Assembly (NCBI RefSeq): GCF_002895945.1
Contig: NZ_NPZB01000001.1
Location: forward strand, 1,007,501-1,071,500
Length of the DNA: 64,000 bases
Source of the DNA: Solilutibacter silvestris
Lineage (GTDB): Bacteria > Pseudomonadota > Gammaproteobacteria > Xanthomonadales > Xanthomonadaceae
Direction of reading: 5' to 3'
Shown here: piece after piece, positions 1 through 64,000 of the stretch
Numbering within the stretch: position 1 is the stretch's first letter
How the letters are laid out: the number at the start of each line of letters is the position of its first letter
Translations under genes and position numbers: made by a program
Notes under the pieces: model-generated
Databases searched by the model: none
What the model was told of the DNA's origin: nothing
Seen by the model: the letters and a program-made list of their open reading frames with translations, nothing else

Positions 1-801
1 GCGATGATGCTGGTGCTCGGTGGCGTGCACATGCCGCGCATGCTGATCCCGGCGATCCTGGCGATGCCGGCGCTGGCGCTGATGATTTTGATGGAGCCAT
101 ACCGCATGAAGCGGCTGGTCTCCTATCTCAATCCGTGGGAAGACCCGCTGGGCTCCGGCTACCAGCTGACCAACGCGTTGATGGCGATCGGGCGCGGCGA
201 ATTCTGGGGCGTTGGCCTCGGTGGTTCCGTGCAGAAACTGTCCTACCTGCCGGAAGCGCATACCGACTTCATCATGGCGGTGATTTCCGAGGAACTCGGC
301 TTCGTCGGCGTGTGCGCGGTGATCGCCATGTACATGCTGATCGTCGGTCGCGCCTTCGTGATTGGGCTGAGGTGTGTCGACATGCGGCGCTTCTTCGCCG
401 GCTTCTGCGCCTTCGGCATCGGCACCTGGATCGCGTTGCAGGCCTTCATTTCCATCGGTGTGAACCTTGGCCTGCTGCCGACCAAGGGACTCACGCTGCC
501 GTTCATTTCCTATGGCGGATCGAGCCTGCTGGCCACCTGCGCTGCGCTCGGCTTGCTGCTGCGCGTGTCCTACGAACTCACGCGCGCCGAACGGCAAGTC
601 GCGGTGCGTCGTGGCGAAACGGCGACGGCTTCGCAGGCGCCGGAAGCGGTCATCCCGGAGCGCACCATGCGCACCGCAGCAGATGATGCGCGCACAGCAG
701 TGGCACACAGCCTCGGCAAGTTGCTGCGTCGCGAGCGTCCGTCCGCCACTCCGCAACGTCGTCGCGTCGAACCGGTGTTGGACAAGGTGGAACGCGAATG
801 A
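1..801 (+). CDS. ftsW: FtsW, septal peptidoglycan polymerase (3' part only)
   Basis: The reading frame is open from base 1, so the N-terminal part lies outside the window; 266 C-terminal codons remain. FtsW is a SEDS-family polytopic inner-membrane protein that polymerises lipid II glycan strands at the septum together with FtsI. The visible part has several hydrophobic segments and the SEDS signature near codons 155-185, including [19 protein letters not shown]. It ends in a basic, Arg-rich cytoplasmic tail of about 70 residues. The stop codon overlaps the murG start in an ATGA, which indicates translational coupling in the dcw operon. Identification is firm from motif and context; the true start is not visible. 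Confidence 0.96.
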
Positions 802-1865
802 GCGGCCACGGACCCGTGATCATCCTCGCCGGCGGCACCGGTGGCCACATCTTTCCCGGACTCGCCGTGGCCAAGGTGTTGCGCGATGCCGGCATCGATG
901 TGCGCTGGCTGGGCGCCGATGGCGCGATGGAAACGCGTCTGGTGCCGCAGTACGGCATCCCGATGGACACCATCGCGGTCAAGGGTGTGCGCGGCAAGGG
1001 TGCTGCAGCCTTGCTCGGATTGCCATTGCGGTTGCTGCGTGCGGTCGCCGCCGCGCGCACGGTATTGCGCCGGCATGCGCCGCGCGCGGTGATCAGCTTC
1101 GGCGGTTACGCCGCAGGCCCGGGCGGACTGGCCGCACGCCAGCTCGGCATTCCGTTGATCGTGCACGAACAGAACCGCGCCGCCGGCATGACCAATCGCG
1201 TGCTGTCGAAACTCGCGCGTGAAGTGTTGACGGGATTCCCCGATACGTTCGCCAAGGAAACCGTGGTCGGCAATCCGGTGCGCGACGTGATCACGCGGGT
1301 ACCGGCGCCGGAACAACGCATCGACCGTCGTTGCGATCGCGTGCGCCTGCTGGTGCTCGGTGGCAGCCAGGGCGCGCGCGCATTGAACGATGCGGTGCCG
1401 AAGGCGCTGGCGCAGATCGGCCACAAGTTCGCCGTGCGCCATCAATGTGGCGAGAAGCAGGTCGCCGACGCCGAGGCCGCGTATGCGCAGGCCGGTGTCG
1501 AGGCGACGGTCGAAGCCTTCATCTCCGACATGGCAGCCGCGTATGCGTGGGCCGATGTCGTGGTCTGCCGCGCCGGCGCGCTGACTTTGGCCGAAGTGTG
1601 TGCGGTCGGCGTCGCCAGCGTGCTGGTGCCGTTCCCGCAGGCGGTCGACGATCACCAGACCCGCAACGCGCAATACCTCGTCGATCACGATGCCGCAATC
1701 CTGCTGCACCAGGACACGCAGCTGGCCGACAACCTCACTGGCGTGCTGCGCGATCTCGCCGCCAATCCGTCGCGCCGCCTGGCGATGGCGCGCGCGGCGC
1801 GTGCGCTTGCCCGTCCCGATGCCGCGCAGCGCGTTGCCGATGCTGTCATGAAGGTGGCCGCATGA
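798..1865 (+). CDS. murG: MurG, lipid II-forming GlcNAc transferase
   Basis: 355 residues, the usual MurG length. The enzyme transfers GlcNAc from UDP-GlcNAc to lipid I on the cytoplasmic membrane face, making lipid II. The N-terminal glycine-rich loop GGTGGH is at residues 12-17. HEQN and the second glycine loop LGGSQGA (about 187-193) follow, and the UDP-GlcNAc-binding stretch RAGALTLAE begins near residue 259. The start ATG overlaps the ftsW stop (ATGA) and the stop overlaps the murC start in the same way, so the three genes are translated in series. Confidence 0.98.
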
Positions 1866-3316
1866 TCTCCACCATCCACGAGCGCCGGTTGCAGAACGCG
1901 GGCGATCTCGCCCAGCAGTTCCGTCGCGTGCATTTCGTCGGCATCGGTGGCGTCGGCATGAGCGGCATTGCCGAAGTGCTGTGCACGCTCGGCTACCAGG
2001 TCTCCGGCTCCGACAACGCCGACAACGCCTCGACGCGTCGCCTCGCGCAACTCGGCGCGGCGATCCATCGCGGCCACACCGCGTCGAACGTGCTTGGCGC
2101 CGATTGCGTGGTGGTGTCGTCGGCGATCAAGGCCGACAACCCCGAATTGATGGAAGCGCGCGCGCAACGCATCCCGGTGGTGCCGCGCGCGGAAATGCTC
2201 GCCGAACTGATGCGCTTCCGCCGCGGCATCGCCATCGCCGGCACGCATGGCAAGACCACGACGACTTCGCTCGCGGCCAGCGTGCTCGCCGAAGGCGGTC
2301 TCGATCCGACCTTCGTGATCGGCGGACAGCTGCTTGCCGCCGGCGCCAATGCCAAGCTCGGCGATGGTTCGTGGCTGGTCGCCGAAGCGGACGAAAGCGA
2401 TGGCAGCTTCCTGCGCCTCAACCCGCTGATCGCCGTCATCACCAATATTGATGCCGATCATCTCGAAAACTATGGTGGCGACTTCGCCAACGTGCGGCGC
2501 GCCTTCTCGGAATTCCTCCATCGCCTGCCGTTCTACGGACTCGCGGTGCTGTGCATCGACGACGACGATGTCGCCGCGCTCGCTGCGGATACGCCGCGCC
2601 ATGTGCTGACCTACGGCTTCCACGCAGAAGCCGACGTGCGTGCCGCGAATGTCACCCAGCAGGGCGCACGGATGCACTACGAACTATGCCTGCCCGATGG
2701 CACCAGTACGCCGGTGACGCTGGCATTGCCTGGTCGCCACAACGTGCAGAACTCGCTGGCCGCCGCCGCCATCGGCTGGCAGCTGGGTGTCGATGCGAAG
2801 GCGATCGCGCGTGCGCTGGAAGGCTTCGCTGGCATCGGTCGCCGCTTCAACCAACTCGCCGAACTTGCACTGCCGCAAGGTGGCAAGGTCATCGTGGTTG
2901 ACGACTACGGCCACCATCCGCGCGAACTGGCGGCGGTGTTCGAAGCCGCGCGTGGCGGCTGGCCGGATCGTCGCCTCGTCGTCGCGTTCCAGCCGCATCG
3001 CTACAGCCGCACCCGCGATCTCTTCGATGATTTCGCCAACGTGTTGGCGACCACCGACACGCTGCTGCTCACCGAGGTCTATCCGGCTGGTGAAGCGCCC
3101 ATTGCCGGCGCTGATGGCAAGTCGCTGGCCCGTGCGATCCGCACCCGCGGCCGCGTCGATCCGGTGGTGGTGAACAGTGCCGCCGAACTCTCGGACGTGC
3201 TCGCCAACGTGCTGCAGGACGGCGACTTGTTGCTGATGATGGGCGCGGGCGACATCGGCGCTGCCGCGCAGAAGCTGGCCCGCGAAGGACTCGCGGCGCA
3301 GGAAGGTGCGGCATGA
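1862..3316 (+). CDS. murC: MurC, UDP-MurNAc:L-alanine ligase
   Basis: 484 residues. This ATP-dependent cytoplasmic ligase adds L-Ala to UDP-MurNAc. The Mur ligase fold is visible in order: N-terminal Rossmann motif GIGGVGMSG (about 26-34), P-loop [10 protein letters not shown] (about 128-137), the central domain with the NIDADHLE motif, and the C-terminal domain with DDYGHHPRE (about 347-355), whose HHP is diagnostic for MurC. The chosen ATG forms an ATGA overlap with murG; longer in-frame readings upstream would lie inside murG. The stop overlaps ddlB in the same manner. Confidence 0.98.
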
Positions 3317-4278
3317 GCGCGGTGAATGACATGATTCGCGTGCCCGCGCTGCGCACCACTGATCCCGCCGTGTTCGGACGCGTCGCCGTGCTGTTGGGCG
3401 GCACCAGCGCCGAGCGCGAAGTGTCGTTGAATTCCGGCGCCAACGTGCTGGCAGCGCTGCGTGCGCGCGGTGTCGATGCACACGCCATCGATGGCATTCC
3501 GGCATTGGTCGAACAACTCGCGGCCAAGCGTTTCGATCGCGTGTTCAACATCCTCCACGGTGGCGACGGCGAGAACGGCGTGCTGCAGGGTTTGCTGCAA
3601 GCATTCGCCATTCCGTACACCGGCCCCGATGTGCTCGGCAGTGCGCTGACGATGGACAAGGTCCGCACCAAGCAGGTGTGGCTGGCGGAAGGCTTGCCGA
3701 CCGCGCGTTTCGTGCGACTGCCGCATGGTGCCGATGTCGCGACTGCGGTGCGTGAGCTCGGCTTCCCGGTGTTCATCAAGCCATCGGCGGAAGGATCGAG
3801 CGTCGGCGTGTTCCGCGTGATGGGCGAAAGCGATCTCGCGCCTGCCGTCGAGTTCGCGAAAACCTACGATGGCGAACTGCTGGCCGAACAACTGGTGGCT
3901 GGGGGCGAATACACCGTCGGCATCCTCGGCGACATCGCGTTGCCATCGGTCAAGATCGTGCCGCCGGGCGAGTGGTACGACTACCACGCCAAATACATTT
4001 CCGATGACACCCAGTACATCTGCCCGGGATTGTCGGGCGATGACGAAGCAGAGATCCGTCGTCTCGCGATGGCCGGGTTCCGCAGCGCCGGCTGCAGCGG
4101 CTGGGGCCGCGTCGACGTGATGCGCCACGCCGATGGCCGTTTCGCGTTGATGGAAGTCAACACCGCGCCGGGCATGACCAGCCATTCGCTGGTGCCGAAG
4201 GCGGCAGGGCAGGTCGGCATCGATTTCGCGGAACTGTGCTGGCGCATCCTCGAAAAGACACTCGGAGGTGCGGCATGA
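3313..4278 (+). CDS. ddlB: D-alanine--D-alanine ligase (DdlB type)
   Basis: 321 residues. This ATP-grasp enzyme makes D-Ala-D-Ala for the peptidoglycan stem peptide. Seen are the N-terminal [13 protein letters not shown] motif, HGGDGENG, the ATP-grasp stretch [11 protein letters not shown] and the C-terminal metal/substrate motif [13 protein letters not shown]. The dcw position between murC and ftsQ identifies it as the DdlB paralogue. The start overlaps murC and the stop overlaps ftsQ, both ATGA. The roughly 20-residue N-terminal extension before the conserved core is slightly longer than in E. coli DdlB. Confidence 0.97.
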
Positions 4279-5141
4279 GGAATCTGCTGCGCATCCTCGC
4301 TGGCCTGCTGGCAATCGGCGTGATCGTGCTGCCGGTGGTTGCCGTGCTCAACGGCTGGATCGGCGTCGAACGCTTCCCGTTCCGTCGCCTGCGCATCGAG
4401 GGCGAACTCAACCCCGGCGATGCCGCTGAAGTGCGCGCCACGCTGGCGCCGCTGACCCGCCGTGGCTTCTTTGCCACCGATCTGCACAAGGCGCAGGCCG
4501 CATTGTCGACGTTGCCGTGGGTCGCGCATGCGGAAGTGCGCAAGCGCTGGCCCGACGAGATCGACGTCAAGGTCGATGCGCAGCGTCCGTTCGCCTATTG
4601 GGGCAAGTCGCAGCTGGTGTCCGACAAGGGCCTGCTGTTCCCGCGCAACGATGGCATGGTGCTGCCCAAGGGCATGCCGCAACTCGATGGCGACCCGCGC
4701 AATGTCGCCGACGTGCTGGCGCTGTACGCGAAGTCGCGCGAATTGTTCGCGGCCACCGGCATCGGCGTCAACACGCTGGCGCAGGACCGTCGCGGCAGCT
4801 GGAACATGGTGTTGTCCGACGGCACGCAAGTCGTGATCGGGCGCAACGATGCCGAAGCGCGCATCGAACGCTTCGCCGGCTTGATGCCGCGCCTGGTCGC
4901 GCAACAGGGGCGTCCGCTGCAACGCGCCGACCTGCGCTACACCAATGGCTTCGCGCTGGTGTGGAGCGGCGCACCCGCCGCCGGCGATCGCAAGCCTGGT
5001 GCCGCCAAGCCCGCCGCACCGGAAACGACACCGGCGCCTGCATTGCCGGCACCGCTGCCGCTGCCGACACCGATCGCATTCAACGCGGACACATCCCGCA
5101 TTCCGTTCCACGTTCCACTCATGGCGTACCGCATCTCATGA
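4275..5141 (+). CDS. ftsQ: FtsQ, divisome scaffold protein
   Basis: 288 residues. FtsQ is a bitopic inner-membrane protein that links early and late divisome parts through FtsB/FtsL. One hydrophobic segment lies at about residues 5-27, followed by a POTRA domain (about 36-105) and the FtsQ beta domain. The last 50 residues are Ala/Pro-rich and probably disordered. The start chosen overlaps the ddlB stop (ATGA) and has a GGAGG ribosome-binding site 6 bases upstream; an ATG 13 codons earlier is less likely. The stop overlaps ftsA. Confidence 0.95.
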
Positions 5142-6382
5142 ATCGCAAAGGCGACAAGTCGCTCATCGTCGGACTCGACATCGGCACCTCCAAGGTGACG
5201 GCGTTGGTCGGCGAATACTCACCGGGCAATCCGATCGAAGTGATCGGCCTCGGCACCCACGAATCGCGCGGATTGAAGCGCGGCGTGGTCGTCGACATCG
5301 AATCGACCGTGCAGTCGATCCAGCGCGCGGTCGAGGAAGCCGAACTGATGGCGGGTTGCGAAATCCGCTCGGTCTACGCCTCGATCACCGGCAACCACAT
5401 CCAGTGCCGCAACTCGCCGGGCATCGTCCCGCTGCGCGACAGCGAAGTCACCTACGACGATCTCGAACGCGTGCTCGACGCCGCCAAGGCCGTCGCCATT
5501 CCCGCCGACCAGCGCATCCTCCACGCCATCCCGCGCGAATACGTCCTCGACGATTCCCAGGAAGGCATCCGCAATCCTGTCGGGATGAGCGGCGTGCGCC
5601 TGGAAGTGCATGCCCACCTGGTGGTGTGCGCGCAATCGGCCGCAACCAACATCGTCAAGTGCGTGCAGCGTTGCGGTTTGCAGGTCGATGAACTCGAACT
5701 GGCATCGCTGGCGTCGGCCACTGCGGTGCTGACCGAAGACGAACGCCAGCTCGGTGTTGCCTTGGTCGATCTCGGCGCCGGCACCACCGATATCGCGGTG
5801 TTCGTGCAGGGCGCGATCTCGCATACGGCGTCGCTGCCGATCGCCGGCGATCACGTCACCAGCGACATCGCCCACATGCTGCGCACGCCGACGCCGGAAG
5901 CCGAACAGATCAAGGTGCGTTACGCCTGCGCGCTGGCGCAGATGACCACCGCGGAAGAAACCATCCAGGTGCCGAGCGTGGGCGATCGCCCGCCGCGGCG
6001 TTTGCCGCGACAGACGCTGGCGCACGCGGTGCAGGGACGTTACGAGGAAATCTTCGAGATGGTGCAGGCGGAACTGCGTCGCTCCGGGTTCGAGGAACTG
6101 GTGCGCGCCGGCATGGTGCTGACCGGTGGTGCCGCGAAGATGGAAGGCGTGGTCGAACTGGCCGAGGAAATGCTGCAGATGCCGGTACGCATCGGCATTC
6201 CCCAGCACGTCACCGGCCTTGGCGAAGTGGTCGGCAATCCGGTGCATGCCACCGGTGTCGGCCTGCTGCTGATGGGCGCGCAACACGAACAGCCGCGACG
6301 TTCGCGTCCGCTGCTGTCGGGCGGCGGTCGCGCTGGCGGCTTCCTCAACAAATTGAAGGATTGGTATCGCGGCGAGTTCTGA
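5138..6382 (+). CDS. ftsA: FtsA, actin-like membrane tether of FtsZ
   Basis: 414 residues, the normal length. FtsA is an actin/Hsp70-fold ATPase that anchors FtsZ filaments to the membrane. The phosphate-1 motif LDIGTSKVTALVGE begins near residue 12. The second phosphate loop, DLGAGTTDIAVF, and an adenosine-binding stretch LTGGAAKMEG are present. The C-terminus is the amphipathic membrane-targeting helix (FLNKLKDWYRGEF). The ATG overlaps the ftsQ stop. A gap of 141 bases precedes ftsZ, the only sizeable gap in this run, so a separate ftsZ promoter may lie there. Confidence 0.98.
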   Translation: MNRKGDKSLIVGLDIGTSKVTALVGEYSPGNPIEVIGLGTHESRGLKRGVVVDIESTVQSIQRAVEEAELMAGCEIRSVYASITGNHIQCRNSPGIVPLRDSEVTYDDLERVLDAAKAVAIPADQRILHAIPREYVLDDSQEGIRNPVGMSGVRLEVHAHLVVCAQSAATNIVKCVQRCGLQVDELELASLASATAVLTEDERQLGVALVDLGAGTTDIAVFVQGAISHTASLPIAGDHVTSDIAHMLRTPTPEAEQIKVRYACALAQMTTAEETIQVPSVGDRPPRRLPRQTLAHAVQGRYEEIFEMVQAELRRSGFEELVRAGMVLTGGAAKMEGVVELAEEMLQMPVRIGIPQHVTGLGEVVGNPVHATGVGLLLMGAQHEQPRRSRPLLSGGGRAGGFLNKLKDWYRGEF

Positions 6383-6523
6383 CGCGATAGGCAAGTGCGG
6401 CATCGCAACACGCAACACGTGGCAAGGCAACACGAAAGAAGCAGTGCACTACAACGCCGGAGGAGTCACGGGAGGCGCATCCCGCCGATGGCATCGACAA
6501 GCAATCAAAGCGAGGGTAACGAC

Positions 6524-7786
6524 ATGGCACAGTTTGAATTGGTTGAACGGATGACCCCGAACGCGGTCATCAAGGTGGTCGGCGTGGGCGGCGGCGGTGG
6601 CAATGCCGTGGCACACATGGTCAACAGCAACATCGAGGGCGTGGAATTCATCACTGCCAATACCGATGCACAGGCGATCAAGAACTGCGGCGCGAAGATG
6701 CAGCTGCAACTCGGCGGCAACGTCACCAAGGGCCTCGGCGCAGGCGCGAATCCGGAAGTCGGCCGCCAGGCTGCGCTGGAAGACCGCGAACGCATCATCG
6801 AGGCGCTGCACGGTGCCGACATGGTGTTCATCACCGCCGGCATGGGTGGCGGTACCGGCACCGGTGCCGCACCCGTGGTCGCGCAGCTGGCCAAGGAAAT
6901 GGGCGTCCTCACCGTTGCCGTGGTCACCAAGCCGTTCCCGTTCGAAGGTCGCCGCCGCATGCAGGTCGCACTCAAGGGCATCGAGGAACTGTCGCAGCAC
7001 GTCGATTCGCTGATCACGATTCCCAACGAGAAGCTGATCACCGTGCTCGGCCGCAACGCGACGATGGTGCAGGCGTTCCGCGCCGCCAACGACGTGCTGC
7101 AGGGCGCCGTGCAGGGCATCGCCGACCTGATCGTGCGTCCCGGCCTGATCAACGTCGACTTCGCCGACGTCCGCACCGTGATGTCCGAAATGGGCCTGGC
7201 GATGATGGGCACCGGCCACGCGCGTGGTGATGATCGTGCCCAGGCCGCCGCCGAAGCCGCGATCCAGAACCCGCTGCTCGACGACGTCAACCTGTCCGGC
7301 GCCAACGGCATCCTGGTCAACATCACCGCCGGTCCCGACTTCACCATGGCCGAGTTCGACGAAGTCGGTCGCACGGTGGAGCAGTTCGCCGCCGAGGATG
7401 CAACCGTGGTCATCGGTACCGTGCTCGATCCCGACATGCAGGACGAAGTGCGCGTCACCGTGGTCGCCACCGGCCTCAACCCGGTCAACGCCGGGCGCAT
7501 CGCCCCGCGCCACGAATCGCGCGGTTACGACGCCGCGCCGCAGCGTCGCCCGCAGGTGGAACTGGTGCGCGAGCGTCCCAAGCTGGATGGCACCACCGGC
7601 CTGCCGGTCGATGCCATCGGCGGCAACGAGCCCTACAACCCGACGCATTCGATCTCGTCGGTGTTGCGCGGTCGTAGCCAGGGGGCAGCCAGCGTTCCGG
7701 CCGACAGCGGCCCGGCGCCGGCGATTGCCGACCTGCCGAGCGATTACCTGAACATCCCGGCCTTCCTTCGCCGTCAGGCGGATTGA
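6524..7786 (+). CDS. ftsZ: FtsZ, tubulin-like division GTPase
   Basis: 420 residues. FtsZ polymerises at mid-cell to form the Z ring. The tubulin signature GGGTGTG lies near residue 107, the synergy loop ([11 protein letters not shown]) near 208, and the conserved C-terminal peptide [14 protein letters not shown], which binds FtsA and ZipA, is intact after a variable linker. The start at MAQFELVE is preceded by GAGGG seven bases upstream. An in-frame ATG 12 codons upstream (6488) would add [12 protein letters not shown], which is not part of the family core. It is followed by a candidate terminator. Confidence 0.98.
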
Positions 7787-7874
7787 TCGTCCGGAGCTTC
7801 TGACCGGCCGGCTTCCGCCGCTGCCCCACCTCCCTCGCGGGCGCGAGGAAGTCGGTCGGTCGGCTTGATCCAAT

Positions 7875-7907
7875 CCCCGCCAGCTGCGCCGCTGGTGGGG
7901 CTTCTGT
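7875..7907 (+). terminator. Candidate terminator after ftsZ
   Basis: CCCCGCCAGC and GCTGGTGGGG form a 10-pair stem (one G-T wobble) around a 6-base loop, followed by a weak pyrimidine tract (CTTCTGT). It sits 89 bases after the ftsZ stop. It would separate the dcw operon from lpxC. The U-tract is poor, so some read-through is likely. Confidence 0.5.
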
Positions 7908-7925
7908 CCCCGACACTTATATTCA

Positions 7926-7955
7926 GGTTCAGCACCCTGCGTGTTAATCTGAACC
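7926..7955 (+). promoter_or_regulatory. Inverted repeat upstream of lpxC
   Basis: GGTTCAG and CTGAACC are perfect 7-base arms separated by 16 bases, 62 bases before the lpxC start codon. The spacer contains TTAATC, which could serve as a -10-like element. The arrangement would suit a dimeric regulator, but no known operator is recognised and chance cannot be excluded. Confidence 0.25.
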
Positions 7956-8016
7956 GCTGCGTCAACCGCGAAGCGGTCGGCGCGTCTTTACTTTTCATGG
8001 TCGCGACCGCTTCCGC

Positions 8017-8940
8017 ATGATCCGCCAACGCACATTGCGAAACGTCATCCGTGCGACCGGCGTCGGCCTGCACGGCGGCGAAAAGGTCTTCCTGACCCTG
8101 CGCCCGGCGCCGGTGGATACCGGCATCGTGTTCCGTCGCGTCGATCTCGAGCCGGCGGTCGAGCTGCCCGCGCGAGGCGATCTGGTCAGCGAAACCATGC
8201 TGTGCACCGGGCTCGCCCGTGACGGCGTGCGCGTCAACACGGTGGAACACCTGATGTCGGCCCTCGCCGGGCTCGGCATCGACAACGCCTGGATCGACCT
8301 GTCGGCGCCGGAAGTGCCGATCATGGATGGCTCCTCCAGCCCGTTCGTGTTCCTGCTGCAGTCGGCAGGCATCGTCGAGCAGGACAAGCCGAAGAAATTC
8401 ATCCGCATCACCAAGCCGGTGGAAGTGATCGATGGCGACAAGCGCGCCGCGTTCACCCCGCACGATGGCTTTCGCCTCGATTTCACCGTCGATTTCAACC
8501 ATCCGGCGATCCCGGCCTCGCTGTCGCAGGCGGTGGTCGATTTCTCGACCGCCAGCTATATCCGCGAAGTCAGCCGCGCGCGCACCTTCGGCTTCATGCG
8601 CGATCTCGAATTCATGCGCGAACGCAATCTCGGCCTCGGCGGTTCGATGGACAACGCCATCGTCCTCGATGAATTCCGCGTGTTGAACGAGGATGGTCTG
8701 CGTTACGCCGACGAATTCGTCCGCCACAAGATCCTCGATGCCGTGGGCGACCTCTATTTGCTCGGCCATCCGGTACTCGGCACCTATACCGGCCACAAGT
8801 CCGGCCACGCCCTCAACAACGCGCTGGTGCGCCAGGTCCTGGCCACCACCGACGCTTGGGAACTGGCCACTTTCGAAGATGAACCGGCGGCCGACGAGGC
8901 CCGTCGCCCGGCTGTTTATGGGACGTACGTCCCGGTTTGA
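8017..8940 (+). CDS. lpxC: LpxC, UDP-3-O-acyl-GlcNAc deacetylase
   Basis: 307 residues. LpxC is the zinc-dependent cytosolic deacetylase that commits UDP-3-O-acyl-GlcNAc to lipid A synthesis. Visible are the N-terminal GVGLHGG motif, the first zinc histidine in [16 protein letters not shown] (about residues 77-92), the second in [14 protein letters not shown], and the catalytic [10 protein letters not shown] near the C-terminus. The position directly after ftsZ is the classic gammaproteobacterial dcw end. It has its own 230-base upstream region, so it may be transcribed separately from ftsZ. Confidence 0.98.
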
Positions 8941-8986
8941 ACCCCGGTTTCGAGCGATCCCTTAACACGCCGGGTCGCCATCACCC

Positions 8987-9505
8987 CTAGGATGCATCCT
9001 CCGGACGAGGCGGGCGCCGTGCGCGCAGCCGATCGGCCCGGGATGGCTTGGGCGCGTTTACATCGTCCCGGTCATCGGCAGGCCCCTGCGCGATCAGCTC
9101 GCGCGCGGCGCGCAGCGCGGAGCGCTCACTGCCGGAAGAAGATCCAGGGAGTGGCGAACGTACTGCCACCCCCGGCTGCGTGGGCATCCGCACAATGCGG
9201 ACCACCAGTGCATCCACGGCCAGCCCGAGGGAACGGGCGGCATCGAGGATGGCATCACCGGACAGGCGCAGGCGACTGCCCCAGGCCGGGCCATCCACTG
9301 CATACACCAGGCGGTTTCCATCGACGTTGGCCAGCCGCGCATGTGCGGCCAACTGCAACGGCAAAGCGAGGCGCAGCTGGTGATCCAGCGACGTCAGCCA
9401 CTCGGCCCGCTTCAGCGGATCGGCGGCACTCCCGGCCAGAGCTGCCTGCCAGGCGCTCGGGATGGCACGGGATGGAGCTTGTCGAGGACCGCGTGGTTTG
9501 GACAT
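8987..9505 (-). CDS. DUF721 protein, DciA-like helicase loader candidate
   Basis: 172 residues. The middle, about residues 20-110, matches the DUF721/DciA pattern: a helical start, then strands with LANVDGNRLVYAVDGPAWGSRLRL and a following helix. DciA proteins help load the replicative helicase DnaB in bacteria that lack DnaC or DnaI. The C-terminal third is basic and low-complexity, probably disordered and DNA-binding. It lies convergent to lpxC and divergent from the M23 peptidase gene, as in Xanthomonas relatives. The function is inferred from the family; I am sure of the family and less sure of the role here. Confidence 0.75.
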   Translation of the reverse strand: MSKPRGPRQAPSRAIPSAWQAALAGSAADPLKRAEWLTSLDHQLRLALPLQLAAHARLANVDGNRLVYAVDGPAWGSRLRLSGDAILDAARSLGLAVDALVVRIVRMPTQPGVAVRSPLPGSSSGSERSALRAARELIAQGPADDRDDVNAPKPSRADRLRARRPPRPEDAS

Positions 9506-9613
9506 TTCGGAGATGACGTGAAGAAAACAGGTTCAGGCTATAGGGCCGTCCGCCACTTTAAACGTCCCAGCGCGAGCCGGGGCTGGGTGCGCAAGGATCC
9601 GGGATACCGTTTC

Positions 9614-10546
9614 ATGTTCCACCCGCGGATGCATGCCGTTTCGGCGCAGCCGGGCCTGCGTGCGCGCTTGCATGCCGCCACGCAGCGCCTGCTGGCGCGT
9701 GGTGGCCAACGGCTGTCGCGCAGCCCGTATCGAACGCTGGCGGCAGCACTGATGGTGGGCCTGATGACCGGTCTCGGCGCGATGGCGGCGTTCCAGCATG
9801 CCGAAGTGGTCGCGCAGACCGCCGGCACCGAGCAGATCCGCCACGATGCCCAGCGCGAGCTCAATGCGATGTCGGCGCGACTGGCGGAACTGCAGGCGCA
9901 GGCGACCCGTCTCAACGCCGTTGGCCAGCGCCTGGTCGACGCCAGCGGCCTGCAGGGTGGCGAATTCAACTTCTCGGCGCCGGTCGGCCAGGGTGGTGGC
10001 GGTCCCGCCAGCGACATCAGCCCGGCACAGATGCGCTCCGGCCTCGATGCCGTGCAAGGCCAGTTCGACAGCGCCGGCAGCCAGCTCAAGGTGCTCGATT
10101 CGCTGCTCGCCAGCCGCACCGCCAAGGGCAGCCTGGAACATGCGATCGCGCCGACCGCGCACAGCTACGTCACCTCGACGTTCGGCGAGCGCGCCGATCC
10201 GTTCGGCGCCGGTGCGCAGTTCCACAAGGGCATCGATTTCGCCGCCCAGGTCGGCGACCCGGTCTATGCCGTGGCCGATGGCGTGGTCAGCTTCGTCGGC
10301 CAGCGCACCGGTTACGGCAACGTGGTCGAGGTCGATCACGGCAACGGCTACGTCACCCGCTACGCGCACAACTCGCGGTTGCTGATGAAAGTCGGCGACT
10401 TGGTCCGCGCCGGCACCGAGATCGCCAAGGCCGGTTCCACCGGGCGTTCCACCGGTGCGCACGTGCATCTGGAAGTGTGGAAGGACGGTGCCTACGTCAA
10501 TCCGGCGCCCTTCCTCGCCGGCCGCAGTTCGGTGAAGCGCGGCTGA
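9614..10546 (+). CDS. M23-family (LytM/NlpD-like) peptidase
   Basis: 310 residues from the chosen ATG. A hydrophobic segment at about residues 37-60 anchors or exports the protein. A coiled-coil-like stretch (about 70-105) follows. The C-terminal lysostaphin-type domain has the zinc ligands HKGIDF and HVHLEV and the conserved [20 protein letters not shown] core, so it looks catalytically complete. Such enzymes cleave peptidoglycan cross-links or regulate amidases in the periplasm. The start is uncertain: an upstream GTG at 9508 would add 35 residues. It is divergent from the DUF721 gene and lies 94 bases before secA. Confidence 0.88.
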
Positions 10547-10593
10547 GGGCTTGAGGGCGGGGAAGTCCGCCCCCAGCTACAATGTCAGGTTCC

Positions 10594-10617
10594 AAAGGGT
10601 GCTTTGGTGCCCTTTTT
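10594..10617 (+). terminator. Hairpin with T-tract before secA
   Basis: AAAGGG and CCCTTT pair around a 10-base loop, and the right arm runs into five T residues. It lies 47 bases after the M23 peptidase stop and 24 bases before the secA ATG. It could terminate the upstream gene. It could also be a leader hairpin, because TACAAT at 10578-10583 resembles a -10 box and would place the hairpin at the 5' end of a secA transcript. Confidence 0.5.
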
Positions 10618-10640
10618 CCGTTTTCGAGCCCGACGATTCC

Positions 10641-13373
<2,733 letters not shown>

Positions 13374-13381
13374 TCGCAGGG

Positions 13382-14323
13382 ATGGAGCCGATCCACGTCG
13401 TCGCCGGAGTGATCCGCGACGTGCGCGGTCGCATCCTGCTGGCACGCCGCACGCAAGGGCGCGATCTTGCTGGCCTGTGGGAATTCCCGGGCGGCAAGAT
13501 CGAGCCGGGCGAGACGCCGCAGCAGGCACTGCAGCGTGAACTGCGGGAGGAGCTCGGCATCGAGGCGACCGTCGGCGGTCCGCTGATCGCGGTACCGCAG
13601 CACGCGCCGAAGGCGTTGATGCTCGATGTGTACGAGATCAAGCACTATCGCAACGCGCCGCGCGGGCTCGATGGCCAGGCGCTGGCCTGGGTGCCGCCGG
13701 AGAAACTTGCGCAATACGCCATGCCGCCTGCTGACGGGCCGGTGGTGGCGGCGTTGTTGCAGCCGGATCGATTGCTGATCACGCCGGAACCCGTCGATGG
13801 CGATGCGTGGTTGCGTGCGCTTGAAGCCTCTGTCGAACGCCACGGCATCCGCCGCGTGCAATTGCGTGCGCCGTTGTTCGCGACATCACATCCCGACGAT
13901 TGGCGGCGTTTGGTTGAACAGGCGTGCGCGTCGCTGCGCGGGCAGGGCGTTGACGTCTGGATCAATGGCGATGCCGGACTTGCGCGCGAATTCGATGCCG
14001 GCCTGCACCTGCGCTCGACGCAGCTGTCGTCGCCTGCGGCAAGCGAGTGGAGCGGCTTGCGACTGGCGGCGTCCTGCCATTCGATGGCGGAATTGCAGGT
14101 GGCAGCGGGATTGCGTTGCGATTTCGCGTTGCTGGGGCCGGTGAAGGAAACCCGCAGCCATCCCGGTGTCGTTGGCATCGGTTGGAACATGTTTCGCGAT
14201 TTGCGGGCGCAGGTACCGGTGCTGCCGGTGTACGCACTGGGCGGGTTGGGTTCCGCGGATATCGTGGAGTCGCGTCGCAACGGCGCGCAGGGGATCGCGG
14301 CGATCAGCGCGTGGAACGCCTAA
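13382..14323 (+). CDS. MutT-type Nudix hydrolase fused to a ThiE-like domain
   Basis: 313 residues, about twice a normal MutT. Residues 1-130 carry the Nudix box GGKIEPGE...REELGI at about 37-59, with the Glu residues needed for metal binding, in the WEFPGGKIE context typical of 8-oxo-dGTPase MutT. Residues 140-313 resemble thiamine-phosphate synthase (ThiE/TenI): a TIM-barrel pattern with the stretches RRVQLRAP, LGPVKETRSHPG, and YALGGLG near the end. The fusion occurs in several gammaproteobacteria. The role of the second domain is unknown and it is probably not the main thiamine enzyme. It lies eight bases after secA and overlaps the 3' end of coaE by four bases. Confidence 0.9.
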   Translation: MEPIHVVAGVIRDVRGRILLARRTQGRDLAGLWEFPGGKIEPGETPQQALQRELREELGIEATVGGPLIAVPQHAPKALMLDVYEIKHYRNAPRGLDGQALAWVPPEKLAQYAMPPADGPVVAALLQPDRLLITPEPVDGDAWLRALEASVERHGIRRVQLRAPLFATSHPDDWRRLVEQACASLRGQGVDVWINGDAGLAREFDAGLHLRSTQLSSPAASEWSGLRLAASCHSMAELQVAAGLRCDFALLGPVKETRSHPGVVGIGWNMFRDLRAQVPVLPVYALGGLGSADIVESRRNGAQGIAAISAWNA

Positions 14324-14940
14324 GCCGCGGCCAATCCCCGATACAACCGATCCAGCCTGTCTGCAGCAACATCCAGATCGCCAAGCGTCCCGGTATTCGT
14401 CACCACGTCGTCGGCGATCGCCAGCCGCTGTGCGCGGTTCGCCTGTGCGGCGATCATCCCGTCGACCAGCGCGGCATCGATACCGTCGCGTGCCAACAGG
14501 CGCATGCGCTGCAATTCCACCGGCACGTCTACCACAACGATGCGATCGAGCCAGGGATAGGTCGAACGTCCGCCGCCCTCGGCCAGCAATGGAATCGCGA
14601 CCACCGCATACGGCGCAGTCGCCGACATGCAGGCGTCGTGCAAGGCGCGACGGATCCGTGGATGGGTGATCGCTTCCAGCGCCTTGCGTTGATCGAGATT
14701 GGCGAAGATGCGCCGGCGCAGCATCGCGCGGTCAAGTTGGCCATCCGCCTGCAACACGTCATTGCCGAAATGCGCAGTGATCTCGGCAAGCGCAGGTTGC
14801 CCGGGTGCGACGACCTCGCGTGCGACGAGATCGGCATCGGCAAGAAATGCGCCGCGCGCGTGCAAGCGATCCGCCAGCGCCGATTTGCCGGAAGCGATGC
14901 CACCGGTCAATCCAACGCAATACATGTCCTGGCGCGGCAT
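14320..14940 (-). CDS. coaE: CoaE, dephospho-CoA kinase
   Basis: 206 residues. CoaE phosphorylates the ribose 3'-OH of dephospho-CoA, the last step of CoA synthesis. The P-loop GGIASGKS is at residues 13-20, and the HPRIRRALHDAC and VVAIPLLAEGG motifs are typical. A second possible start, five codons in at 14925 (MYCVGLTGG), is equally plausible because neither has a good ribosome-binding site. It follows pilD on the same strand after 13 bases, the usual pilCD-coaE arrangement. Confidence 0.95.
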   Translation of the reverse strand: MPRQDMYCVGLTGGIASGKSALADRLHARGAFLADADLVAREVVAPGQPALAEITAHFGNDVLQADGQLDRAMLRRRIFANLDQRKALEAITHPRIRRALHDACMSATAPYAVVAIPLLAEGGGRSTYPWLDRIVVVDVPVELQRMRLLARDGIDAALVDGMIAAQANRAQRLAIADDVVTNTGTLGDLDVAADRLDRLYRGLAAA

Positions 14941-14953
14941 GGCGCTAGTGGCC

Positions 14954-15820
14954 CTAGGGTTTCAGCCCGGTCAGGCGCATGTAGGCATCGATGATCTGCC
15001 CGCCCCACATGAACACGATCCAGCCCGCCAGCGCCAGGTATTGGCCGAACGGCAGTGGTGTCGCCTTGTCGCGGCCTTGCACGGCCAGCAGGATCGACCC
15101 GATCACGGCACCCAACAGGGAGGAGATCAGCAGCGTCGGCAGCAGCGCCTTCGATCCGCACCACGCGCCGATCGCGGCCAGCAGCTTGAGGTCACCGCCG
15201 CCCATGCCATCCCTGCCAGTCGCCTGTTTGTACGCCCACGACACGATGTACAGCGACACATAGCCCCAGGCCGCACCGAGGATGGCGGCCTTGGCCGGCA
15301 CATAGAGATGATCGGCGGAACCGATCAGGCCCAGCCACAACAGGGGCAGGGTGAGTTTGTCCGGCAGCAGTTGGGTGCGGACGTCGATGCCGGACAGCGC
15401 GATCAGGAACCAGCTGAAGATCAGCGCGCCCCAACCCTGCCAACCGAAGCCGAAGCGCCAGACGCAGGCCAGCGACAGCACCATCGTCAGCAATTCCACC
15501 AACGGATACTGCAGGGAAATCGGTGCGCCGCAATGGCGGCATTTGCCGCGCAGCGCGATCCAGCTCAGCAGCGGGATGTTCTCGTACCAGCGCAGCGGCG
15601 TCTTGCAGTGCGGGCAGTGCGAGGGCTCCACCGCGATCCCCGGCGGCGCCGGTTCATAGACGTCGTCCACGTCAAGTGCTTCGCGGGCGTCGCGCTTCCA
15701 CTCCCATTCCATGCGCTTGGGCAAGCGCAGGATCACCACATTGAGGAAGCTGCCGGTCGCCAAGCCCAGTCCGGCGATCAGCCCGTAGCCGAGCGCCGGC
15801 TGGGTGTCGAGGTAGGCCAT
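14954..15820 (-). CDS. pilD: PilD, prepilin peptidase and N-methyltransferase
   Basis: 288 residues. PilD cleaves the leader of type IV prepilins and methylates the new N-terminal Phe, in the inner membrane. It has the N-terminal cytoplasmic domain with two zinc CxxC pairs (CPHC and CRHC, about residues 70-98), about eight hydrophobic segments, and the two catalytic aspartates in GIDVRTQLLPD and GMGGGDLKLL (GxGD family). Its substrates in this window are the three pilins at 33237-34605. It is three bases from pilC. Confidence 0.97.
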   Translation of the reverse strand: MAYLDTQPALGYGLIAGLGLATGSFLNVVILRLPKRMEWEWKRDAREALDVDDVYEPAPPGIAVEPSHCPHCKTPLRWYENIPLLSWIALRGKCRHCGAPISLQYPLVELLTMVLSLACVWRFGFGWQGWGALIFSWFLIALSGIDVRTQLLPDKLTLPLLWLGLIGSADHLYVPAKAAILGAAWGYVSLYIVSWAYKQATGRDGMGGGDLKLLAAIGAWCGSKALLPTLLISSLLGAVIGSILLAVQGRDKATPLPFGQYLALAGWIVFMWGGQIIDAYMRLTGLKP

Positions 15821-15823
15821 CCG

Positions 15824-17098
15824 TCAGCCGACCACCGATGCCAGCTTGAAGATGGGCAGGTACATGCCGATCACCATGCTGCCGACCAGGATGCCGATCA
15901 CCACCATCACCAGCGGTTCGATCAGGCTGGACAGCGCATCCACCGAGTTGTTGACCTCTTCCTCGTAGAAGTCGGCGACCTTGTACATCATGGTGTCGAG
16001 CGCGCCGGCCTCTTCGCCGATGGCGGTCATCTGCACCACCATGTGCGGGAACAGGTTGGTCTGCTTCATCGCCACGTTGACCTGGTAACCCACCGCGACA
16101 TCGTCACGGATGCGCTTCACCGCATCGGTATAGACCATGTTGCCGGTGGCGCCGGCCACGGAATCCAGCGCCTCCACCAGCGGCACGCCGGCGGCGAAGG
16201 TCACGGCCAGCGTGCGCGCGAAGCGCGCGATCGCGGAATTGTTGAGGATGGTGCCGATGATCGGGATCTTCAGCGAGACGCGATCGAGGAAGTGCTGGAA
16301 CTTGATCGAACGCTTGTAGAACCAGATGAAACCGAAGATGCCGCCGGCAATGGCGATCAGGATGATCCACCAAGTCTTCACCACGATCCGGCTCATCGCC
16401 ACGATCATCTTGGTGAAGGCGGGCAGGTCGGTGCCGAAGCTCTTGAAGATGTCCTCGAACTGCGGCACCACGTAGACCAGCAGCACGCCGCTGACCAGGA
16501 TCGCCACCGCGATCACCATCGCCGGGTAGAACAGGGCCTTCTTGATCTTGCCCTTGATGGTTTCGATGTTTTCCTTGTAGCTGGCGATGGTTTCCAGCAC
16601 CACTTCCAGCACACCGGCGCTTTCGCCGGCACGAATCAGGTTGCGGTAAAGCTCGTCGAACTGGATCGGGTGCTTGCTCAGGGTTTCGTACAGCGACGAG
16701 CCGCCAGAGATGTCATCGCGCAGGGCCATCACCAGTTTGGTCATCTTCGGGTTCTTCTGCCCGCTGCCGATGATCTCCAGCGACTGCACGATCGGCACGC
16801 CGGACTTCATCATCGTCGCCCACATGCGGCTGAAGATCGCGATGTCCCTGGGGGTGATTTTCCTGCCGGCGCCGCCGAATAGTGGCTTGGCCTTGGGCTT
16901 GACCACATCGGGAACGATGCCCTGCTTGCGCAGCTCGGCCTTGACCAGCGCCTCGTTCTTGGCGTCGATCTCGCCTTTCATCACCACGCCACGCTTGTCC
17001 TTCCCTTTCCAGGTGAAGGTCTTCATGGCATTGGGATCGGGTTTCGCCTTCGGGGCGAACAATCCCGGGCGGGCGGCAGTCCTGGGGGAGGAAGACAT
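15824..17098 (-). CDS. pilC: PilC, type IV pilus inner-membrane platform protein
   Basis: 424 residues. PilC is the platform that transmits PilB/PilT motion to the growing pilus. Two T2SSF (GspF) domains lie at about residues 90-213 and 293-415, each followed by hydrophobic segments. The core begins at about residue 25 with MKTFTWKGKDKRG, so a shorter start there is possible. The gene sits between pilB (2-base gap) and pilD on the minus strand. Confidence 0.96.
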   Translation of the reverse strand: MSSSPRTAARPGLFAPKAKPDPNAMKTFTWKGKDKRGVVMKGEIDAKNEALVKAELRKQGIVPDVVKPKAKPLFGGAGRKITPRDIAIFSRMWATMMKSGVPIVQSLEIIGSGQKNPKMTKLVMALRDDISGGSSLYETLSKHPIQFDELYRNLIRAGESAGVLEVVLETIASYKENIETIKGKIKKALFYPAMVIAVAILVSGVLLVYVVPQFEDIFKSFGTDLPAFTKMIVAMSRIVVKTWWIILIAIAGGIFGFIWFYKRSIKFQHFLDRVSLKIPIIGTILNNSAIARFARTLAVTFAAGVPLVEALDSVAGATGNMVYTDAVKRIRDDVAVGYQVNVAMKQTNLFPHMVVQMTAIGEEAGALDTMMYKVADFYEEEVNNSVDALSSLIEPLVMVVIGILVGSMVIGMYLPIFKLASVVG

Positions 17099-17100
17099 GC

Positions 17101-18843
17101 TCAGTCCTTGGTGACTCGGTTGATTTCGGCCAGGCTGGTGATTCCGTTCTTCGCCTTCAGCAGCGCCGACAGGCGCAGGTCACGGATGCCGCTGCGTTGC
17201 GCGGCTTCCCCGATCTGCAGCATGTTGCCGCCCTTCAGCACGATGCTTTGAATCTCCTCGTTCATCGGCATCACCTGGTAGATGCCGGTACGCCCCTTGT
17301 AGCCCTCGGTACAGTCAGGGCATCCGACAGCCTCGTACAAGGTGATGCCGGCGTCAACCTCTTCCTGCGAGAAGCCTTCCGCCAGCAGGGCTTCGGCCGG
17401 CAACTGGACTGGTCGCTTGCAGTCGTGCAGGCGGCGGGCCAGGCGCTGGGCGATCACCAGCGTGACCGAACTGGTGATGTTGTAGGGCGCGATGCCCATG
17501 TTCATCAGGCGCGAGATGGTCTGCGGGGCGTCATTGGTGTGCAGGGTGGACAGCACCATGTGGCCGGTCTGGGCGGCCTTGACGGCGATCTCGGCGGTCT
17601 CGAGGTCGCGGATTTCGCCGACCATGATCACGTCCGGATCCTGGCGCAGAAAGCTGCGCAGGGCGGCGGCGAAGGTCATGCCGCGCTTCTGGTTCTGCTG
17701 CACCTGGTTGATGCCGCCAACGCGGATTTCCACCGGATCCTCGACGGTGGAGATGTTGCGCGATTCGTCGTTGAGGATGTTCAGCGCGGTATACAGCGAC
17801 ACCGTCTTGCCGGAGCCGGTGGGGCCGGTCACCAGCACCATGCCATAGGGCTTCTGGATCGCTTCCTCGAACAGTTTGCGCTGGTCGTCCTCGTAGCCGA
17901 GCTTGTCGATGCCCATCTTGGCGGCGCTGCCGTCGAGCAATCGCATCACGATCTTTTCACCGAACAGGGTCGGCAGCGAGCTGACGCGGAAGTCCATCTG
18001 CTTGGTGCGGCTGACAGTGAGCTTGATGCGGCCGTCCTGCGGCACGCGCTTCTCGGCGATGTCCAGCTGCGCCATCACCTTGATGCGGGCGGCGATGCGT
18101 TCCTTCATCTTGATCGGCGCGCGCGTCATGATCCGCAACAGGCCGTCGACGCGCATGCGGATGCGGTATTCGGCCTCGAACGGTTCGAAATGGATATCGG
18201 AGGCGCCGCGACGCACGGCATCCAGCAGGATCTTGTTGACGAACTTGACGATCGGCGCGTCGTCGCTGCCATCGCTGACCGATTCCGATGCGCTGTCCTC
18301 GTCGCCGCCATCGACCTCCAGCCCTTCCAGGCCTTCGGCGTCATCCATCATCGCGCTGAAACTTTCGTTGGCCGCCTGCCACGCTTCCAGCGTGCGCTTG
18401 AGCGTGACCTCGTCGATCAGGATGGTTTCGATGCCGGTACTGCCGGACTGGAAACGGATCTCCTCGAGCCCTTCGGTATGCGCGGGATCGGTGATGCCGA
18501 GATAGAGCCGGCTGCCACGCCGGAACAGCGGCAGCACGCCGTGCTTGGCGATCATCTCCGGCGATACCAGCTTCATCGCGTCGAACTGTGGGTCCATCGC
18601 CGCCGGATCGAACACCGGCAGGCCGAACTCCATCGATTGCGCAGCCGCCAGGGCGGGACCACCTACCAGCCCGTGCTCCAGCAGGTAGTTGGCGACCGGC
18701 TTGCGCTCCTTGGTGGCGGCGTCCTGGGCCAGACGCGCCGAGTCGGCATCGAGGGCGCCGTCCAGCACCAGACGCCGGGCGATGCCGGTGATGCCGAGCA
18801 GATTCTGCGAGGGGGCTGCGTTCATTGCGCGGGTTGGCTCCAT
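17101..18843 (-). CDS. pilB: PilB, type IV pilus extension ATPase
   Basis: 580 residues; an alternative start at 18825 gives 574. PilB is the cytoplasmic hexameric ATPase that powers pilus assembly. It has an N-terminal MshEN-type domain (about 20-140), Walker A GPTGSGKT near residue 338, the Asp box, Walker B MVGEIRDLETAEIA, the His box and the C-terminal zinc-binding Cys set around HDCKRP and CPDC. An acidic linker (about 170-190) is enriched in Glu and Asp. In Xanthomonas pilB is next to pilR; here a 16-kb block separates them. Confidence 0.97.
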   Translation of the reverse strand: MEPTRAMNAAPSQNLLGITGIARRLVLDGALDADSARLAQDAATKERKPVANYLLEHGLVGGPALAAAQSMEFGLPVFDPAAMDPQFDAMKLVSPEMIAKHGVLPLFRRGSRLYLGITDPAHTEGLEEIRFQSGSTGIETILIDEVTLKRTLEAWQAANESFSAMMDDAEGLEGLEVDGGDEDSASESVSDGSDDAPIVKFVNKILLDAVRRGASDIHFEPFEAEYRIRMRVDGLLRIMTRAPIKMKERIAARIKVMAQLDIAEKRVPQDGRIKLTVSRTKQMDFRVSSLPTLFGEKIVMRLLDGSAAKMGIDKLGYEDDQRKLFEEAIQKPYGMVLVTGPTGSGKTVSLYTALNILNDESRNISTVEDPVEIRVGGINQVQQNQKRGMTFAAALRSFLRQDPDVIMVGEIRDLETAEIAVKAAQTGHMVLSTLHTNDAPQTISRLMNMGIAPYNITSSVTLVIAQRLARRLHDCKRPVQLPAEALLAEGFSQEEVDAGITLYEAVGCPDCTEGYKGRTGIYQVMPMNEEIQSIVLKGGNMLQIGEAAQRSGIRDLRLSALLKAKNGITSLAEINRVTKD

Positions 18844-18891
18844 CCGTTACCGGAAATTTAACGCACCTGCCCTGCAGAAGCGAATGGTGGG

Positions 18892-19239
18892 TCAGGCTGC
18901 GGTAGGCTCGCGCTTTGGTTTGGCGATCGGCGTGAGTGTGATGCGCAACTCGCATCCGACTGCGGCCGCATATTTGCGAAGCGTCGTGAGCGAGGGGGCG
19001 TGCTTGCGGCTCCCTGCAGTCGATTCCAGCCGTCCGACAGACGATTGCGCCACGCCCATGCGTTCAGCCACGTCGGCCTGTGTCATACCGGCGCGTTGGC
19101 GTGCGCGCAGCAGTTCTTCCAGCGCAACATACTCGTCTTCCAGGGCGACGAAAGCCTCCGCAAATACTGGATCCTTCATCCAACGTTTGCGAATGGCTTC
19201 CACATCGAACGGAACCGGGTTGTAACGATCATGGTCCAT
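18892..19239 (-). CDS. XRE-family antitoxin, HigA-like
   Basis: 115 residues. A helix-turn-helix of the XRE/Cro type occupies about residues 45-100 (RARQRAGMTQADVAERMGVA onward). The gene follows and overlaps the toxin gene by 11 bases, the toxin-first order of HigBA systems. Such antitoxins neutralise the partner RNase and repress their own promoter. The locus sits directly next to pilB at the edge of the accessory block. Family assignment is good; activity is unproven. Confidence 0.85.
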   Translation of the reverse strand: MDHDRYNPVPFDVEAIRKRWMKDPVFAEAFVALEDEYVALEELLRARQRAGMTQADVAERMGVAQSSVGRLESTAGSRKHAPSLTTLRKYAAAVGCELRITLTPIAKPKREPTAA

Positions 19240-19564
19240 GTTTCAACACCTCTTTCTGTCTGGCCATTGCAACGCCCAATTCCTGCTTGGGGGTCTGTTC
19301 GGTTTTCTTGATAAAACAGTGAAGAATGACGATGCGTTTGCCGACCACGGTGCAAAATAGCGCCCGCCCGATACCTTCACGTCCCTTCGCCCGAATTTCG
19401 AAAAGTCCGCCACCCATTGCGCGGGTGTGCGGCAAACCAAGATTCGGACCGTATCGCGCCATCATGTCCAAGATACGCAAATAATCAGCACGGACGCTCG
19501 ACGGCCAACCGGCAACGCCTCGTTCAACGCGGGCGCTGTAGTAGCTAAATGACCACGGCGGCAT
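19229..19564 (-). CDS. RelE/HigB-type toxin (Gp49-like)
   Basis: 111 residues from the ATG at 19564 (MPPWSFSYYS); a longer reading from 19687 would run into the divergent glycosyltransferase start and is unlikely. The pattern RADYLRILDMMARYGPNLGLPHTRAMGGGLFEIRAKGREGIGRALF, split here only for description, is the core of the phage-derived Gp49-like/HigB family of ribosome-dependent mRNA endonucleases. The ending FIKKTEQTPKQEL is typical too. The gene overlaps the XRE antitoxin downstream. Local base composition is more AT-rich than in the flanking pilus genes. Confidence 0.85.
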   Translation of the reverse strand: MPPWSFSYYSARVERGVAGWPSSVRADYLRILDMMARYGPNLGLPHTRAMGGGLFEIRAKGREGIGRALFCTVVGKRIVILHCFIKKTEQTPKQELGVAMARQKEVLKHGP

Positions 19565-19690
19565 TATATCATTCTTGTTATTGAAGATTGGCTTATCCAG
19601 CGTCGCCGAGGTGGAATCCCCAAGCCATCGGGAAATCCTGAATTCACCGTAGACTTGCACCATCGGCGCGAGCCATTGGGGGAACACTGC

Positions 19691-20554
19691 ATGCGGTTGT
19701 CGATCATCCTGCCGGCCAAGAACGAGGAAACTGGCCTTGCCAAGTCATTGCCGGCGCTACGGGCGCGCTGGCCGGAGGCCGAGGTGATCGTCGTGGACGA
19801 TGGCTCCACCGATCGAACCGCAGCGGTCTGTGGCGAGCATGGCGTGCAAGTCCTGTCGTCGCCGTATTCCATGGGGAACGGCGCTGCGATCAAGCGTGGC
19901 GCGCGGGCAGCCTCGGGCGACATCCTCGTCTTCATGGACGCGGATGGCCAGCATGATCCTGCGCATATCCAGTCGTTGCTCGAGCAGCTGGATGTAGGCT
20001 ACGACATGGTGGTGGGCGCGCGCGATGGCAGCGGCCAAGCCAATGCCGGGCGCGGATTGGCGAATGCTTTCTACAACCGGCTAGCGAGTTGGATGACTGG
20101 CCATCGCATCATGGATCTCACTTCGGGGTTCCGTGCTGTGCGCGCTGGCAAGTTCATGGAATTCCTGCACCTGCTGCCCAACGGATTCAGTTATCCAACC
20201 ACCAGCACCATGGCGTTCTTCCGCAGCGCCTATCCGGTGGCTTACGTGCCGATTCCGGTGGCGAAGCGCGTGGGCACGAGCAGCCACATCCGCCCGATCA
20301 AGGACGGCATCCGCTTCCTGCTGATCATCTTCAAGATCGCGACGCTGTATTCGCCGTTGAAGTTGTTTGCGCCGATTGCTGCCTGCTTCGGGTTTGCTGG
20401 TTTGGGTTGGTATGCGTGGACCTTCCACCAAAATGGGCGCTTCACCAACATGAGCATGCTGCTGTTGAGTGCGGCGGTGATTGTGTTTCTGATCGGCTTA
20501 GTGTCGGAGCAGATCACCAGCTTGACCTACCAGAAGGGCGATGGAGGCATCTAG
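19691..20554 (+). CDS. GT2 glycosyltransferase, polyprenyl-phosphate type with two C-terminal TMs
   Basis: 287 residues. The N-terminal GT-A domain has DDGSTD (36-41), MDADGQHD (about 82-89) and the GARDGSGQANAGR stretch. After about residue 215 come two hydrophobic segments (about 215-245 and 255-280), as in GtrB/DPM1-like enzymes. These charge undecaprenyl phosphate with one sugar on the cytoplasmic face, giving a donor for GT-C enzymes in the periplasm. It is the only plus-strand gene in the block and faces the sugar operon. A donor for the GT-C-like protein at 31275 is an attractive but unproven role. A GGGGG stretch 10 bases upstream may be the ribosome-binding site. Confidence 0.85.
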   Translation: MRLSIILPAKNEETGLAKSLPALRARWPEAEVIVVDDGSTDRTAAVCGEHGVQVLSSPYSMGNGAAIKRGARAASGDILVFMDADGQHDPAHIQSLLEQLDVGYDMVVGARDGSGQANAGRGLANAFYNRLASWMTGHRIMDLTSGFRAVRAGKFMEFLHLLPNGFSYPTTSTMAFFRSAYPVAYVPIPVAKRVGTSSHIRPIKDGIRFLLIIFKIATLYSPLKLFAPIAACFGFAGLGWYAWTFHQNGRFTNMSMLLLSAAVIVFLIGLVSEQITSLTYQKGDGGI

Positions 20555-20597
20555 GCGTGGTCAATTGTCCGGTTATCCTTATTGGTAATCGTTCGCT

Positions 20598-21548
20598 TTA
20601 CTTCCGGTGCCGCAAGATCATCCGACCGAGTTGATACGCACCCCACACAAGGGCATCCGACAGTAAGATCACGAGTCGAAATCCAGCCAGCAGTGCAGCT
20701 GCACTCTTCAGCGATCCAGTGCCGCTGATCATGTCTCCGGCAACAACCTCAAATACTCCGATGCCTTGTGGGGCAAAAAAGGCAATGAACCCCATGCCCC
20801 ATGCGAACAGGTAGGTGGCGCCGGCCTCTAATGCAGAAACATGCACTGCTAGATCCGGAAACGAAGTCAAGAACATCACGAATGCAGTGGCGCCGATGCA
20901 CCATGAAACCGCCACGATGCCAGTGCAAATCAAGTAGTCGCGTGCATGAAAGCTGCCGCGTCCTGTTGTAAGGCGATAGTTGAGCAGCCAAGGAAGTATT
21001 GCTAGCCCGAGTATGCCGCTAGTGCCCGCAAGCGCGGCGGCCAACCCCCAGCCTGTCAGTCCGCGATACAACGCAACCAACGGACCTCCCAATGCGAATG
21101 CCACGCCAACGGCGAGCGCATTCTCCAACAATACGAATATCGCAATATCGCGTTTCCCGATACCGAGCCTGGAAAAGGCAACGGCTCTGCCGACTGTGTG
21201 CCATATCCCGCCGGGGATATAGCGTGCAGGCAGATTGGCGATGTGGATGGTGGCAAGCTGGCGATAGGAAAACCGACGGCCGCCTACTGCACGGAACACC
21301 ACGCTCGCGAATAGCGGTGCCAGCAGAGCCATCAACGACCAGAGGAGCACGGCAATCGGCAGTCGCCACGGGTTACCTCTGGCGAGTACTTCGCATAGGG
21401 ACTCTCGGCTCTCCCATACGAAGTAGAGGAGAAAGACAAGTGCAATTGGCGTGAACAGTAGTTTTGCGATGCGCAGCGCCTTGCGGGCAAGAGCGAGCGC
21501 AGGTGTTACACCGGACTTGGGTAGCTGTAGGGGAAGCTGGCTGTGCAT
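20598..21548 (-). CDS. LPG-synthase-TM/YbhN-like integral membrane protein
   Basis: 316 residues with about eight hydrophobic segments. The pattern IHIANLPARYIPGGIWHTVGR and the later GIGVFEVVAGDM match the UPF0104/lysylphosphatidylglycerol-synthase transmembrane family, whose members lack the aminoacyl-transferase domain here. Such proteins often accompany polysaccharide genes and have been proposed as lipid-linked sugar transporters. It is the last gene of the sugar operon; its start overlaps the glycosyltransferase stop by one base. A flippase role is inference. Confidence 0.75.
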   Translation of the reverse strand: MHSQLPLQLPKSGVTPALALARKALRIAKLLFTPIALVFLLYFVWESRESLCEVLARGNPWRLPIAVLLWSLMALLAPLFASVVFRAVGGRRFSYRQLATIHIANLPARYIPGGIWHTVGRAVAFSRLGIGKRDIAIFVLLENALAVGVAFALGGPLVALYRGLTGWGLAAALAGTSGILGLAILPWLLNYRLTTGRGSFHARDYLICTGIVAVSWCIGATAFVMFLTSFPDLAVHVSALEAGATYLFAWGMGFIAFFAPQGIGVFEVVAGDMISGTGSLKSAAALLAGFRLVILLSDALVWGAYQLGRMILRHRK

Positions 21549-22432
21549 CAGGCTTTTCGGCCCGCCAGATAGCGCACCAGGAACGCTGGTACCAGCGCCA
21601 TCAGCACCGCGATTTTCTCGCCGATACCAAGTTGGCTGCGCAGTACTGCGCGCGCCTGTTCCAGTGGCAACCGCAACAGGGGCAAGCTGCGATCTAGCCA
21701 GCTCTTGGCAAGGCCGAAATCCGAGCTCTTGTAACGCCGTATGCGATCCGCATGTGATTCACGTTTGCGCGGTTGGCGTCGCCACCACATGGCGTCTGCT
21801 GCGTGCAGGAAATCCCCCTTCAATGCCAGCTCGACAAGCACGATCTGGTCAGCTCCCACGCAGGCATGGATCTTGGGCAGCTCATGCAGGTAGCGGGTGC
21901 GAATCAGTCCGAGGATGGGGTGTGCATTGCCCCAAAACGCCATAAAAAATCGCAGCATCGCTTGCATGCCACGGGTGTCGTACCAGCCCGATTCCTTGTC
22001 CCAGGCGCGATCCTCTTCGTCGATCCAGCTGGCAGGACCGTAAGCCAGCGCTGAGGAGGGATGCCCCTCCAGCAACGTGACGCAGGTCGAGATTAGTCCC
22101 GGTGACCAGGCATCGTGCCCCGACGCCCACATGAAGTACTTCCCAGTGGCCTGCTCCAGCACATGGATTGAGTTGGCGGCGGATCCCACATTGTGCGGCC
22201 GTCGGTGGTAGCGGATCCAGCTGGAGCGTTGCGCATACTCCAAGCAGATTGCCTCTGTTTCGTCCGTGGAGCAGTTGTCCGAAATAATGATCTCGATGTT
22301 GGCGTAATCCTGAGCCAGCAGGCTATCCAGCGTCCTGCGCAGGAAGCGCGCTTCGTTGTATGCGAACAGCCCGATGGATACCAGCGGCAGATCTTGTTCA
22401 CCGGATCCATCAATGTCCGACTCAGTCGCCAT
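21548..22432 (-). CDS. GT2-family glycosyltransferase
   Basis: 294 residues. A GT-A fold starts near residue 16 (VSIGLFAYNEARFL), with SDNCSTDETE around 49-58 and the metal-binding-like stretch WASGHDAW near 105. The remainder is less conserved and ends in a hydrophobic segment (KIAVLMALVPAFLVRYLAG) that may touch the membrane. It probably adds a sugar made by this operon to an acceptor lipid or glycan. The start lies inside the 3' end of the CmcI-like gene (11-base overlap). Confidence 0.82.
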   Translation of the reverse strand: MATESDIDGSGEQDLPLVSIGLFAYNEARFLRRTLDSLLAQDYANIEIIISDNCSTDETEAICLEYAQRSSWIRYHRRPHNVGSAANSIHVLEQATGKYFMWASGHDAWSPGLISTCVTLLEGHPSSALAYGPASWIDEEDRAWDKESGWYDTRGMQAMLRFFMAFWGNAHPILGLIRTRYLHELPKIHACVGADQIVLVELALKGDFLHAADAMWWRRQPRKRESHADRIRRYKSSDFGLAKSWLDRSLPLLRLPLEQARAVLRSQLGIGEKIAVLMALVPAFLVRYLAGRKA

Positions 22433-23207
22433 CAGCGACGCGCCTCAGGTAACCGCCTGGCGCGACCGTGATCAGCAGCTTGGCCTCGATGTCCTCGTCC
22501 ACTTCGAAGTTCCGGTTGTGGGAAAGGAACTCACGCACGGCCGTCTTGGGGTTGTCACCTCGGCCCCATGGTCGGTCCTGGATGAGATTGTCCGGCATGT
22601 CCTCGATCAATGTGTCGTACACCACGCAATAACTGCCCGGTCCGACCAATGGTGCATAAGCCTCCAGCTCAGCGAGCACGTGGTCGTGGGTGTGGTTGGA
22701 GTCGAGAAGCACCAACACGCGTTTCCCGGCAGCGCGTTCCCGCACGCGCTGCACGACATCGGCGTCAATTGACGAGCCTTCGATCATCTCGATCCGCGTA
22801 GCCATTGGATGGGCCTCGATCGCCTCACGGTTGTGGCGGCGAATGTCTATGTCGATGCCCAGCACCTTGCGTTTTGGTGTGTGCGGGTCGAGAAGGGCGC
22901 CTGTCTCAGCCGCTTCGCAGTAATCCAGAAGTGCCAGTAGCGAGGCGCTGAGCATGAGTGAGCCGCCGTGGGCGATGCCGGTTTCAATGATCAGATCTGG
23001 CCGTACGTCCCATATCAGCTCCTGCAAAGCTGCCATGTCTTGGGGGAATTGGATAACCGGCCGACCGAGCCAGCGAAAATTGTAGGCGTACTTATGCTGG
23101 GTAATCTCGCGCAACCAGATACGCGAAAGCGCCTGCACGTCGATGTCCCGCTTCAGGCCGGCAATGTTGCCGGCAACTTCAGTCTGAAATCGCTCGGTTT
23201 CGTTCAT
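22422..23207 (-). CDS. CmcI/rhamnosyl O-methyltransferase-like protein
   Basis: 261 residues from the ATG at 23207; longer starts would lie deeper inside the upstream WbqC gene. The SAM-binding pattern IETGIAHGGSLMLSASLLAL (about 75-94), LGIDIDIR and LLDSNHTHDHVLAEL fits the cephalosporin-hydroxylase/CmcI family. That family includes sugar O-methyltransferases of surface polysaccharides. In this operon O-methylation of a deoxysugar is the most likely role. The start overlaps the WbqC reading frame by 29 bases. Confidence 0.8.
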   Translation of the reverse strand: MNETERFQTEVAGNIAGLKRDIDVQALSRIWLREITQHKYAYNFRWLGRPVIQFPQDMAALQELIWDVRPDLIIETGIAHGGSLMLSASLLALLDYCEAAETGALLDPHTPKRKVLGIDIDIRRHNREAIEAHPMATRIEMIEGSSIDADVVQRVRERAAGKRVLVLLDSNHTHDHVLAELEAYAPLVGPGSYCVVYDTLIEDMPDNLIQDRPWGRGDNPKTAVREFLSHNRNFEVDEDIEAKLLITVAPGGYLRRVADGD

Positions 23208-23919
23208 GGGTGGGAAAGTCCTTCCAGGGAGTGATGCGCGGGCAGATGAATTTTTTGCCATGAGAGCCGGTGTTCGCAATTAGGTCCAGTGCGGATACGA
23301 ATGGGGTGAACTCGCCGTGCAGCTGCGGATAGGGCGCCTTCGTGTAGTCCATATACTCCACAGCGATACCGGTGCGATCGAACGCCGCGTGGTCGAGGTA
23401 GCGGGCAGCACCGTGACCGGTAATGTAGCGGGTACCGCCGAGCGAGCGCACGATCTTGAGTACCCGCGTGCTGCCGCTGTCACCGATTCCGAGTTCGTCG
23501 ATATCGACGAAGCGGCAATCGCGGTCGAGGTCGAAATATTCACACAGTGCCAGCAGGGACGCGGTAGCGAGTGCACCGATGTCGGCGTAATCATGCGCGT
23601 ACACACCGCGCACCAAATCAAGCATTGCATCGCGGTACGGTGCATCTGTGTAGGCATCCGCTAGCAACGCCAAGTGCTCCTCGCGCCAAGGGCGCTTGTC
23701 GCTAGGGCGCACTTGGTCGATGCGTTGTCCCAAGTGCAGGTCGGCAAGTGGCACCGTCATCCAGCGCGACCCGTTCGCGGTCTTGACCTGAACACGATTG
23801 ACGAAGCTCCCCTTGGAGAACTGCACATCCGTGTAGTTCACATAAACGTCTGCCAGGCGCACCTGCTCCAGCAAGCCGACCCATGGGAACAGCATTGGCT
23901 GTGAGATCACGACTTTCAT
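23179..23919 (-). CDS. WbqC-family protein
   Basis: 246 residues. It begins VVISQPMLFPWVGLLEQVRLAD, with WMTVPL and ITGHGAARYLD further on, the pattern of the WbqC-like family found in O-antigen and antibiotic-sugar clusters. The biochemical role of the family is poorly defined; a transferase acting on amino sugars has been suggested. The start overlaps the GNAT stop by four bases (ATGA), so it is part of the coupled operon. Confidence 0.82.
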   Translation of the reverse strand: MKVVISQPMLFPWVGLLEQVRLADVYVNYTDVQFSKGSFVNRVQVKTANGSRWMTVPLADLHLGQRIDQVRPSDKRPWREEHLALLADAYTDAPYRDAMLDLVRGVYAHDYADIGALATASLLALCEYFDLDRDCRFVDIDELGIGDSGSTRVLKIVRSLGGTRYITGHGAARYLDHAAFDRTGIAVEYMDYTKAPYPQLHGEFTPFVSALDLIANTGSHGKKFICPRITPWKDFPTHERNRAISD

Positions 23920-24470
23920 GTTGGCGAAATCGGTCTGATTGCCGCCCTACGCAACAATCGCTCCATCAGGATGATATCGATATATGCATCTCGTTCGCGG
24001 TAGTGGCCAGCAAGGCGCCCAACCTCGAGGTAACCCTCGCGGCGATAGAAGGCGATCGCGCGTGCGTTGTCCGCACGTACCCGCAAGCCGATCTTGCGCA
24101 GACCGTATTGATCACCCAAGTGTGTATGAAGAAGATCGAGTGCCGCGGTGGCGATGCCGTGGCCTTGTGCAAGGGGGGACAGGCAGATGCCGAGCTCGCA
24201 GTGACCTTGGAACACGTCCATGGCCGCGGCCTGCACATAGCCGAGCATTGAGTCGTCGGCGCGGCTAGCGATGACGTACAGCAGAAGATCGGGCTGAGCC
24301 GCGCGCTCTACTAGCCATTCGCGTACGCGTTCAATGGGGTTCGGCCGGGCGCGCGCCATCAGCTTTGCCTGTAGATCCACGTCACTGCGCAGTATCGACA
24401 ATACCGGCAAGTCAGCTTCGCGCCAGCCACGCAGTCGCACCGTAACGCCCTCAAGCGCCGGGCCGATCAT
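23916..24470 (-). CDS. GNAT-family N-acetyltransferase
   Basis: 184 residues. The GNAT acetyl-CoA-binding motif A is seen as ELGICLSPLAQGHGIATAAL (about 92-111), followed by LRKIGLRVRADNARAIAFYRREGY (described in two parts: beta strand, then the NxxAxxFYxxxGF-like motif B). It resembles RimJ-like or sugar N-acetyltransferases. With a DegT aminotransferase in the same operon, acetylation of a newly made sugar amine is the likely role. It is coupled by ATGA overlaps on both sides. Confidence 0.82.
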   Translation of the reverse strand: MIGPALEGVTVRLRGWREADLPVLSILRSDVDLQAKLMARARPNPIERVREWLVERAAQPDLLLYVIASRADDSMLGYVQAAAMDVFQGHCELGICLSPLAQGHGIATAALDLLHTHLGDQYGLRKIGLRVRADNARAIAFYRREGYLEVGRLAGHYRERDAYIDIILMERLLRRAAIRPISPT

Positions 24471-25645
24471 AGGAAGAAAAATTTCAGGTCAGGGCGAGCC
24501 AATGCCGGGATGTCCGCGACGATGTGGCGTGCGTGCGCCGGATTAAGGCCGATCAATACCGTGTTTAGATCGGCAGGCAACTGCGCGGGTGGCAATACCG
24601 GTTTTTGGTTGAAGAATTTACCGTGCAGGAACGGGTTGTTGTCCAGATGGCATGCGACGCGTTCCGGATCGGCCAGGCTTATGCGCAGAAACGCCCCATA
24701 GAATCCTGCACCGTAGATCGCCACTTGCTTCCGTTCTGGCAGGGCGTGCTCGAATTCACGCACGCGCCTGGAAGCGCTACCCCAGAAGTTGGCGAGGCCG
24801 GAAAGCTGACTGCAGACACGTTCGATTCCAGCGTAGTCGGTAGACATCCTGATGACTGTGTCGCTTATCGGTTTCTGTGCCACCAGCACGAGTGCACCGC
24901 GATGTGCCGTGTCATCGATGCGCTCGGCGACCAGTCCCGCATCCGCAAGAAGGCGCTCGAGCGATGACACAGTGAAGTGGTTGCAGTGATCGACAACCAC
25001 GAAGTCGGCGACATTCGTCATCACATTCGGCACTACTGCGTAGAAGCGACCACCCGGGCGCATTAGAGAGGCGATATGACGCAGCGTGTCGGCAACCGCC
25101 GGGATGTGCTCAAGTGAGAAGAACGAGGTAACTAGGTCGAAGCGCCCCATCCAATTCGCGGGAGTGTACTTGATCGCCCAGTTCCCACGCTGGGAAAACT
25201 TGTCCCAGAATGGTTCGTAACGCGCGCTGACGTCATACAGGTGCGGCACGATGCCGGGCTCTTGTGCGCATAACGTGCGAATGGTTGAACCCTTGGCGCA
25301 TCCGTAGTCGAGCAACAGCATCGGAGATGCGATATCGCCCAGCATGTCGCGAAGCACTCGGACCTGGTGCGTCGTGCGGTATGTCGGCGCACCGTCACGC
25401 ATCTCGTAGATCTGGTCTTCTTCCTCGCTATCGACCAAGATGTCGTATTCGTTGTCGTAGAAGGCGTCGATACCTTCGATTGCACGCGTCTGCAGATGCC
25501 CGCAGCTCGTGCATGCGAACACCTCGGTGGTGGAGGAGTGCAGGCGGCACAACGATGTCAGCGTCTGGCCGTCCGCAGAGCGGTACAGCGCCTCGCCAAG
25601 TGGCGCGCGGCATACGTTACAAATGTTGGCTGCGGATGTCGTCAT
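24467..25645 (-). CDS. SAM-dependent methyltransferase with zinc-type N-terminus
   Basis: 392 residues. The N-terminus has four paired cysteines (CNVC and CTSC), a putative zinc domain. A class I SAM fold follows with LLDYGCAKGSTIRTL (about 108-122) and the post-I region SFFSLEHIPAVADTL. The C-terminal 110 residues carry a second Rossmann-like motif, VAIYGAGFYGAF. This architecture resembles sugar C-methyltransferases and related two-domain methyltransferases. A second methyltransferase of the same layout occurs upstream at 27614-28837. The start at 25645 makes a TGATG junction with the upstream gene. Confidence 0.8.
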   Translation of the reverse strand: MTTSAANICNVCRAPLGEALYRSADGQTLTSLCRLHSSTTEVFACTSCGHLQTRAIEGIDAFYDNEYDILVDSEEEDQIYEMRDGAPTYRTTHQVRVLRDMLGDIASPMLLLDYGCAKGSTIRTLCAQEPGIVPHLYDVSARYEPFWDKFSQRGNWAIKYTPANWMGRFDLVTSFFSLEHIPAVADTLRHIASLMRPGGRFYAVVPNVMTNVADFVVVDHCNHFTVSSLERLLADAGLVAERIDDTAHRGALVLVAQKPISDTVIRMSTDYAGIERVCSQLSGLANFWGSASRRVREFEHALPERKQVAIYGAGFYGAFLRISLADPERVACHLDNNPFLHGKFFNQKPVLPPAQLPADLNTVLIGLNPAHARHIVADIPALARPDLKFFFL

Positions 25646-26490
25646 CAATCGGCGCACAGTTCGGGGTGTATTCGGCGAAAATCCACGCCGGAGGCGAACG
25701 AGCCTTTCCAGCCATGCGCGCGACCGGTCGGATCATTGAAATTGAAGTAACGGAACTGCATGGACCAGCGCGGGCGCGTACTTTGGTTGTAACCGGACGC
25801 ATGTAGCGTAAGGAAGTCGATCAACACCAAGTCGCCAGGCATGGTGAGTGGCGCGGCTTGAGGATAGCGCCCGACGACTTGCGCTTCATTCTCCAGTCGC
25901 AATGCGTATGCGCCGCTGCGTTCACTGCTTGGTTCCGGTTGGGTCAGTACCGGGATCAGCCCGCCAGAGTGGGAGGTAGGACAGAAGCGCACCGGACCGA
26001 ATTCTTCCGTCACCATGCGCAATGGGCTCCAGAACACCAGCCCGTCGAGACTGCGCAGTTGTGCCGGATACTCCTGGTGCCACTCGGCGCGAAAACGATC
26101 TTCTGCCGGATTGTCGATCCGGATGCCGTAGCCGCCAGAGGCGATCGCAGGTACCGAATCGGGGCGTAGTTGCGTGAAGATCTGCTCATGGCGCGGGTCG
26201 GCGAGCAGTCGCATAAAGGCCGGAATCTGCTTGACGGCATCATAAACCTCACCGCCCCACGACCGATCGGTACCGATCAGCATTTCGTACCCGTCGTCGA
26301 AATCATCCGCGCTAAACTGCGTGCGGTTATCGCTGAGACCGTGGCGCAGCATTACCTGGCCGATCACCTGGTGGATGCCGCGCTGGATTGGCAGCAATTG
26401 TATGGCCATGTCATAGAAGCCGCGCACGACCAATACGCCGTCGCGCCAGAACGACTCGATCTGCTCGGCTGAAAGGGGCACTGAACTCAT
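25645..26490 (-). CDS. PhyH-like Fe(II)/2-oxoglutarate dioxygenase
   Basis: 281 residues. The phytanoyl-CoA dioxygenase fold is suggested by the metal motif WHQEY (H-x-E, a variant of H-x-D) near residue 138, the distal histidine in LTLHASGYN and the 2-oxoglutarate-binding arginine in RPRWSMQFRYF. Such enzymes hydroxylate, or occasionally epimerise or desaturate, small molecules. Placed between a DegT aminotransferase and a methyltransferase, it probably modifies the sugar or an acyl substituent. The ATG overlaps the DegT stop. Confidence 0.8.
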   Translation of the reverse strand: MSSVPLSAEQIESFWRDGVLVVRGFYDMAIQLLPIQRGIHQVIGQVMLRHGLSDNRTQFSADDFDDGYEMLIGTDRSWGGEVYDAVKQIPAFMRLLADPRHEQIFTQLRPDSVPAIASGGYGIRIDNPAEDRFRAEWHQEYPAQLRSLDGLVFWSPLRMVTEEFGPVRFCPTSHSGGLIPVLTQPEPSSERSGAYALRLENEAQVVGRYPQAAPLTMPGDLVLIDFLTLHASGYNQSTRPRWSMQFRYFNFNDPTGRAHGWKGSFASGVDFRRIHPELCAD

Positions 26491-27617
26491 CGCGGCCTCC
26501 TACCAAGGTGATCGACTACATGACGGGCAACGCGTGCGATCTCCGCATCTGTGAGGTCATGGTAGCTGGGAAGGTTGAGTGCACGTGCCGACAACGAAAG
26601 ACTTTCGGTGTGTTGCGGGCGCGACTCGAATGCAGGAAGGCTGGACAACGGCCAGAAAAACACCCGTCCATCGATGTTGTCTGCCATGAATGCGGCGAGC
26701 AATTCTTCCCGGTTGAATGGTATTCCCCCATCAACAACGAAGGTCGGCATCCAGTAGCCGTTGACCGTACCGACAGGTTCCGGATTCATGCGCAGCGGCA
26801 ATCCTGAAAGCGCAGCGCGGTAGCTCTCGAACACTCGGCGTTTGCCGGCGACTAGTTCATCAATGCGCTCCATCTGGGCGCATCCGATCGCCGCCTGAAC
26901 GTTCGACATCTTGTACTTGAAGCCAATGCGTTCTGGCCAAAATTGCCGGTTTTCGCCCCTTGCGCGGCCGTGGTTCGACAGGGTGAGGACGCGTGCGTAC
27001 AAGGCATCGTCATTGGTGACGAAGATGCCACCTTCACCGGTGGTTATGGTCTTGGTGCCGTGGAACGAGAATGCGCCGAATGCGCCCATCGATCCTGCGC
27101 GCCGACCATGCCAGACGGATCCGATGGCTTCGGCGGCGTCTTCGATAAGGTGCAGTCCGTGTTTCTCGGCAATGGCGGAGAGCGCATCCATGTCACAGAG
27201 ATTGCCGTAGAGGTGGACGGCGAGGATCGCCTTGGTCCGTGGCGTGATAGCGGCTTCGACGGCGGATGGGTCGAGGCACCAAGTGTCTCGCGACACGTCC
27301 ACCAGCACTGGTTTTGCGCCAAGGTGGACGATGGGGGCGGCGGAGGCGATCCAGTTGATGTCGGCGATAATTACCTCGTCGCCGGGACCGATACCTAGAC
27401 CAGCCATACCCATGTGCAGGGCGCCGGTGGCGCTGGAGGTGGCGATGGCATGGCGCACACCGAGATGTTGCGCGAACAATTGTTCAAAGCGTTCGATGTA
27501 TTCGTAGCAGCGCTCGCCCCAGCCGTTGGAGACGGCGTCGTTGGCGTAGCGTATTTCTAGGCCGGTGATCGACGGCTTGGTGTAGTAGATGCGACTGTTC
27601 GGACCTTCGGAGTTCAT
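26487..27617 (-). CDS. DegT/DnrJ/EryC1 PLP-dependent sugar aminotransferase
   Basis: 376 residues. The fold-type I sugar aminotransferase family is clear. It has the TSSATGALHMGMAGLGIGPGD start (two parts), DAAEAIGS for the cofactor Asp, and the PLP lysine in SFHGTKTITTGEGG. These enzymes put an amino group on a keto-sugar nucleotide, here most likely CDP-linked because rfbF and rfbG lie upstream. The chosen ATG overlaps the upstream stop (ATGA); a 31-residue longer reading would run into the methyltransferase. The lysine is present, so it is not a PLP-dehydratase of the RfbH (ColD) type. Confidence 0.92.
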   Translation of the reverse strand: MNSEGPNSRIYYTKPSITGLEIRYANDAVSNGWGERCYEYIERFEQLFAQHLGVRHAIATSSATGALHMGMAGLGIGPGDEVIIADINWIASAAPIVHLGAKPVLVDVSRDTWCLDPSAVEAAITPRTKAILAVHLYGNLCDMDALSAIAEKHGLHLIEDAAEAIGSVWHGRRAGSMGAFGAFSFHGTKTITTGEGGIFVTNDDALYARVLTLSNHGRARGENRQFWPERIGFKYKMSNVQAAIGCAQMERIDELVAGKRRVFESYRAALSGLPLRMNPEPVGTVNGYWMPTFVVDGGIPFNREELLAAFMADNIDGRVFFWPLSSLPAFESRPQHTESLSLSARALNLPSYHDLTDAEIARVARHVVDHLGRRPR

Positions 27618-28837
27618 GACACTTCCAGTTTCGGCACTGCAGTGACGAATTTCCCGCGCCATTCGCGAATGTATGCAAGTTGCATGGTGATTTCGTCGCG
27701 TAGATTCCAAGGCAGGACTACCACGTAGTCGGGACGGGTTTCGCGTATCCGTGTTTCGGTGACGACCGGGATGCGCGATCCGGGCAAGTAGCGACCTTGC
27801 TTGTGTGGTGATGCATCCACGACATAGGTCAGCAGATCCGGGCGCACGCCGGCGTAATTGAGCAGTGTGTTGCCCTTCGCCGCCGCGCCGTAGCCGATCA
27901 CCGATTTCCCGTTGCGCTTGCAGTCCAACAGAAAGGAGAGGAAGTCGTTCTTGATTTCGTTGGCTGTACGCTGGAAGTCTTGGTAGTAGGACATGTCCAG
28001 CATGCCAGAGGCGCGCTCCCGGGCCAGCAAAGTGCCGACTGCGGTGGTCTCATGGTTCGCGGCCCCTGCGTGGCAAGCCCATATGCGCAGTGAGCCGCCA
28101 TGCGTAGGAAGTTCCTCTACGTCCCAGATACGCACGCCGTGCATGGCGAGGACGCGCTGTACCGTGTGGAACGAGAAATACGAGAAATGCTCGTGATAGA
28201 CGGTGTCGAACTGACGTTTCGTCATCAATTGCATTAAGTGCGGGAACTCGATCGTGATGTTGCCTTCGGGCGCAAGCATTGTGGCGAGGCCGGCAACGAA
28301 ATCGTTGAGGTTGGGGACATGGGCCAGCACGTTGTTGGCGATAATGAGGTCCGCGTTGCCCCGGGATGCCGTGAATTCCTGTGCGGAATGTTGGCCGAAG
28401 AACTGTTCCAGTGTCTCGATACTGCGCTCGCGCGCTACTGCTGCCGTACTGGCGGTGGGTTCGATTCCGATGCAAGGGATGCCACGTGCCTTGACGTATT
28501 GCAACAGGTAGCCGTCGTTGGAGGCGATCTCCACCACCAGGCTATGTGGGGTGATGTCTAGCCGCTCGACCGCTTGCGCCACGTAGCGTTCGGCATGGTC
28601 GAGCCAACTGCGCGAATAGGAAGAGAAGTACACGTAGTCACTGGAGAACAGCGCATCGTGTTTTTGCACTTCGTCCACTTGCACGAGATGACATTGGTTG
28701 CAGACGTGGAGTTTGAGGGGAAACCACGCCTCGGGGGCATTGAGTTCGTCGACGCGCAGGAAAGCGTTGGAAGGGGGTGCGCTACCCAAGTCCAGGAACA
28801 CGTCGTGCAATGGGGAGTCGCAGAAGCGGCACTTCAT
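27614..28837 (-). CDS. NDP-sugar C-methyltransferase family protein
   Basis: 407 residues. It has the three-part layout of TylC3/NovU-like sugar 3-C-methyltransferases: an N-terminal Cys4 zinc domain (CRFC and CNQC), a SAM domain with VVEIASNDGYLLQYV (about 99-113), and the YHEHFSYFS motif, then a C-terminal domain with VIGYGAAAKGNTLLNYAG. The family methylates carbon 3 of 4-keto sugar nucleotides. Position beside rfbG/rfbC-type genes supports a CDP-4-keto-6-deoxyhexose substrate. Start and stop are both ATGA-coupled. Confidence 0.88.
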   Translation of the reverse strand: MKCRFCDSPLHDVFLDLGSAPPSNAFLRVDELNAPEAWFPLKLHVCNQCHLVQVDEVQKHDALFSSDYVYFSSYSRSWLDHAERYVAQAVERLDITPHSLVVEIASNDGYLLQYVKARGIPCIGIEPTASTAAVARERSIETLEQFFGQHSAQEFTASRGNADLIIANNVLAHVPNLNDFVAGLATMLAPEGNITIEFPHLMQLMTKRQFDTVYHEHFSYFSFHTVQRVLAMHGVRIWDVEELPTHGGSLRIWACHAGAANHETTAVGTLLARERASGMLDMSYYQDFQRTANEIKNDFLSFLLDCKRNGKSVIGYGAAAKGNTLLNYAGVRPDLLTYVVDASPHKQGRYLPGSRIPVVTETRIRETRPDYVVVLPWNLRDEITMQLAYIREWRGKFVTAVPKLEVS

Positions 28838-29385
28838 GGCCGCACTCCCGCGAAGCCGTCATCGATTGGTGTATAGCCACGATCGCGCGTAGATAGCCCG
28901 GTTGCTGGAAGCGGCCAGGCGATCGACAAGCGCGGATCGTTATGGCAGATGCCGGCTTCGCACGCCGGTGTCCACGGTGCAGTGTGCATGTACAACAGGT
29001 CGACTTCGTCTGAGAGTGCTTGGAACCCGTGGGCGAAACCCTCGGGGATGAAGACGGCACGGCCATTGTCTTCACTGAGTTCCACAGCATGCCAATGGAG
29101 GAACGTGGGCGATTCTGCGCGCAAGTCTACAGCCACGTCGAACGCGCGTCCGCGTAAGCAGCGAATCAGCTTGGCTTCCGCGGCGGGCGGCGTCTGGTAA
29201 TGCAAGCCGCGGAGGGTGCCTCGACCCCGTGTTTCAGAGAGATTGATCTGGGTGAAGTGCAGGTCAGGGCGAATGGCGGCAAGTTCCTTTTCGCAGAACA
29301 GTCGTGTGAAGCGTCCGCGAGCATCGCCGATCGGGGTGTGCTGGATTTCGAACAGACCCGCAAGCGCGGTGCGTTGGTATTTCAC
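28834..29385 (-). CDS. rfbC: RmlC/RfbC-type sugar-nucleotide 3- or 3,5-epimerase
   Basis: 183 residues from a GTG that overlaps the rfbG stop as GTGA; a GTG three codons upstream (29394) is less likely. The cupin fold is shown by GDARGRF, LRGLHYQ (catalytic His) and IPEGFAHGF, and the partner Asp in the NDPRLSIAWP stretch is present. The usual catalytic Tyr in the T-x-Y-Y-x-P motif is not seen: the sequence reads TAPWTP, with Trp at that place. That may restrict it to one epimerisation or change its role. It precedes the C-methyltransferase. Confidence 0.88.
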   Translation of the reverse strand: MKYQRTALAGLFEIQHTPIGDARGRFTRLFCEKELAAIRPDLHFTQINLSETRGRGTLRGLHYQTPPAAEAKLIRCLRGRAFDVAVDLRAESPTFLHWHAVELSEDNGRAVFIPEGFAHGFQALSDEVDLLYMHTAPWTPACEAGICHNDPRLSIAWPLPATGLSTRDRGYTPIDDGFAGVRP

Positions 29386-30467
29386 GACCCCCACTCCAGA
29401 CCGAGTTTGCAGGCGTCATCGATATAAGCAGCTAAATCGTTCGCACTATTCACGTTGCCGAAATCGCGGAAATCGTGGTACCACGCGGCAGTCCGGGCCA
29501 ACGCGACCTCAATGTCCCAAACCGGTCGCCATGCCAGTAGTTGATGAGCTTTACCGACATTGAGTCGCAGGGTGGCGGCTTCGTGCGGATGCGTGCCGCC
29601 ATCGGGCTGGATGCTGATGGTGTTCGATTGCGTTGCCAGTCCTTCGATCAGTGACTGGACGCTGATTTCCCCGGCAGGACCGGGCCCGAAATTCCAGGCA
29701 CCGGCAAGGCTGCCGTCGTTCCAGAGGCACTGCGCCAGGCGCAGGTAGCCGGAGAGTGGCTCCAGCACGTGTTGCCAGGGACGGATGGCGAACGGGCTCC
29801 GTATCTGCAATGGCTGTCCGGAGCTGATGGCGCGCTCCAGATCGGGAACCAATCGGTCCTCGGCCCAGTCGCCGCCACCGATCACGTTGCCGGCACGCGC
29901 CGTGGCAACGTGCACGTCGGAATGGGTCGTGCCGAAGAAACTCTTGCGGTAACAGTCCGACACCAGTTCCGCGCAGGCCTTCGAGCTGCTGTAAGGATCG
30001 TGCCCACCCAATGGATCGGTTTCGCGGTAGCTTTCGTGGCTGGCGTGCTCGGCGTAGACTTTGTCAGTGGTCGCGTTGATCAGTACGCGCACCGACGGAC
30101 ACGTGCGAGCGGCTTCGAACAAATTGACCAGGCCCATCACGTTCGAAGCGAATGTCGTCGCGGGATCACGGTAGCTACGACGGACCAGCGGTTGTGCTGC
30201 CAGGTGAAAGACGATCTCCGGGTTGTATGCATCCAGTACGCCGCGAACGGCCTGCGCATCTCGCAAGTCCACCCGGTAGTCAGTTACATCCCCAAGTGCA
30301 AGGAGCGACCAATGCGAGGGGTGTGTATCCGGATCGAGGGCCAGTCCTGCAACCTGCGCGCCCAGTGCACGTAACCACAGCACAAGCCACGAGCCTTTGA
30401 AGCCCGTGTGGCCCGTCACCAGCACACGCCGATCAGCGTAAATGCCGTTGAACAGGTTCAGGGCCAT
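29382..30467 (-). CDS. rfbG: RfbG, CDP-glucose 4,6-dehydratase
   Basis: 361 residues. It converts CDP-glucose to CDP-4-keto-6-deoxyglucose with bound NAD. The SDR motif GHTGFKGSW is at 19-27, where the FKGSW ending is typical of the CDP-glucose enzyme. TTDKVY and YSSSK (about 133 and 155) carry the catalytic Thr, Asp, Lys, Tyr and Lys. The ATG at 30467 is chosen over a GTG three codons upstream. It overlaps the rfbF stop by ten bases, so the two steps are coupled. Confidence 0.95.
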
Positions 30468-31231
30468 ACCTTCCACGGGGCCCTTCCGGATTGCCAGAGT
30501 TCCTCCAGCTTCAACTTGTCGCGCAAGGTGTCCATGGGTTGCCAGAATCCGCGATGCACGTATGCAGACAGCTGTTCATCTTTGGCCAAGCGCTCCAATG
30601 GCTCGCGTTCCCAGATCATCGCGTCGCTCTCGATGTAGTCGAGCGCTCCCGGCTCCAGGATGAAGTACCCGCCATTGATCCAGGTGCCATCACCCGCAGG
30701 CTTTTCCTCGAAACGTGTGATGCGATGATCTTTGATATCTATGGCGCCAAATCGCCCCGGTGGTTGCGCGGCACACATTGTCGCCAGCGTGCCTTTTTCC
30801 CGATGGAAGGCGAGTTCCGCATGGATGTTGATGTCGGCCAAGCCATCGCCGTACGTAAAGAAGAATGAATCACCATCGAGATAATCGGCAACGCGCTTGA
30901 GGCGGCCACCGGTCTGTGTTTCGTTGCCGGTGTCCACCAAGGTGACGCGCCAAGGCTCGGCGTGCTTTTGGTGCACCTCCAATTTATTCGTGGACATGTC
31001 GAAGGTGACGTCGGACATGTGCAGAAAATAGTTGGCGAAATACTCCTTGATCACGTAACCCTTGTAACCAAGGCAGATGATGAAATCATTGATGCCGTAA
31101 TGCGAATAGATCTTGAGGATGTGCCAGAGCACTGGCATGCCGCCGATTTCGATCATCGGTTTCGGGCGCACTACGGTTTCTTCACTGAGTCGTGTGCCTA
31201 GGCCGCCGGCAAGTATGACCGCTTTCATCAT
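30458..31231 (-). CDS. rfbF: RfbF, glucose-1-phosphate cytidylyltransferase
   Basis: 257 residues, matching Salmonella RfbF in length. It makes CDP-glucose from CTP and glucose-1-phosphate. The nucleotidyltransferase signature [11 protein letters not shown] is at 9-19, followed by [10 protein letters not shown], the CDP-glucose-specific [20 protein letters not shown] region (two parts), [10 protein letters not shown] with the metal Asp, and [12 protein letters not shown]. Either of two adjacent ATGs can start it, with AAGGA ten bases upstream. It is the first enzyme of the sugar pathway and lies 43 bases after the GT-C-like gene. Confidence 0.96.
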
Positions 31232-31274
31232 GGATGAATCCTTGGATGGGGGTACGCGCGTTAGCAGGAACATA

Positions 31275-33128
31275 TCAATGCGCTTGCGGGCTACCTCTTT
31301 GGTCGTCCATTTTCTCCAGCTTGGTTACCCACTCAATCCTTCCCGCTGTTTTCAGCCGGGCAATAATTTCGCGGGATCCAGGGCCGTGCGGCGAGAAAAG
31401 TTGTATGGATCTCTCGAAGTAGGGATAGGCTCGTTCTGGCTGGCGGGTTTGGGTCAGGATGAAGGTGCCAATCGAGGCCATTTCATTGGGGCCAAGCGGC
31501 ATTCTCCTGGAAATGATATCAAGCGCTCCGAGAACCCCGTCGTCGTTCAATGCCACACCTTGGCTGACATTGTTCATCAGAACCGAAGCAGTTCGCATAT
31601 TTTCAGGCCCCAAATTGACCCATTGCAGTCGGTTTAGCAAAATATCCCAATCCGCTTGCGTTGCGTTGCCTCGCATCGATTTGAAGATAATGAGATTGGT
31701 CAGGCTGGTGACAGAATAGGGGGCAGCCTCAGCGCCCTTGCCGCAGATATCAATTGCCTTGCTGAGGTAAGGGTTTCCTGCGGCCTTTCCTCCGCCTAAT
31801 TGATAGAAATATAGGCATAACGAGTTCCATGCACGAGCCGAACGTGGAGCGAATTCCGTGCTTCTCTGTGCAAGTCCCAGTGGGCTATCCCAGATGCGTG
31901 CGCGTACCGAAGTGGCGGCACTCAATAGCGCCAGCAAGAGAATGCATGTGCCAATGGCAAGTGGAGTTCGAACGCGCAGACGCTGAGTGATCAGCATAAC
32001 CAGATCGCCCACGGCCAGAACAACACCGATCAACGGGAAGTGGTTGCGGTGTTCGAACGCCAGTTCAAGATTAGCTATATTGCTGGTGAGAAATTGACCA
32101 GAGAAAAATATGAAAATACCAAACGCGAATAGCGACCGTTGTATGCGTAAGCGCCAGGCCAACACTAGAAGTGCTGCCACGACCAGGAGCGAGGGGAGAG
32201 TGCTTGCAGGGTGCAGCAGGCTACGCGATGGCTCGATCCAGTCGTAGTAGAAAGGCATGTGCTGCGGCAAAGGAAGAATGATCTCCCATAAATACATGCA
32301 CAGCACTCGCCCTTGGGTCAGCAACCGCTCGATGGTGGAGAAATCCCGTCCAGGGTAAGGTCCTCGAGACCAGTAATGCGGTATGGCGACTAACAGGAAG
32401 AGCGCGGCACCTCCTGCGGTCATGAATGCATAACCCGTGCGCAGCCTGCGGGAAAGCTCAGGGTTTTCAGCACGGAAACGTAGAACTGTCAATTCCAGCG
32501 CCAGAGTATAGACAGGCAAGAGAATGGCATCTTCCTTACAGCCGAAGGCCAATGCCCAGAACAAACTGGATAACATCCAGCCAGTGCGGCCCGACCGGCC
32601 TTCGATTTGGGTTTGCCTTGCCTTGAGGTAGGTCAGCAATGCCAACACCAAGAACAAGGTAGCCATCGTCTGCATACGCTGCACGACATACAGCACCGAT
32701 GAAACTTGCAGAGGGTGTAACGCCCATGCAAGTGTTAGCACTACAGCGATCAATCGAGCGTGCTTTGGAGCGGTATTGGCTGCCAGTAGCAAATTGCTGA
32801 AAAACCACGCCAGCACGAACGTTGTCACGGCATGGATGGCAATGTTTGTAGTTTTGAATGCGACGGGATCAAGCCCGCCACTGCGCCAATAATCCAGCGC
32901 AAAACTCAGGGTCGGTAGAATGCGTGTGGCGCCACCTGGCTGAAGCCCAAACAATACTTGGAGCAAAGAGTTGGCGCTTAGTGATGCAAGCTGGATTCCT
33001 GGGTTATTGATGATGTTCGGCTCATCATCAAATACAAAGCCGCCATTAAGGCCTAAAAAGAATGGCAGACTCGCCAGTACTGCGCAGATCGCGCTGGCAA
33101 GCAAAAACCGACGGTTAGAGAAGGTCAT
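31275..33128 (-). CDS. Polytopic GT-C-like (TMTC-type) membrane protein, candidate pilin/surface glycosyltransferase
   Basis: 617 residues from the chosen ATG; a start at 33200 would add 24 residues. About ten to twelve hydrophobic segments fill residues 8-440. The first outer loop has FDDE (33-36), as expected for the catalytic acidic pair of GT-C transferases, and [19 protein letters not shown] resembles the TMTC/DUF1736 family. Residues 450-617 look soluble and helical, possibly TPR-like. It lies between a pilin gene and rfbF. A role in transferring a lipid-linked sugar to pilin is inference from position and topology. Base composition is clearly lower in G+C; in one 60-base line (32041-32100) I counted 27 G or C. 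Confidence 0.6.
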
Positions 33129-33139
33129 GAGAGGGGGGC

Positions 33140-33155
33140 GATCAGTCGACTGGTC
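33140..33155 (-). promoter_or_regulatory. Palindrome upstream of the GT-C-like gene
   Basis: The perfect 10-base palindrome CAGTCGACTG, extended by further pairing to 16 bases with one G-T wobble, lies 11 bases before the likely start of the membrane protein gene. It could be an operator or a hairpin hindering translation. No known site is recognised. Confidence 0.25.
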
Positions 33156-33236
33156 GATTATCGGCGATCGCCATGTTTTTGATAGATCCCCCGGCTGCAT
33201 ATTGCGGCGCGGCGCCCGGATCGCGAGTGAAGTGGA

Positions 33237-33569
33237 TCAGGGCGCTACGGTGCAATTGCCGTTCTGCATGGTGCAGGTTATCTGCTTGTTGCCCGGCGCT
33301 TGGGGCGTGCCAGTAATCGGGGTGCTGAAGTTGGTGGCGGTATCCGTAGCGCTGCAGGCCTTTGTGGGTGGAGCGGGAGGGGGGCTGCCGTTATACATCG
33401 TGGCCAGAGAGAAGTTGGCGTAATTCTTCATTTCCATCAGACAGGCGTTGTTGGCTGATTTGATTCGGTAGTTGTTATAGGCTGGCAGTGCGATGGCCGC
33501 CAGGATAGCGATGATGGCCACCACGATCATCAGTTCGATCAGCGTGAAGCCGCGTTCGGTCTTGGCCAT
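33237..33569 (-). CDS. Type IV pilin, divergent third copy
   Basis: 110 residues with start MAKTERG; an ATG two codons upstream (33575) is also possible, with AGGA nearby. The prepilin signal is [25 protein letters not shown] with Glu at position 5 of the mature protein (described in parts). After the first 40 residues it differs from the two other pilins: a Pro-rich loop ([13 protein letters not shown]) and a C-terminal disulfide candidate between TC and NC. A strong sigma-54 promoter lies upstream. It is followed by the GT-C-like gene on the same strand, which suggests a dedicated partner. Confidence 0.92.
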
Positions 33570-33610
33570 GGCCATATTTCCTGATAATGATTGCCCCATA
33601 ACTTGACCTA

Positions 33611-33625
33611 GCAAGTTTCGGGCCA
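33611..33625 (-). promoter_or_regulatory. Sigma-54 promoter of the divergent pilin gene
   Basis: On the minus strand TGGCCCGAAACTTGC matches TGGCACG-N4-TTGC with one mismatch and has the required GG-N10-GC spacing. It is 42 bases upstream of the pilin start at 33569. RpoN with the nearby PilR would be the expected activator. Confidence 0.8.
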
Positions 33626-33637
33626 ACGCTCCAAGAT

Positions 33638-33665
33638 AAAAAGCCCTTCGTTTAGAAGGGCTTTC
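33638..33665 (-). terminator. Rho-independent terminator after the second pilin gene
   Basis: AAGCCCTTC and GAAGGGCTT pair around GTTTA. On the minus strand the stem is followed by TTTTTAT. It lies 22 bases after the stop at 33688 and before the sigma-54 promoter of the next pilin gene, so the pilins are separate transcripts. Confidence 0.9.
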
Positions 33666-33687
33666 TGGGGGCGCTTGGCGGCCCGTT

Positions 33688-34032
33688 TTAATGCGGGGCG
33701 CCGCATGTTGCCGTAGCAGAATCGCAGTAAGTGCTCTTACTACCCGGCTTCTGCGGGGAGAACGTAACAGATTGGTTCGTGCTCACCTGGGCGGCGGTCA
33801 GCGTCATGGTGCCGTTGCAAGCCTTGCCCGGAGAAGCCGGGACGGGGGTCAGGTTCGACATCACCGCAGCCACGGCCGAGTTCATGTAGGCCTTGGCTTC
33901 GGCCTGGCAAGCGCCTTCGGCTGACTTGATGCGGTAATTGTTGTAAGCCGGCAGCGCGATGGCGGCCAGGATGGCGATGATCGCAACGACGATCATCAGT
34001 TCGATCAGGGTAAAGCCTTGCTGCTTCTTCAT
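33688..34032 (-). CDS. pilA: Type IV major pilin, duplicate copy A
   Basis: 114 residues. The prepilin leader MKKQQG precedes [18 protein letters not shown] with the conserved Glu5 and a hydrophobic helix. The mature globular part is short and ends with a two-Cys loop (C...C in the last 12 residues). The protein is the same as copy B (34261-34605) except Tyr for His and Ser for Thr near the C-terminus. A GGGGA ribosome-binding site sits eight bases before the ATG. I find only a weak sigma-54-like element upstream, overlapping the terminator at 34213. Confidence 0.95.
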
Positions 34033-34053
34033 TTGGATAATCCCCATGGAGTG
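33731..34053 (-). repeat. 323-bp exact direct repeat, copy A
   Basis: This stretch is identical, as far as I can read it, to 34304-34626, with an offset of 573 bases. It covers most of the pilin coding sequence plus 21 bases upstream of the ATG, including the ribosome-binding site. Both flanks diverge. This points to a very recent duplication or to ongoing gene conversion. Confidence 0.92.
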
Positions 34054-34212
34054 GATGTTTCTAGCAGCACATGCTCTGAACCACAGGAGAGGGCGGGTCC
34101 ATGGTCCAGCCGCAGGCATGTGTTTGACGAGTCAAGCAGGCGCAATACTGATCGTCAATGGCTGTAGCGCGGGCGGCGGTGCGTTTCAGACAAACGGTTG
34201 CCTTGGGCAATA

Positions 34213-34241
34213 GAAAAGCCCCTCTTACGAGGGGCTTTTTT
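34213..34241 (-). terminator. Terminator after pilin copy B
   Basis: AAAAGCCCCTC and GAGGGGCTTTT pair around TTAC, with a T-tract on both strands (four T on the minus, six on the plus). It lies 20 bases after the stop of pilin copy B. Its stem overlaps the only weak sigma-54-like match upstream of copy A (34207-34221). Confidence 0.88.
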
Positions 34242-34260
34242 GACGATGCTTTATCGCGAA

Positions 34261-34605
34261 TCAGTGCGGGGCACCGCAAGTAGCGGTAGCGGTATCACAG
34301 TGGGTGCTCTTACTACCCGGCTTCTGCGGGGAGAACGTAACAGATTGGTTCGTGCTCACCTGGGCGGCGGTCAGCGTCATGGTGCCGTTGCAAGCCTTGC
34401 CCGGAGAAGCCGGGACGGGGGTCAGGTTCGACATCACCGCAGCCACGGCCGAGTTCATGTAGGCCTTGGCTTCGGCCTGGCAAGCGCCTTCGGCTGACTT
34501 GATGCGGTAATTGTTGTAAGCCGGCAGCGCGATGGCGGCCAGGATGGCGATGATCGCAACGACGATCATCAGTTCGATCAGGGTAAAGCCTTGCTGCTTC
34601 TTCAT
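34261..34605 (-). CDS. pilA: Type IV major pilin, duplicate copy B
   Basis: 114 residues, with leader MKKQQG and the same N-terminal helix as copy A; only two residues differ near the C-terminus (His and Thr here). It has the best promoter of the three pilins: a GG-N10-GC sigma-54 site 105 bases upstream and paired GTGAC/GTCAC motifs further up. It lies next to pilR. This is the most likely main pilin gene and the parental copy. Confidence 0.95.
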
Positions 34606-34626
34606 TTGGATAATCCCCATGGAGTG
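34304..34626 (-). repeat. 323-bp exact direct repeat, copy B
   Basis: Partner of 33731-34053. Sequence upstream of 34626 contains the good sigma-54 promoter, whereas the sequence upstream of copy A does not. The duplication therefore carried the gene and ribosome-binding site but not the promoter. Confidence 0.92.
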
Positions 34627-34709
34627 ATTGTTCATGTGCCACGTGCGGCCGGGCCGGGGGATCCAAGTCCTTTGGAGCCTGACGACAGGACACGTGCCGG
34701 AAGAGTGAA

Positions 34710-34724
34710 GCAGGGGATGTGCCA
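34710..34724 (-). promoter_or_regulatory. Sigma-54 promoter of pilin copy B
   Basis: On the minus strand TGGCACATCCCCTGC has a perfect TGGCAC -24 element and a TGC -12 element with the correct ten bases between GG and GC. The transcript would start near 34698, giving a leader of about 93 bases. Confidence 0.82.
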
Positions 34725-34775
34725 AACGTCAATCCCCGCTAACTCATTGATGAATCTCGGTTGGTAGTGCGAAGA

Positions 34776-34824
34776 ACGTCACTTTGCCGCCTTCATGAAG
34801 GTGAATGTGACGTGAAATGTCACG
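34776..34824 (-). promoter_or_regulatory. Candidate PilR upstream activating region
   Basis: Three related elements lie 66-114 bases upstream of the -12 element: CGTCAC at 34778-34783, and GTGAC (34807-34811) paired with GTCAC (34819-34823) as an inverted repeat with seven bases between. The distance fits enhancer sites of NtrC-family activators, and the TGTC core resembles the element described for PilR in Pseudomonas. Direct evidence is lacking. Confidence 0.45.
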
Positions 34825-34849
34825 ATTGGTCAGGCCATTGCTGGCCGAG

Positions 34850-36262
34850 TTACTCCATCCCCAGCTTCTTCAACTTGTAGCGCAATGCCCGGAAAGTGAT
34901 GCCGAGCGCGGCTGCTGTCTTGGTCTTGTTGTAGCGGTTTTCCAGCAGGGCTTTTTCGATGGCGGCGCGTTCCAGTTGCTCCATGGCGCCGGTGAGGTCG
35001 CCATTGGCGCTGGGCGCGGCGACATCCATCGGTGCGGACACCGTCGTCGTTGCGGGTGCGGCGACTGCTTGCGGCTCGGGAGCGGGAACAGACGCAGCCA
35101 CCACCGCACCCTGCGGCAAACGCAGGTCGCTGGCGTGGATCAGTTCGCCGTCGGCGAGGGTCATCGCGCGTTCCAGGGTGTTTTCCAGTTCGCGGATGTT
35201 GCCGGGGAAGGGGTAATCGCGCAGGGCGGCGAGGGCGTCATCGGATAACGACGGCGGCGTGGCGAGGCCGTGGCGTTCCGCCAGTCTGGCGAGGATGGCA
35301 TTGCACAGGATCGGCAGGTCGTCGCTGCGTTCGCGCAGGGGCGGGACGCGCAGTTCGATCACGTTGATGCGGTAGTACAGGTCGTGGCGGAAGCCACCCT
35401 GTTCGACCAGGGTCGCCAGATCCTTGTGGGTGGCGGAGAGGATGCGCACGTCTACCTGTTGCTCGGCTTGGCCGCCGACCGGCCGCACTGATTTTTCCTG
35501 GATGGCGCGCAGCAGTTTCACCTGCATCGCCAGCGGCAGTTCGGCGACTTCGTCGAGGAACAGGGTGCCGCCGTTGGCCGCCTGGAACAGGCCTTCCTTG
35601 TCGGCGTGGGCGCCGGTGAAGCTGCCTTTCCTGTGGCCGAAGAATTCGCTTTCCATCAGTTCGGCGGGAATCGCGCCGCAGTTGACCGGCACGAAGCTGC
35701 CATTGGCGCGCGGGCCGCTCTGGTGGATGGTGCGGGCGACCAGTTCCTTGCCCGATCCCGACTCGCCATGGATGTAGACCGGCGCCTGGCTGCGCGCGAC
35801 CTTGTCGATGGTCTGGCGCAGTGCCTGCATCGCCGGCGACTGTCCGAGCATGCGCCCGGCCGGGGATTGGGCGTGTGCGGTTTCGCGTTCGGAGCGCAGC
35901 CGCAATGCGTTGCGCACCAGTTCGCGCAGGATATGGAGATCGACCGGCTTGCTGACGAAGTCGAAGGCGCCGCGCTTGAGCGCTTCCACCGCGGCTTCGA
36001 CATTGCCGAACGCGGTGATCATCGCCACCGGCGTGCCCGGATGCGTGGCCGCGATATGGGTGATCAGGTCCATGCCCGAGCCATCGGGCAGGCGCATGTC
36101 GGTGAGGCAGAAGTCGAACTCGTGGCTGGCCAGTTGCGACCGGGCGGCGGACACGGTGGCAGCGGTCTCCACGCGCAAGCCCATCCGCGTCAGGGTGACC
36201 ACCAGCAATTCGCGGATGTCGCGCTCGTCATCGACCACAAGTGCGCTTTGCGTGTCCGCCAT
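34850..36262 (-). CDS. pilR: PilR, sigma-54-dependent response regulator of pilin genes
   Basis: 470 residues. The receiver domain (about 5-120) has the phosphoacceptor Asp at 55 (LTDMRLPDG). The AAA+ domain has Walker A GESGSGKE near 165, GSFTGA (the loop contacting sigma-54, with Ser for the commoner Ala) near 213, Walker B GGTLFLDEVAE and the sensor II region. A Pro/Ala-rich linker leads to a Fis-type helix-turn-helix in the last 45 residues. It activates pilin transcription, consistent with the sigma-54 sites next door. Confidence 0.96.
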   Translation of the reverse strand: MADTQSALVVDDERDIRELLVVTLTRMGLRVETAATVSAARSQLASHEFDFCLTDMRLPDGSGMDLITHIAATHPGTPVAMITAFGNVEAAVEALKRGAFDFVSKPVDLHILRELVRNALRLRSERETAHAQSPAGRMLGQSPAMQALRQTIDKVARSQAPVYIHGESGSGKELVARTIHQSGPRANGSFVPVNCGAIPAELMESEFFGHRKGSFTGAHADKEGLFQAANGGTLFLDEVAELPLAMQVKLLRAIQEKSVRPVGGQAEQQVDVRILSATHKDLATLVEQGGFRHDLYYRINVIELRVPPLRERSDDLPILCNAILARLAERHGLATPPSLSDDALAALRDYPFPGNIRELENTLERAMTLADGELIHASDLRLPQGAVVAASVPAPEPQAVAAPATTTVSAPMDVAAPSANGDLTGAMEQLERAAIEKALLENRYNKTKTAAALGITFRALRYKLKKLGME

Positions 36263-36292
36263 GCGTGAATTCGGATTGTCTCGGGGGAAGGA

Positions 36293-37912
36293 TCAGTTTA
36301 GCGCGACACCTGCGTCGTGGTTGGCGGCAGCGGTGGCGCCGGGCAGGCGCAGGCGGAAGCAGCTGCCGAAGGGCAGGCGCAGGTAGCTGAGTTCGCCCTG
36401 GTTGGCGTGCGCCAGTTCGCGGGCGATGTGCAGGCCGAGGCCGGTGCCGTGTTCCGAGGTGGTGAAGAACGGGCGGAACAGGTTGCGTTCGTCCGCTTCC
36501 GCAATCCCGGGGCCGGTGTCCATGACATCGATCGCGGGCTGGTGGGCTTCATGGCGCACGCACAGGGTGATGCGCGCCGGTTCGCCGGGCATGCGGCCGT
36601 AATAGCGCGCATTGCTGACCAGCACCAGCAGGATCTGGTGGACGTGCTTGGGATCGGCCAGCGCCGGGGCTTCGTCCTTTGGCACCACCACTTCCAGGGT
36701 GTCGGCATCGAGCGGATAGCTGCGGCGGTATTCCTCGGCGAATTCTTCGGTGACGCTGCGCAGGTCGATCGCCTGCGGGTTGGCGCGTTCGCGCCGGGCC
36801 ATGCTCAGCACGCTTTCGACGATGCCGTTCATGCGCGTGGTCTGCTGGCGCACGATTTCCAGCATCTTGCGGTCCATCGCGGTGAGATCGTCGGATTCCT
36901 CCAGCAATTGCGTGGAATAACTGATGGCGGAAAGCGGGTTGCGGATTTCGTGGGCGAGGCTGGCGGAGAAGCGTCCCAGCGCGGCAAGGGTGATGCCTTC
37001 GGCGCGCCGCGACGCCTGCGAGGTGTCATCGAGGAAGACCAGCACTTCATCGCCACCGGCATGCAGGCGCAGGAATTGGGGGAGGATTTCCGCCTGGTCG
37101 GTTCCCATGCGCATCGGTTGCAGGTTGATCGCGCCGTCGCCCTGCCAATCGCGCAGGCGTTGCGCCAGTTCTGGTGATGCCAGTCCGATCGGGCGATGGC
37201 CGTCGCCTGCTTCGCCGAGCAGGGCGAGTGCGGCTTCGTTGGCGAGGCGGATCAGTCCATCGCGTTCGACGATCACCACGCCGGTCGGCATGCGCCGGAT
37301 GATCAGTTCGTTGAGTGCGGCGAGATCGGCGACTTCCTCGCCACGGCGGCTGGCTTCGGTTTCGCCGCGCACCATGCGCTGGCCCATCACGTGCGTCAGC
37401 CAGGCGATGGCGAAATAACTGGCACCGAAAATCAGCGGTTCGATCCACGGGTGATCCCACGCTTCGCCGAACAATTCGCGCCAGATCAGCGGGGCAAGGA
37501 AGGTGAGGGTGGCGAGTGCCGCGGTGATCAACCCGAACATCAGCGACAACAGCAACGAGGCCGCCGCGACGTTGAGGATGAGCATGATCGCGATCACGGG
37601 CGTCGCCTGCGGGATCACGTTGATCGCCGCATTGGCGAAGAAAACGTCGAGCAGGGTGCCGAGGGCGATCTGCGGGGCGACGCGCAGCCGCGAGCGCGTG
37701 AGCAGCAACAGGACCAGCGCGCAGCCGAGGTAGGCGCAACAGATCCACGCGATCAGCCCGGCGTTGTCGATATCACCCAGCCAGTGGCCACCGATGCCCA
37801 TCGCCATGGCAGCGATCATCGCCGCGGCGAATGAGCGATAGATGGCGTAGGCACGCAGTTCACGCTGGACGGTGCTGTCGGCGAAGCGCTGGATGGATCG
37901 GGTCGGGGGCAC
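36293..37912 (-). CDS. pilS: PilS, membrane sensor histidine kinase
   Basis: 539 residues from a GTG with AAGGAG five bases upstream (37918-37923), the only good start. Six hydrophobic segments occupy about residues 22-190, then a PAS-like domain (about 205-300), the H-box [14 protein letters not shown] (His near 321) and the ATPase domain with VLVSNARYY (N-box), [10 protein letters not shown] and GTGLGLHIA. PilS senses pilin in the membrane and controls PilR phosphorylation in Pseudomonas. It is divergent from sucC. Confidence 0.95.
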
Positions 37913-37963
37913 GGGATCTCCTTGGGTCCGGGCGAGTGTATCGGGCGGCCGTCGGCCCCGGTT

Positions 37964-37992
37964 TTGCCGCAGTGCGACATCTGCGCGACAAT
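37964..37992 (+). promoter_or_regulatory. Candidate sigma-70 promoter of sucCD
   Basis: TTGCCG and GACAAT, each with four of six consensus bases, are separated by 17 bases and lie about 60 bases before the sucC ATG. Confidence 0.5.
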
Positions 37993-38050
37993 AGGGGGCT
38001 GGCCCGGCCCCCTGCCGCGGTCCGTCTCCCCTTCCGACTACCGGTGCGCC

Positions 38051-39220
38051 ATGAATTTCCACGAGTACCAGGCCAAACAATTGTTCGGCGACTACGGCAT
38101 TGCCGTCCCCAAGGGCCAGGTGGCCTATTCCCCAGACGAGGCGGTGACCGCTGCCAAGGCCATCGGCGGCGATTTCTGGGTGGTGAAAGCCCAGATCCAC
38201 GCGGGCGGCCGCGGGAAGGCTGGCGGCGTCAAGCTGGCCAAGACCCTGGATGAGGTGAAGCAGTACGCCAAGGCGATGCTCGGCACCAGGATGGCGACCT
38301 ACCAGACCGCCGGCGTCGAGCTGCCGGTCGACAGCGTGCTGATCACCCAGGCCACCAATATCGACAAGGAGCTGTACCTGTCGGTGCTGGTCGATCGCGC
38401 CACCCAGACCGTCACCTTCATCGCGTCGGCGGAAGGCGGCATGGACATCGAGCAGGTCGCCCACGAGAAGCCCGAGGCGATCAAGTCCTTGCACGTGAAC
38501 TACGTTGAAGGTTTGCAGCCGTACCAGTGCCGCGATCTCGCCTTCGCGCTCGGCCTGAACGCCAAGCAGGCCGGCCAGCTGACCAAGATCATGCTCGGCC
38601 TCTACAAGCTGTTCAACGACAAGGACCTGGCGCTGGTCGAATTGAACCCGCTGGCGATCCTCGACGACGGCAACCTGGCCGTGCTCGACGGCAAGATCAA
38701 TTCCGACGACAACGCCAACTTCCGTCATCCCGAACTCGTCGCGATGCGCGACGTGCGCCAGGAAGACGAGACCGAAGTGCTGGCCTCGAAGTACGACCTC
38801 AACTACGTGACCATGGAAGGCAATATCGGTTGCATGGTCAACGGCGCCGGCCTGGCGATGGCGACGATGGACGTGATTTCGCTCAACGGTGGTTCGCCGG
38901 CCAACTTCCTCGATGTCGGTGGCGGCGCCAACAAGGAGAAAGTCACCGAGGCGTTCAAGTTGATCCTGCGCTCGCCGACGGTGAAGGCGATCTTCGTCAA
39001 CATCTTCGGCGGCATCGTCCGCTGCGACATGATCGCGGAAGGCATCATCGCTGCGGTCAAGGAAGTGGGCGTCAAGGTGCCGGTGATCGTGCGTCTTGAA
39101 GGCACGAATGTCGATGCCGGCAAGGAACTGCTGAAGAACTCCGGCCTGGCGATCATTCCGGCCGACGACATCAACGATGGCGCGAAGAAGGCGGTTGAAG
39201 CCGTCAAGAACGCTGCCTGA
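38051..39220 (+). CDS. sucC: SucC, succinyl-CoA synthetase beta subunit
   Basis: 389 residues, the usual length. With SucD it converts succinyl-CoA to succinate with formation of ATP or GTP in the TCA cycle. The ATP-grasp domain begins [17 protein letters not shown], with [12 protein letters not shown] near 48 and ELNPLAIL. The C-terminal CoA-ligase domain has [10 protein letters not shown] and [12 protein letters not shown]. It is 22 bases from sucD. The pilS-sucCD adjacency is typical of Xanthomonas relatives. Confidence 0.98.
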
Positions 39221-39242
39221 TCCCACCTTCAAGGAAAACGAC

Positions 39243-40118
39243 ATGTCAGTCTTGATCAACAAGAACACGAAGGTGCTGGTGCAGGGCTTCACCGGCTCGC
39301 AGGGCACCTTCCACGCGCAACAGATGCTCGATTACGGCACCAAGGTGGTCGGTGGCGTGACGCCGGGCAAGGGTGGAACCGAACACCTCGGCCTGCCGGT
39401 GTTCGATACCATGCAGGAAGCCGTCGCGAAAACCGGCGCCGATGCGTCGGTGATCTACGTGCCGCCGCCGTTCGCCGCCGACGCGATCATGGAAGCCGCT
39501 GCTGCCGGCATCAAGGTGATCGTGTGCATCACCGAAGGCATCCCGGTGCTCGACATGATGCGCGTCAAGAACGTGCTGAAGAACACGCCGGATGCGCGCC
39601 TGATCGGGCCGAACTGCCCAGGCGTGATCACCCCCGGCGAGTGCAAGATCGGCATCATGCCGGGCCACATCCACATGCCGGGCAAGATCGGCATCGTCTC
39701 GCGTTCGGGCACGCTGACCTATGAAGCGGTGAAGCAGACGACGGATGCCGGCCTCGGCCAGTCGACCTGTATCGGCATCGGTGGCGATCCGATCAATGGA
39801 ACCAACTTCATCGACGCGCTGAAGCTGTTCCAGGAAGATCCGCAGACCGAAGGCATCATCATGGTCGGCGAAATCGGTGGCAGCGCCGAAGAAGAAGCGG
39901 CCGAGTACATCGCCAAGCATGTCACCAAGCCGGTGGTCGGTTTTATCGCCGGTGCATCGGCGCCGAAGGGCAAGCGCATGGGTCACGCCGGTGCGATCGC
40001 GTCTGCGGGTTCGGGCACTGCCGAAGGCAAGTTCGCCGCGATGGAGAAGGCGGGCGTCACCACGGTGAAGTCGCCGGGCGATCTTGGCGCGGCGATCGCC
40101 AAGCGTTTGGCGAAGTGA
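39243..40118 (+). CDS. sucD: SucD, succinyl-CoA synthetase alpha subunit
   Basis: 291 residues. The CoA-binding Rossmann domain begins with [12 protein letters not shown] (about 14-25), and the phosphohistidine loop [17 protein letters not shown] near residue 246 carries the active-site His. [19 protein letters not shown], in the middle, is the family signature. A Rho-independent terminator follows about 55 bases downstream. Confidence 0.98.
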
Positions 40119-40172
40119 TTGTCATGTGCGTCCGATCCTGATCGGGTCGGCGCGCACAAATCGGTAAACGTG

Positions 40173-40203
40173 GAAGGCCGCCTTGTGCGGCCTTTCTCGT
40201 TTT
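40173..40203 (+). terminator. Terminator after sucD
   Basis: AAGGCCGC and GCGGCCTT pair around CTTGT, followed by TCTCGTTTT. It is located 55 bases after the sucD stop and ends the sucCD transcript before the adhesin gene. Confidence 0.85.
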
Positions 40204-40311
40204 CGTCACTCAAGCAGGCGAACACCTGATTTCAGGGGTGCCGGTATTCCGGAGGCGGGATTAACCTTGATGAACGCGCGCGGAGTACGCGTGGCACAGG
40301 GGATTTCTGTA

Positions 40312-43300
40312 ATGAACACATCGGACTTGGGCCGGCGTTCGCGTCGTGTTTGTGCGGTATGGGGAGTCGCGCGGCGACTTTGGGCGATTTCCCTGCTGAT
40401 GTTGGCGACGATGCTGCCGATTCAGGCTCTCGCACAAAACGCTACTACAGTCACCATCAGCGGCGCCAGCCCGGCCACATATTTCACCGCCGCAGGACAG
40501 ACGCTGACGTTCCAGGTCACGCTCTGGACTGGTAACACCGACATCGACAGCCTTGTATTTACCAGTGGCAGTCCTGCGGGCATGTCGGCCTTGAACTGTC
40601 CGGCAGGAACTACAGCGATCATGTCGTCCGCCGTGTGTACTTTCACCTACACGACGACAGCAATGGACGTCGCATTGGGTCACATATCAGCTTTGGGCCG
40701 TTGGCGTGCGACGCGGCCGACTGGGGCAGCGCGTTCTGGAACGACCAATACACTGACCGTTCCCTACGTGGCGGCTTCCCCACCGACCGTAACCGGCTTG
40801 TCGCCTGCCAAGGGTGTTTTGACCGGCGGCAACACCGTGGTGATCAACGGGACAGGGCTGGCCTGGGCCACCGCCGTGAATTTCGGCGGGGTGTCTGCAA
40901 CATTCACGATCAGCAACGACTCGCAGATATTGGCCACGGCACCTGCCGGAGCCGTCGGTATCGTCGACGTGACGGTGACCACGCCTGGTGGCACCAGCTC
41001 GACAGGCGTGGTAGATCAGTACACCTATGTGGCGCCGCCCACGGTGACATCGATCTCGCCGACGTCCGGGCCAACTGGCGGTGGCACCACGGTCGTGATC
41101 ACCGGCACCGGTTTCGCAGCAGCACCTTCGGCCGGCGCGGTGAAGTTTGGCGCGACCAACGCGTCCTATACCGTCAACAGCAATACCCAGATCACCGCGA
41201 CCTCACCGGCGGGGGCAGTCGGAACGGTCGACGTGATGGTGACCACGCTTGGTGGCACCAGTGCGACCAGTGCGGCGGATCAATACACCTACGCGCCTGC
41301 ACCGACGGTGACAGCGATCTCGCCGACGTCCGGCCCGACGAGTGGCGGAACCACAGTCGTCATCACCGGTAACGGATTCGCGTCGGCACCCCCGACAGGT
41401 GCCGTGAAGTTCGGTGCGACCACGGCGTCCTACACCATCAACAGCAATACCCAGATCACCGCGACCTCACCGGCGGGGGGGGCCGGAACGGTTGACGTCA
41501 CTGTGACCTCGCTTGGCGGCACCAGCGCGACCAGCGCGGCGGATCAATATACCTACGTCCCCACACCGACAGTCACGGCGATCTCGCCGATAGCCGGGCC
41601 GACTGGCGGTGGCGCCACTGTCGTCATTACGGGCGCCGGATTCAACTACGCACCGGGATCTGGCGCGGTGAAATTCGGGGCGACCGTTGCTTCCTACACC
41701 GTCAACAGCGCCACCCAGATCACCGCGACTACGCCTGCAAACCCGGCAGGCACGTACGACGTGACTGTGACCACGCCGGGCGGTACCAGCCCGACCAGCG
41801 CGGCAGATCAGTACACTTATATGCCCGCACCGACGGTGACATCGATCTCGCCCACATCGGGATCGCCCGCGGGCGGCACATCGGTGACGATCAGCGGAGC
41901 CAACTTCAGCGGCGCGACCGCGGTGACCTTCGGCGCAACCGCCGCGTTCGGTTTCACCATCAACAGCGCTACGTCGATCACTGCCACGGCGCCTGCCGGA
42001 ACCGGTACGGTCGATGTCCGCGTGACCACAAGCGGCGGCACCAGCGCGACCAGCGCTGCCGATCAGTACACCTACATCGCCGCGCCTGTAGCCAATGCCG
42101 TCAGTGCCACGGTGGCGTATGGCAGCAGCAACAATCCAATCACGTTGAGCCTCACTGGCGGCGTGCCGACCAGCGTCGCGATCGCGACGGCGGCAGCGCA
42201 CGGCACGGCCACGACATCGGGCACTTCGATCACTTACACCCCGACCGCAAGCTACAGCGGTCCGGACAGTTTCACTTACACCGCGACCAATGCTTCGGGC
42301 ACGTCGGCGCCGGCAACGGTCACGATCACTGTGAATCCGACGAGCATCACGGTGTCGCCGACAACGCTGTCGAGCGCAACCGTCGGGGCAGCCTACAACG
42401 CAACGATCACGACCAGTGGTGGCACTTCGCCATACAGCTATGCTGTCACTGCAGGCGCAGTGCCAGCTGGCATGTCGCTGAACAGCAGTACCGGGGTGTT
42501 GTCGGGAACGCCGACTGCAGGTGGCACGTACAACTTCACGTTGACTGCGACCGATTCGTCCACTGGCACGGGTACACCGTTCACTGGCAGTCGTGCCTAC
42601 TCGTTGACAGTCAATGCGCCGACGATCACGATCTCTCCGGCATCGTTGCCCGCTGGCGCGGTTGGTACGACCTACAGCCAGACGATCACGGCCAGTGGCG
42701 GGACTGCGTCCTACAGCTACGCCGTGACCGCTGGTGCATTGCCGGCAGGCATTACCTTGGGCAGCGGTGGGCAGTTGTCGGGCACGCCGGTCACAAGTGG
42801 CACGTTCAATCTCACCGTGACCGCAACCGATTCGTCCGCGGGTGCCGGGCCGTATACGGGGAGCCGTGCCTATGTGCTCACGATTTCCGCACCGTCGATT
42901 GTGGTATCGCCAGCATCGTTGCCGAACCCGCAAGTTGCCGTGTCCTACAACACCACGATCACGGCCACTGGCGGTACTGCGCCATATACCTATGCATTGA
43001 GCGGTGGCGCACTGCCAACGGGCATTGCGTTGAGCAGCGCAGGTGTGCTGTCAGGCACGCCGACTGCTTCGGGCAGTTTCAATTTCACCGTGAAGGCAAC
43101 CGACGCGAACGGTTTCACCGGCAGTCAGGCATATTCAACCGTTGTGGTTGTGCCAACGCTGGCATTGAATCCCGCATCGCCGTTGCCGACTGGAATCGCG
43201 GAAATCGCCTACAGCCAGACCATCACGGCCAGCGGCGGAACTGCTCCATATGGTTATTCGCTCGTCGCCGGTGCGTTGCCTGCTGGCCTTTCGCTGAGTA

Positions 43301-46300
43301 ACGCTGGTGTGCTGTCAGGAACACCGACGGTCGCCGGGACGTTCACCTTCACGGTGAGGGCGACCGACAGCAGCACCGGCACAGGTTCTCCATTCTCGAT
43401 CAGCCGGAACTACACGCTGACGATCACTGCGCCGACGATCAGCGTGTCGCCGTCGATGTTGCCCAATGCATCGGCAGGCGTCGCCTACAGCCAGACCATC
43501 ACGGCCAGTGGCGGAACTGCGCCATACAGCTATTCGCTCGCCGCCGGTGCATTGCCGCCAGGAGTCGCGCTGAGCGGTGCCGGTACGTTGTCGGGAACGC
43601 CGACCGCCGCAGGCACGTTCAACTTCACGGTCACGGCAACCGATGCTCATGGCTTCACTGGTAGCCAGGCGTATACGCTGGTGATCAGTGCGCCAACAAT
43701 CACGTTGTCGCCGGTATCGCTGCCAGCCTCGACGGTGGGAGTTGCATACAGCCAGACGATCACTGCAAGCGGTGGCAATGGCAGTTACACGTATTCGCTG
43801 GCAGGTGCGTTGCCAACAGGCGTGTCGTTGAACAGCAGCGGTGCGTTGGCAGGAATACCGACTGTCCCGGGCAACTACAACTTCACCGTCACGGCGACGG
43901 ATGGATTCGGCTTCACCGGAAGTCACGCGTATGCGCTGGCAGTGGGTTCACCGACGATCACACTGACGCCGACAACGCTGCCGAGCGCGACCGTGGCGAC
44001 GGCCTATCCGACACAGACGTTCACGGCGAGTGGCGGCAGCACGCCCTACATGTATTCGCTGACGGCGGGCGCGTTGCCGGCAGGGATATCGCTGAATAGT
44101 GGCGGGACGCTGTCGGGAACACCGACCACTGCGGGAACCTTCAACTTCACCATCACGGCGACGGATGCCTACGGCTCGACGGGTTCGGCCAGCGTTTCGA
44201 TCACGGTCGCCGCTGCTACCCAAGCGATCATCAACTTCAAGGCCAACCCGGTTGCACCAGTGTTCACGCCGAACGGCACCTTCGCGATCAGTGCGACGGG
44301 TGGTGCATCAACCAGTCCGGTGGTGTTCGCATCGACCACGACCAGTATCTGCACCGTGAGCGGCTCAACGGTGACGATGAAGTCCGCGGGCACGTGTTCG
44401 CTGGTGGCGGACCAGGCAGCGGATGCCAATTACACCGCGGCAACGCAAGTGAAGCTGGATGTGACGATCACGGCGGCGACGCAGGCGATCACCAACTTCA
44501 AGGCCAATCCTGCAGCACCGGTGTTTGCACCGAATGGCGGCTTCGCGATCAGTGCGACGGGTGGCGCATCGACCAGCCCGGTGGTGTTCGCATCAACCAC
44601 GACCAACGTCTGCACCGTGAGCGGCTCAACGGTGACGATGAGGTCCGCGGGCACGTGTTCGCTGACGGCGGACCAGGCGGCGGATGCCAACTACATCGCG
44701 GCAACGCAAGTGAAGCTGGATGTGACGATCACGGCGGCGGCGCAGGCGATCACCAACTTCAAGGCCAATCCAGTTGCACCAGTGTTCGCACCGAATGGGA
44801 CGTTCGCGATCTCCGCGACCGCAGGTGCATCGACCAGTCCGGTGGTGTTCGCATCGACCACGACCACCATTTGCACGGTCAGTGGTTCGACGGTGACGAT
44901 GAAGTCCGCGGGTACCTGCTCGTTGACGGCAGACCAGGCAACGGATGCCAACTACACCGCGGCACCGCAGGTGAAGCTGGATGTCGTCATCGCGGCGTCA
45001 GGTCCGGTGATCGGCTGGATCGGCGCCATCCACAAGACGCAGGGTGAAACGGCATTCGATCTTCCGGTGCCGACCAGCACCAGCACGGGCGCTTTCATCT
45101 ACACCAGTAGCAACACCTCGGTGGCGACGGTGAGTGGACGCACGGTGACGATCGTTGGCGGCGGTACCGCCACGCTGACGGCAACGCAGGCGGCAACCGC
45201 CAATTACACGGCTGGATCGGCGAGTACGACGCTGACCGTGGATACGCGTCCGGATCCGACCAAGGATCCCTCGGTGGCTGCGGGCCTGCAGGCCCAGGTC
45301 GATGCCAGCTTGCGTTTTGCCTCCGCACAGGAAGACAACGTGCGCGATCGCATGCGCCAGTTACGCATGGAGAAGGGCACGCCTTCCCACAACGGCCTGA
45401 CTTTGAGTGTCGGTGGACGCGGTGGTGCGGGCATGTCGTTGCCGGTCGGATTGGGCGCAGCAGGTGGTGCCGGCGCTGGTGGCATCAATGGTGGCTGGTT
45501 GGGCGGCAGCATCGTCTATGGCCAGCGCAGTGGCATGCCGGGCCGCGATGGCTACAACCTGCGCAGCGACGGCATCAGCTTCGGCATGGACCACGCCTTT
45601 GGTGACTACGTGCTCGGTGCGGCGCTCGGCTCTGGGTGGGGGGCGACCGACTTCGACGATGGTCGTTCCAAGCAGGATGCCAAGCATCGTGCGTTCACCC
45701 TCTACGGCTTGTGGCGCGGCGACGAGCACTGGTATGCCGAAGGCATGTTCGGCGTCGGGCAGTTGGACTTCAACCTCACACGCTGGAGTGATGTCGCCAA
45801 TGACGCCACATCGGCACAGCGCAAGGGCAACCAGCAGTACGGCTCCTTCAGCGTCGGTTACACGCAGCGCAACGACAGCTACGAGTTGACGGGCTACGGC
45901 CGCGTCGAAGGCAACCGCACCACGCTGGATGCGTATCAGGAGAGCGGACTCGGCATCTATGACCTGGCGTATCGCCGCCAGCGCATCGAGACCAGCCTCG
46001 CCGCAGTCGGCATCGAGGGCAGCTATCACGGCAAGCTCGGTGGCCATGCCTGGCGTCCGTTCTGGTCGCTGGAATATCGCGATGCCTTGAGCAACAGCGG
46101 CAACGCGGCGATCAATTACGCGGTGCAACCTGCAACCGGTGATTACCTGCTGGCATTGCATGGGTATGCCGACAGGATGTGGGCACTGGGTGGTGGTTTC
46201 GACCTGGAGCTGGCACGCGGTTGGCAGATGACCATCAACTACCGCCGCGAGGAGTACAACGGGCTCCGCAACAACGTGTTCGGGTTGCGGGTTGTATTCG

Positions 46301-46383
46301 GGCAAGGCGGGGGAATGCCTGCATACATGCTGACGCCGGCGCAGTACAAGGGCGCGTCGATCTATCCGCACCCGCAGCCCTGA
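40312..46383 (+). CDS. Giant Ig-repeat autotransporter adhesin
   Basis: 2,023 residues. The ATG at 40312 has AGGGGAT eight bases upstream; an ATG at 40270 would add 14 codons. Residues 1-42 look like an extended Sec signal ending ALAQ. Then come five IPT/TIG domains (about 157-588), one cadherin-like or Big_9-type domain (590-675), seven He_PIG-type Ig domains (676-1300), three almost identical 87-residue repeats (about 1301-1561) and a Big_2-like domain (to about 1643). A helical linker leads into an autotransporter beta-barrel (about 1730-2001). The barrel ends GLRVVFG, followed by an unusual 27-residue tail. It is a type Va-like secreted surface protein, probably adhesive. A G8 tract lies in the third IPT domain. 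Confidence 0.88.
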   Translation: MNTSDLGRRSRRVCAVWGVARRLWAISLLMLATMLPIQALAQNATTVTISGASPATYFTAAGQTLTFQVTLWTGNTDIDSLVFTSGSPAGMSALNCPAGTTAIMSSAVCTFTYTTTAMDVALGHISALGRWRATRPTGAARSGTTNTLTVPYVAASPPTVTGLSPAKGVLTGGNTVVINGTGLAWATAVNFGGVSATFTISNDSQILATAPAGAVGIVDVTVTTPGGTSSTGVVDQYTYVAPPTVTSISPTSGPTGGGTTVVITGTGFAAAPSAGAVKFGATNASYTVNSNTQITATSPAGAVGTVDVMVTTLGGTSATSAADQYTYAPAPTVTAISPTSGPTSGGTTVVITGNGFASAPPTGAVKFGATTASYTINSNTQITATSPAGGAGTVDVTVTSLGGTSATSAADQYTYVPTPTVTAISPIAGPTGGGATVVITGAGFNYAPGSGAVKFGATVASYTVNSATQITATTPANPAGTYDVTVTTPGGTSPTSAADQYTYMPAPTVTSISPTSGSPAGGTSVTISGANFSGATAVTFGATAAFGFTINSATSITATAPAGTGTVDVRVTTSGGTSATSAADQYTYIAAPVANAVSATVAYGSSNNPITLSLTGGVPTSVAIATAAAHGTATTSGTSITYTPTASYSGPDSFTYTATNASGTSAPATVTITVNPTSITVSPTTLSSATVGAAYNATITTSGGTSPYSYAVTAGAVPAGMSLNSSTGVLSGTPTAGGTYNFTLTATDSSTGTGTPFTGSRAYSLTVNAPTITISPASLPAGAVGTTYSQTITASGGTASYSYAVTAGALPAGITLGSGGQLSGTPVTSGTFNLTVTATDSSAGAGPYTGSRAYVLTISAPSIVVSPASLPNPQVAVSYNTTITATGGTAPYTYALSGGALPTGIALSSAGVLSGTPTASGSFNFTVKATDANGFTGSQAYSTVVVVPTLALNPASPLPTGIAEIAYSQTITASGGTAPYGYSLVAGALPAGLSLSNAGVLSGTPTVAGTFTFTVRATDSSTGTGSPFSISRNYTLTITAPTISVSPSMLPNASAGVAYSQTITASGGTAPYSYSLAAGALPPGVALSGAGTLSGTPTAAGTFNFTVTATDAHGFTGSQAYTLVISAPTITLSPVSLPASTVGVAYSQTITASGGNGSYTYSLAGALPTGVSLNSSGALAGIPTVPGNYNFTVTATDGFGFTGSHAYALAVGSPTITLTPTTLPSATVATAYPTQTFTASGGSTPYMYSLTAGALPAGISLNSGGTLSGTPTTAGTFNFTITATDAYGSTGSASVSITVAAATQAIINFKANPVAPVFTPNGTFAISATGGASTSPVVFASTTTSICTVSGSTVTMKSAGTCSLVADQAADANYTAATQVKLDVTITAATQAITNFKANPAAPVFAPNGGFAISATGGASTSPVVFASTTTNVCTVSGSTVTMRSAGTCSLTADQAADANYIAATQVKLDVTITAAAQAITNFKANPVAPVFAPNGTFAISATAGASTSPVVFASTTTTICTVSGSTVTMKSAGTCSLTADQATDANYTAAPQVKLDVVIAASGPVIGWIGAIHKTQGETAFDLPVPTSTSTGAFIYTSSNTSVATVSGRTVTIVGGGTATLTATQAATANYTAGSASTTLTVDTRPDPTKDPSVAAGLQAQVDASLRFASAQEDNVRDRMRQLRMEKGTPSHNGLTLSVGGRGGAGMSLPVGLGAAGGAGAGGINGGWLGGSIVYGQRSGMPGRDGYNLRSDGISFGMDHAFGDYVLGAALGSGWGATDFDDGRSKQDAKHRAFTLYGLWRGDEHWYAEGMFGVGQLDFNLTRWSDVANDATSAQRKGNQQYGSFSVGYTQRNDSYELTGYGRVEGNRTTLDAYQESGLGIYDLAYRRQRIETSLAAVGIEGSYHGKLGGHAWRPFWSLEYRDALSNSGNAAINYAVQPATGDYLLALHGYADRMWALGGGFDLELARGWQMTINYRREEYNGLRNNVFGLRVVFGQGGGMPAYMLTPAQYKGASIYPHPQP
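41475..41482 (+). repeat. Poly-G (G8) tract in the adhesin gene
   Basis: Eight consecutive G residues in the third IPT domain; the equivalent place in the preceding IPT unit has only five, followed by C. Loss or gain of one base would shift the frame of the downstream 80 percent of the gene. Such tracts mediate phase variation in other surface proteins. Confidence 0.9.
44212..44994 (+). repeat. Three tandem 261-bp repeats in the adhesin gene
   Basis: Units of exactly 261 bases (about 44212-44472, 44473-44733 and 44734-44994) encode 87-residue domains starting near QAI-NFKANP. They differ at only a few codons. High DNA identity with exact period means homologous recombination could change the copy number. 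Confidence 0.93.
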
Positions 46384-46403
46384 GCGGGAGGAATGGAAAA
46401 TGA

Positions 46404-46428
46404 AGAGGCCGCCTTCGGGCGGCTTTTT
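46404..46428 (+). terminator. Terminator after the adhesin gene
   Basis: GCCGCC and GGCGGC pair around a TTCG tetraloop and are followed by five T residues, 24 bases after the stop codon. It is a strong Rho-independent signal and isolates the adhesin from ccdAB. Confidence 0.92.
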
Positions 46429-46433
46429 CATGG

Positions 46434-46470
46434 TTGACACGCAATTGATATGCGCATAAGTTATGCGCAT
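46434..46470 (+). promoter_or_regulatory. ccdAB promoter with palindromic operator
   Basis: A perfect -35 box TTGACA is at 46434-46439. Seventeen bases on, the -10 region falls in a palindrome with 10-base arms ATGCGCATAA and TTATGCGCAT around one central G (46450-46470). A repressor on this palindrome would block RNA polymerase, as expected for autoregulation by a CcdA-CcdB complex. Confidence 0.75.
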
Positions 46471-46496
46471 TGATGATGCGAATCAGGAGATCTGCC

Positions 46497-46769
46497 ATGG
46501 CATTGCGTGTCCGTGAAACTGCCGTCGCAGGTCACAAGCGCTCGGCCAACCTCAGCGTCAACGCCGAATTGCTCGATGACGCCAAGGCGCTCGACATCAA
46601 CCTGTCGGCCACGCTGGAAAAGGCGCTGGACGAAGCCGTGCGCGCCCGCAGGCGCGAGCAGTGGCTGGAGGAAAATCGCGAGGCGATCGCCGCGTACAAC
46701 GCGCGCATCGAGCGAGACGGGATGGCGGGTGATCATGTGCGCGCATTCAAGGCAAGAACCGGGGCATGA
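46497..46769 (+). CDS. ccdA: CcdA-like antitoxin
   Basis: 90 residues. The N-terminal part is a ribbon-helix-helix DNA-binding unit (SANLSVNAELLDDAKALDIN, then LSATLEKALDEAV), and the C-terminal part is a charged, Arg-rich tail that would bind the toxin and ends in AFKARTGA. CAGGAGA lies nine bases before the ATG; an earlier in-frame ATG at 46470 falls inside the operator. It overlaps ccdB by four bases (ATGA), the standard coupling of this module. Confidence 0.9.
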   Translation: MALRVRETAVAGHKRSANLSVNAELLDDAKALDINLSATLEKALDEAVRARRREQWLEENREAIAAYNARIERDGMAGDHVRAFKARTGA

Positions 46770-47080
46770 GCCAGTTCTTCGTCTATGCCAATGCAGACGC
46801 TGCCTCGAAGAAGCAGATTCCATACTGGCTGAACGTGCAAAGCGACTTGATCGGCATGGTGGATTCGCGAGTCGTGGTGCCGTTGATCGCGATCGAGCGC
46901 GCAGGAACGCCGATCAGTCGGTTGATGCCGTTGCTTGAGGTGGATGGCAAGAACATGGTGCTGGATACCACGCAAATCACCAATGCACCCAAGCGGATGC
47001 TCGGGAAGAAAGTGGTCGATTTGTCCCGGGAGCGATCGGTCATCATGGCCGCGTTGGACATGCTGATTTCAGGAATCTGA
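46766..47080 (+). CDS. ccdB: CcdB-type gyrase toxin
   Basis: 104 residues, the normal CcdB length. It begins MSQFFVYANADAASKKQIPYW (described in part), with MPLLEVDGKNMVLDTTQI and the C-terminal helix SVIMAALDMLISGI. In F-plasmid CcdB the last three residues, WGI, bind gyrase; here the corresponding ending is SGI, so the Trp is replaced by Ser. Poisoning of DNA gyrase is known for the family; potency here may be altered. It lies four bases from nadE. Confidence 0.9.
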   Translation: MSQFFVYANADAASKKQIPYWLNVQSDLIGMVDSRVVVPLIAIERAGTPISRLMPLLEVDGKNMVLDTTQITNAPKRMLGKKVVDLSRERSVIMAALDMLISGI

Positions 47081-47084
47081 TTCG

Positions 47085-48722
47085 ATGACGCATCGGCTCC
47101 GCATCGCGCTCGCGCAATTCGATTTCCCCGTCGGTGATGTCGCTGGCAACGCGCGGCGCATCATTGATTTGATCGCTGAAGCGCGCGACGTCCATCGCGC
47201 CGATATCGTGATGTTCCCGGAACTCGCGGTGTCCGGCTATCCGCCCGAAGACCTGCTGTACCGGCCGTCGTTCCTGCGCGATTGCGAGCTTGCCCTCGAT
47301 GACGTGGCGAGATCGGTTAGCGGTATCGTCGCTGTCGTCGGCTGGCCGCAGTCGGCGGGCGCCGTGGTCTACAACGCTGCCAGCGTATTGCGCGATGGCG
47401 GCATCGACCGCAGCTACCGCAAGCGTGAACTGCCCAATTACGCGGTGTTCGATGAACGTCGCTATTTCGATGTCGACCCCGATCGCGACGACTGCGTGTT
47501 CGAGGTCAAGGGCGTGCCGGTCGGGTTGGTGATCTGCGAGGACCTGTGGTTCCCGGAACCGATTGCATCGACAGTCAAGGCCGGTGCGCGGTTGCTGCTG
47601 GTGCCGAATGCATCGCCGTTCGAACGCGACAAGTCTATACAACGCGATGCCTTGATGGCCGAACGCAGCCGCGACAACGGCGTGGGTATCGCCTATCTCA
47701 ACGTGGTCGGCGGGCAGGATGCGCTGGTGTTCGATGGCGCATCGGTGCTGGCCGATGGCGATGGCACGCTGCATCCGGCGGCGGAAGCGTTCGCCGAGCA
47801 CTGGCTGGTCGCGGATTACGATGCGTCGTCGCGCAAATTCACGCGTGTGCAGTGGCCGGCGGAAACCGACGAAAGTCGCGAAAGCCTGGCGTGGCGCGCG
47901 ATCGTGCGCGGCATTCGCGATTACTGCGGCAAGAACGGCTTCACCAGGACATGGCTTGGGCTGTCGGGCGGCATCGATTCCTCATTGGTGATGGCGCTGG
48001 CGGTCGATGCATTGGGTGCCGAGAACGTCACCGCGGTGCGGATGCCGTCGCGCTATACCGCCGATCTCTCCAACGATCTCGCGCAGCAGCAGTGCGATGC
48101 GCTGGGCGTGCGCCTGCTGGCGTTGCCGATCGAGCAGCCGTTCGAGGCCTATCTGCACACCTTGCGCGAGACCTTCGCCGGCAAGGACGCCGATGTCACC
48201 GAGGAAAACCTGCAGTCGCGCATCCGTGGCGCGCTGATGATGGCGATGAGCAACAAGTTCGGCGGTCTGCTGTTGACCACCGGCAACAAGAGCGAATACG
48301 CGGTCGGTTACGCCACGATCTACGGCGACATGTGCGGTGGTTACGCGCCGATCAAGGATCTCTACAAGACCGAGGTGTTCGCATTGTCGCGCTGGCGCAA
48401 TGCCGTTGCTGGTCGCGAGGAGATTCCGGTCGCGGTGATCGAGCGCCCGCCCAGCGCCGAATTGCGCGAGAACCAGAAGGATCAGGATTCGCTGCCGCCC
48501 TACGACGTGCTCGACGCGATCCTGCTGCGCCATGTCGACCAGGAGCAGTCGCGCGATGAAATCGTCGCCGAAGGGTTCGATCCCGCGATCGTCGACAGGG
48601 TGGTGCGATTGGTGCGCATCAGCGAGTGGAAGCGTCATCAGGCCGCGCCCGGACCGAAGGTATCGCGGCGTGCGTTCGGCAAGGAGCGCCGCTATCCGAT
48701 CAGCAACGGATATCGCGGATAG
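47085..48722 (+). CDS. nadE: NadE, glutamine-dependent NAD+ synthetase
   Basis: 545 residues. The N-terminal nitrilase-type glutaminase has Glu46 (FPELAVSGYPPEDLL), a Lys in the YRKRELPNYAVFDE stretch and Cys in LVICEDLWFPE. The C-terminal synthetase has the P-loop LSGGIDSSLV near residue 293 and the TGNKSEYAVGY motif. It makes NAD+ from deamido-NAD+, ATP and glutamine. The start lies four bases after ccdB. In relatives nadE follows sucCD; the adhesin and ccdAB appear to be inserted between them. Confidence 0.97.
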   Translation: MTHRLRIALAQFDFPVGDVAGNARRIIDLIAEARDVHRADIVMFPELAVSGYPPEDLLYRPSFLRDCELALDDVARSVSGIVAVVGWPQSAGAVVYNAASVLRDGGIDRSYRKRELPNYAVFDERRYFDVDPDRDDCVFEVKGVPVGLVICEDLWFPEPIASTVKAGARLLLVPNASPFERDKSIQRDALMAERSRDNGVGIAYLNVVGGQDALVFDGASVLADGDGTLHPAAEAFAEHWLVADYDASSRKFTRVQWPAETDESRESLAWRAIVRGIRDYCGKNGFTRTWLGLSGGIDSSLVMALAVDALGAENVTAVRMPSRYTADLSNDLAQQQCDALGVRLLALPIEQPFEAYLHTLRETFAGKDADVTEENLQSRIRGALMMAMSNKFGGLLLTTGNKSEYAVGYATIYGDMCGGYAPIKDLYKTEVFALSRWRNAVAGREEIPVAVIERPPSAELRENQKDQDSLPPYDVLDAILLRHVDQEQSRDEIVAEGFDPAIVDRVVRLVRISEWKRHQAAPGPKVSRRAFGKERRYPISNGYRG

Positions 48723-48730
48723 CACCAACG

Positions 48731-48758
48731 AAAACGGGACCCGCAGGTCCCGTTTTTT
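48731..48758. terminator. Bidirectional terminator between nadE and bamD
   Basis: ACGGGACC and GGTCCCGT pair around CGCA, flanked by A4 on the left and T6 on the right, so it can terminate both the nadE transcript and the convergent bamD transcript. Confidence 0.93.
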
Positions 48759-48779
48759 CATGCATCCGATGCGCCGCGG

Positions 48780-49643
48780 TCAATGACGACCGATCGCCTC
48801 GTCGCCACCGCGCGCGAACGGATTCAGGCGATGGAAGATCGACGAATCCTTCGGCCAGCCGCCCTTCAACCACGGATGCTGGGGATCGTTCTGGGCCAGC
48901 ACGCGCTTGGCATCGTCGGCCAGCGGCTTGTTGCCGAGGCGCGTGTAGGCTTCGGCCAGGATGGCGACGGCGTCGTTCTGGTACTTGCTCTGCGGATAGG
49001 TTTCCAGCAGGTACTTGGCACGGTCGGCGGCACCGACCCAGGCGTCGCGGCGCAGGTAATAGACAGCGGTGCCGAGCTCGAAGCGCGCGAACTGGTCGCG
49101 CAGGTAGATCATGTGCTGGCGGGCGTCACCGGCGTAGCGGCTGTTGGGGAAGCGTTCGACGATCAGGCCGAAATCGTTGTAGGCCTGCATCGGCGCGGCG
49201 AGGTCGCGCTGGCTCATGTCGAGGTCGAACACGTGCTGCAGGAACACCGCGTTGCGCGACTGGTTGGCCAATCCGCGCAGGTAGTACATGTACGGCACGT
49301 TGCGATTGGTCGGATAGGTGCGCAGGAAGCGGTCGATCGAGGAGATCGCGTCGTCGTTGTTGTTCGACTTGTACTGCGCGTAGGCCATTTCCATCAACGC
49401 CTGCTCGGCGTACGGCCCGTACGGGTACTGCGCGATCAGCCGCTTGAAGTCCTCTTCGGCGTTGCCGTAGCTGCCGCTCATGACCTGCTGGTGCGCCTTG
49501 TCGTAGATCGTCGCGACGGGCTGGCCCTCGACGTCCTTGCCCTTCTTCTTGGACTTGCCGAACATGCTGCAACCGGACATGGCCACGGTCAGGGTCAGCA
49601 GGAGCACGATGGCCGGTGTGGTGGAGCGCAGGCGTAGGGTCAT
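48780..49643 (-). CDS. bamD: BamD, outer-membrane assembly lipoprotein
   Basis: 287 residues from the ATG at 49643. A lipoprotein signal peptide ends in VAMSGC, with the lipid-modified Cys near residue 24. Five TPR-like repeats follow, e.g. YKSNNNDDAISSIDRFLRTYP and FPNSRYAGDARQHMIYL. BamD is the essential lipoprotein partner of BamA in outer-membrane protein insertion, which would include the autotransporter and TonB receptors here. It is divergent from rluD. The start choice is weak in its ribosome-binding site but strong in signal-peptide fit. Confidence 0.95.
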   Translation of the reverse strand: MTLRLRSTTPAIVLLLTLTVAMSGCSMFGKSKKKGKDVEGQPVATIYDKAHQQVMSGSYGNAEEDFKRLIAQYPYGPYAEQALMEMAYAQYKSNNNDDAISSIDRFLRTYPTNRNVPYMYYLRGLANQSRNAVFLQHVFDLDMSQRDLAAPMQAYNDFGLIVERFPNSRYAGDARQHMIYLRDQFARFELGTAVYYLRRDAWVGAADRAKYLLETYPQSKYQNDAVAILAEAYTRLGNKPLADDAKRVLAQNDPQHPWLKGGWPKDSSIFHRLNPFARGGDEAIGRH

Positions 49644-49762
49644 GGATCGCAGGCAGGACGCGGGGAAAGCGGAACCGCGATAATACCCCAGCCGATCCGG
49701 TGGCCCGTCCGTCCGGATGAACGCCACCCGACTCTCTCCATTATCCGAGCTCGTCCCCAATC

Positions 49763-50758
49763 GTGACCGACTCCGCACCCACAGACTCCGAAACCCTCGC
49801 CGCCACCGTGCCCTACGCACTGGCCGGCAAACGCCTGGACGCCACCCTGGCCGAACTGTTCCCGCAATATTCGCGGGCGCGCCTGGCGGGCTGGATCAAG
49901 TCCGGCAACGTCACCGTGGATGGCGAAGGCGCCCGCCCGCGCGACACCCTGCGCGGCGGCGAGGCGATCGCGCTGACCGTGGTACTGGAGGCCCAGACCC
50001 ACGCCGAGCCGCAGGACATCCCGCTGACGATCCTCTACGAGGACGCCGATCTCTTCGTGATCGACAAGCCGGCAGGCCTGGTGGTGCATCCGGGCGCCGG
50101 CAACCCCGATGGCACCCTGGTCAACGCCTTGCTGTTTCGCGATCCCTCGCTGGCGGCGCTGCCGCGAGCCGGCGTGGTCCATCGCCTCGACAAGGACACC
50201 TCGGGCGTGATGGTGGTGGCGCGCACGCTGCCGGCGCAGACAAAATTGGTGGAGATGCTGGCCGCCCGCGATGTCCATCGCCAATATCTCGCCATCGTCG
50301 TTGGCGCGATGGTGTCCGGTGGCACCGCCGATGCCGCGATCGATCGCCATCCGCGCGATCGCCTGCGCATGACCGTGCGCGAAGATGGCCGCGACGCGGT
50401 GACCCATTACCGACTGCGCGACCGCTACCGTGCGCACACCGCGCTGGAGTGCCGGCTGGAAACCGGACGCACCCACCAGATTCGCGTCCATATGCAGCAC
50501 ATCAAGCATCCCATCGTCGGTGATCCGCTCTACGGCGGTGCGCTGCGACTGCCCAAGGGCGCCACGGACGAGTTGACGGCGGCGTTGCGCGGCTTCAAGC
50601 GCCAGGCCCTGCACGCGGAAGTGCTGGAATTCGCCCACCCGATCACCGGCGTGACCATCCGCTGCCAGGCCGATGTGCCCGCGGACATGCGTGGATTGAT
50701 GAAGGCGCTGCGCGAAGACACCCGCGCCCACGACGAGGCCAGCGCGGGCCGCCGATGA
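49763..50758 (+). CDS. rluD: RluD, 23S rRNA pseudouridine synthase
   Basis: 331 residues from a GTG start. An S4 domain lies at about 20-80 ([19 protein letters not shown]). The catalytic domain has [14 protein letters not shown] with the active Asp near residue 143, and [26 protein letters not shown] in two parts. RluD modifies positions 1911, 1915 and 1917 of E. coli 23S rRNA. The last four bases overlap pgeF. The bamD-rluD-pgeF order is widely conserved. Confidence 0.96.
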
Positions 50759-51504
50759 GCCGCGCGTGGATCGTAGCCGATTGGCCGGCGCCGCCACGCG
50801 TCCGTGTCGTGACCACGACGCGGCATGGGCTCGGGGTGTCGCAAGCACCGTTCGATCATCTCAACCTTGGGCTGCGCAATGGCGATACTGTCGACGCGGC
50901 GCTGGAGAATCGGCGCTTGCTTGAAGCCGCGTTGGAACTGCCGTCATCGCCACGCTGGTTGCGGCAGGTGCATGGAACGGCTGTCGTGCGCTTCGAGAAA
51001 GAAGGGTCGCATTCCGATGAACCCGAAGCCGATGCGTCCATGACCTCGACACCCGGCGTGGTGCTCGCCATCCTCACCGCCGACTGTTTGCCGGTGGTGG
51101 TGGCCGCGCGCGATGGCAGCGAAATCGCGGCCGCGCACGCCGGCTGGAAAGGCCTGTCGGGTGGAGTGCTGGAAGCGACCATCGCCGCGATGCAAACATC
51201 GCCCCACGATTGCATCGCATGGCTGGGGCCGGCCGCAGGTCCGCAGGCCTACGAAATCGGTGAAGACGTGCGCGACGCCTTTCTTGCCCATGATCGCCGT
51301 GCCGAGTCCGCCTTCGTGCCGACGCGTCCCGGGCACTGGTTGATCGATCTCTACGCCATCGCCCGTCAACGGCTCGCCGACGCCGGTGTGCGCGAAGTGC
51401 ATGGCGGCACCCATTGCACCATCACCGAATCACGGACATTTTTCTCGCATCGTCGCGACCAGCGCACGGGTCGGATGGCGACGCTCGCATGGATCGAATC
51501 TTGA
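50755..51504 (+). CDS. pgeF: PgeF (YfiH), multicopper-oxidase-like peptidoglycan editing factor
   Basis: 249 residues. The family motifs are [44 protein letters not shown] (in parts) and [19 protein letters not shown]. The His and Cys ligands of the zinc/copper site are present. YfiH proteins act on purine nucleosides and protect peptidoglycan from wrong L-Ser incorporation. The start is coupled to rluD (ATGA). Confidence 0.95.
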
Positions 51505-52052
51505 GCATCACCTTGTTCCAGCGCCTGCTTGGCGCCGAGTTCTTTCACCTGGCACCGGCGATCAAGGAATTGCACGGTCGCCATGGTGACTTCCGTCATG
51601 CGGGAGTCGCCAGCGTCCGCCGCGGCCGCGGTCCGTTGAAAGCGCTGTTGGCGCGCATCGCCGGATTGCCGCCGACGATGGAGGACGCGCCGATCGAAGT
51701 GCGTTTCAACAGCACGGCTGACGGCGAAGTCTGGCGGCGTCGCTTTGGTACGGCCGCGATGCAGTCACGCCTGCGTGCTGGCGATGGATTGCTGGTGGAA
51801 CGCCTCGGGCCATGTACGTTCGGTATACGCCTGGTGCGCATCGGCAAGGAACTGGCGTGGACGGTGGAACGCGCGCGCCTGTTCGGCATCATGCAGCTGC
51901 CGGCGACATTGTTCGATGGCGTGCGTTGTCGCGAATCGGAAGACGAGGCGGGCCGTTACCGCTTCTTCGTCGAAGCGCGATTGCCGGTGATCGGACTGCT
52001 GATTCGCTACGAAGGTTGGCTGCAGCCGGCAGATGCGGTCACTGCAGGTTGA
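51489..52052 (+). CDS. DUF4166 protein
   Basis: 187 residues starting 16 bases before the pgeF stop; a longer start inside pgeF is less likely. The pattern LFQRLLGAEFFHLAPAIKELHG at the start and GEVWRRRFG in the middle, ending with PVIGLLIRYEGWL, matches DUF4166 of unknown function. The overlap suggests coexpression with pgeF. The end overlaps the convergent DUF937 gene by 14 bases. Confidence 0.75.
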   Translation: MDRILSITLFQRLLGAEFFHLAPAIKELHGRHGDFRHAGVASVRRGRGPLKALLARIAGLPPTMEDAPIEVRFNSTADGEVWRRRFGTAAMQSRLRAGDGLLVERLGPCTFGIRLVRIGKELAWTVERARLFGIMQLPATLFDGVRCRESEDEAGRYRFFVEARLPVIGLLIRYEGWLQPADAVTAG

Positions 52053-52791
52053 GCTGCTTCAGCCAGGGATTGAGCAAGCCGCTCCACCACGCGTAGTAGA
52101 CGCCTCCTGCGACCAAGGCGATCACGATCAGCCACACCAGCCAACCCCAGCCGCCTTGCTTGCGCGGCTGCGGCCTTGAGTGGAATTGCCTGGGATCGGT
52201 GGTTGCGGCGAACCCGGCAGGCGCGACGCCTGCGACCGCCGCCGCCATCGCCTCGGCGCGACTGGCCGTCGGCATCGCCAAGGGGATGGAATTCGGGGAG
52301 CGCATCGTCGTTGATGGAGTTGGTTGCGACACGACCGGGCGCAGCGATTCCGCCAGCGGGATCACATGCGGTTCGGGTTCTTCGGGAACGACAGTGTCCT
52401 CCACCCTTTGTTCATTCGAGTGTGTCGATATGACGGCACCCGGCATGCGTCGGCCCGGGGTGAGTTCGGCGACCAATCGCGGCAACACGCCGGCGATCGC
52501 CGCTGCCAATGTCGCGCGACTGGTGCCGAGGCGGTTGCTCCAATCGTTGAGCAGGCCCTGTCCGAACACGGTGCCGACATCACCGGCATTGAGCAGGCGT
52601 TGACTCGCGGGATTGCCGATCCATTCGGAGACCAGTTCGCCATGGCCCTGTTCGCGAAAGCCTTCGACGAAGCCGCCGAAGCCGCCGCGACGATCATTGA
52701 AGATATAGCCGACCAGCAGGCCAAACAGCTCGGGGCTGCGATCGCCCAATCCGTAACGGTCGGACAAGTCGCTCACTACGGCATCGAACAT
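52039..52791 (-). CDS. DUF937/YidB-like protein with C-terminal membrane anchor
   Basis: 250 residues. Residues 1-110 are YidB-like: an FDAVVSDLSDRYGLG start, GGFGGFVEGFREQGHGELVSEWIG (two parts) and a conserved WS in the GLLNDWSNRLG stretch. A Pro/Ser/Ala-rich linker follows and one hydrophobic segment at about 215-238 just after a basic RPQPRKQGG. That makes it a probable tail-anchored inner-membrane protein. Function unknown. Confidence 0.72.
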   Translation of the reverse strand: MFDAVVSDLSDRYGLGDRSPELFGLLVGYIFNDRRGGFGGFVEGFREQGHGELVSEWIGNPASQRLLNAGDVGTVFGQGLLNDWSNRLGTSRATLAAAIAGVLPRLVAELTPGRRMPGAVISTHSNEQRVEDTVVPEEPEPHVIPLAESLRPVVSQPTPSTTMRSPNSIPLAMPTASRAEAMAAAVAGVAPAGFAATTDPRQFHSRPQPRKQGGWGWLVWLIVIALVAGGVYYAWWSGLLNPWLKQLNLQ

Positions 52792-52945
52792 CGGGGCTCT
52801 CCGGTAGAGCGGCGCCCCCCGCACCACATGGTTGAACATGAATGTATGCGTCGATGCTAACGGTCGAAGTGTTGTCGTTCCTAAACGGCGCCGGAACAAA
52901 AAGTGAATACGTACGAATACCAATGCTCGGAACGTGGGCAAGTTC

Positions 52946-54259
52946 TCAGCGCGGTGTCTGCGCGAGACGAGTCATCAGGATCGCGGCGCGCTTGGCTTGA
53001 CGCGCAATCGAATCGAGATCGGCGGACTCGCCCGGGGCATGGCTGCCCGATCCTGAGACGCCCATGCCGATCAGGCCATCGATATCGGCGGCGACAAAGG
53101 AAATATCGCCGGCACCACGCTTGAGTGGATCGAGTTCGCGCATGTCCGCCAGGCCGAGATCGCGATTCACGACGTTGAGTTTCGCCAGCAGCCCATGGTT
53201 CCCTGTGGTCGGCGCCATCGGCGGGTAGTGTTCCTCGACTTCCAGCGCCGCATCGGTCTGCGGCAGATGGCGCGCGACGATCGCCTGCATCTTTTCGCGC
53301 ACGCGCCTGGTCTGTTCGGCGCTGAGCGTGCGGAAATCGCCGCGGGCGAGCGCGATCGGCGCGATGATGTTGTCCTTGCCGCTGGCGGTGAGATGCGATT
53401 TCCCGGCATCGAATGTCGCGTCCTGGCCACCGCCGACCAAGCCGACGTTGAAGGTGAGATTCGCTTCCGGAAGCTCGTTGCGGAACGCAGTGATGATGCG
53501 CGCGAGTTCGAAGATCGCGCCGTCGCCCATCTCTTTCGAGAAGATTCCCGAACTGTGGCCGGACTTGCCGCGCGCGGTCAGCGTCCACACGTTGGAGGAG
53601 CGGCGCGCGATCGATCCCATGTCATGTCCGTTCTCGCGCGCGAGGTTCTCGAAATCCAGCGCGACGTCGGCGCGCTTGCCGGCGGCGATCAGATCAGCAC
53701 GAGCAACTTCCAGTGGGCTGCCGACGTCTTCCTCGTCGCCGGTCAGCACCACTTCGATGTCGGCATCGCGCAGGGTGCCGGCATTGTGCATCGCGCGCAA
53801 CGCGGCGAGCATCACCACGTCGCCGCCCTTGTCGTCGCCCACGCCCGGGCCGATCGCGCGCATGCCGTCGCGACGGAATCCCTTGAACGGGCTGTCCGCT
53901 TCGAACACGGTATCGAGATGGCCGATCAGCAGGATGCGCTTGCCGTTGCCGGAACCGGCGTGGGTGGCGATCAGGTGACCGGCGCGTTTGGTCTGCGGCA
54001 ACGGCTTCCATTGCACGCGAAAGCCCAGCGCCTCGAATTCCGGGCGCAGCATCCGCGCCACCGCTTCCACGCCGGCCGGGTTGTAGGTGCCGCTGTTCTG
54101 CTCGACCAGTCGCTGCAGCAGGGCGATGTCGCGCGCCTGTCCGGCATCCACCGCAGCGACGATCTTCTGTTCCGGTGGCGACAGCCCATCCGCCCACGCG
54201 GGAATGGCGAGGAACAGGCAGGACACCGTGGCGCAGGCGAGACGGGCGATCGGGGGCAT
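52946..54259 (-). CDS. Secreted M20-family metallopeptidase (glutamate carboxypeptidase-like)
   Basis: 437 residues. An N-terminal signal peptide ends about residue 24 (AIPAWADG). The M20 zinc-binding residues are visible: [29 protein letters not shown] and the late GSGSHAPGE. The GKSGHSSG motif marks the dimerisation domain. It is similar to glutamate carboxypeptidase G2-like exopeptidases that cut C-terminal acidic residues; the exact substrate is unknown. It is divergent from clpB. Confidence 0.9.
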
Positions 54260-54325
54260 GTCGGCGTGGTTCGGGCGAGGAATTGACCTGACGATAACGC
54301 AGGCATCGCCCGGCCGCAGCAGTGT

Positions 54326-54353
54326 CTTGAAACTACACGCAAGTGCCGCATTT
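54326..54353 (+). promoter_or_regulatory. RpoH (sigma-32) heat-shock promoter of clpB
   Basis: CTTGAAA and CCGCATTT are separated by 13 bases, matching the sigma-32 consensus CTTGAAA-N13-CCCCATNT with one mismatch. The site ends 51 bases before the clpB ATG. Confidence 0.8.
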
Positions 54354-54404
54354 CAGGATATTGTTGGCCGTCATGCAGGCGGCGATTCAATCGAGGATTT
54401 CTCC

Positions 54405-56993
54405 ATGCGCATGGACAAACTCACGTCGCGGTTCCAGCAGGCGCTCAGCGATGCGCAATCGCTGGCGGTCGGCCGCGACAACACCATCATCGAACCCGCC
54501 CACTTGCTGCTGGCCTTGCTCGACCAGCAGGGTGGCGGCACGCGCCCGTTGCTGGCGCAGGCCGGTGTCAATGTACCGGTGCTGCGCGAGCGGGTGGTCG
54601 AGGCGCTCGACAAGTTGCCGAAAGTCAGCGGGCAGGCCGGCAACATCAGCGTCGGCAACGACCTGGCACGCCTGCTCAACGTCACCGACAAGCTGGCGCA
54701 GCAGCGCGGCGACAGCTTCATCGCCAGCGAGTTGTTCCTGCTCGCCCTGCTGGATGATGGTGGTGATAGCGGGCGTGCGTTGAAGGCGGCGGGCGGACAG
54801 CGCGCACCATTGGAAGCGGCCATCGACAAGATGCGTGGAGGAGAGAAAGTGCAGGACGAAAATGCCGAAGACCAGCGCCAGGCGCTGGAGAAATACACCA
54901 TCGACCTCACCGCTCGCGCGGAGAAGGGCAAGATGGATCCGGTGGTTGGCCGCGACGAGGAAATCCGTCGCTGCATCCAGGTGCTGCAACGGCGCACCAA
55001 GAACAATCCGGTGCTGATCGGCGAACCGGGTGTCGGCAAGACCGCGATCGTCGAAGGGTTGGCGCAGCGCATCGTCAACAACGAAGTGCCGGAAGGCCTG
55101 CGCGGCAAGCGCCTGCTCTCGCTCGATCTGGGTGCGTTGATCGCCGGCGCCAAGTTCCGTGGCGAATTCGAGGAGCGGCTGAAGAACGTGCTCAATGATC
55201 TCGCCAAGAACGAGGGCCAGATCATCCTCTTCATCGACGAGATCCACACCATGGTCGGCGCCGGCAAGGCCGATGGCGCGATGGACGCCGGCAACATGCT
55301 GAAACCGGCATTGGCACGCGGCGAACTGCACTGCATCGGCGCGACCACGCTCGACGAATATCGCAAATACATCGAGAAGGACGCGGCGCTGGAGCGGCGT
55401 TTCCAGAAAGTGTTCGTCGGCGAACCCACGGTCGAGGACACCATCGCGATCCTGCGCGGGCTCAAGGAAAAGTACGCGGTGCACCACGGCGTCGAGATCA
55501 CCGATCCTGCGATTGTCGCGGCGGCCACGCTGTCGAATCGCTACATCGCCGATCGCCAGTTGCCCGACAAGGCCATCGACCTGATGGACGAAGCGGCATC
55601 GCGCATCCGCATGGAGATCGATTCCAAGCCGGAAGAGCTTGATCGCAAGGAACGCCGCCTGATCCAGCTCAAGATCCAGCGCGAGGCATTGAAGAAGGAG
55701 AAGGATCCCGAATCGAAGAAGCGCCTGGCTGATCTCGAGGACGAAATCGGCAAGCTCGAGCGTGAGTACAACGACCTCGAGGAAATCTGGAAATCCGAGA
55801 AGGCGATGCTGCAGGGCACGACGAAGATCAAGGAGAAGATCGAAGAGGCCAAGCTGCAACTGGAGGCCGCGCAACGCACGCAGGATTTTGCGCGGATGAG
55901 CGAGATCCAGTACGGAACGCTGCCCGAGCTGGAAAAGGAGTTGAAGACGGCGCAGGAACGCGAAGCCGACAAGAGCGGCTTCAGGCTGCTGCAGGACAAG
56001 GTCACCGCCGAGGAAATCGCCGAAGTGGTCGCGCGCTGGACCGGCATCCCGGTCAGCAAGATGCTGGAAGGCGAGCGCGACAAGTTGCTGAAGATGGAAC
56101 AGCACCTCGGCACGCGCGTGGTCGGCCAGGAAGAAGCGATCAAGGTGGTATCGGATGCGGTGCGGCGTTCGCGTGCCGGCTTGTCCGACCCGAATCGGCC
56201 GAGTGGTTCGTTCCTGTTCCTCGGCCCGACCGGCGTCGGCAAGACCGAGTTGACCAAGGCGCTGGCCGATTTCCTGTTCGATTCACCCGATGCGATGGTG
56301 CGCATCGACATGAGCGAGTTCATGGAGAAGCACAGCGTCTCGCGGCTGATCGGTGCGCCTCCGGGCTATGTCGGTTACGAGGAAGGTGGTTACCTGACCG
56401 AGGCGGTGCGTCGTCGTCCATACAGCGTGATCCTGCTCGACGAGGTGGAGAAGGCGCATCCCGATGTGTTCAACATCCTGTTGCAGGTGCTGGACGATGG
56501 TCGCCTCACCGATGGCCAGGGACGCACGGTCGATTTCCGCAACACCGTGATCGTGATGACGTCGAACCTCGGCTCGCACCAGATCCAGGAGATGGATAGC
56601 GATGACTCGCCCGAAGCCTACATGCAGATGAAGGCGGCGGTCATGGCGGTGGTGCAGGCGCATTTCCGCCCCGAGTTCATCAATCGCCTCGATGACATCG
56701 TGGTGTTCCACCCGCTGACCAAGGCGCAGATCAAGTCGATCGCGGCGATCCAGCTCAAGGGTCTTGAGAAGCGCCTGGCCGAGCGCGGCATCGGCATCGA
56801 GCTCAGCGACAAGGCGTTCGACCTGCTCGGCAATGTCGGTTTCGATCCGGTGTACGGCGCGCGCCCGCTCAAGCGCGCGATCCAGCAGCAGATCGAGAAC
56901 CCGCTGGCGCAGGACATCCTGTCTGGCAAGTTCGGCAATGGCGACGTGGTGAAGGTCGATGCCGTTGGTGGGAAACTGGTGTTCGTGAAGTAG
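54405..56993 (+). CDS. clpB: ClpB, protein-disaggregating chaperone
   Basis: 862 residues. Domains in order: Clp N-domain (about 5-145), NBD1 with GEPGVGKT near 207, the long coiled-coil M-domain (about 410-525, rich in Glu/Lys/Arg), NBD2 with GPTGVGKT near 608 and the C-terminal D2-small domain. A second ATG two codons in (54411) is possible. ClpB acts with DnaK in dissolving aggregates. A sigma-32 promoter precedes it. Confidence 0.98.
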
Positions 56994-56994
56994 A

Positions 56995-57026
56995 ACCAAC
57001 AACGGGCCGTGAGGCCCGTTGTTGGT
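56995..57026. terminator. Hairpin between clpB and the TonB-dependent receptor gene
   Basis: A perfect 14-pair stem (ACCAACAACGGGCC with its complement) around GTGA, immediately after the clpB stop. Both genes converge on it. The U-tract is weak on both strands, but the stem is strong. Confidence 0.75.
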
Positions 57027-57047
57027 GTTGCGGTGGTCGCGAGGAAA

Positions 57048-59471
57048 TCACTTCCAGCTGTAGCTGACCTTGCCGTAGTAGAACGCGCCGTTGAAGCCGA
57101 ACGGCGATTGTGTGCTGTAGGGCAAATAGGTGCGCGTGCCGAAACCGGGAATGCTGCGATCCGGGTAGGTGTCGAACACGTTGTCAGCGCCGACCGAAAA
57201 TTCCCAACCTTTCACGCGATAGCCCAGCGACAGGTCGGCGACCCATTTCGGCTTGTAGGTCTGGTCGGTGGCCGCAGTCGTTCCGTACGAGGTGAACTCG
57301 CCGTAGCGGGTCGCGGTTGCGCTGGCGGTCCAGTGCTGGCCCTTCCACGTGCCATTGAGCGAGAACTTGTTGCGCGGCGCGCCGAACTGCACGCGACCCT
57401 GCTCGGTGCGGCCGATGGTTTGCAGCCCGATGCCAACCGCCGACAGCGCGGCCGGGGTCGGCGAGATGCGCTGGATGGTGGTGCGATTGGTGTTGTAGCC
57501 GGCGGTCAGGTCGAAGCTGCTGCCGCCCGTCAGTTTCCAGCGATAACCGCCGACGACATCGATGCCGCGGGTGCGGGTGTCGAGTGCGTTGGTGAAATAG
57601 CGGCCACCGTTGACGTTGAAGATGCCCTGCGTCGCCAGATACGCACCGACCGGGCCGAGCAGGTTTTCGGACAGGTAGATGCGATCCTTGACCGTGACCT
57701 GGTAGGCATCGATGGTGAGGTACATGCGTGCCATCGGCTGGATCACCGCGCCAAGGCCGTAGTTGGTCGATTTCTCCGGCTTCAATGGTTGCGCGCCGAG
57801 TGCAATCGCCACCGGGTTGTCGACCCGGAAGGTCACGATGTCATACGGCACGCCGCCGACGAAGTTGGTCGAGGTCGACTGGAAATATTGCTGCTGCAAC
57901 GACGGTGCGCGGAAGCCGGTGGATGCAGTGCCGCGCAGCGCGAATTTCGGGCTGAAGGCATAGCGCAGCGAGAGCTTGCCGGTGGTGGTATCGCCGAAGT
58001 CGCTGTAATGCTCGTTGCGCACGGCAAGACCGCCGGAGAACTTGTCGGTGAAGTTGCCTTCCAGATCAAGGTAGAGCGAGCGGCTGGTGCGCGAGTGCAG
58101 GCTGGTGTCCTGCGGCTTGAAGCCGGCGAACACCTGCGAACCACCGGAGGAGCGCACCATCGCGCCGGTCGGGTTGCCGTTGGCATCGAGCGCCGGGATC
58201 ATCAGGCCGGTATCGGCGTAGGAGTTTGGTTCGCCCGGCGTGCTCTCGAAGGTTTCCTTGCGCCATTCCAGGCCGAACGCCACCGTCAGCGGACCACCTT
58301 TCATCCACGGCACGCTGTAGTCCTTGGTCGCATCGGCGTTGAACACGGTCTGGCCGTTGTGCAGCGATCCGGCATAGAACTGGTGCGGCGACGTGGAGCC
58401 GAGGCTGCGATTGAGCGTGTTCTCGATGTTGAAGGACAGGTCGTTGTAGCCGTGATCGACGCTGAAATCGAGGAACCAGCCATTCGAGGCGCTGGCATGC
58501 AGGCCAAGCACCGAGGCGACGTCCTTGCTGACGTTGTGGATCTGCGGCAGGAAGCCGTTGGGATAGATGCTGCGGTCGTTGCGGATATCACCAGCCCAGC
58601 GGAAATAACCGTTGGACAACACGTTGCGACGGCTGTACGTGCTGAACGAGTACAGCGAGATGCCATCGGCCAAGGGCAGCTCGGCGTTGTACGAGAACGC
58701 GCCAGACTTCACTTCGGGGTCGCCGTAGCGCTGCTCAACCACCCCGTTGTAGGGAGTGGCGCGATTGGTGTTGTCCTGGTGGCCGCCTTGCACGGCGACG
58801 TTGAAGAAGCCGTCGCTGCCGAGCTTGAAACCGGCATCGGCGCCGAGGTTCCACTGCTTGCCGTCGCCCTTCTTGTATTGGCCGTAGCGCGCGCTGGCGT
58901 CACCTCCCGACGAATTCTTCTTCAGCACCACGTTGATCACGCCGGCGATGGCATCCGAACCGTATTGGGCGGACGCGCCGTCACGCAGTACTTCGACGTG
59001 GTCGATGGCGGAGATCGGGATCGCGTTGAGATCGACCGGCGACGAGCCGCGGCCCTGGCTGCCGTTGAGGTTGATCAGCGCGGTGGTGTGGCGGCGCTTG
59101 CCGTTGACCAGCACCAAGACCTGATCGGGTGCGAGGCCACGCAATTGCGCCGGACGCACGGCGTCGGTGCCGTCGGTGATCGCCGGGCGCGGGAAATTGA
59201 GCGAGGGCAGCGCGCGTGCCAGCGCGGTGGCCAGCTCGGTGGTGCCGGTGGCCTCGAGGGTCTCGGGCGTGATGATGTCGATCGGTGCAGCCGAAGACGC
59301 GACCGTCCGGTTGCTGGCGCGGGTGCCGGTGACGATCACCTTGTCGAGATCGCCCTGGCTTTGCTGGGCGGCGGGAGCGGGGGCGCTTGCCGGCGCGGTT
59401 TGCGCGAGCACGGCGGCGGGGCTGAGCAGGCTGGCGGCAACCGCCAGGGAAAGCAGGGAACGACGCTGCAT
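57048..59471 (-). CDS. TonB-dependent outer-membrane receptor
   Basis: 807 residues. A signal peptide ends at about 24 (AAVLAQTA). A TonB box-like VIVTGTR lies near residue 46, a plug domain spans about 55-165 (LRGLAPDQVLVLVNGKRR and the SAIDHVEVLRDGASAQYGSDA region), and a 22-strand-type beta-barrel follows, ending in the outer-membrane terminal pattern YYGKVSYSWK. Substrate unknown; the Ala/Pro/Gln-rich N-terminus and plug resemble the many Xanthomonad receptors for carbohydrates or iron complexes. It lies 57 bases after the SulP gene on the same strand. Confidence 0.9.
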   Translation of the reverse strand: MQRRSLLSLAVAASLLSPAAVLAQTAPASAPAPAAQQSQGDLDKVIVTGTRASNRTVASSAAPIDIITPETLEATGTTELATALARALPSLNFPRPAITDGTDAVRPAQLRGLAPDQVLVLVNGKRRHTTALINLNGSQGRGSSPVDLNAIPISAIDHVEVLRDGASAQYGSDAIAGVINVVLKKNSSGGDASARYGQYKKGDGKQWNLGADAGFKLGSDGFFNVAVQGGHQDNTNRATPYNGVVEQRYGDPEVKSGAFSYNAELPLADGISLYSFSTYSRRNVLSNGYFRWAGDIRNDRSIYPNGFLPQIHNVSKDVASVLGLHASASNGWFLDFSVDHGYNDLSFNIENTLNRSLGSTSPHQFYAGSLHNGQTVFNADATKDYSVPWMKGGPLTVAFGLEWRKETFESTPGEPNSYADTGLMIPALDANGNPTGAMVRSSGGSQVFAGFKPQDTSLHSRTSRSLYLDLEGNFTDKFSGGLAVRNEHYSDFGDTTTGKLSLRYAFSPKFALRGTASTGFRAPSLQQQYFQSTSTNFVGGVPYDIVTFRVDNPVAIALGAQPLKPEKSTNYGLGAVIQPMARMYLTIDAYQVTVKDRIYLSENLLGPVGAYLATQGIFNVNGGRYFTNALDTRTRGIDVVGGYRWKLTGGSSFDLTAGYNTNRTTIQRISPTPAALSAVGIGLQTIGRTEQGRVQFGAPRNKFSLNGTWKGQHWTASATATRYGEFTSYGTTAATDQTYKPKWVADLSLGYRVKGWEFSVGADNVFDTYPDRSIPGFGTRTYLPYSTQSPFGFNGAFYYGKVSYSWK

Positions 59472-59528
59472 CGTGATGACTCCGGCACAAGATGGTTAAA
59501 TTTCAGTTAACACATCTTCCGGATGAGG

Positions 59529-61151
59529 TCAACCAAAATTTGTTGCGTCGCCGCAAACGGCGTCATCCACGCTCCAGTAGTGGAGCGCTTCCGCCGGCAG
59601 GTCGGGCAGGCGGGCGCGTTCCAGCAGGTCGGCAATGTGCTGGCGCGCGCGGGCGATCCGCAGTTCGATGCCGCGATGGCTCAGCCACGTCGCGAAGTTG
59701 CCCAATACCTCCACCGAGGTGCCATCGAGGTCGGACGAAGCCTCGAGGCTCAGCACGACGGTCTTGATGTTGCGTGCATCCATTACGCGCGTGCGTGCGA
59801 CATCGAGCATCGCCGCAGCATTGCCGAAGAACAGCGGCTCCTCGGGACGGAGGATCAGCCAGCCGGGAATCGCGTGCGTGTCCGGATATTGATCGATGCG
59901 GACGAAGTCGTGGCCGTCGCGCAATCTCCCCAATACGCTCAGTCGCGGCGTCGACACCTGGTGCAGCCACAGCACGATGCTGAGCGCGACGGCGATCAGC
60001 AAGCCGTTGAGGATGCCGAATGCCAGCACGGCGATGGCTGCGGCGATCAGCAGCAGGCGATCGCGCCGCCACAGGAAATAGGGCCGGAATGCGGATGGCG
60101 CCCACGCCCCCGATACGGCATGGATGACGATCGCTGCCAGTACCGGCAACGGGATGCGCGCGATCAACGGCGCACATGTCACGACAAGAACGGCGCTGGC
60201 GAGTGCCGCGAACAGTCCGGCGCGCCGTGTCTGCGCACCGGCGTCGTCATTGGCGCCGGTGGCGGTGAAGCCGGCACCCACCGGGAGGCCGCGCAGCGCG
60301 CCCGAAGCGACATTGGCGACCGCGAGCGCGAACAGGTCGCGATTGCGTTCCACCGGATCGCCGTGGCGGATCGCTGCCGCGCTGATCGCGCTGTACGACT
60401 CCGCATACAACACCAGCACCAGTGCCGCGCCCAATTGCAGCGTACCCAGCCATTCGTCCGCCGCCGGCAACGCAGGTGCGGCGAACGTGGGCATCAATGT
60501 CGATGGGCCGACCAGCGCGACGCCATGCAGGGACAGCCACGGCGAGAGTGCGATGCCGAGCGCGGCAACGATCAGCGCGCCGGGCAGTTTCGGCACGCGC
60601 GCGAACACGAACAGCAACACCAGCGCGGTGACGCCGCTCGCAAGGCTCGGCCACCACCATTGTGCATGGGCCTGCAACAAGGCGATGACGATGTCCGGCG
60701 CCGACGACTGTGGCGTGCTCACTTGCACCAGATGCGCACATTGCTTGATGGTGATGACGCAGGCCAGGCCGAACCCGTAACCGCGCAACACTGGCCGTGC
60801 GATCAGGTTGGACAATCCGCCCAGGCGCAGCAATGCCGCCAAACCGAAACACAGGCCGGCGGCGATCACCAGGGTGGCGGCGAATGCGGCGCGATCCGTC
60901 GCGGCATGGCTGGCGGCGAGATCGGCGGCGAGCAATGCCGCGGCCGATGAGGTGCCGGAGACGATGGCGAAGCGGCTGCGACCGAGTGCGGCGTAGATGA
61001 GCAATCCAGCCAGCAACGCGACCACGCCAGCACTCGGTGGCAGTCCGGCGATGCCGGAATAGGCCAGCGCTTCCGGCACCAGCAACGCTGCGACCGACAC
61101 CCCGGCGACCAAATCGCCGCGTAGTGCCGATGCGTCCGTTGTCGCACTCAC
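59529..61151 (-). CDS. SulP-family anion transporter with STAS domain
   Basis: 540 residues from a GTG that overlaps the upstream gene's stop as GTGA; a TTG at 61172 is a less likely start. About ten to twelve hydrophobic segments fill the first 400 residues, starting with the SulP motif VAALLVPEALAYSGIAGLPP. Residues 430-530 are a STAS domain, with LSLEASSDLDGTSVEVL at the usual phosphorylatable/nucleotide-binding loop. SulP proteins take up sulfate, bicarbonate or other anions. Substrate cannot be told from sequence alone. Confidence 0.9.
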   Translation of the reverse strand: MSATTDASALRGDLVAGVSVAALLVPEALAYSGIAGLPPSAGVVALLAGLLIYAALGRSRFAIVSGTSSAAALLAADLAASHAATDRAAFAATLVIAAGLCFGLAALLRLGGLSNLIARPVLRGYGFGLACVITIKQCAHLVQVSTPQSSAPDIVIALLQAHAQWWWPSLASGVTALVLLFVFARVPKLPGALIVAALGIALSPWLSLHGVALVGPSTLMPTFAAPALPAADEWLGTLQLGAALVLVLYAESYSAISAAAIRHGDPVERNRDLFALAVANVASGALRGLPVGAGFTATGANDDAGAQTRRAGLFAALASAVLVVTCAPLIARIPLPVLAAIVIHAVSGAWAPSAFRPYFLWRRDRLLLIAAAIAVLAFGILNGLLIAVALSIVLWLHQVSTPRLSVLGRLRDGHDFVRIDQYPDTHAIPGWLILRPEEPLFFGNAAAMLDVARTRVMDARNIKTVVLSLEASSDLDGTSVEVLGNFATWLSHRGIELRIARARQHIADLLERARLPDLPAEALHYWSVDDAVCGDATNFG

Positions 61152-61771
61152 GCGTGGTGGGAACCGGACCAACCAGGGAGATAGGATGCGGCCGGCTGTT
61201 GCGCCAGCTTGATCGCATGCTTGATGTCATCCTTGCCCGGCCGCGATTTTTTCAACTTGAACTGCGGACGGTAGAAGTCCGCCCACAGGAATTCCGAATA
61301 CGGCAGTGCATCCTTGGAATAACCGCCGCCCATGCGCACATAGGCCGACAGCGCGCGATACGGATCATCCTGCATGTCGCGGAGCGACTCCGGGATTTCC
61401 GAGAACGCGACGCGATGGCCATCGCGATCATAGGGATGCGCCCAGCGGTAGTACTCCATCGTGCGCCAGAACACCGATCCTTCCAGCATGGAGAAGTCGC
61501 GCTGGATCATCGCGTGTGCGCTGGTGATGCCGTCAAGCAGCATCGCCAGGCCGAGATGGTGGTGGTCGACGATGTAGATCGCCTTGTCCGGCCCGAGCAC
61601 GCCGGGAAACAGATGCGATTCGATCATGTCCTGGCGCTTCTTGCGACCGAGCGCCTTCCATTCCTTGCGCTTGTCGTCGACTTCGGCCATGCCCAATGCA
61701 ATCTGGGTGGGGCGGGCGCTGCGCAAATCGAGTGTGACCAGCGGCGTGTGCATCGAAGGCTTGCTCGACAT
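61148..61771 (-). CDS. ParB-like protein (ParBc_2 family)
   Basis: 207 residues; the ATG at 61771 has GCAGGAC just upstream. The motif VDHHHLGLAMLLDG near residue 67, after a KRQDMIESHLFPGV stretch, fits the ParB-like nuclease (ParBc_2) family, which is chromosomal, lacks a partition partner here and has an unknown role. It is translationally coupled to the SulP transporter, so a link to anion metabolism is possible. Confidence 0.72.
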   Translation of the reverse strand: MSSKPSMHTPLVTLDLRSARPTQIALGMAEVDDKRKEWKALGRKKRQDMIESHLFPGVLGPDKAIYIVDHHHLGLAMLLDGITSAHAMIQRDFSMLEGSVFWRTMEYYRWAHPYDRDGHRVAFSEIPESLRDMQDDPYRALSAYVRMGGGYSKDALPYSEFLWADFYRPQFKLKKSRPGKDDIKHAIKLAQQPAASYLPGWSGSHHA

Positions 61772-61850
61772 GTCCTGCACCTGGAGTCGGAGTGGCGCAA
61801 CAATAGCGCAGTCCTGTTCCGGCGATGTCAACCAGGAAGACGGGTACTCA

Positions 61851-62747
61851 TCAGCTGTGGTACGGGCGTTCGCGCATCCATTTGGTGGCGATCCATTTCT
61901 CGCCTGAGGTCACCGGCGCGCCACCGTGGAACGACATGGTGTCGCTGCGGCCCTCGCGGTCGGTGTAGGCGAAATAGACCGCGTTGCCGGTCTGCGGCAC
62001 CACTTCGATGTCGCCATTGGGGAAGATGGTTTCGCCGCCGCCATCGACGTCGTTGAGATACATCACCAGGGTGGCGATGCGTTGCCCGAACTTGAGGTGC
62101 ATGGCCTCGCCGGGGGATGCGAAATCGAAATAGTCGTAGTGCGCCTGGTATTCCGCGCCGACGCCGTAGCGCATCACCTGCAGGCCTTCGCCGTGTGGCA
62201 CCGGGATGCCGGTCATCGCCTCGATGCGCTTGTCTATGCGGTCGATCAACGCGGTTTCGGCGAGACGCAGCATCACCAGTTCGCTGGTGCGGCGTTCGTC
62301 CACGGCGTCGCCACCGTCCACGCTGTTGACCACGGTGGCGCGGCTCATGCGCCCGCGCGCGTACTCGATCAGTTCGCGGCATTCGTCGGCGGTCAGGAAA
62401 TTCCCCAGTGCCAACACGTAGGGGCGGCCCGAGCGCGCGACGATGCGGATGTCGCCATGGTCGGCCGGAATGCGGTTGCGCGCTTCCGCCAGCGCGATGG
62501 TGTGCGAGGGCGTGAATTCCTCGGCCCAGGTGGCGGGAGGCTTGGCGTTCTCGGCGGCCTTGGCCTGCTTGGCGATGATGTCGTCGAGTTTCTCCGGCGT
62601 ATCGAAGGCGAGCGCGCAGGCCTGCTCGGTGGTTTTCGCGTCGTAGCCGGTATTGAGCATCGAAGCCATCACCAGCTCGCGCGTGGTGCCGTCGTCAAGG
62701 CGGTCGCGCAGCCAGCGGGCGAGGTCGATGTGGAGTTGCAGGCTCAT
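61851..62747 (-). CDS. Prolyl-4-hydroxylase-like Fe(II)/2-oxoglutarate dioxygenase
   Basis: 298 residues. The C-terminal half (about 110-298) is a P4H-alpha domain with the metal site HYDYF (H-x-D, about residues 204-206), a distal His in SFHGGAPV (about 273) and the 2-oxoglutarate lysine in GEKWIATKW. The first 100 residues form a separate helical region rich in Ala. Related bacterial P4Hs hydroxylate proline in short or elongation-factor-like targets. The target here is unknown. It is divergent from the riboswitch-controlled btuB gene. Confidence 0.88.
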   Translation of the reverse strand: MSLQLHIDLARWLRDRLDDGTTRELVMASMLNTGYDAKTTEQACALAFDTPEKLDDIIAKQAKAAENAKPPATWAEEFTPSHTIALAEARNRIPADHGDIRIVARSGRPYVLALGNFLTADECRELIEYARGRMSRATVVNSVDGGDAVDERRTSELVMLRLAETALIDRIDKRIEAMTGIPVPHGEGLQVMRYGVGAEYQAHYDYFDFASPGEAMHLKFGQRIATLVMYLNDVDGGGETIFPNGDIEVVPQTGNAVYFAYTDREGRSDTMSFHGGAPVTSGEKWIATKWMRERPYHS

Positions 62748-62814
62748 GCGTTCATTTTGCACAACGGGTGCCAGTGCCAAGTGTAGCCGGCTGCGATCGG
62801 GTAGAATGCGCGGG

Positions 62815-63026
62815 CCTCGGTGACCGCGTGAGCGGTTGAAACGGGAATCCGGTACGCGCGTCGTGCATCACGACAGCGCAAACCCGGAGCTGCCCCCGCA
62901 ACGGTAGGCGAGCAGGGTCGATGGTTCCATCCAGGAATTTCGGCCCCGGATCGGCGAATGCCACTGTGCTTCGAGCATGGGAAGGCGCCGCGTCCGCAAC
63001 GCTCGCGAGCCCGGAGACCGGCCGAA
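62815..63026 (+). ncRNA. Cobalamin riboswitch
   Basis: The aptamer is recognised by GAAACGGGAATCCGGTACG near 62838, GCTGCCCCCGCAACGGTA near 62890, GCCACTGTG near 62960 and the B12 box AGCCCGGAGACCGGCC at 63008-63023. It lies in the 406-base gap between the divergent hydroxylase and the btuB-type gene, which also holds the region up to the ATG. It should lower btuB expression when adenosylcobalamin is abundant. Confidence 0.95.
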
Positions 63027-63089
63027 GCATTCCCGGACATGCGGTGGGCATGGTGGCGGTGATCGCGGCTTGCCCGTGTTTCCGTTGCT

Positions 63090-63147
63090 GGCTCCTGCAT
63101 GTCGTTCTTTCGACTCTCCGCGCGGGCAGGCGCGGGCACCAGGAGCT
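63090..63147 (+). promoter_or_regulatory. Candidate ribosome-binding-site sequestering helix of btuB
   Basis: GCTCCTG at 63091-63097 is exactly complementary to CAGGAGC at 63140-63146, which contains the ribosome-binding site (AGGAG, 63141-63145) nine bases before the ATG. Pairing would hide the site, a typical output of cobalamin riboswitches. A further G-T pair extends it to eight. Confidence 0.55.
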
Positions 63148-63153
63148 ACACCG

Positions 63154-64000
63154 ATGCAACCCCACAAGAATCCTTCCCGCCGCGCGCTCGTCGTGGCGTT
63201 GGCACTCGTCACGTCCTCGTCGGCCTTCGCACAACAGGCCGACGACAGCACGCTCGGCACCGTCAGTGTCACCGCTACCCGCAGCGAGCGCGGTCCCGCC
63301 TCGCTCGCCGCCAGCACCACGATCACGCGTGCCGACATCGAACGCCTGCAACCGTCGTCGCTGCCGGAACTGCTGCGCGGCCAGCCCGGTCTCGCCATCT
63401 ACAACCAGGGCGGTGAGGGCAAGTTGTCCGCCGTGTTCCTGCGCGGCACCAGCCCCGGCCAGGTGTTGGTGATGATCGATGGCGTCAAGATCGGTTCGGT
63501 CTCCGCCGGCATGTCGGCGCTGCAGGACATTCCCGTCGCGCAGATCGAACGCGTCGAAATCGTGCGCGGCCCGATGTCGTCGTTGTACGGTTCGGAAGCG
63601 ATCGGCGGCGTGATCCAGATCTTCACCCGTCGGCCGCAGGCCGATGGCGTCTCGCCGCATGTCGGTGTTGCGCTCGGCACCTACGACACATTGAAGAGCG
63701 ATGCCGGCCTCGATGGTCGCCGCGGTGGTTTCTGGTATTCCGCCAATGTCGCTTATGACCGCACCCGCGGCTTCAATGCCTGCAATGGCGATCCGGTCAC
63801 GTTTGCCGGTTGTGGCGTGATCGAACCCGATCGCGATGGCTACATCAATCGTTCCGCCAACGTCGCGCTGGGCTATCGCTTCAACGAAGCGTGGAAGGCC
63901 GATGCGCGGGTGATGCGCATCCAGGGCGACAACAAGTACGACGGTTCCTGGGCCAATCGCAGCACGATCGTGCAGCAGGTCGCCGGTGCCCATGTGCAGT
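63154..64000 (+). CDS. btuB: BtuB-type TonB-dependent vitamin B12 receptor (5' part)
   Basis: The frame is open from the ATG to the window end (282 codons and one base); the 3' part is missing. A signal peptide ends about residue 25 (SSAFAQQ). A TonB-box-like VSVTATRSERG lies near 36-46, and the plug domain is intact: LPELLRGQPGLAIYNQGG, FLRGTSPGQVLVMIDGVKIG, RVEIVRGPMSSLYGSEAIGG. Beta-barrel strands begin near 165. Identification rests on the riboswitch and the BtuB-like plug; the product takes up corrinoids across the outer membrane with TonB energy. Confidence 0.93.
   Translation, partial: MQPHKNPSRRALVVALALVTSSSAFAQQADDSTLGTVSVTATRSERGPASLAASTTITRADIERLQPSSLPELLRGQPGLAIYNQGGEGKLSAVFLRGTSPGQVLVMIDGVKIGSVSAGMSALQDIPVAQIERVEIVRGPMSSLYGSEAIGGVIQIFTRRPQADGVSPHVGVALGTYDTLKSDAGLDGRRGGFWYSANVAYDRTRGFNACNGDPVTFAGCGVIEPDRDGYINRSANVALGYRFNEAWKADARVMRIQGDNKYDGSWANRSTIVQQVAGAHVQ

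Follow-up and report, generated by a model that had tools for sequence, protein, structure and literature searches.

The sugar gene set lies on the minus strand of a Lysobacteraceae genome, tightly packed between pilR and three pilin genes on one side and pilB/pilC on the other, within a window of 64,000 nt (the whole stretch of Solilutibacter silvestris DNA analysed, to which all positions refer; Table 1). Gene families, invariant residues, linkage and co-occurrence were computed, as was the predicted fold of the GT-C protein. All genes named in the original prediction are open reading frames on this strand and match the families assigned to them. Most cassette junctions overlap by 1-30 nt. 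The ATGA-type overlaps described as prevailing are exact 4-nt overlaps at CMT/RmlC, DegT/CMT, PhyH/DegT, GNAT/MT2 and WbqC/GNAT, while the other overlaps range from 1 to 30 nt. Better starts were placed at 27617 for DegT, 23207 for CmcI, 25645 for MT2, 31231 for RfbF and 33128 for the GT-C gene, whose annotated ORF runs to 33200 but whose homologues begin near the former position. The interval 20598-33569, put forward as the full system, includes the cassette but not the essential DPM1-like glycosyltransferase GT2b, encoded outside it on the plus strand.

Table 1. Features of the pil-linked locus, in window coordinates, with the assignment of each product and its basis
Feature	Position	Strand	Assignment	Basis
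pilA1	34261..34725	-	type IV pilin, probable acceptor	PF07963, GFTLIELM motif
pilA2	33688..34119	-	type IV pilin	PF07963; tandem duplicate of pilA1
pilA3	33237..33626	-	divergent pilin directly before GT-C gene	PF07963
GT-C	31275..33128	-	TMTC-like GT-C transferase with C-terminal TPR domain, predicted pilin O-glycosyltransferase	alignments, AF2 model, motifs
RfbF	30458..31231	-	glucose-1-phosphate cytidylyltransferase	TIGR02623, 459.5 bits (cut-off 300)
RfbG	29382..30467	-	CDP-glucose 4,6-dehydratase	TIGR02622, 439.9 bits (cut-off 278)
RmlC-like	28834..29394	-	3/5-epimerase-like	PF00908/TIGR01221, barely over cut-off
CMT	27614..28837	-	sugar 3-C-methyltransferase, KijD1/TcaB9 type	PF08421+PF08484
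DegT	26487..27617	-	sugar 4-aminotransferase, perosamine-synthase-like	PF01041, 398.6 bits
PhyH	25645..26490	-	Fe/2-oxoglutarate dioxygenase, predicted acyl hydroxylase	PF05721, 3.8e-9
MT2	24467..25645	-	second two-domain methyltransferase	PF13489
GNAT	23916..24470	-	N-acyltransferase	PF13302/PF00583
WbqC	23179..23919	-	WbqC-like protein	PF08889, 200 bits
CmcI	22422..23207	-	CmcI/rhamnosyl-O-methyltransferase family, predicted sugar 2-O-methyltransferase	PF04989, 309.7 bits
GT2a	21548..22432	-	predicted cytosolic transferase of CDP-sugar	PF00535
LPG-TM	20598..21548	-	LPG_synthase_TM-type membrane protein, candidate flippase	PF03706, 26.4 bits, below gathering score 33.4, weak alone
GT2b	19691..20554	+	DPM1/AglJ-like polyprenyl-phosphate glycosyltransferase	PF00535; TIGR04182, 115 bits, below cut-off

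The locus frame is conserved in relatives, where pilA is followed by the GT-C enzyme, a variable sugar cassette, a DPM1-like GT2 and then pilB. The near-identical genes pilA1 and pilA2 (97% over 300 nt) both lie just upstream (33688-34725), and a pilin pair ahead of the GT-C gene is seen again in relatives. GC3 of the cassette is 0.61-0.72, compared with 0.83-0.89 in pilR, pilB and pilC. An Rfam search of the window returned a cobalamin riboswitch alone, far from the locus. The gap between pilA3 and the GT-C gene folds with a z-score of -2.2, and no minus-strand terminator-like site with a T tail is present inside the gap itself, so that the gap gave no evidence of a terminator after pilA like that of Pseudomonas.

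The first two cassette enzymes, RfbF and RfbG, score well above their family cut-offs, and RfbG is the sole TIGR02622 match over cut-off in the genome. The RmlC-like enzyme keeps the catalytic His but carries Trp at the position of the usual catalytic Tyr, a substitution found in the RmlC-like proteins of all Lysobacteraceae pil-locus members except one (L095). This implies that its stereochemistry cannot be assumed and that epimerisation is uncertain. The C-methyltransferase has 5t64 as its best solved relative (E 1.6e-75) and keeps the active-site Y-x-E-H, and the best solved relatives of DegT are the perosamine synthases 3dr7 and 3bn1. The absence of an RfbH-type 3-dehydrase, predicted originally, is borne out over the whole genome, in which none scores over cut-off, and DegT retains the PLP lysine (motif SFHGTKTITTGEGG). 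The 3,6-dideoxy route was rejected for lack of RfbH. Every pil-linked cassette that could be followed as far as its end includes CmcI.

Downstream of DegT, PhyH keeps the triad H138-x-E...H230, its solved relatives being weak and distant. WbqC accompanies PhyH, MT2 and GNAT in all loci compared and probably acts in N-acyl assembly. Comparison of MT2 and WbqC with solved structures gave no usable match, a single-sequence structure prediction of WbqC was unusable (pLDDT 35), and no WbqC relatives were found in viral contigs. GT2a is always paired with LPG-TM, and cassettes carry either this pair or Wzx in a strictly exclusive manner (7 versus 5). This mutual replacement suggests LPG-TM as a flippase.

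The GT-C enzyme comprises 641 residues including its TPR tail. Its AF2 model (pLDDT 91.8) predicts a GT-C fold with an acidic motif in the first periplasmic loop, and in a fold search the membrane part matched STT3 and PIG-U, with a modest TM-score of 0.35 to STT3. Residues D58, D59, K222, E223, D320 and R385 are invariant in 61 of 61 homologues, and the TMTC motifs M1 DD, M4 KE, M5 D and M7 R are present in order (compared with PMC7801869, Table 4). The window protein matched no Pfam GT-C family, nor Wzy_C (PF04932). As it also gave no match to DUF1736 (PF08409), a domain missing too from the listed matches of the 61 homologues (25 families, E up to 10), we call it TMTC-like and not a TMTC member. 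In the window and in nearly all GT-C loci its gene adjoins the major pilin gene. Among 17 genomes of the genus, 7 carry the GT-C gene; a GT2b orthologue was detected in precisely these and was absent from the 7 tested that lack GT-C. In other families GT2b directly follows GT-C, as in Marinobacter, Gilvimarinus, Roseateles and L166, and the two occur together even without the cassette described here.

Judging from these genome comparisons, the gene order is not made by chance, since unrelated genera share it, as does a second family. The relative L088 has all genes in the same order with 72-88% identity (50-57% for GT-C and pilins only), and the full set also occurs at the pil locus of L166, a genome of another family, with 29-62% identity. 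Of 249 family genomes only 3 have PhyH, and MT2, which occurs solely beside the 3-C-methyl core, was found in only 2 of 369 class genomes; in every case the pil locus holds the gene together with the core. The proposed pilin linkage held in 12 of the 13 genomes of the family that have a close C-methyltransferase. Outside the family the outcome was the one that the original prediction had named as speaking against it: of 21 loci inspected, 19 had the RfbF-RfbG-RmlC-CMT(-CmcI) core in a non-pilin stretch, which implies that the sugar route by itself is not pilin-specific. Sister cassettes have a PglD-like acetyltransferase or else an ATP-grasp enzyme in place of the acylation step, and an SDR reductase in place of DegT, which fits a DegT that forms a C4 amine for later acylation. 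Among the papers listed by a literature search, none dealt with the glycosylation of pilins in Xanthomonas, Stenotrophomonas, Thermomonas, Luteimonas or Xylella.

From these data we infer substrates, step order, the structure, stereochemistry and acyl group of the sugar, and the acceptor with its sites. RfbF and RfbG would produce CDP-4-keto-6-deoxyglucose, which the RmlC-like epimerase and the KijD1-like enzyme may epimerise and C-methylate at C3 with retention of the 3-OH. DegT would then place an amine onto C4, PhyH, MT2, GNAT and WbqC would make and attach a hydroxylated, probably methylated N-acyl group, and CmcI would O-methylate the sugar, probably at O2. With a probability of roughly 0.6, we favour a dedicated type IV pilin O-glycosylation system with a plug-in cassette, its product being the kansosamine-like CDP-4-acylamido-4,6-dideoxy-3-C-methyl-2-O-methylhexose. 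Pilin glycosylation with a CDP-linked, 3-C-methylated, aminated, acylated and O-methylated deoxysugar, as originally predicted, is well supported by comparison, except that the prediction had worked out neither donor synthesis by GT2b nor the part of the GT-C protein as transferase, and that the stereochemistry of the epimerase step is not to be taken for granted.

The low cassette GC3 suggests a recent insertion, and the core, as in L139, where it is accompanied by Wzx and a UDP-sugar dehydrogenase, is mostly non-pilin across Gammaproteobacteria. Both would suit a cassette whose sugar is destined for O-antigen or exopolysaccharide and whose pil location is an accident of insertion. We consider this quite improbable, because genes for Wzx, Wzy or ABC export are absent from the cassette of the window, because this cassette is flanked by the pilin-linked GT-C and GT2b, which are paired even where it is missing, and because the pil location prevails within the family and recurs with the complete set in another. 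A WaaL/PglL/TfpO-type oligosaccharyltransferase encoded elsewhere might also glycosylate the pilin, leaving the GT-C protein with a different role. Two Wzy_C proteins do score over cut-off elsewhere in the genome, but neither is near pilins, whereas the GT-C protein sits beside them in nearly all relatives with invariant catalytic residues, so that this explanation is very hard to credit. A WaaL/PglL-type transferase at the locus itself was rejected, the PF04932 matches lying elsewhere.

Locus and acceptor could also be as proposed and the glycan another one. GT-C would then move only the sugar made by GT2b, with GT2a adding the CDP-sugar otherwise, or the sugar would be D-configured, unhydroxylated or differently acylated. 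GT2b and GT-C are kept with any cassette, which means that the sugar they handle may differ from the CDP-linked one, and both the Trp for Tyr in the RmlC-like enzyme and the WbqC step leave room for such variants. The soluble-type GT2a, however, is inseparable from LPG-TM, which fits extension before flipping, and we regard a different glycan as unlikely.

The proposed pilin glycosylation system shares parts with several known ones. With the CDP-abequose, tyvelose and ascarylose routes (RfbF-RfbG-RfbH) it has RfbF and RfbG in common, but the locus is without RfbH, and C-methylation and C4 amination replace 3-deoxygenation. KijD1 and TcaB9 (5t64, 3ndi), which act on dTDP-3-amino sugars of antibiotics, are homologous to the C-methyltransferase over their full length, including Y-x-E-H, whereas the pil locus would use CDP and has no 3-amino step. 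The N-acylkansosamine of Mycobacterium kansasii lipooligosaccharide (LOS) is a 4-acylamido, 4,6-dideoxy, 3-C-methyl, 2-O-methyl sugar. The decoration pattern predicted here is the same, although kansosamine is borne by a glycolipid and the sugar here would be borne by a protein. Species-specific LOS genes of M. kansasii encode a glucose-1-phosphate cytidylyltransferase, an epimerase/dehydratase, a rhamnose epimerase and a methyltransferase (PMC4403928), and the match of these four function names (Table 1 of that paper) is one of names, not of sequences.

On the transfer side, the O-mannosyltransferases TMTC1-4 show a matching order of loop motifs, with DD in the first lumenal loop followed by KE, D(W) and E-R, and likewise have a TPR tail and a DPM1-type donor synthase (PMC7801869), while the window protein is bacterial and pilin-linked, lacks DUF1736 and the M3 aspartate, and would use another sugar. 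In the CsbB-YfhO and GtlA-GtlB lipoteichoic acid systems a GT2 likewise charges polyprenyl phosphate for a GT-C acting outside, but the acceptor is teichoic acid and the sugars are simple (PMC5836110). TfpW of Pseudomonas aeruginosa group IV pili is a GT-C arabinosyltransferase (PMC11841053, and Kus 2008 as cited there), encoded next to pilA and serving pilin O-glycosylation. It differs in using D-arabinofuranose with no CDP-sugar cassette, and a TMTC-like TPR tail is not among the features reported in the available part of PMC11841053, the protein being set beside our locus by description.

On a wider scale, we tentatively propose, at somewhat less than even odds, that the type IV pili of Lysobacteraceae, and of two or more further families of Gammaproteobacteria, bear a coat of a CDP-derived sugar, either a kansosamine-like branched amino sugar or a related 3-C-methyl one, added by a new class of bacterial TMTC-like GT-C enzymes, with exchangeable cassettes between pilA and pilB and LPG_synthase_TM proteins as flippase in place of Wzx. 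If true, a TMTC-like class would be added to the pilin glycosyltransferases, WbqC and LPG_synthase_TM proteins would gain testable roles, and a genetically clean route would be at hand to a kansosamine-like sugar, of whose biosynthesis we know no description. Pilin glycosylation would then be a modular locus whose sugar cassettes are exchanged between genera, as at O-antigen loci. Since pilus glycosylation shields P. aeruginosa from pilus phages, according to work cited in PMC11841053, exchangeable pilin sugars would be a plausible site of an arms race.

On the minus strand of the window, which spans contig positions 1007501-1071500 in a 2.85 Mb Lysobacteraceae genome, pilR, pilA1, pilA2, pilA3 and the gene of a 641-aa membrane protein (GT-C) are followed in transcription order by rfbF, rfbG, an rmlC-like gene, a sugar 3-C-methyltransferase gene (CMT), degT, phyH, a second two-domain methyltransferase gene (MT2), a GNAT gene, wbqC, cmcI, a GT2 gene (GT2a) and an LPG_synthase_TM gene (LPG-TM); the plus-strand gene GT2b comes next, and after it a toxin-antitoxin pair and the genes pilB and pilC. 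Profile matches recovered all families that the original prediction had placed beside the pilins, on one strand and with overlaps of 1-30 nt between most cassette genes. RfbF and RfbG scored far above the NCBIfam equivalog cut-offs. Cassette genes have a GC3 of 0.61-0.72 and the GT-C gene one of 0.58, whereas pilR, pilB and pilC reach 0.83-0.89. Neither toxin-antitoxin gene had relatives in the related pil loci compared. The pilin repeat reflects a pilin gene that was recently duplicated in tandem.

Coordinates of features in the window and in two compared loci
Feature	Location	Positions	Strand	Remark
Toxin-antitoxin pair	window	18892-19687	-	between GT2b and pilB; HTH protein and Gp49/HigB-type toxin (PF05973, 1.1e-23)
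GT2b	window	19691-20554	+	
GT2a	window	21548-22432	-	
RmlC-like enzyme	window	28834-29394	-	
GT-C	window	31275-33128	-	
Direct repeat	window	33692-33991 and 34265-34564		300 nt, 97% identity
Cobalamin riboswitch	window	62801-63040	+	92.7 bits
ATP-grasp enzyme	L093	9924-10961		in the acyltransferase's place
PglD-like acetyltransferase	L098 (Thermomonas MAG)	9997-10650		broken by frameshift

The best solved relatives of CMT are the sugar 3-C-methyltransferases KijD1 (E 1.6e-75) and TcaB9, and its Y-x-E-H active-site stretch is present in all homologues aligned. DegT is closest to perosamine synthases, which are C4 aminotransferases, and retains the PLP lysine; the predicted lack of an RfbH-type 3-dehydrase held genome-wide, with nothing above cut-off. 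CmcI belongs to the rhamnosyl O-methyltransferase family. In the RmlC-like enzyme Trp replaces the usual catalytic Tyr, so that epimerisation may be single or altered; the same replacement occurs in L083, L088-L093, L096, L098 and L099, L095 being the exception among Lysobacteraceae pil loci, while most relatives in other loci retain Tyr.

As far as contigs reach, all sister cassettes encode RfbF, RfbG, RmlC, CMT and CmcI. DegT is followed by the PhyH-MT2-GNAT-WbqC block in the window, L088, L091 and L166, by a PglD/NeuD-like acetyltransferase in L096 and L098 (outside pil loci also in L139 and L149) and by an ATP-grasp enzyme in L093; L099, without DegT, has an SDR and another methyltransferase. 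Such swaps are expected if DegT aminates C4 and the resulting amine is acylated afterwards, and judged by gene content the cassettes behave as a modular pathway. The L093 enzyme points to the same sugar carrying an amino acid amide; the L098 frameshift is either assembly error or decay. The predicted product is a 4-acylamido-4,6-dideoxy-3-C-methyl-2-O-methylhexose, with putative O-methyl position, acyl group and configuration, a substitution pattern equal to that of N-acylkansosamine. The species-specific LOS genes of M. kansasii encode a glucose-1-phosphate cytidylyltransferase, an epimerase/dehydratase, a rhamnose epimerase and a methyltransferase (PMC4403928); this likeness by gene function names is a lead rather than a demonstration of homology.

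The predicted GT-C structure (pLDDT 91.8) matched TPR proteins in its tail and, in its membrane part, the GT-C proteins PIG-U and STT3 of yeast OST (Foldseek probability 1.00, TM only 0.35). D58 D59, K222 E223, D320 and R385, invariant in 61/61 homologues, correspond in the same order to motifs M1, M4, M5 and M7 of TMTC O-mannosyltransferases (PMC7801869). One homologue matched PMT_2. As a Pfam profile search found no DUF1736 in GT-C, "TMTC-like" describes its presumed mode of action, not family membership. Among pil-linked cassettes seen whole, seven carry GT2a and LPG-TM, always as a pair, and five carry Wzx, never both (naive chance 1/792, uncorrected for relatedness; absence of Wzx in L166 judged from the ORF list). 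This exclusion suggests LPG-TM as the flippase.

GT-C homologues, present in 120/249 family genomes, adjoin pilins in nearly all loci with sufficient sequence, within the family-wide frame pilR-pilA(s)-GT-C-variable cassette-GT2b-pilB-pilC. Some members of the window's genus have pilR-pilA-pilB without GT-C and GT2b; in this genus GT2b, similar to DPM1/AglJ polyprenyl-phosphate glycosyltransferases, has orthologues in exactly the seven GT-C-bearing genomes and in none of seven tested without GT-C. It directly follows GT-C, in the same orientation, in Marinobacter, Gilvimarinus, Roseateles and L166. Co-occurrence and adjacency indicate that GT-C and GT2b most likely work together as a pair, whichever sugar cassette lies beside them. 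In L046, L048, L050, L051, L055, L056, L057 and L095, the pilins are followed by a tandem of two or three GT-C genes, suggesting several transferases or acceptor sites.

The proposed pilin linkage of the cassette held within the family but mostly not in the wider class. Close RfbF occurs in 21/249 family genomes and close CMT (E below 1e-100) in 13, 12 of them with the cassette at a pil locus: beside the GT-C gene in 11 (in G201 spread over short contigs) and, in one, at a contig edge running into GT2b-pilB-pilC; in G054 it lies away from the GT-C locus. Close PhyH relatives (3/249) all lie at pil loci with the sugar core. L088 (G239, genus of Thermomonas MAGs) has all genes in identical order at 72-88% identity to the window, whereas GT-C proteins (52%) and pilins (50-57%) are far more diverged. 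As other sampled members of the window's genus lack RfbF and CMT, the cassette seems to have been acquired there only recently. L166, from another gammaproteobacterial family, has the full set at a pil locus (29-62% identity), ordered PilR-pilA-GT-C-GT2b-RfbF-RfbG-CMT-RmlC-PhyH-MT2-GNAT-WbqC-CmcI-DegT-(LPG-TM, GT2a reversed)-PilB-PilC. MT2 was found in 2/369 class genomes, both at pil loci with the core, and CMT in 35/369. However, only L147 and L166 of 21 inspected class CMT loci are pil loci; the others have no pilin or PilB within the 6-20 kb stretch, and L139 resembles an O-antigen locus. This marks the sugar core as a general surface-sugar module adopted by the pilin frame.

In the proposed pathway, the RfbF/RfbG/RmlC/CMT core would be followed by C4 amination by DegT and acylation, giving a kansosamine-like sugar for pilin. 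Gene content, conservation, linkage and the catalytic residues are what the comparison shows; the locus most likely serves pilin O-glycosylation with a plug-in cassette for this sugar, with product, acceptor, step order and flippase all predicted.

Follow-up and report, generated by a model that had tools for sequence, protein, structure and literature searches.

A run of eight Gs within a gene for a large autotransporter-like protein is very probably a chance homopolymer in a GC-rich repeat that is also rich in glycine and alanine, rather than an evolved on/off switch. We encountered this run (hereafter the G8) in a 64,000-nucleotide stretch of genomic DNA (the window), and we regard it as most likely an ordinary chance run because such runs occur at a near-chance frequency in the genome, because the tract is absent in relatives, and because the mismatch repair genes have been kept. 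A preliminary description of the window had proposed that the G8 might act as a phase-variation switch. Our analysis did not support this proposal: the tract is of near-chance length and unconserved, homologues have no comparable tract, the genome carries both mutS and mutL, and tracts of this kind are also found in non-surface genes and between genes. Phase variation at the G8 thus has no positive support, and we infer an absence of selected switching there. Low-rate slippage is nonetheless possible, in that mutants in which slippage had turned the gene off would arise now and then, as at any G8, at a rate that mismatch repair would hold down. The main alternative, which we consider unlikely, is that the G8 is a true contingency locus, at which slipped-strand mispairing toggles the surface protein at a high, reversible rate. 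More generally, in a genome of high GC content the presence of a G8 says little about phase variation until it has been compared with both the tract spectrum of that genome and the orthologues of the gene.

The G8 tract and the gene that contains it

Reading the window directly, we found GGGGGGGG at positions 41475–41482, an exact G8; no other G or C run in the window exceeds six. The codons that it spans, GCG GGG GGG GCC, specify Ala-Gly-Gly-Ala, with the two GGG codons corresponding to residues 390–391 when counted from the ATG at 40312. We picked this ATG for the signal-peptide-like stretch that appears to follow it and to end in ALAQ; by eye, the N terminus of the translation has a basic stretch, a hydrophobic stretch, and then ALAQ. 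With eight Gs, the frame is open from this ATG to the stop at 46383 and encodes 2,023 amino acids, 248 of which are glycine (28 specified by GGG) and 300 of which are alanine.

Pfam matches and the translation showed the protein to comprise a putative signal peptide, five TIG units, a Big_9 domain, seven He_PIG stretches, three near-identical Ig-like repeats, and an autotransporter beta-domain (Table 1). The match to the beta-domain model (PF03797) scored 113 bits against a cut-off of 26, which provides the C-terminal beta-domain expected of a type V protein, and the label 'adhesin' is suggested by this domain architecture. A surface architecture is also what a contingency locus might be expected to encode, and in other bacteria autotransporters are commonly subject to phase variation.

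The consequences of slippage would likewise suit a contingency locus, for which a tract is expected to lie in an ORF and to truncate the product when it changes by one base. Removing one G changed the translation to ...SPAGGPERLTSL, with a stop at codon 398, and adding one G changed it to ...SPAGGGRNG, with a stop at codon 395. Either slip removes everything beyond the first half of the third TIG unit, including the barrel (residues 1729–1977), whereas length changes of three bases in either direction keep the frame. Wherever the sequence allows a check, the preliminary description therefore proved correct: the sequence, the Pfam matches, and the repeat period together place the G8 in the third IPT/TIG unit of the 2,023-residue protein, the preceding unit has five Gs at the equivalent site, the gene is 'on' with eight Gs, and the gain or loss of one base stops translation early, with loss of the barrel.

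Table 1. Features of the autotransporter-like gene, in window coordinates.
Feature	Position	Strand	Basis
Autotransporter-like protein, 2,023 aa	40312..46383	+	Translation, Pfam, repeats
Five-unit TIG array	40774..42080	+	Repeat analysis and comparison with orthologue
Second TIG unit, G5 at 41211-41215	41038..41292	+	Pfam TIG match, residues 243-327
Third TIG unit, contains G8	41302..41556	+	Pfam TIG match (residues 243-327) plus the 264-nt unit period
G8 tract (last base of GCG, GGG, GGG, first base of GCC)	41475..41482	+	Read directly
Three direct repeats, period 261 nt, 81-89% identical	44203..45012	+	Repeat analysis
Autotransporter beta-domain, residues 1729-1977	45496..46242	+	PF03797, E 2e-32

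Origin of the tract and comparison with relatives

The five TIG units, which repeat with a period of 264 nt, are 61–84% alike, and units 2 and 3 are the closest pair, with 56 differences over 264 positions. At the tract site, unit 2 reads GCG GGG GCA GTC (a G5) and unit 3 reads GCG GGG GGG GCC, such that the two units are equal in length there and three substitutions separate them (41480 C>G, 41481 A>G, and 41483 T>C, written from unit 2 to unit 3). The G8, whose two GGG codons give Gly-Gly within the AGxxG segment of its TIG domain, probably came about by ordinary substitutions (C to G, A to G, and T to C) in a G5-bearing or similar ancestral unit. We also considered whether a Gly-Gly tract at this site might be conserved across the family and ruled this out, as the other units show GSA, AV, NPA, or HAA there. 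Because 264 is divisible by three, the TIG copy number could change in frame, and recombination between homologous units might alter the number of units while leaving the frame intact.

Among the 17 genomes of the genus (source counted), the gene was present in the source and in one other, G013, a draft whose public counterpart is a Lysobacter sp. MAG. The G013 copy is a true orthologue, as its upstream flank aligns with window positions 34520–40303 at 88%, and the downstream alignment, at 84%, covers 44824–46431 and 47096–57267. From the conserved start region to the last TIG unit, however, G013 has about 450 bp, compared with about 1,530 bp in the window, and its translation contains one TIG unit (L098, about 2350–3040) in place of the five found at 40774–42080. 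This single unit matches the last of the five, with HAA instead of GGA and no G tract. The contig is unbroken across the TIG region, and a collapse of TIG units in the assembly is not expected because the units are only 61–84% alike. The G013 contigs do break within the Ig-like tandem repeats (44203–45012), as expected for the assembly of near-identical repeats. Thus, instead of a tract that is kept in orthologues and varies in length, as would be expected of a contingency locus, we found one congeneric orthologue that does not have the tract-bearing unit at all.

Relatives of the barrel were found in 48 of 119 family genomes, and no G run of at least eight occurred in 17 homologue gene regions from the family, the maximum being seven within the longest frame (although in a few of the 17 regions the longest frame could be one other than that of the adhesin). 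DNA coding for the motif PAGGAGTVDV was found in none of 296 other family genomes, and a plasmid collection contained only distant TIG genes (64–75% identity). The protein resembles the large TIG/He_PIG autotransporters of Xanthomonadaceae and Rhodanobacteraceae (Lysobacter, Pseudoxanthomonas, and Dyella) in having the same barrel and an Ig-like passenger but differs from them in its number of TIG units and in its G8, which was absent from those examined.

The gene occupies the junction between sucD and nadE (window 40119–47084). In the congeners G010, G011, and G008, sucD lies directly before nadE, ~70 bp apart, and the junction without the autotransporter gene is found at loci L104, L106, L109, L112, and L114. 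Since congeners carry sucD and nadE side by side, the autotransporter gene is accessory as a whole. The between-species variation to which these sequences point is therefore in the presence of the entire gene, gained or lost at sucD–nadE, and in the number of TIG units.

Tract length, mismatch repair, and known switches

A contingency locus is expected to have a tract longer than the genome would produce by chance. We counted G and C runs by pattern over the whole genome (2,847,002 bases): 139 had a length of six, 14 had a length of seven, and six were longer still, among them a G10. Markov models of order 2, 3, 4, and 5, fitted to 300 kb of sequence picked regardless of tracts, predicted 4.1, 3.0, 2.3, and 2.5 runs of at least eight, respectively. 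Over the same models, the 20 observed runs of at least seven compared with 17–27 expected, and the 159 of at least six compared with 131–183 expected. The Poisson probability of at least six runs of eight or more was ~0.23 at the order-2 mean and ~0.03 at the lowest mean (2.25). The six runs are thus at most a mild excess, seen under the order-4 and order-5 models, and although that excess and its G10 weigh somewhat against a chance run, six runs against 2.3–4.1 expected, with no dominant class of long tracts, do not put tract length above genomic chance. When we shuffled the synonymous codons of the gene 20,000 times, a run of at least eight appeared somewhere in 8.7% of shuffles and a run of at least seven in 28%, with a G8 or longer falling at exactly 41475–41482 in 0.4%.

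Whether eight Gs would suffice for switching depends on the organism taken as the guide. The G8 would pass the cut-off applied to Campylobacter (seven or more), switching in C. jejuni is mediated by tracts of eight or more Gs (PMC6321876), and in Bordetella pertussis a C6 in bvgS switches (PMC1891110). It is nevertheless under the Neisseria cut-off of nine or more (PMC5953494). It also does not exceed the limit for Bordetella, which is likewise high in GC and was analyzed by a similar Markov test: under an order-2 model, runs longer than eight were above expectation there, making nine the calling limit, and one Bordetella tract showed instability only in alleles exceeding C8 (PMC1891110).

The presence of mismatch repair genes also argues against rapid switching, with both mutS (1,099 bits) and mutL (593 bits) scoring above their cut-offs. 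In Pseudomonas aeruginosa, which is high in GC and has mismatch repair, G:C runs are the main sites of indels, a result that would favor slippage at the G8 but that was measured in mismatch-repair-deficient lines; repair cuts the indel rate of this species about 230-fold, and almost all of the homopolymer indels occurred where repair was absent (PMC4702332).

As at the poly-G loci of Campylobacter and Neisseria, which include the phase-variable autotransporters NalP and MspA, a coding G run lies in an autotransporter gene and one-base changes truncate the product. The tracts at those loci, however, are mostly 9–10 or longer, are over-represented, persist at their loci across relatives, and have been seen to vary, whereas here a G8 occurs at near-chance frequency, is missing from the orthologue, and is known from one genome sequence. 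The resemblance to the Bordetella tracts (bvgS, tcfA, bapC, and sphB2) lies in the G or C runs in surface-protein genes of a high-GC proteobacterium, but in Bordetella runs longer than eight are in excess and there is polymorphism between species and strains (PMC1891110), and here there is neither a clear excess nor a series of alleles.

A more specific version of switching appears slightly more doubtful still, namely a slow poly-G switch that acts on a TIG-array autotransporter and was recently acquired together with the expanded array in a free-living, mismatch-repair-proficient Xanthomonadaceae lineage. A switching G8 would add a further case to a familiar class, in a family for which our search turned up little on the subject; our literature search for homopolymer phase variation in Lysobacter or Xanthomonas returned no relevant paper. 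That the G8 is instead an assembly or consensus error, with a true length other than eight, is highly improbable, for although homopolymers are the usual site of such errors, the G8 leaves all 2,023 codons open up to a complete beta-domain, a G7 or G9 would bring a stop within ten codons or so, and unit 3 is equal in length to unit 2 at the same place.

The other long runs of the genome

Returning to the reading of the G8 as a chance run, we considered where the other runs of at least eight lie. Three are in ORFs, encoding a HAD-hydrolase, a BrkB/YihY-like membrane protein, and an RHS-repeat protein (G8 or C8 runs at positions 1501–1508 of loci L003, L004, and L002, respectively), and two are intergenic, one of which sits just past the stop codon of a TonB-dependent receptor gene while the second is the G10, on the start side of a MarR gene. 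Besides the run studied here, the G8 runs of the genome include those at C1:1661895, C2:268666, and C2:821411. The phasomes of Campylobacter and Neisseria are sets of surface genes; the long runs of this genome have no such focus, and no phasome-like set of tracts in surface genes was found among its six runs of at least eight, which again argues against a contingency locus.

The G10 lies at C2:439750–439759 (L005 1501–1510), upstream of a gene for a MarR-type regulator, in an open frame that extends upstream of the likely start of that gene. With 0.04–0.09 runs of at least ten expected per genome under the Markov models, this run stands out as the most unusual G tract of the genome, and it is a more promising place to expect length variation than the G8.
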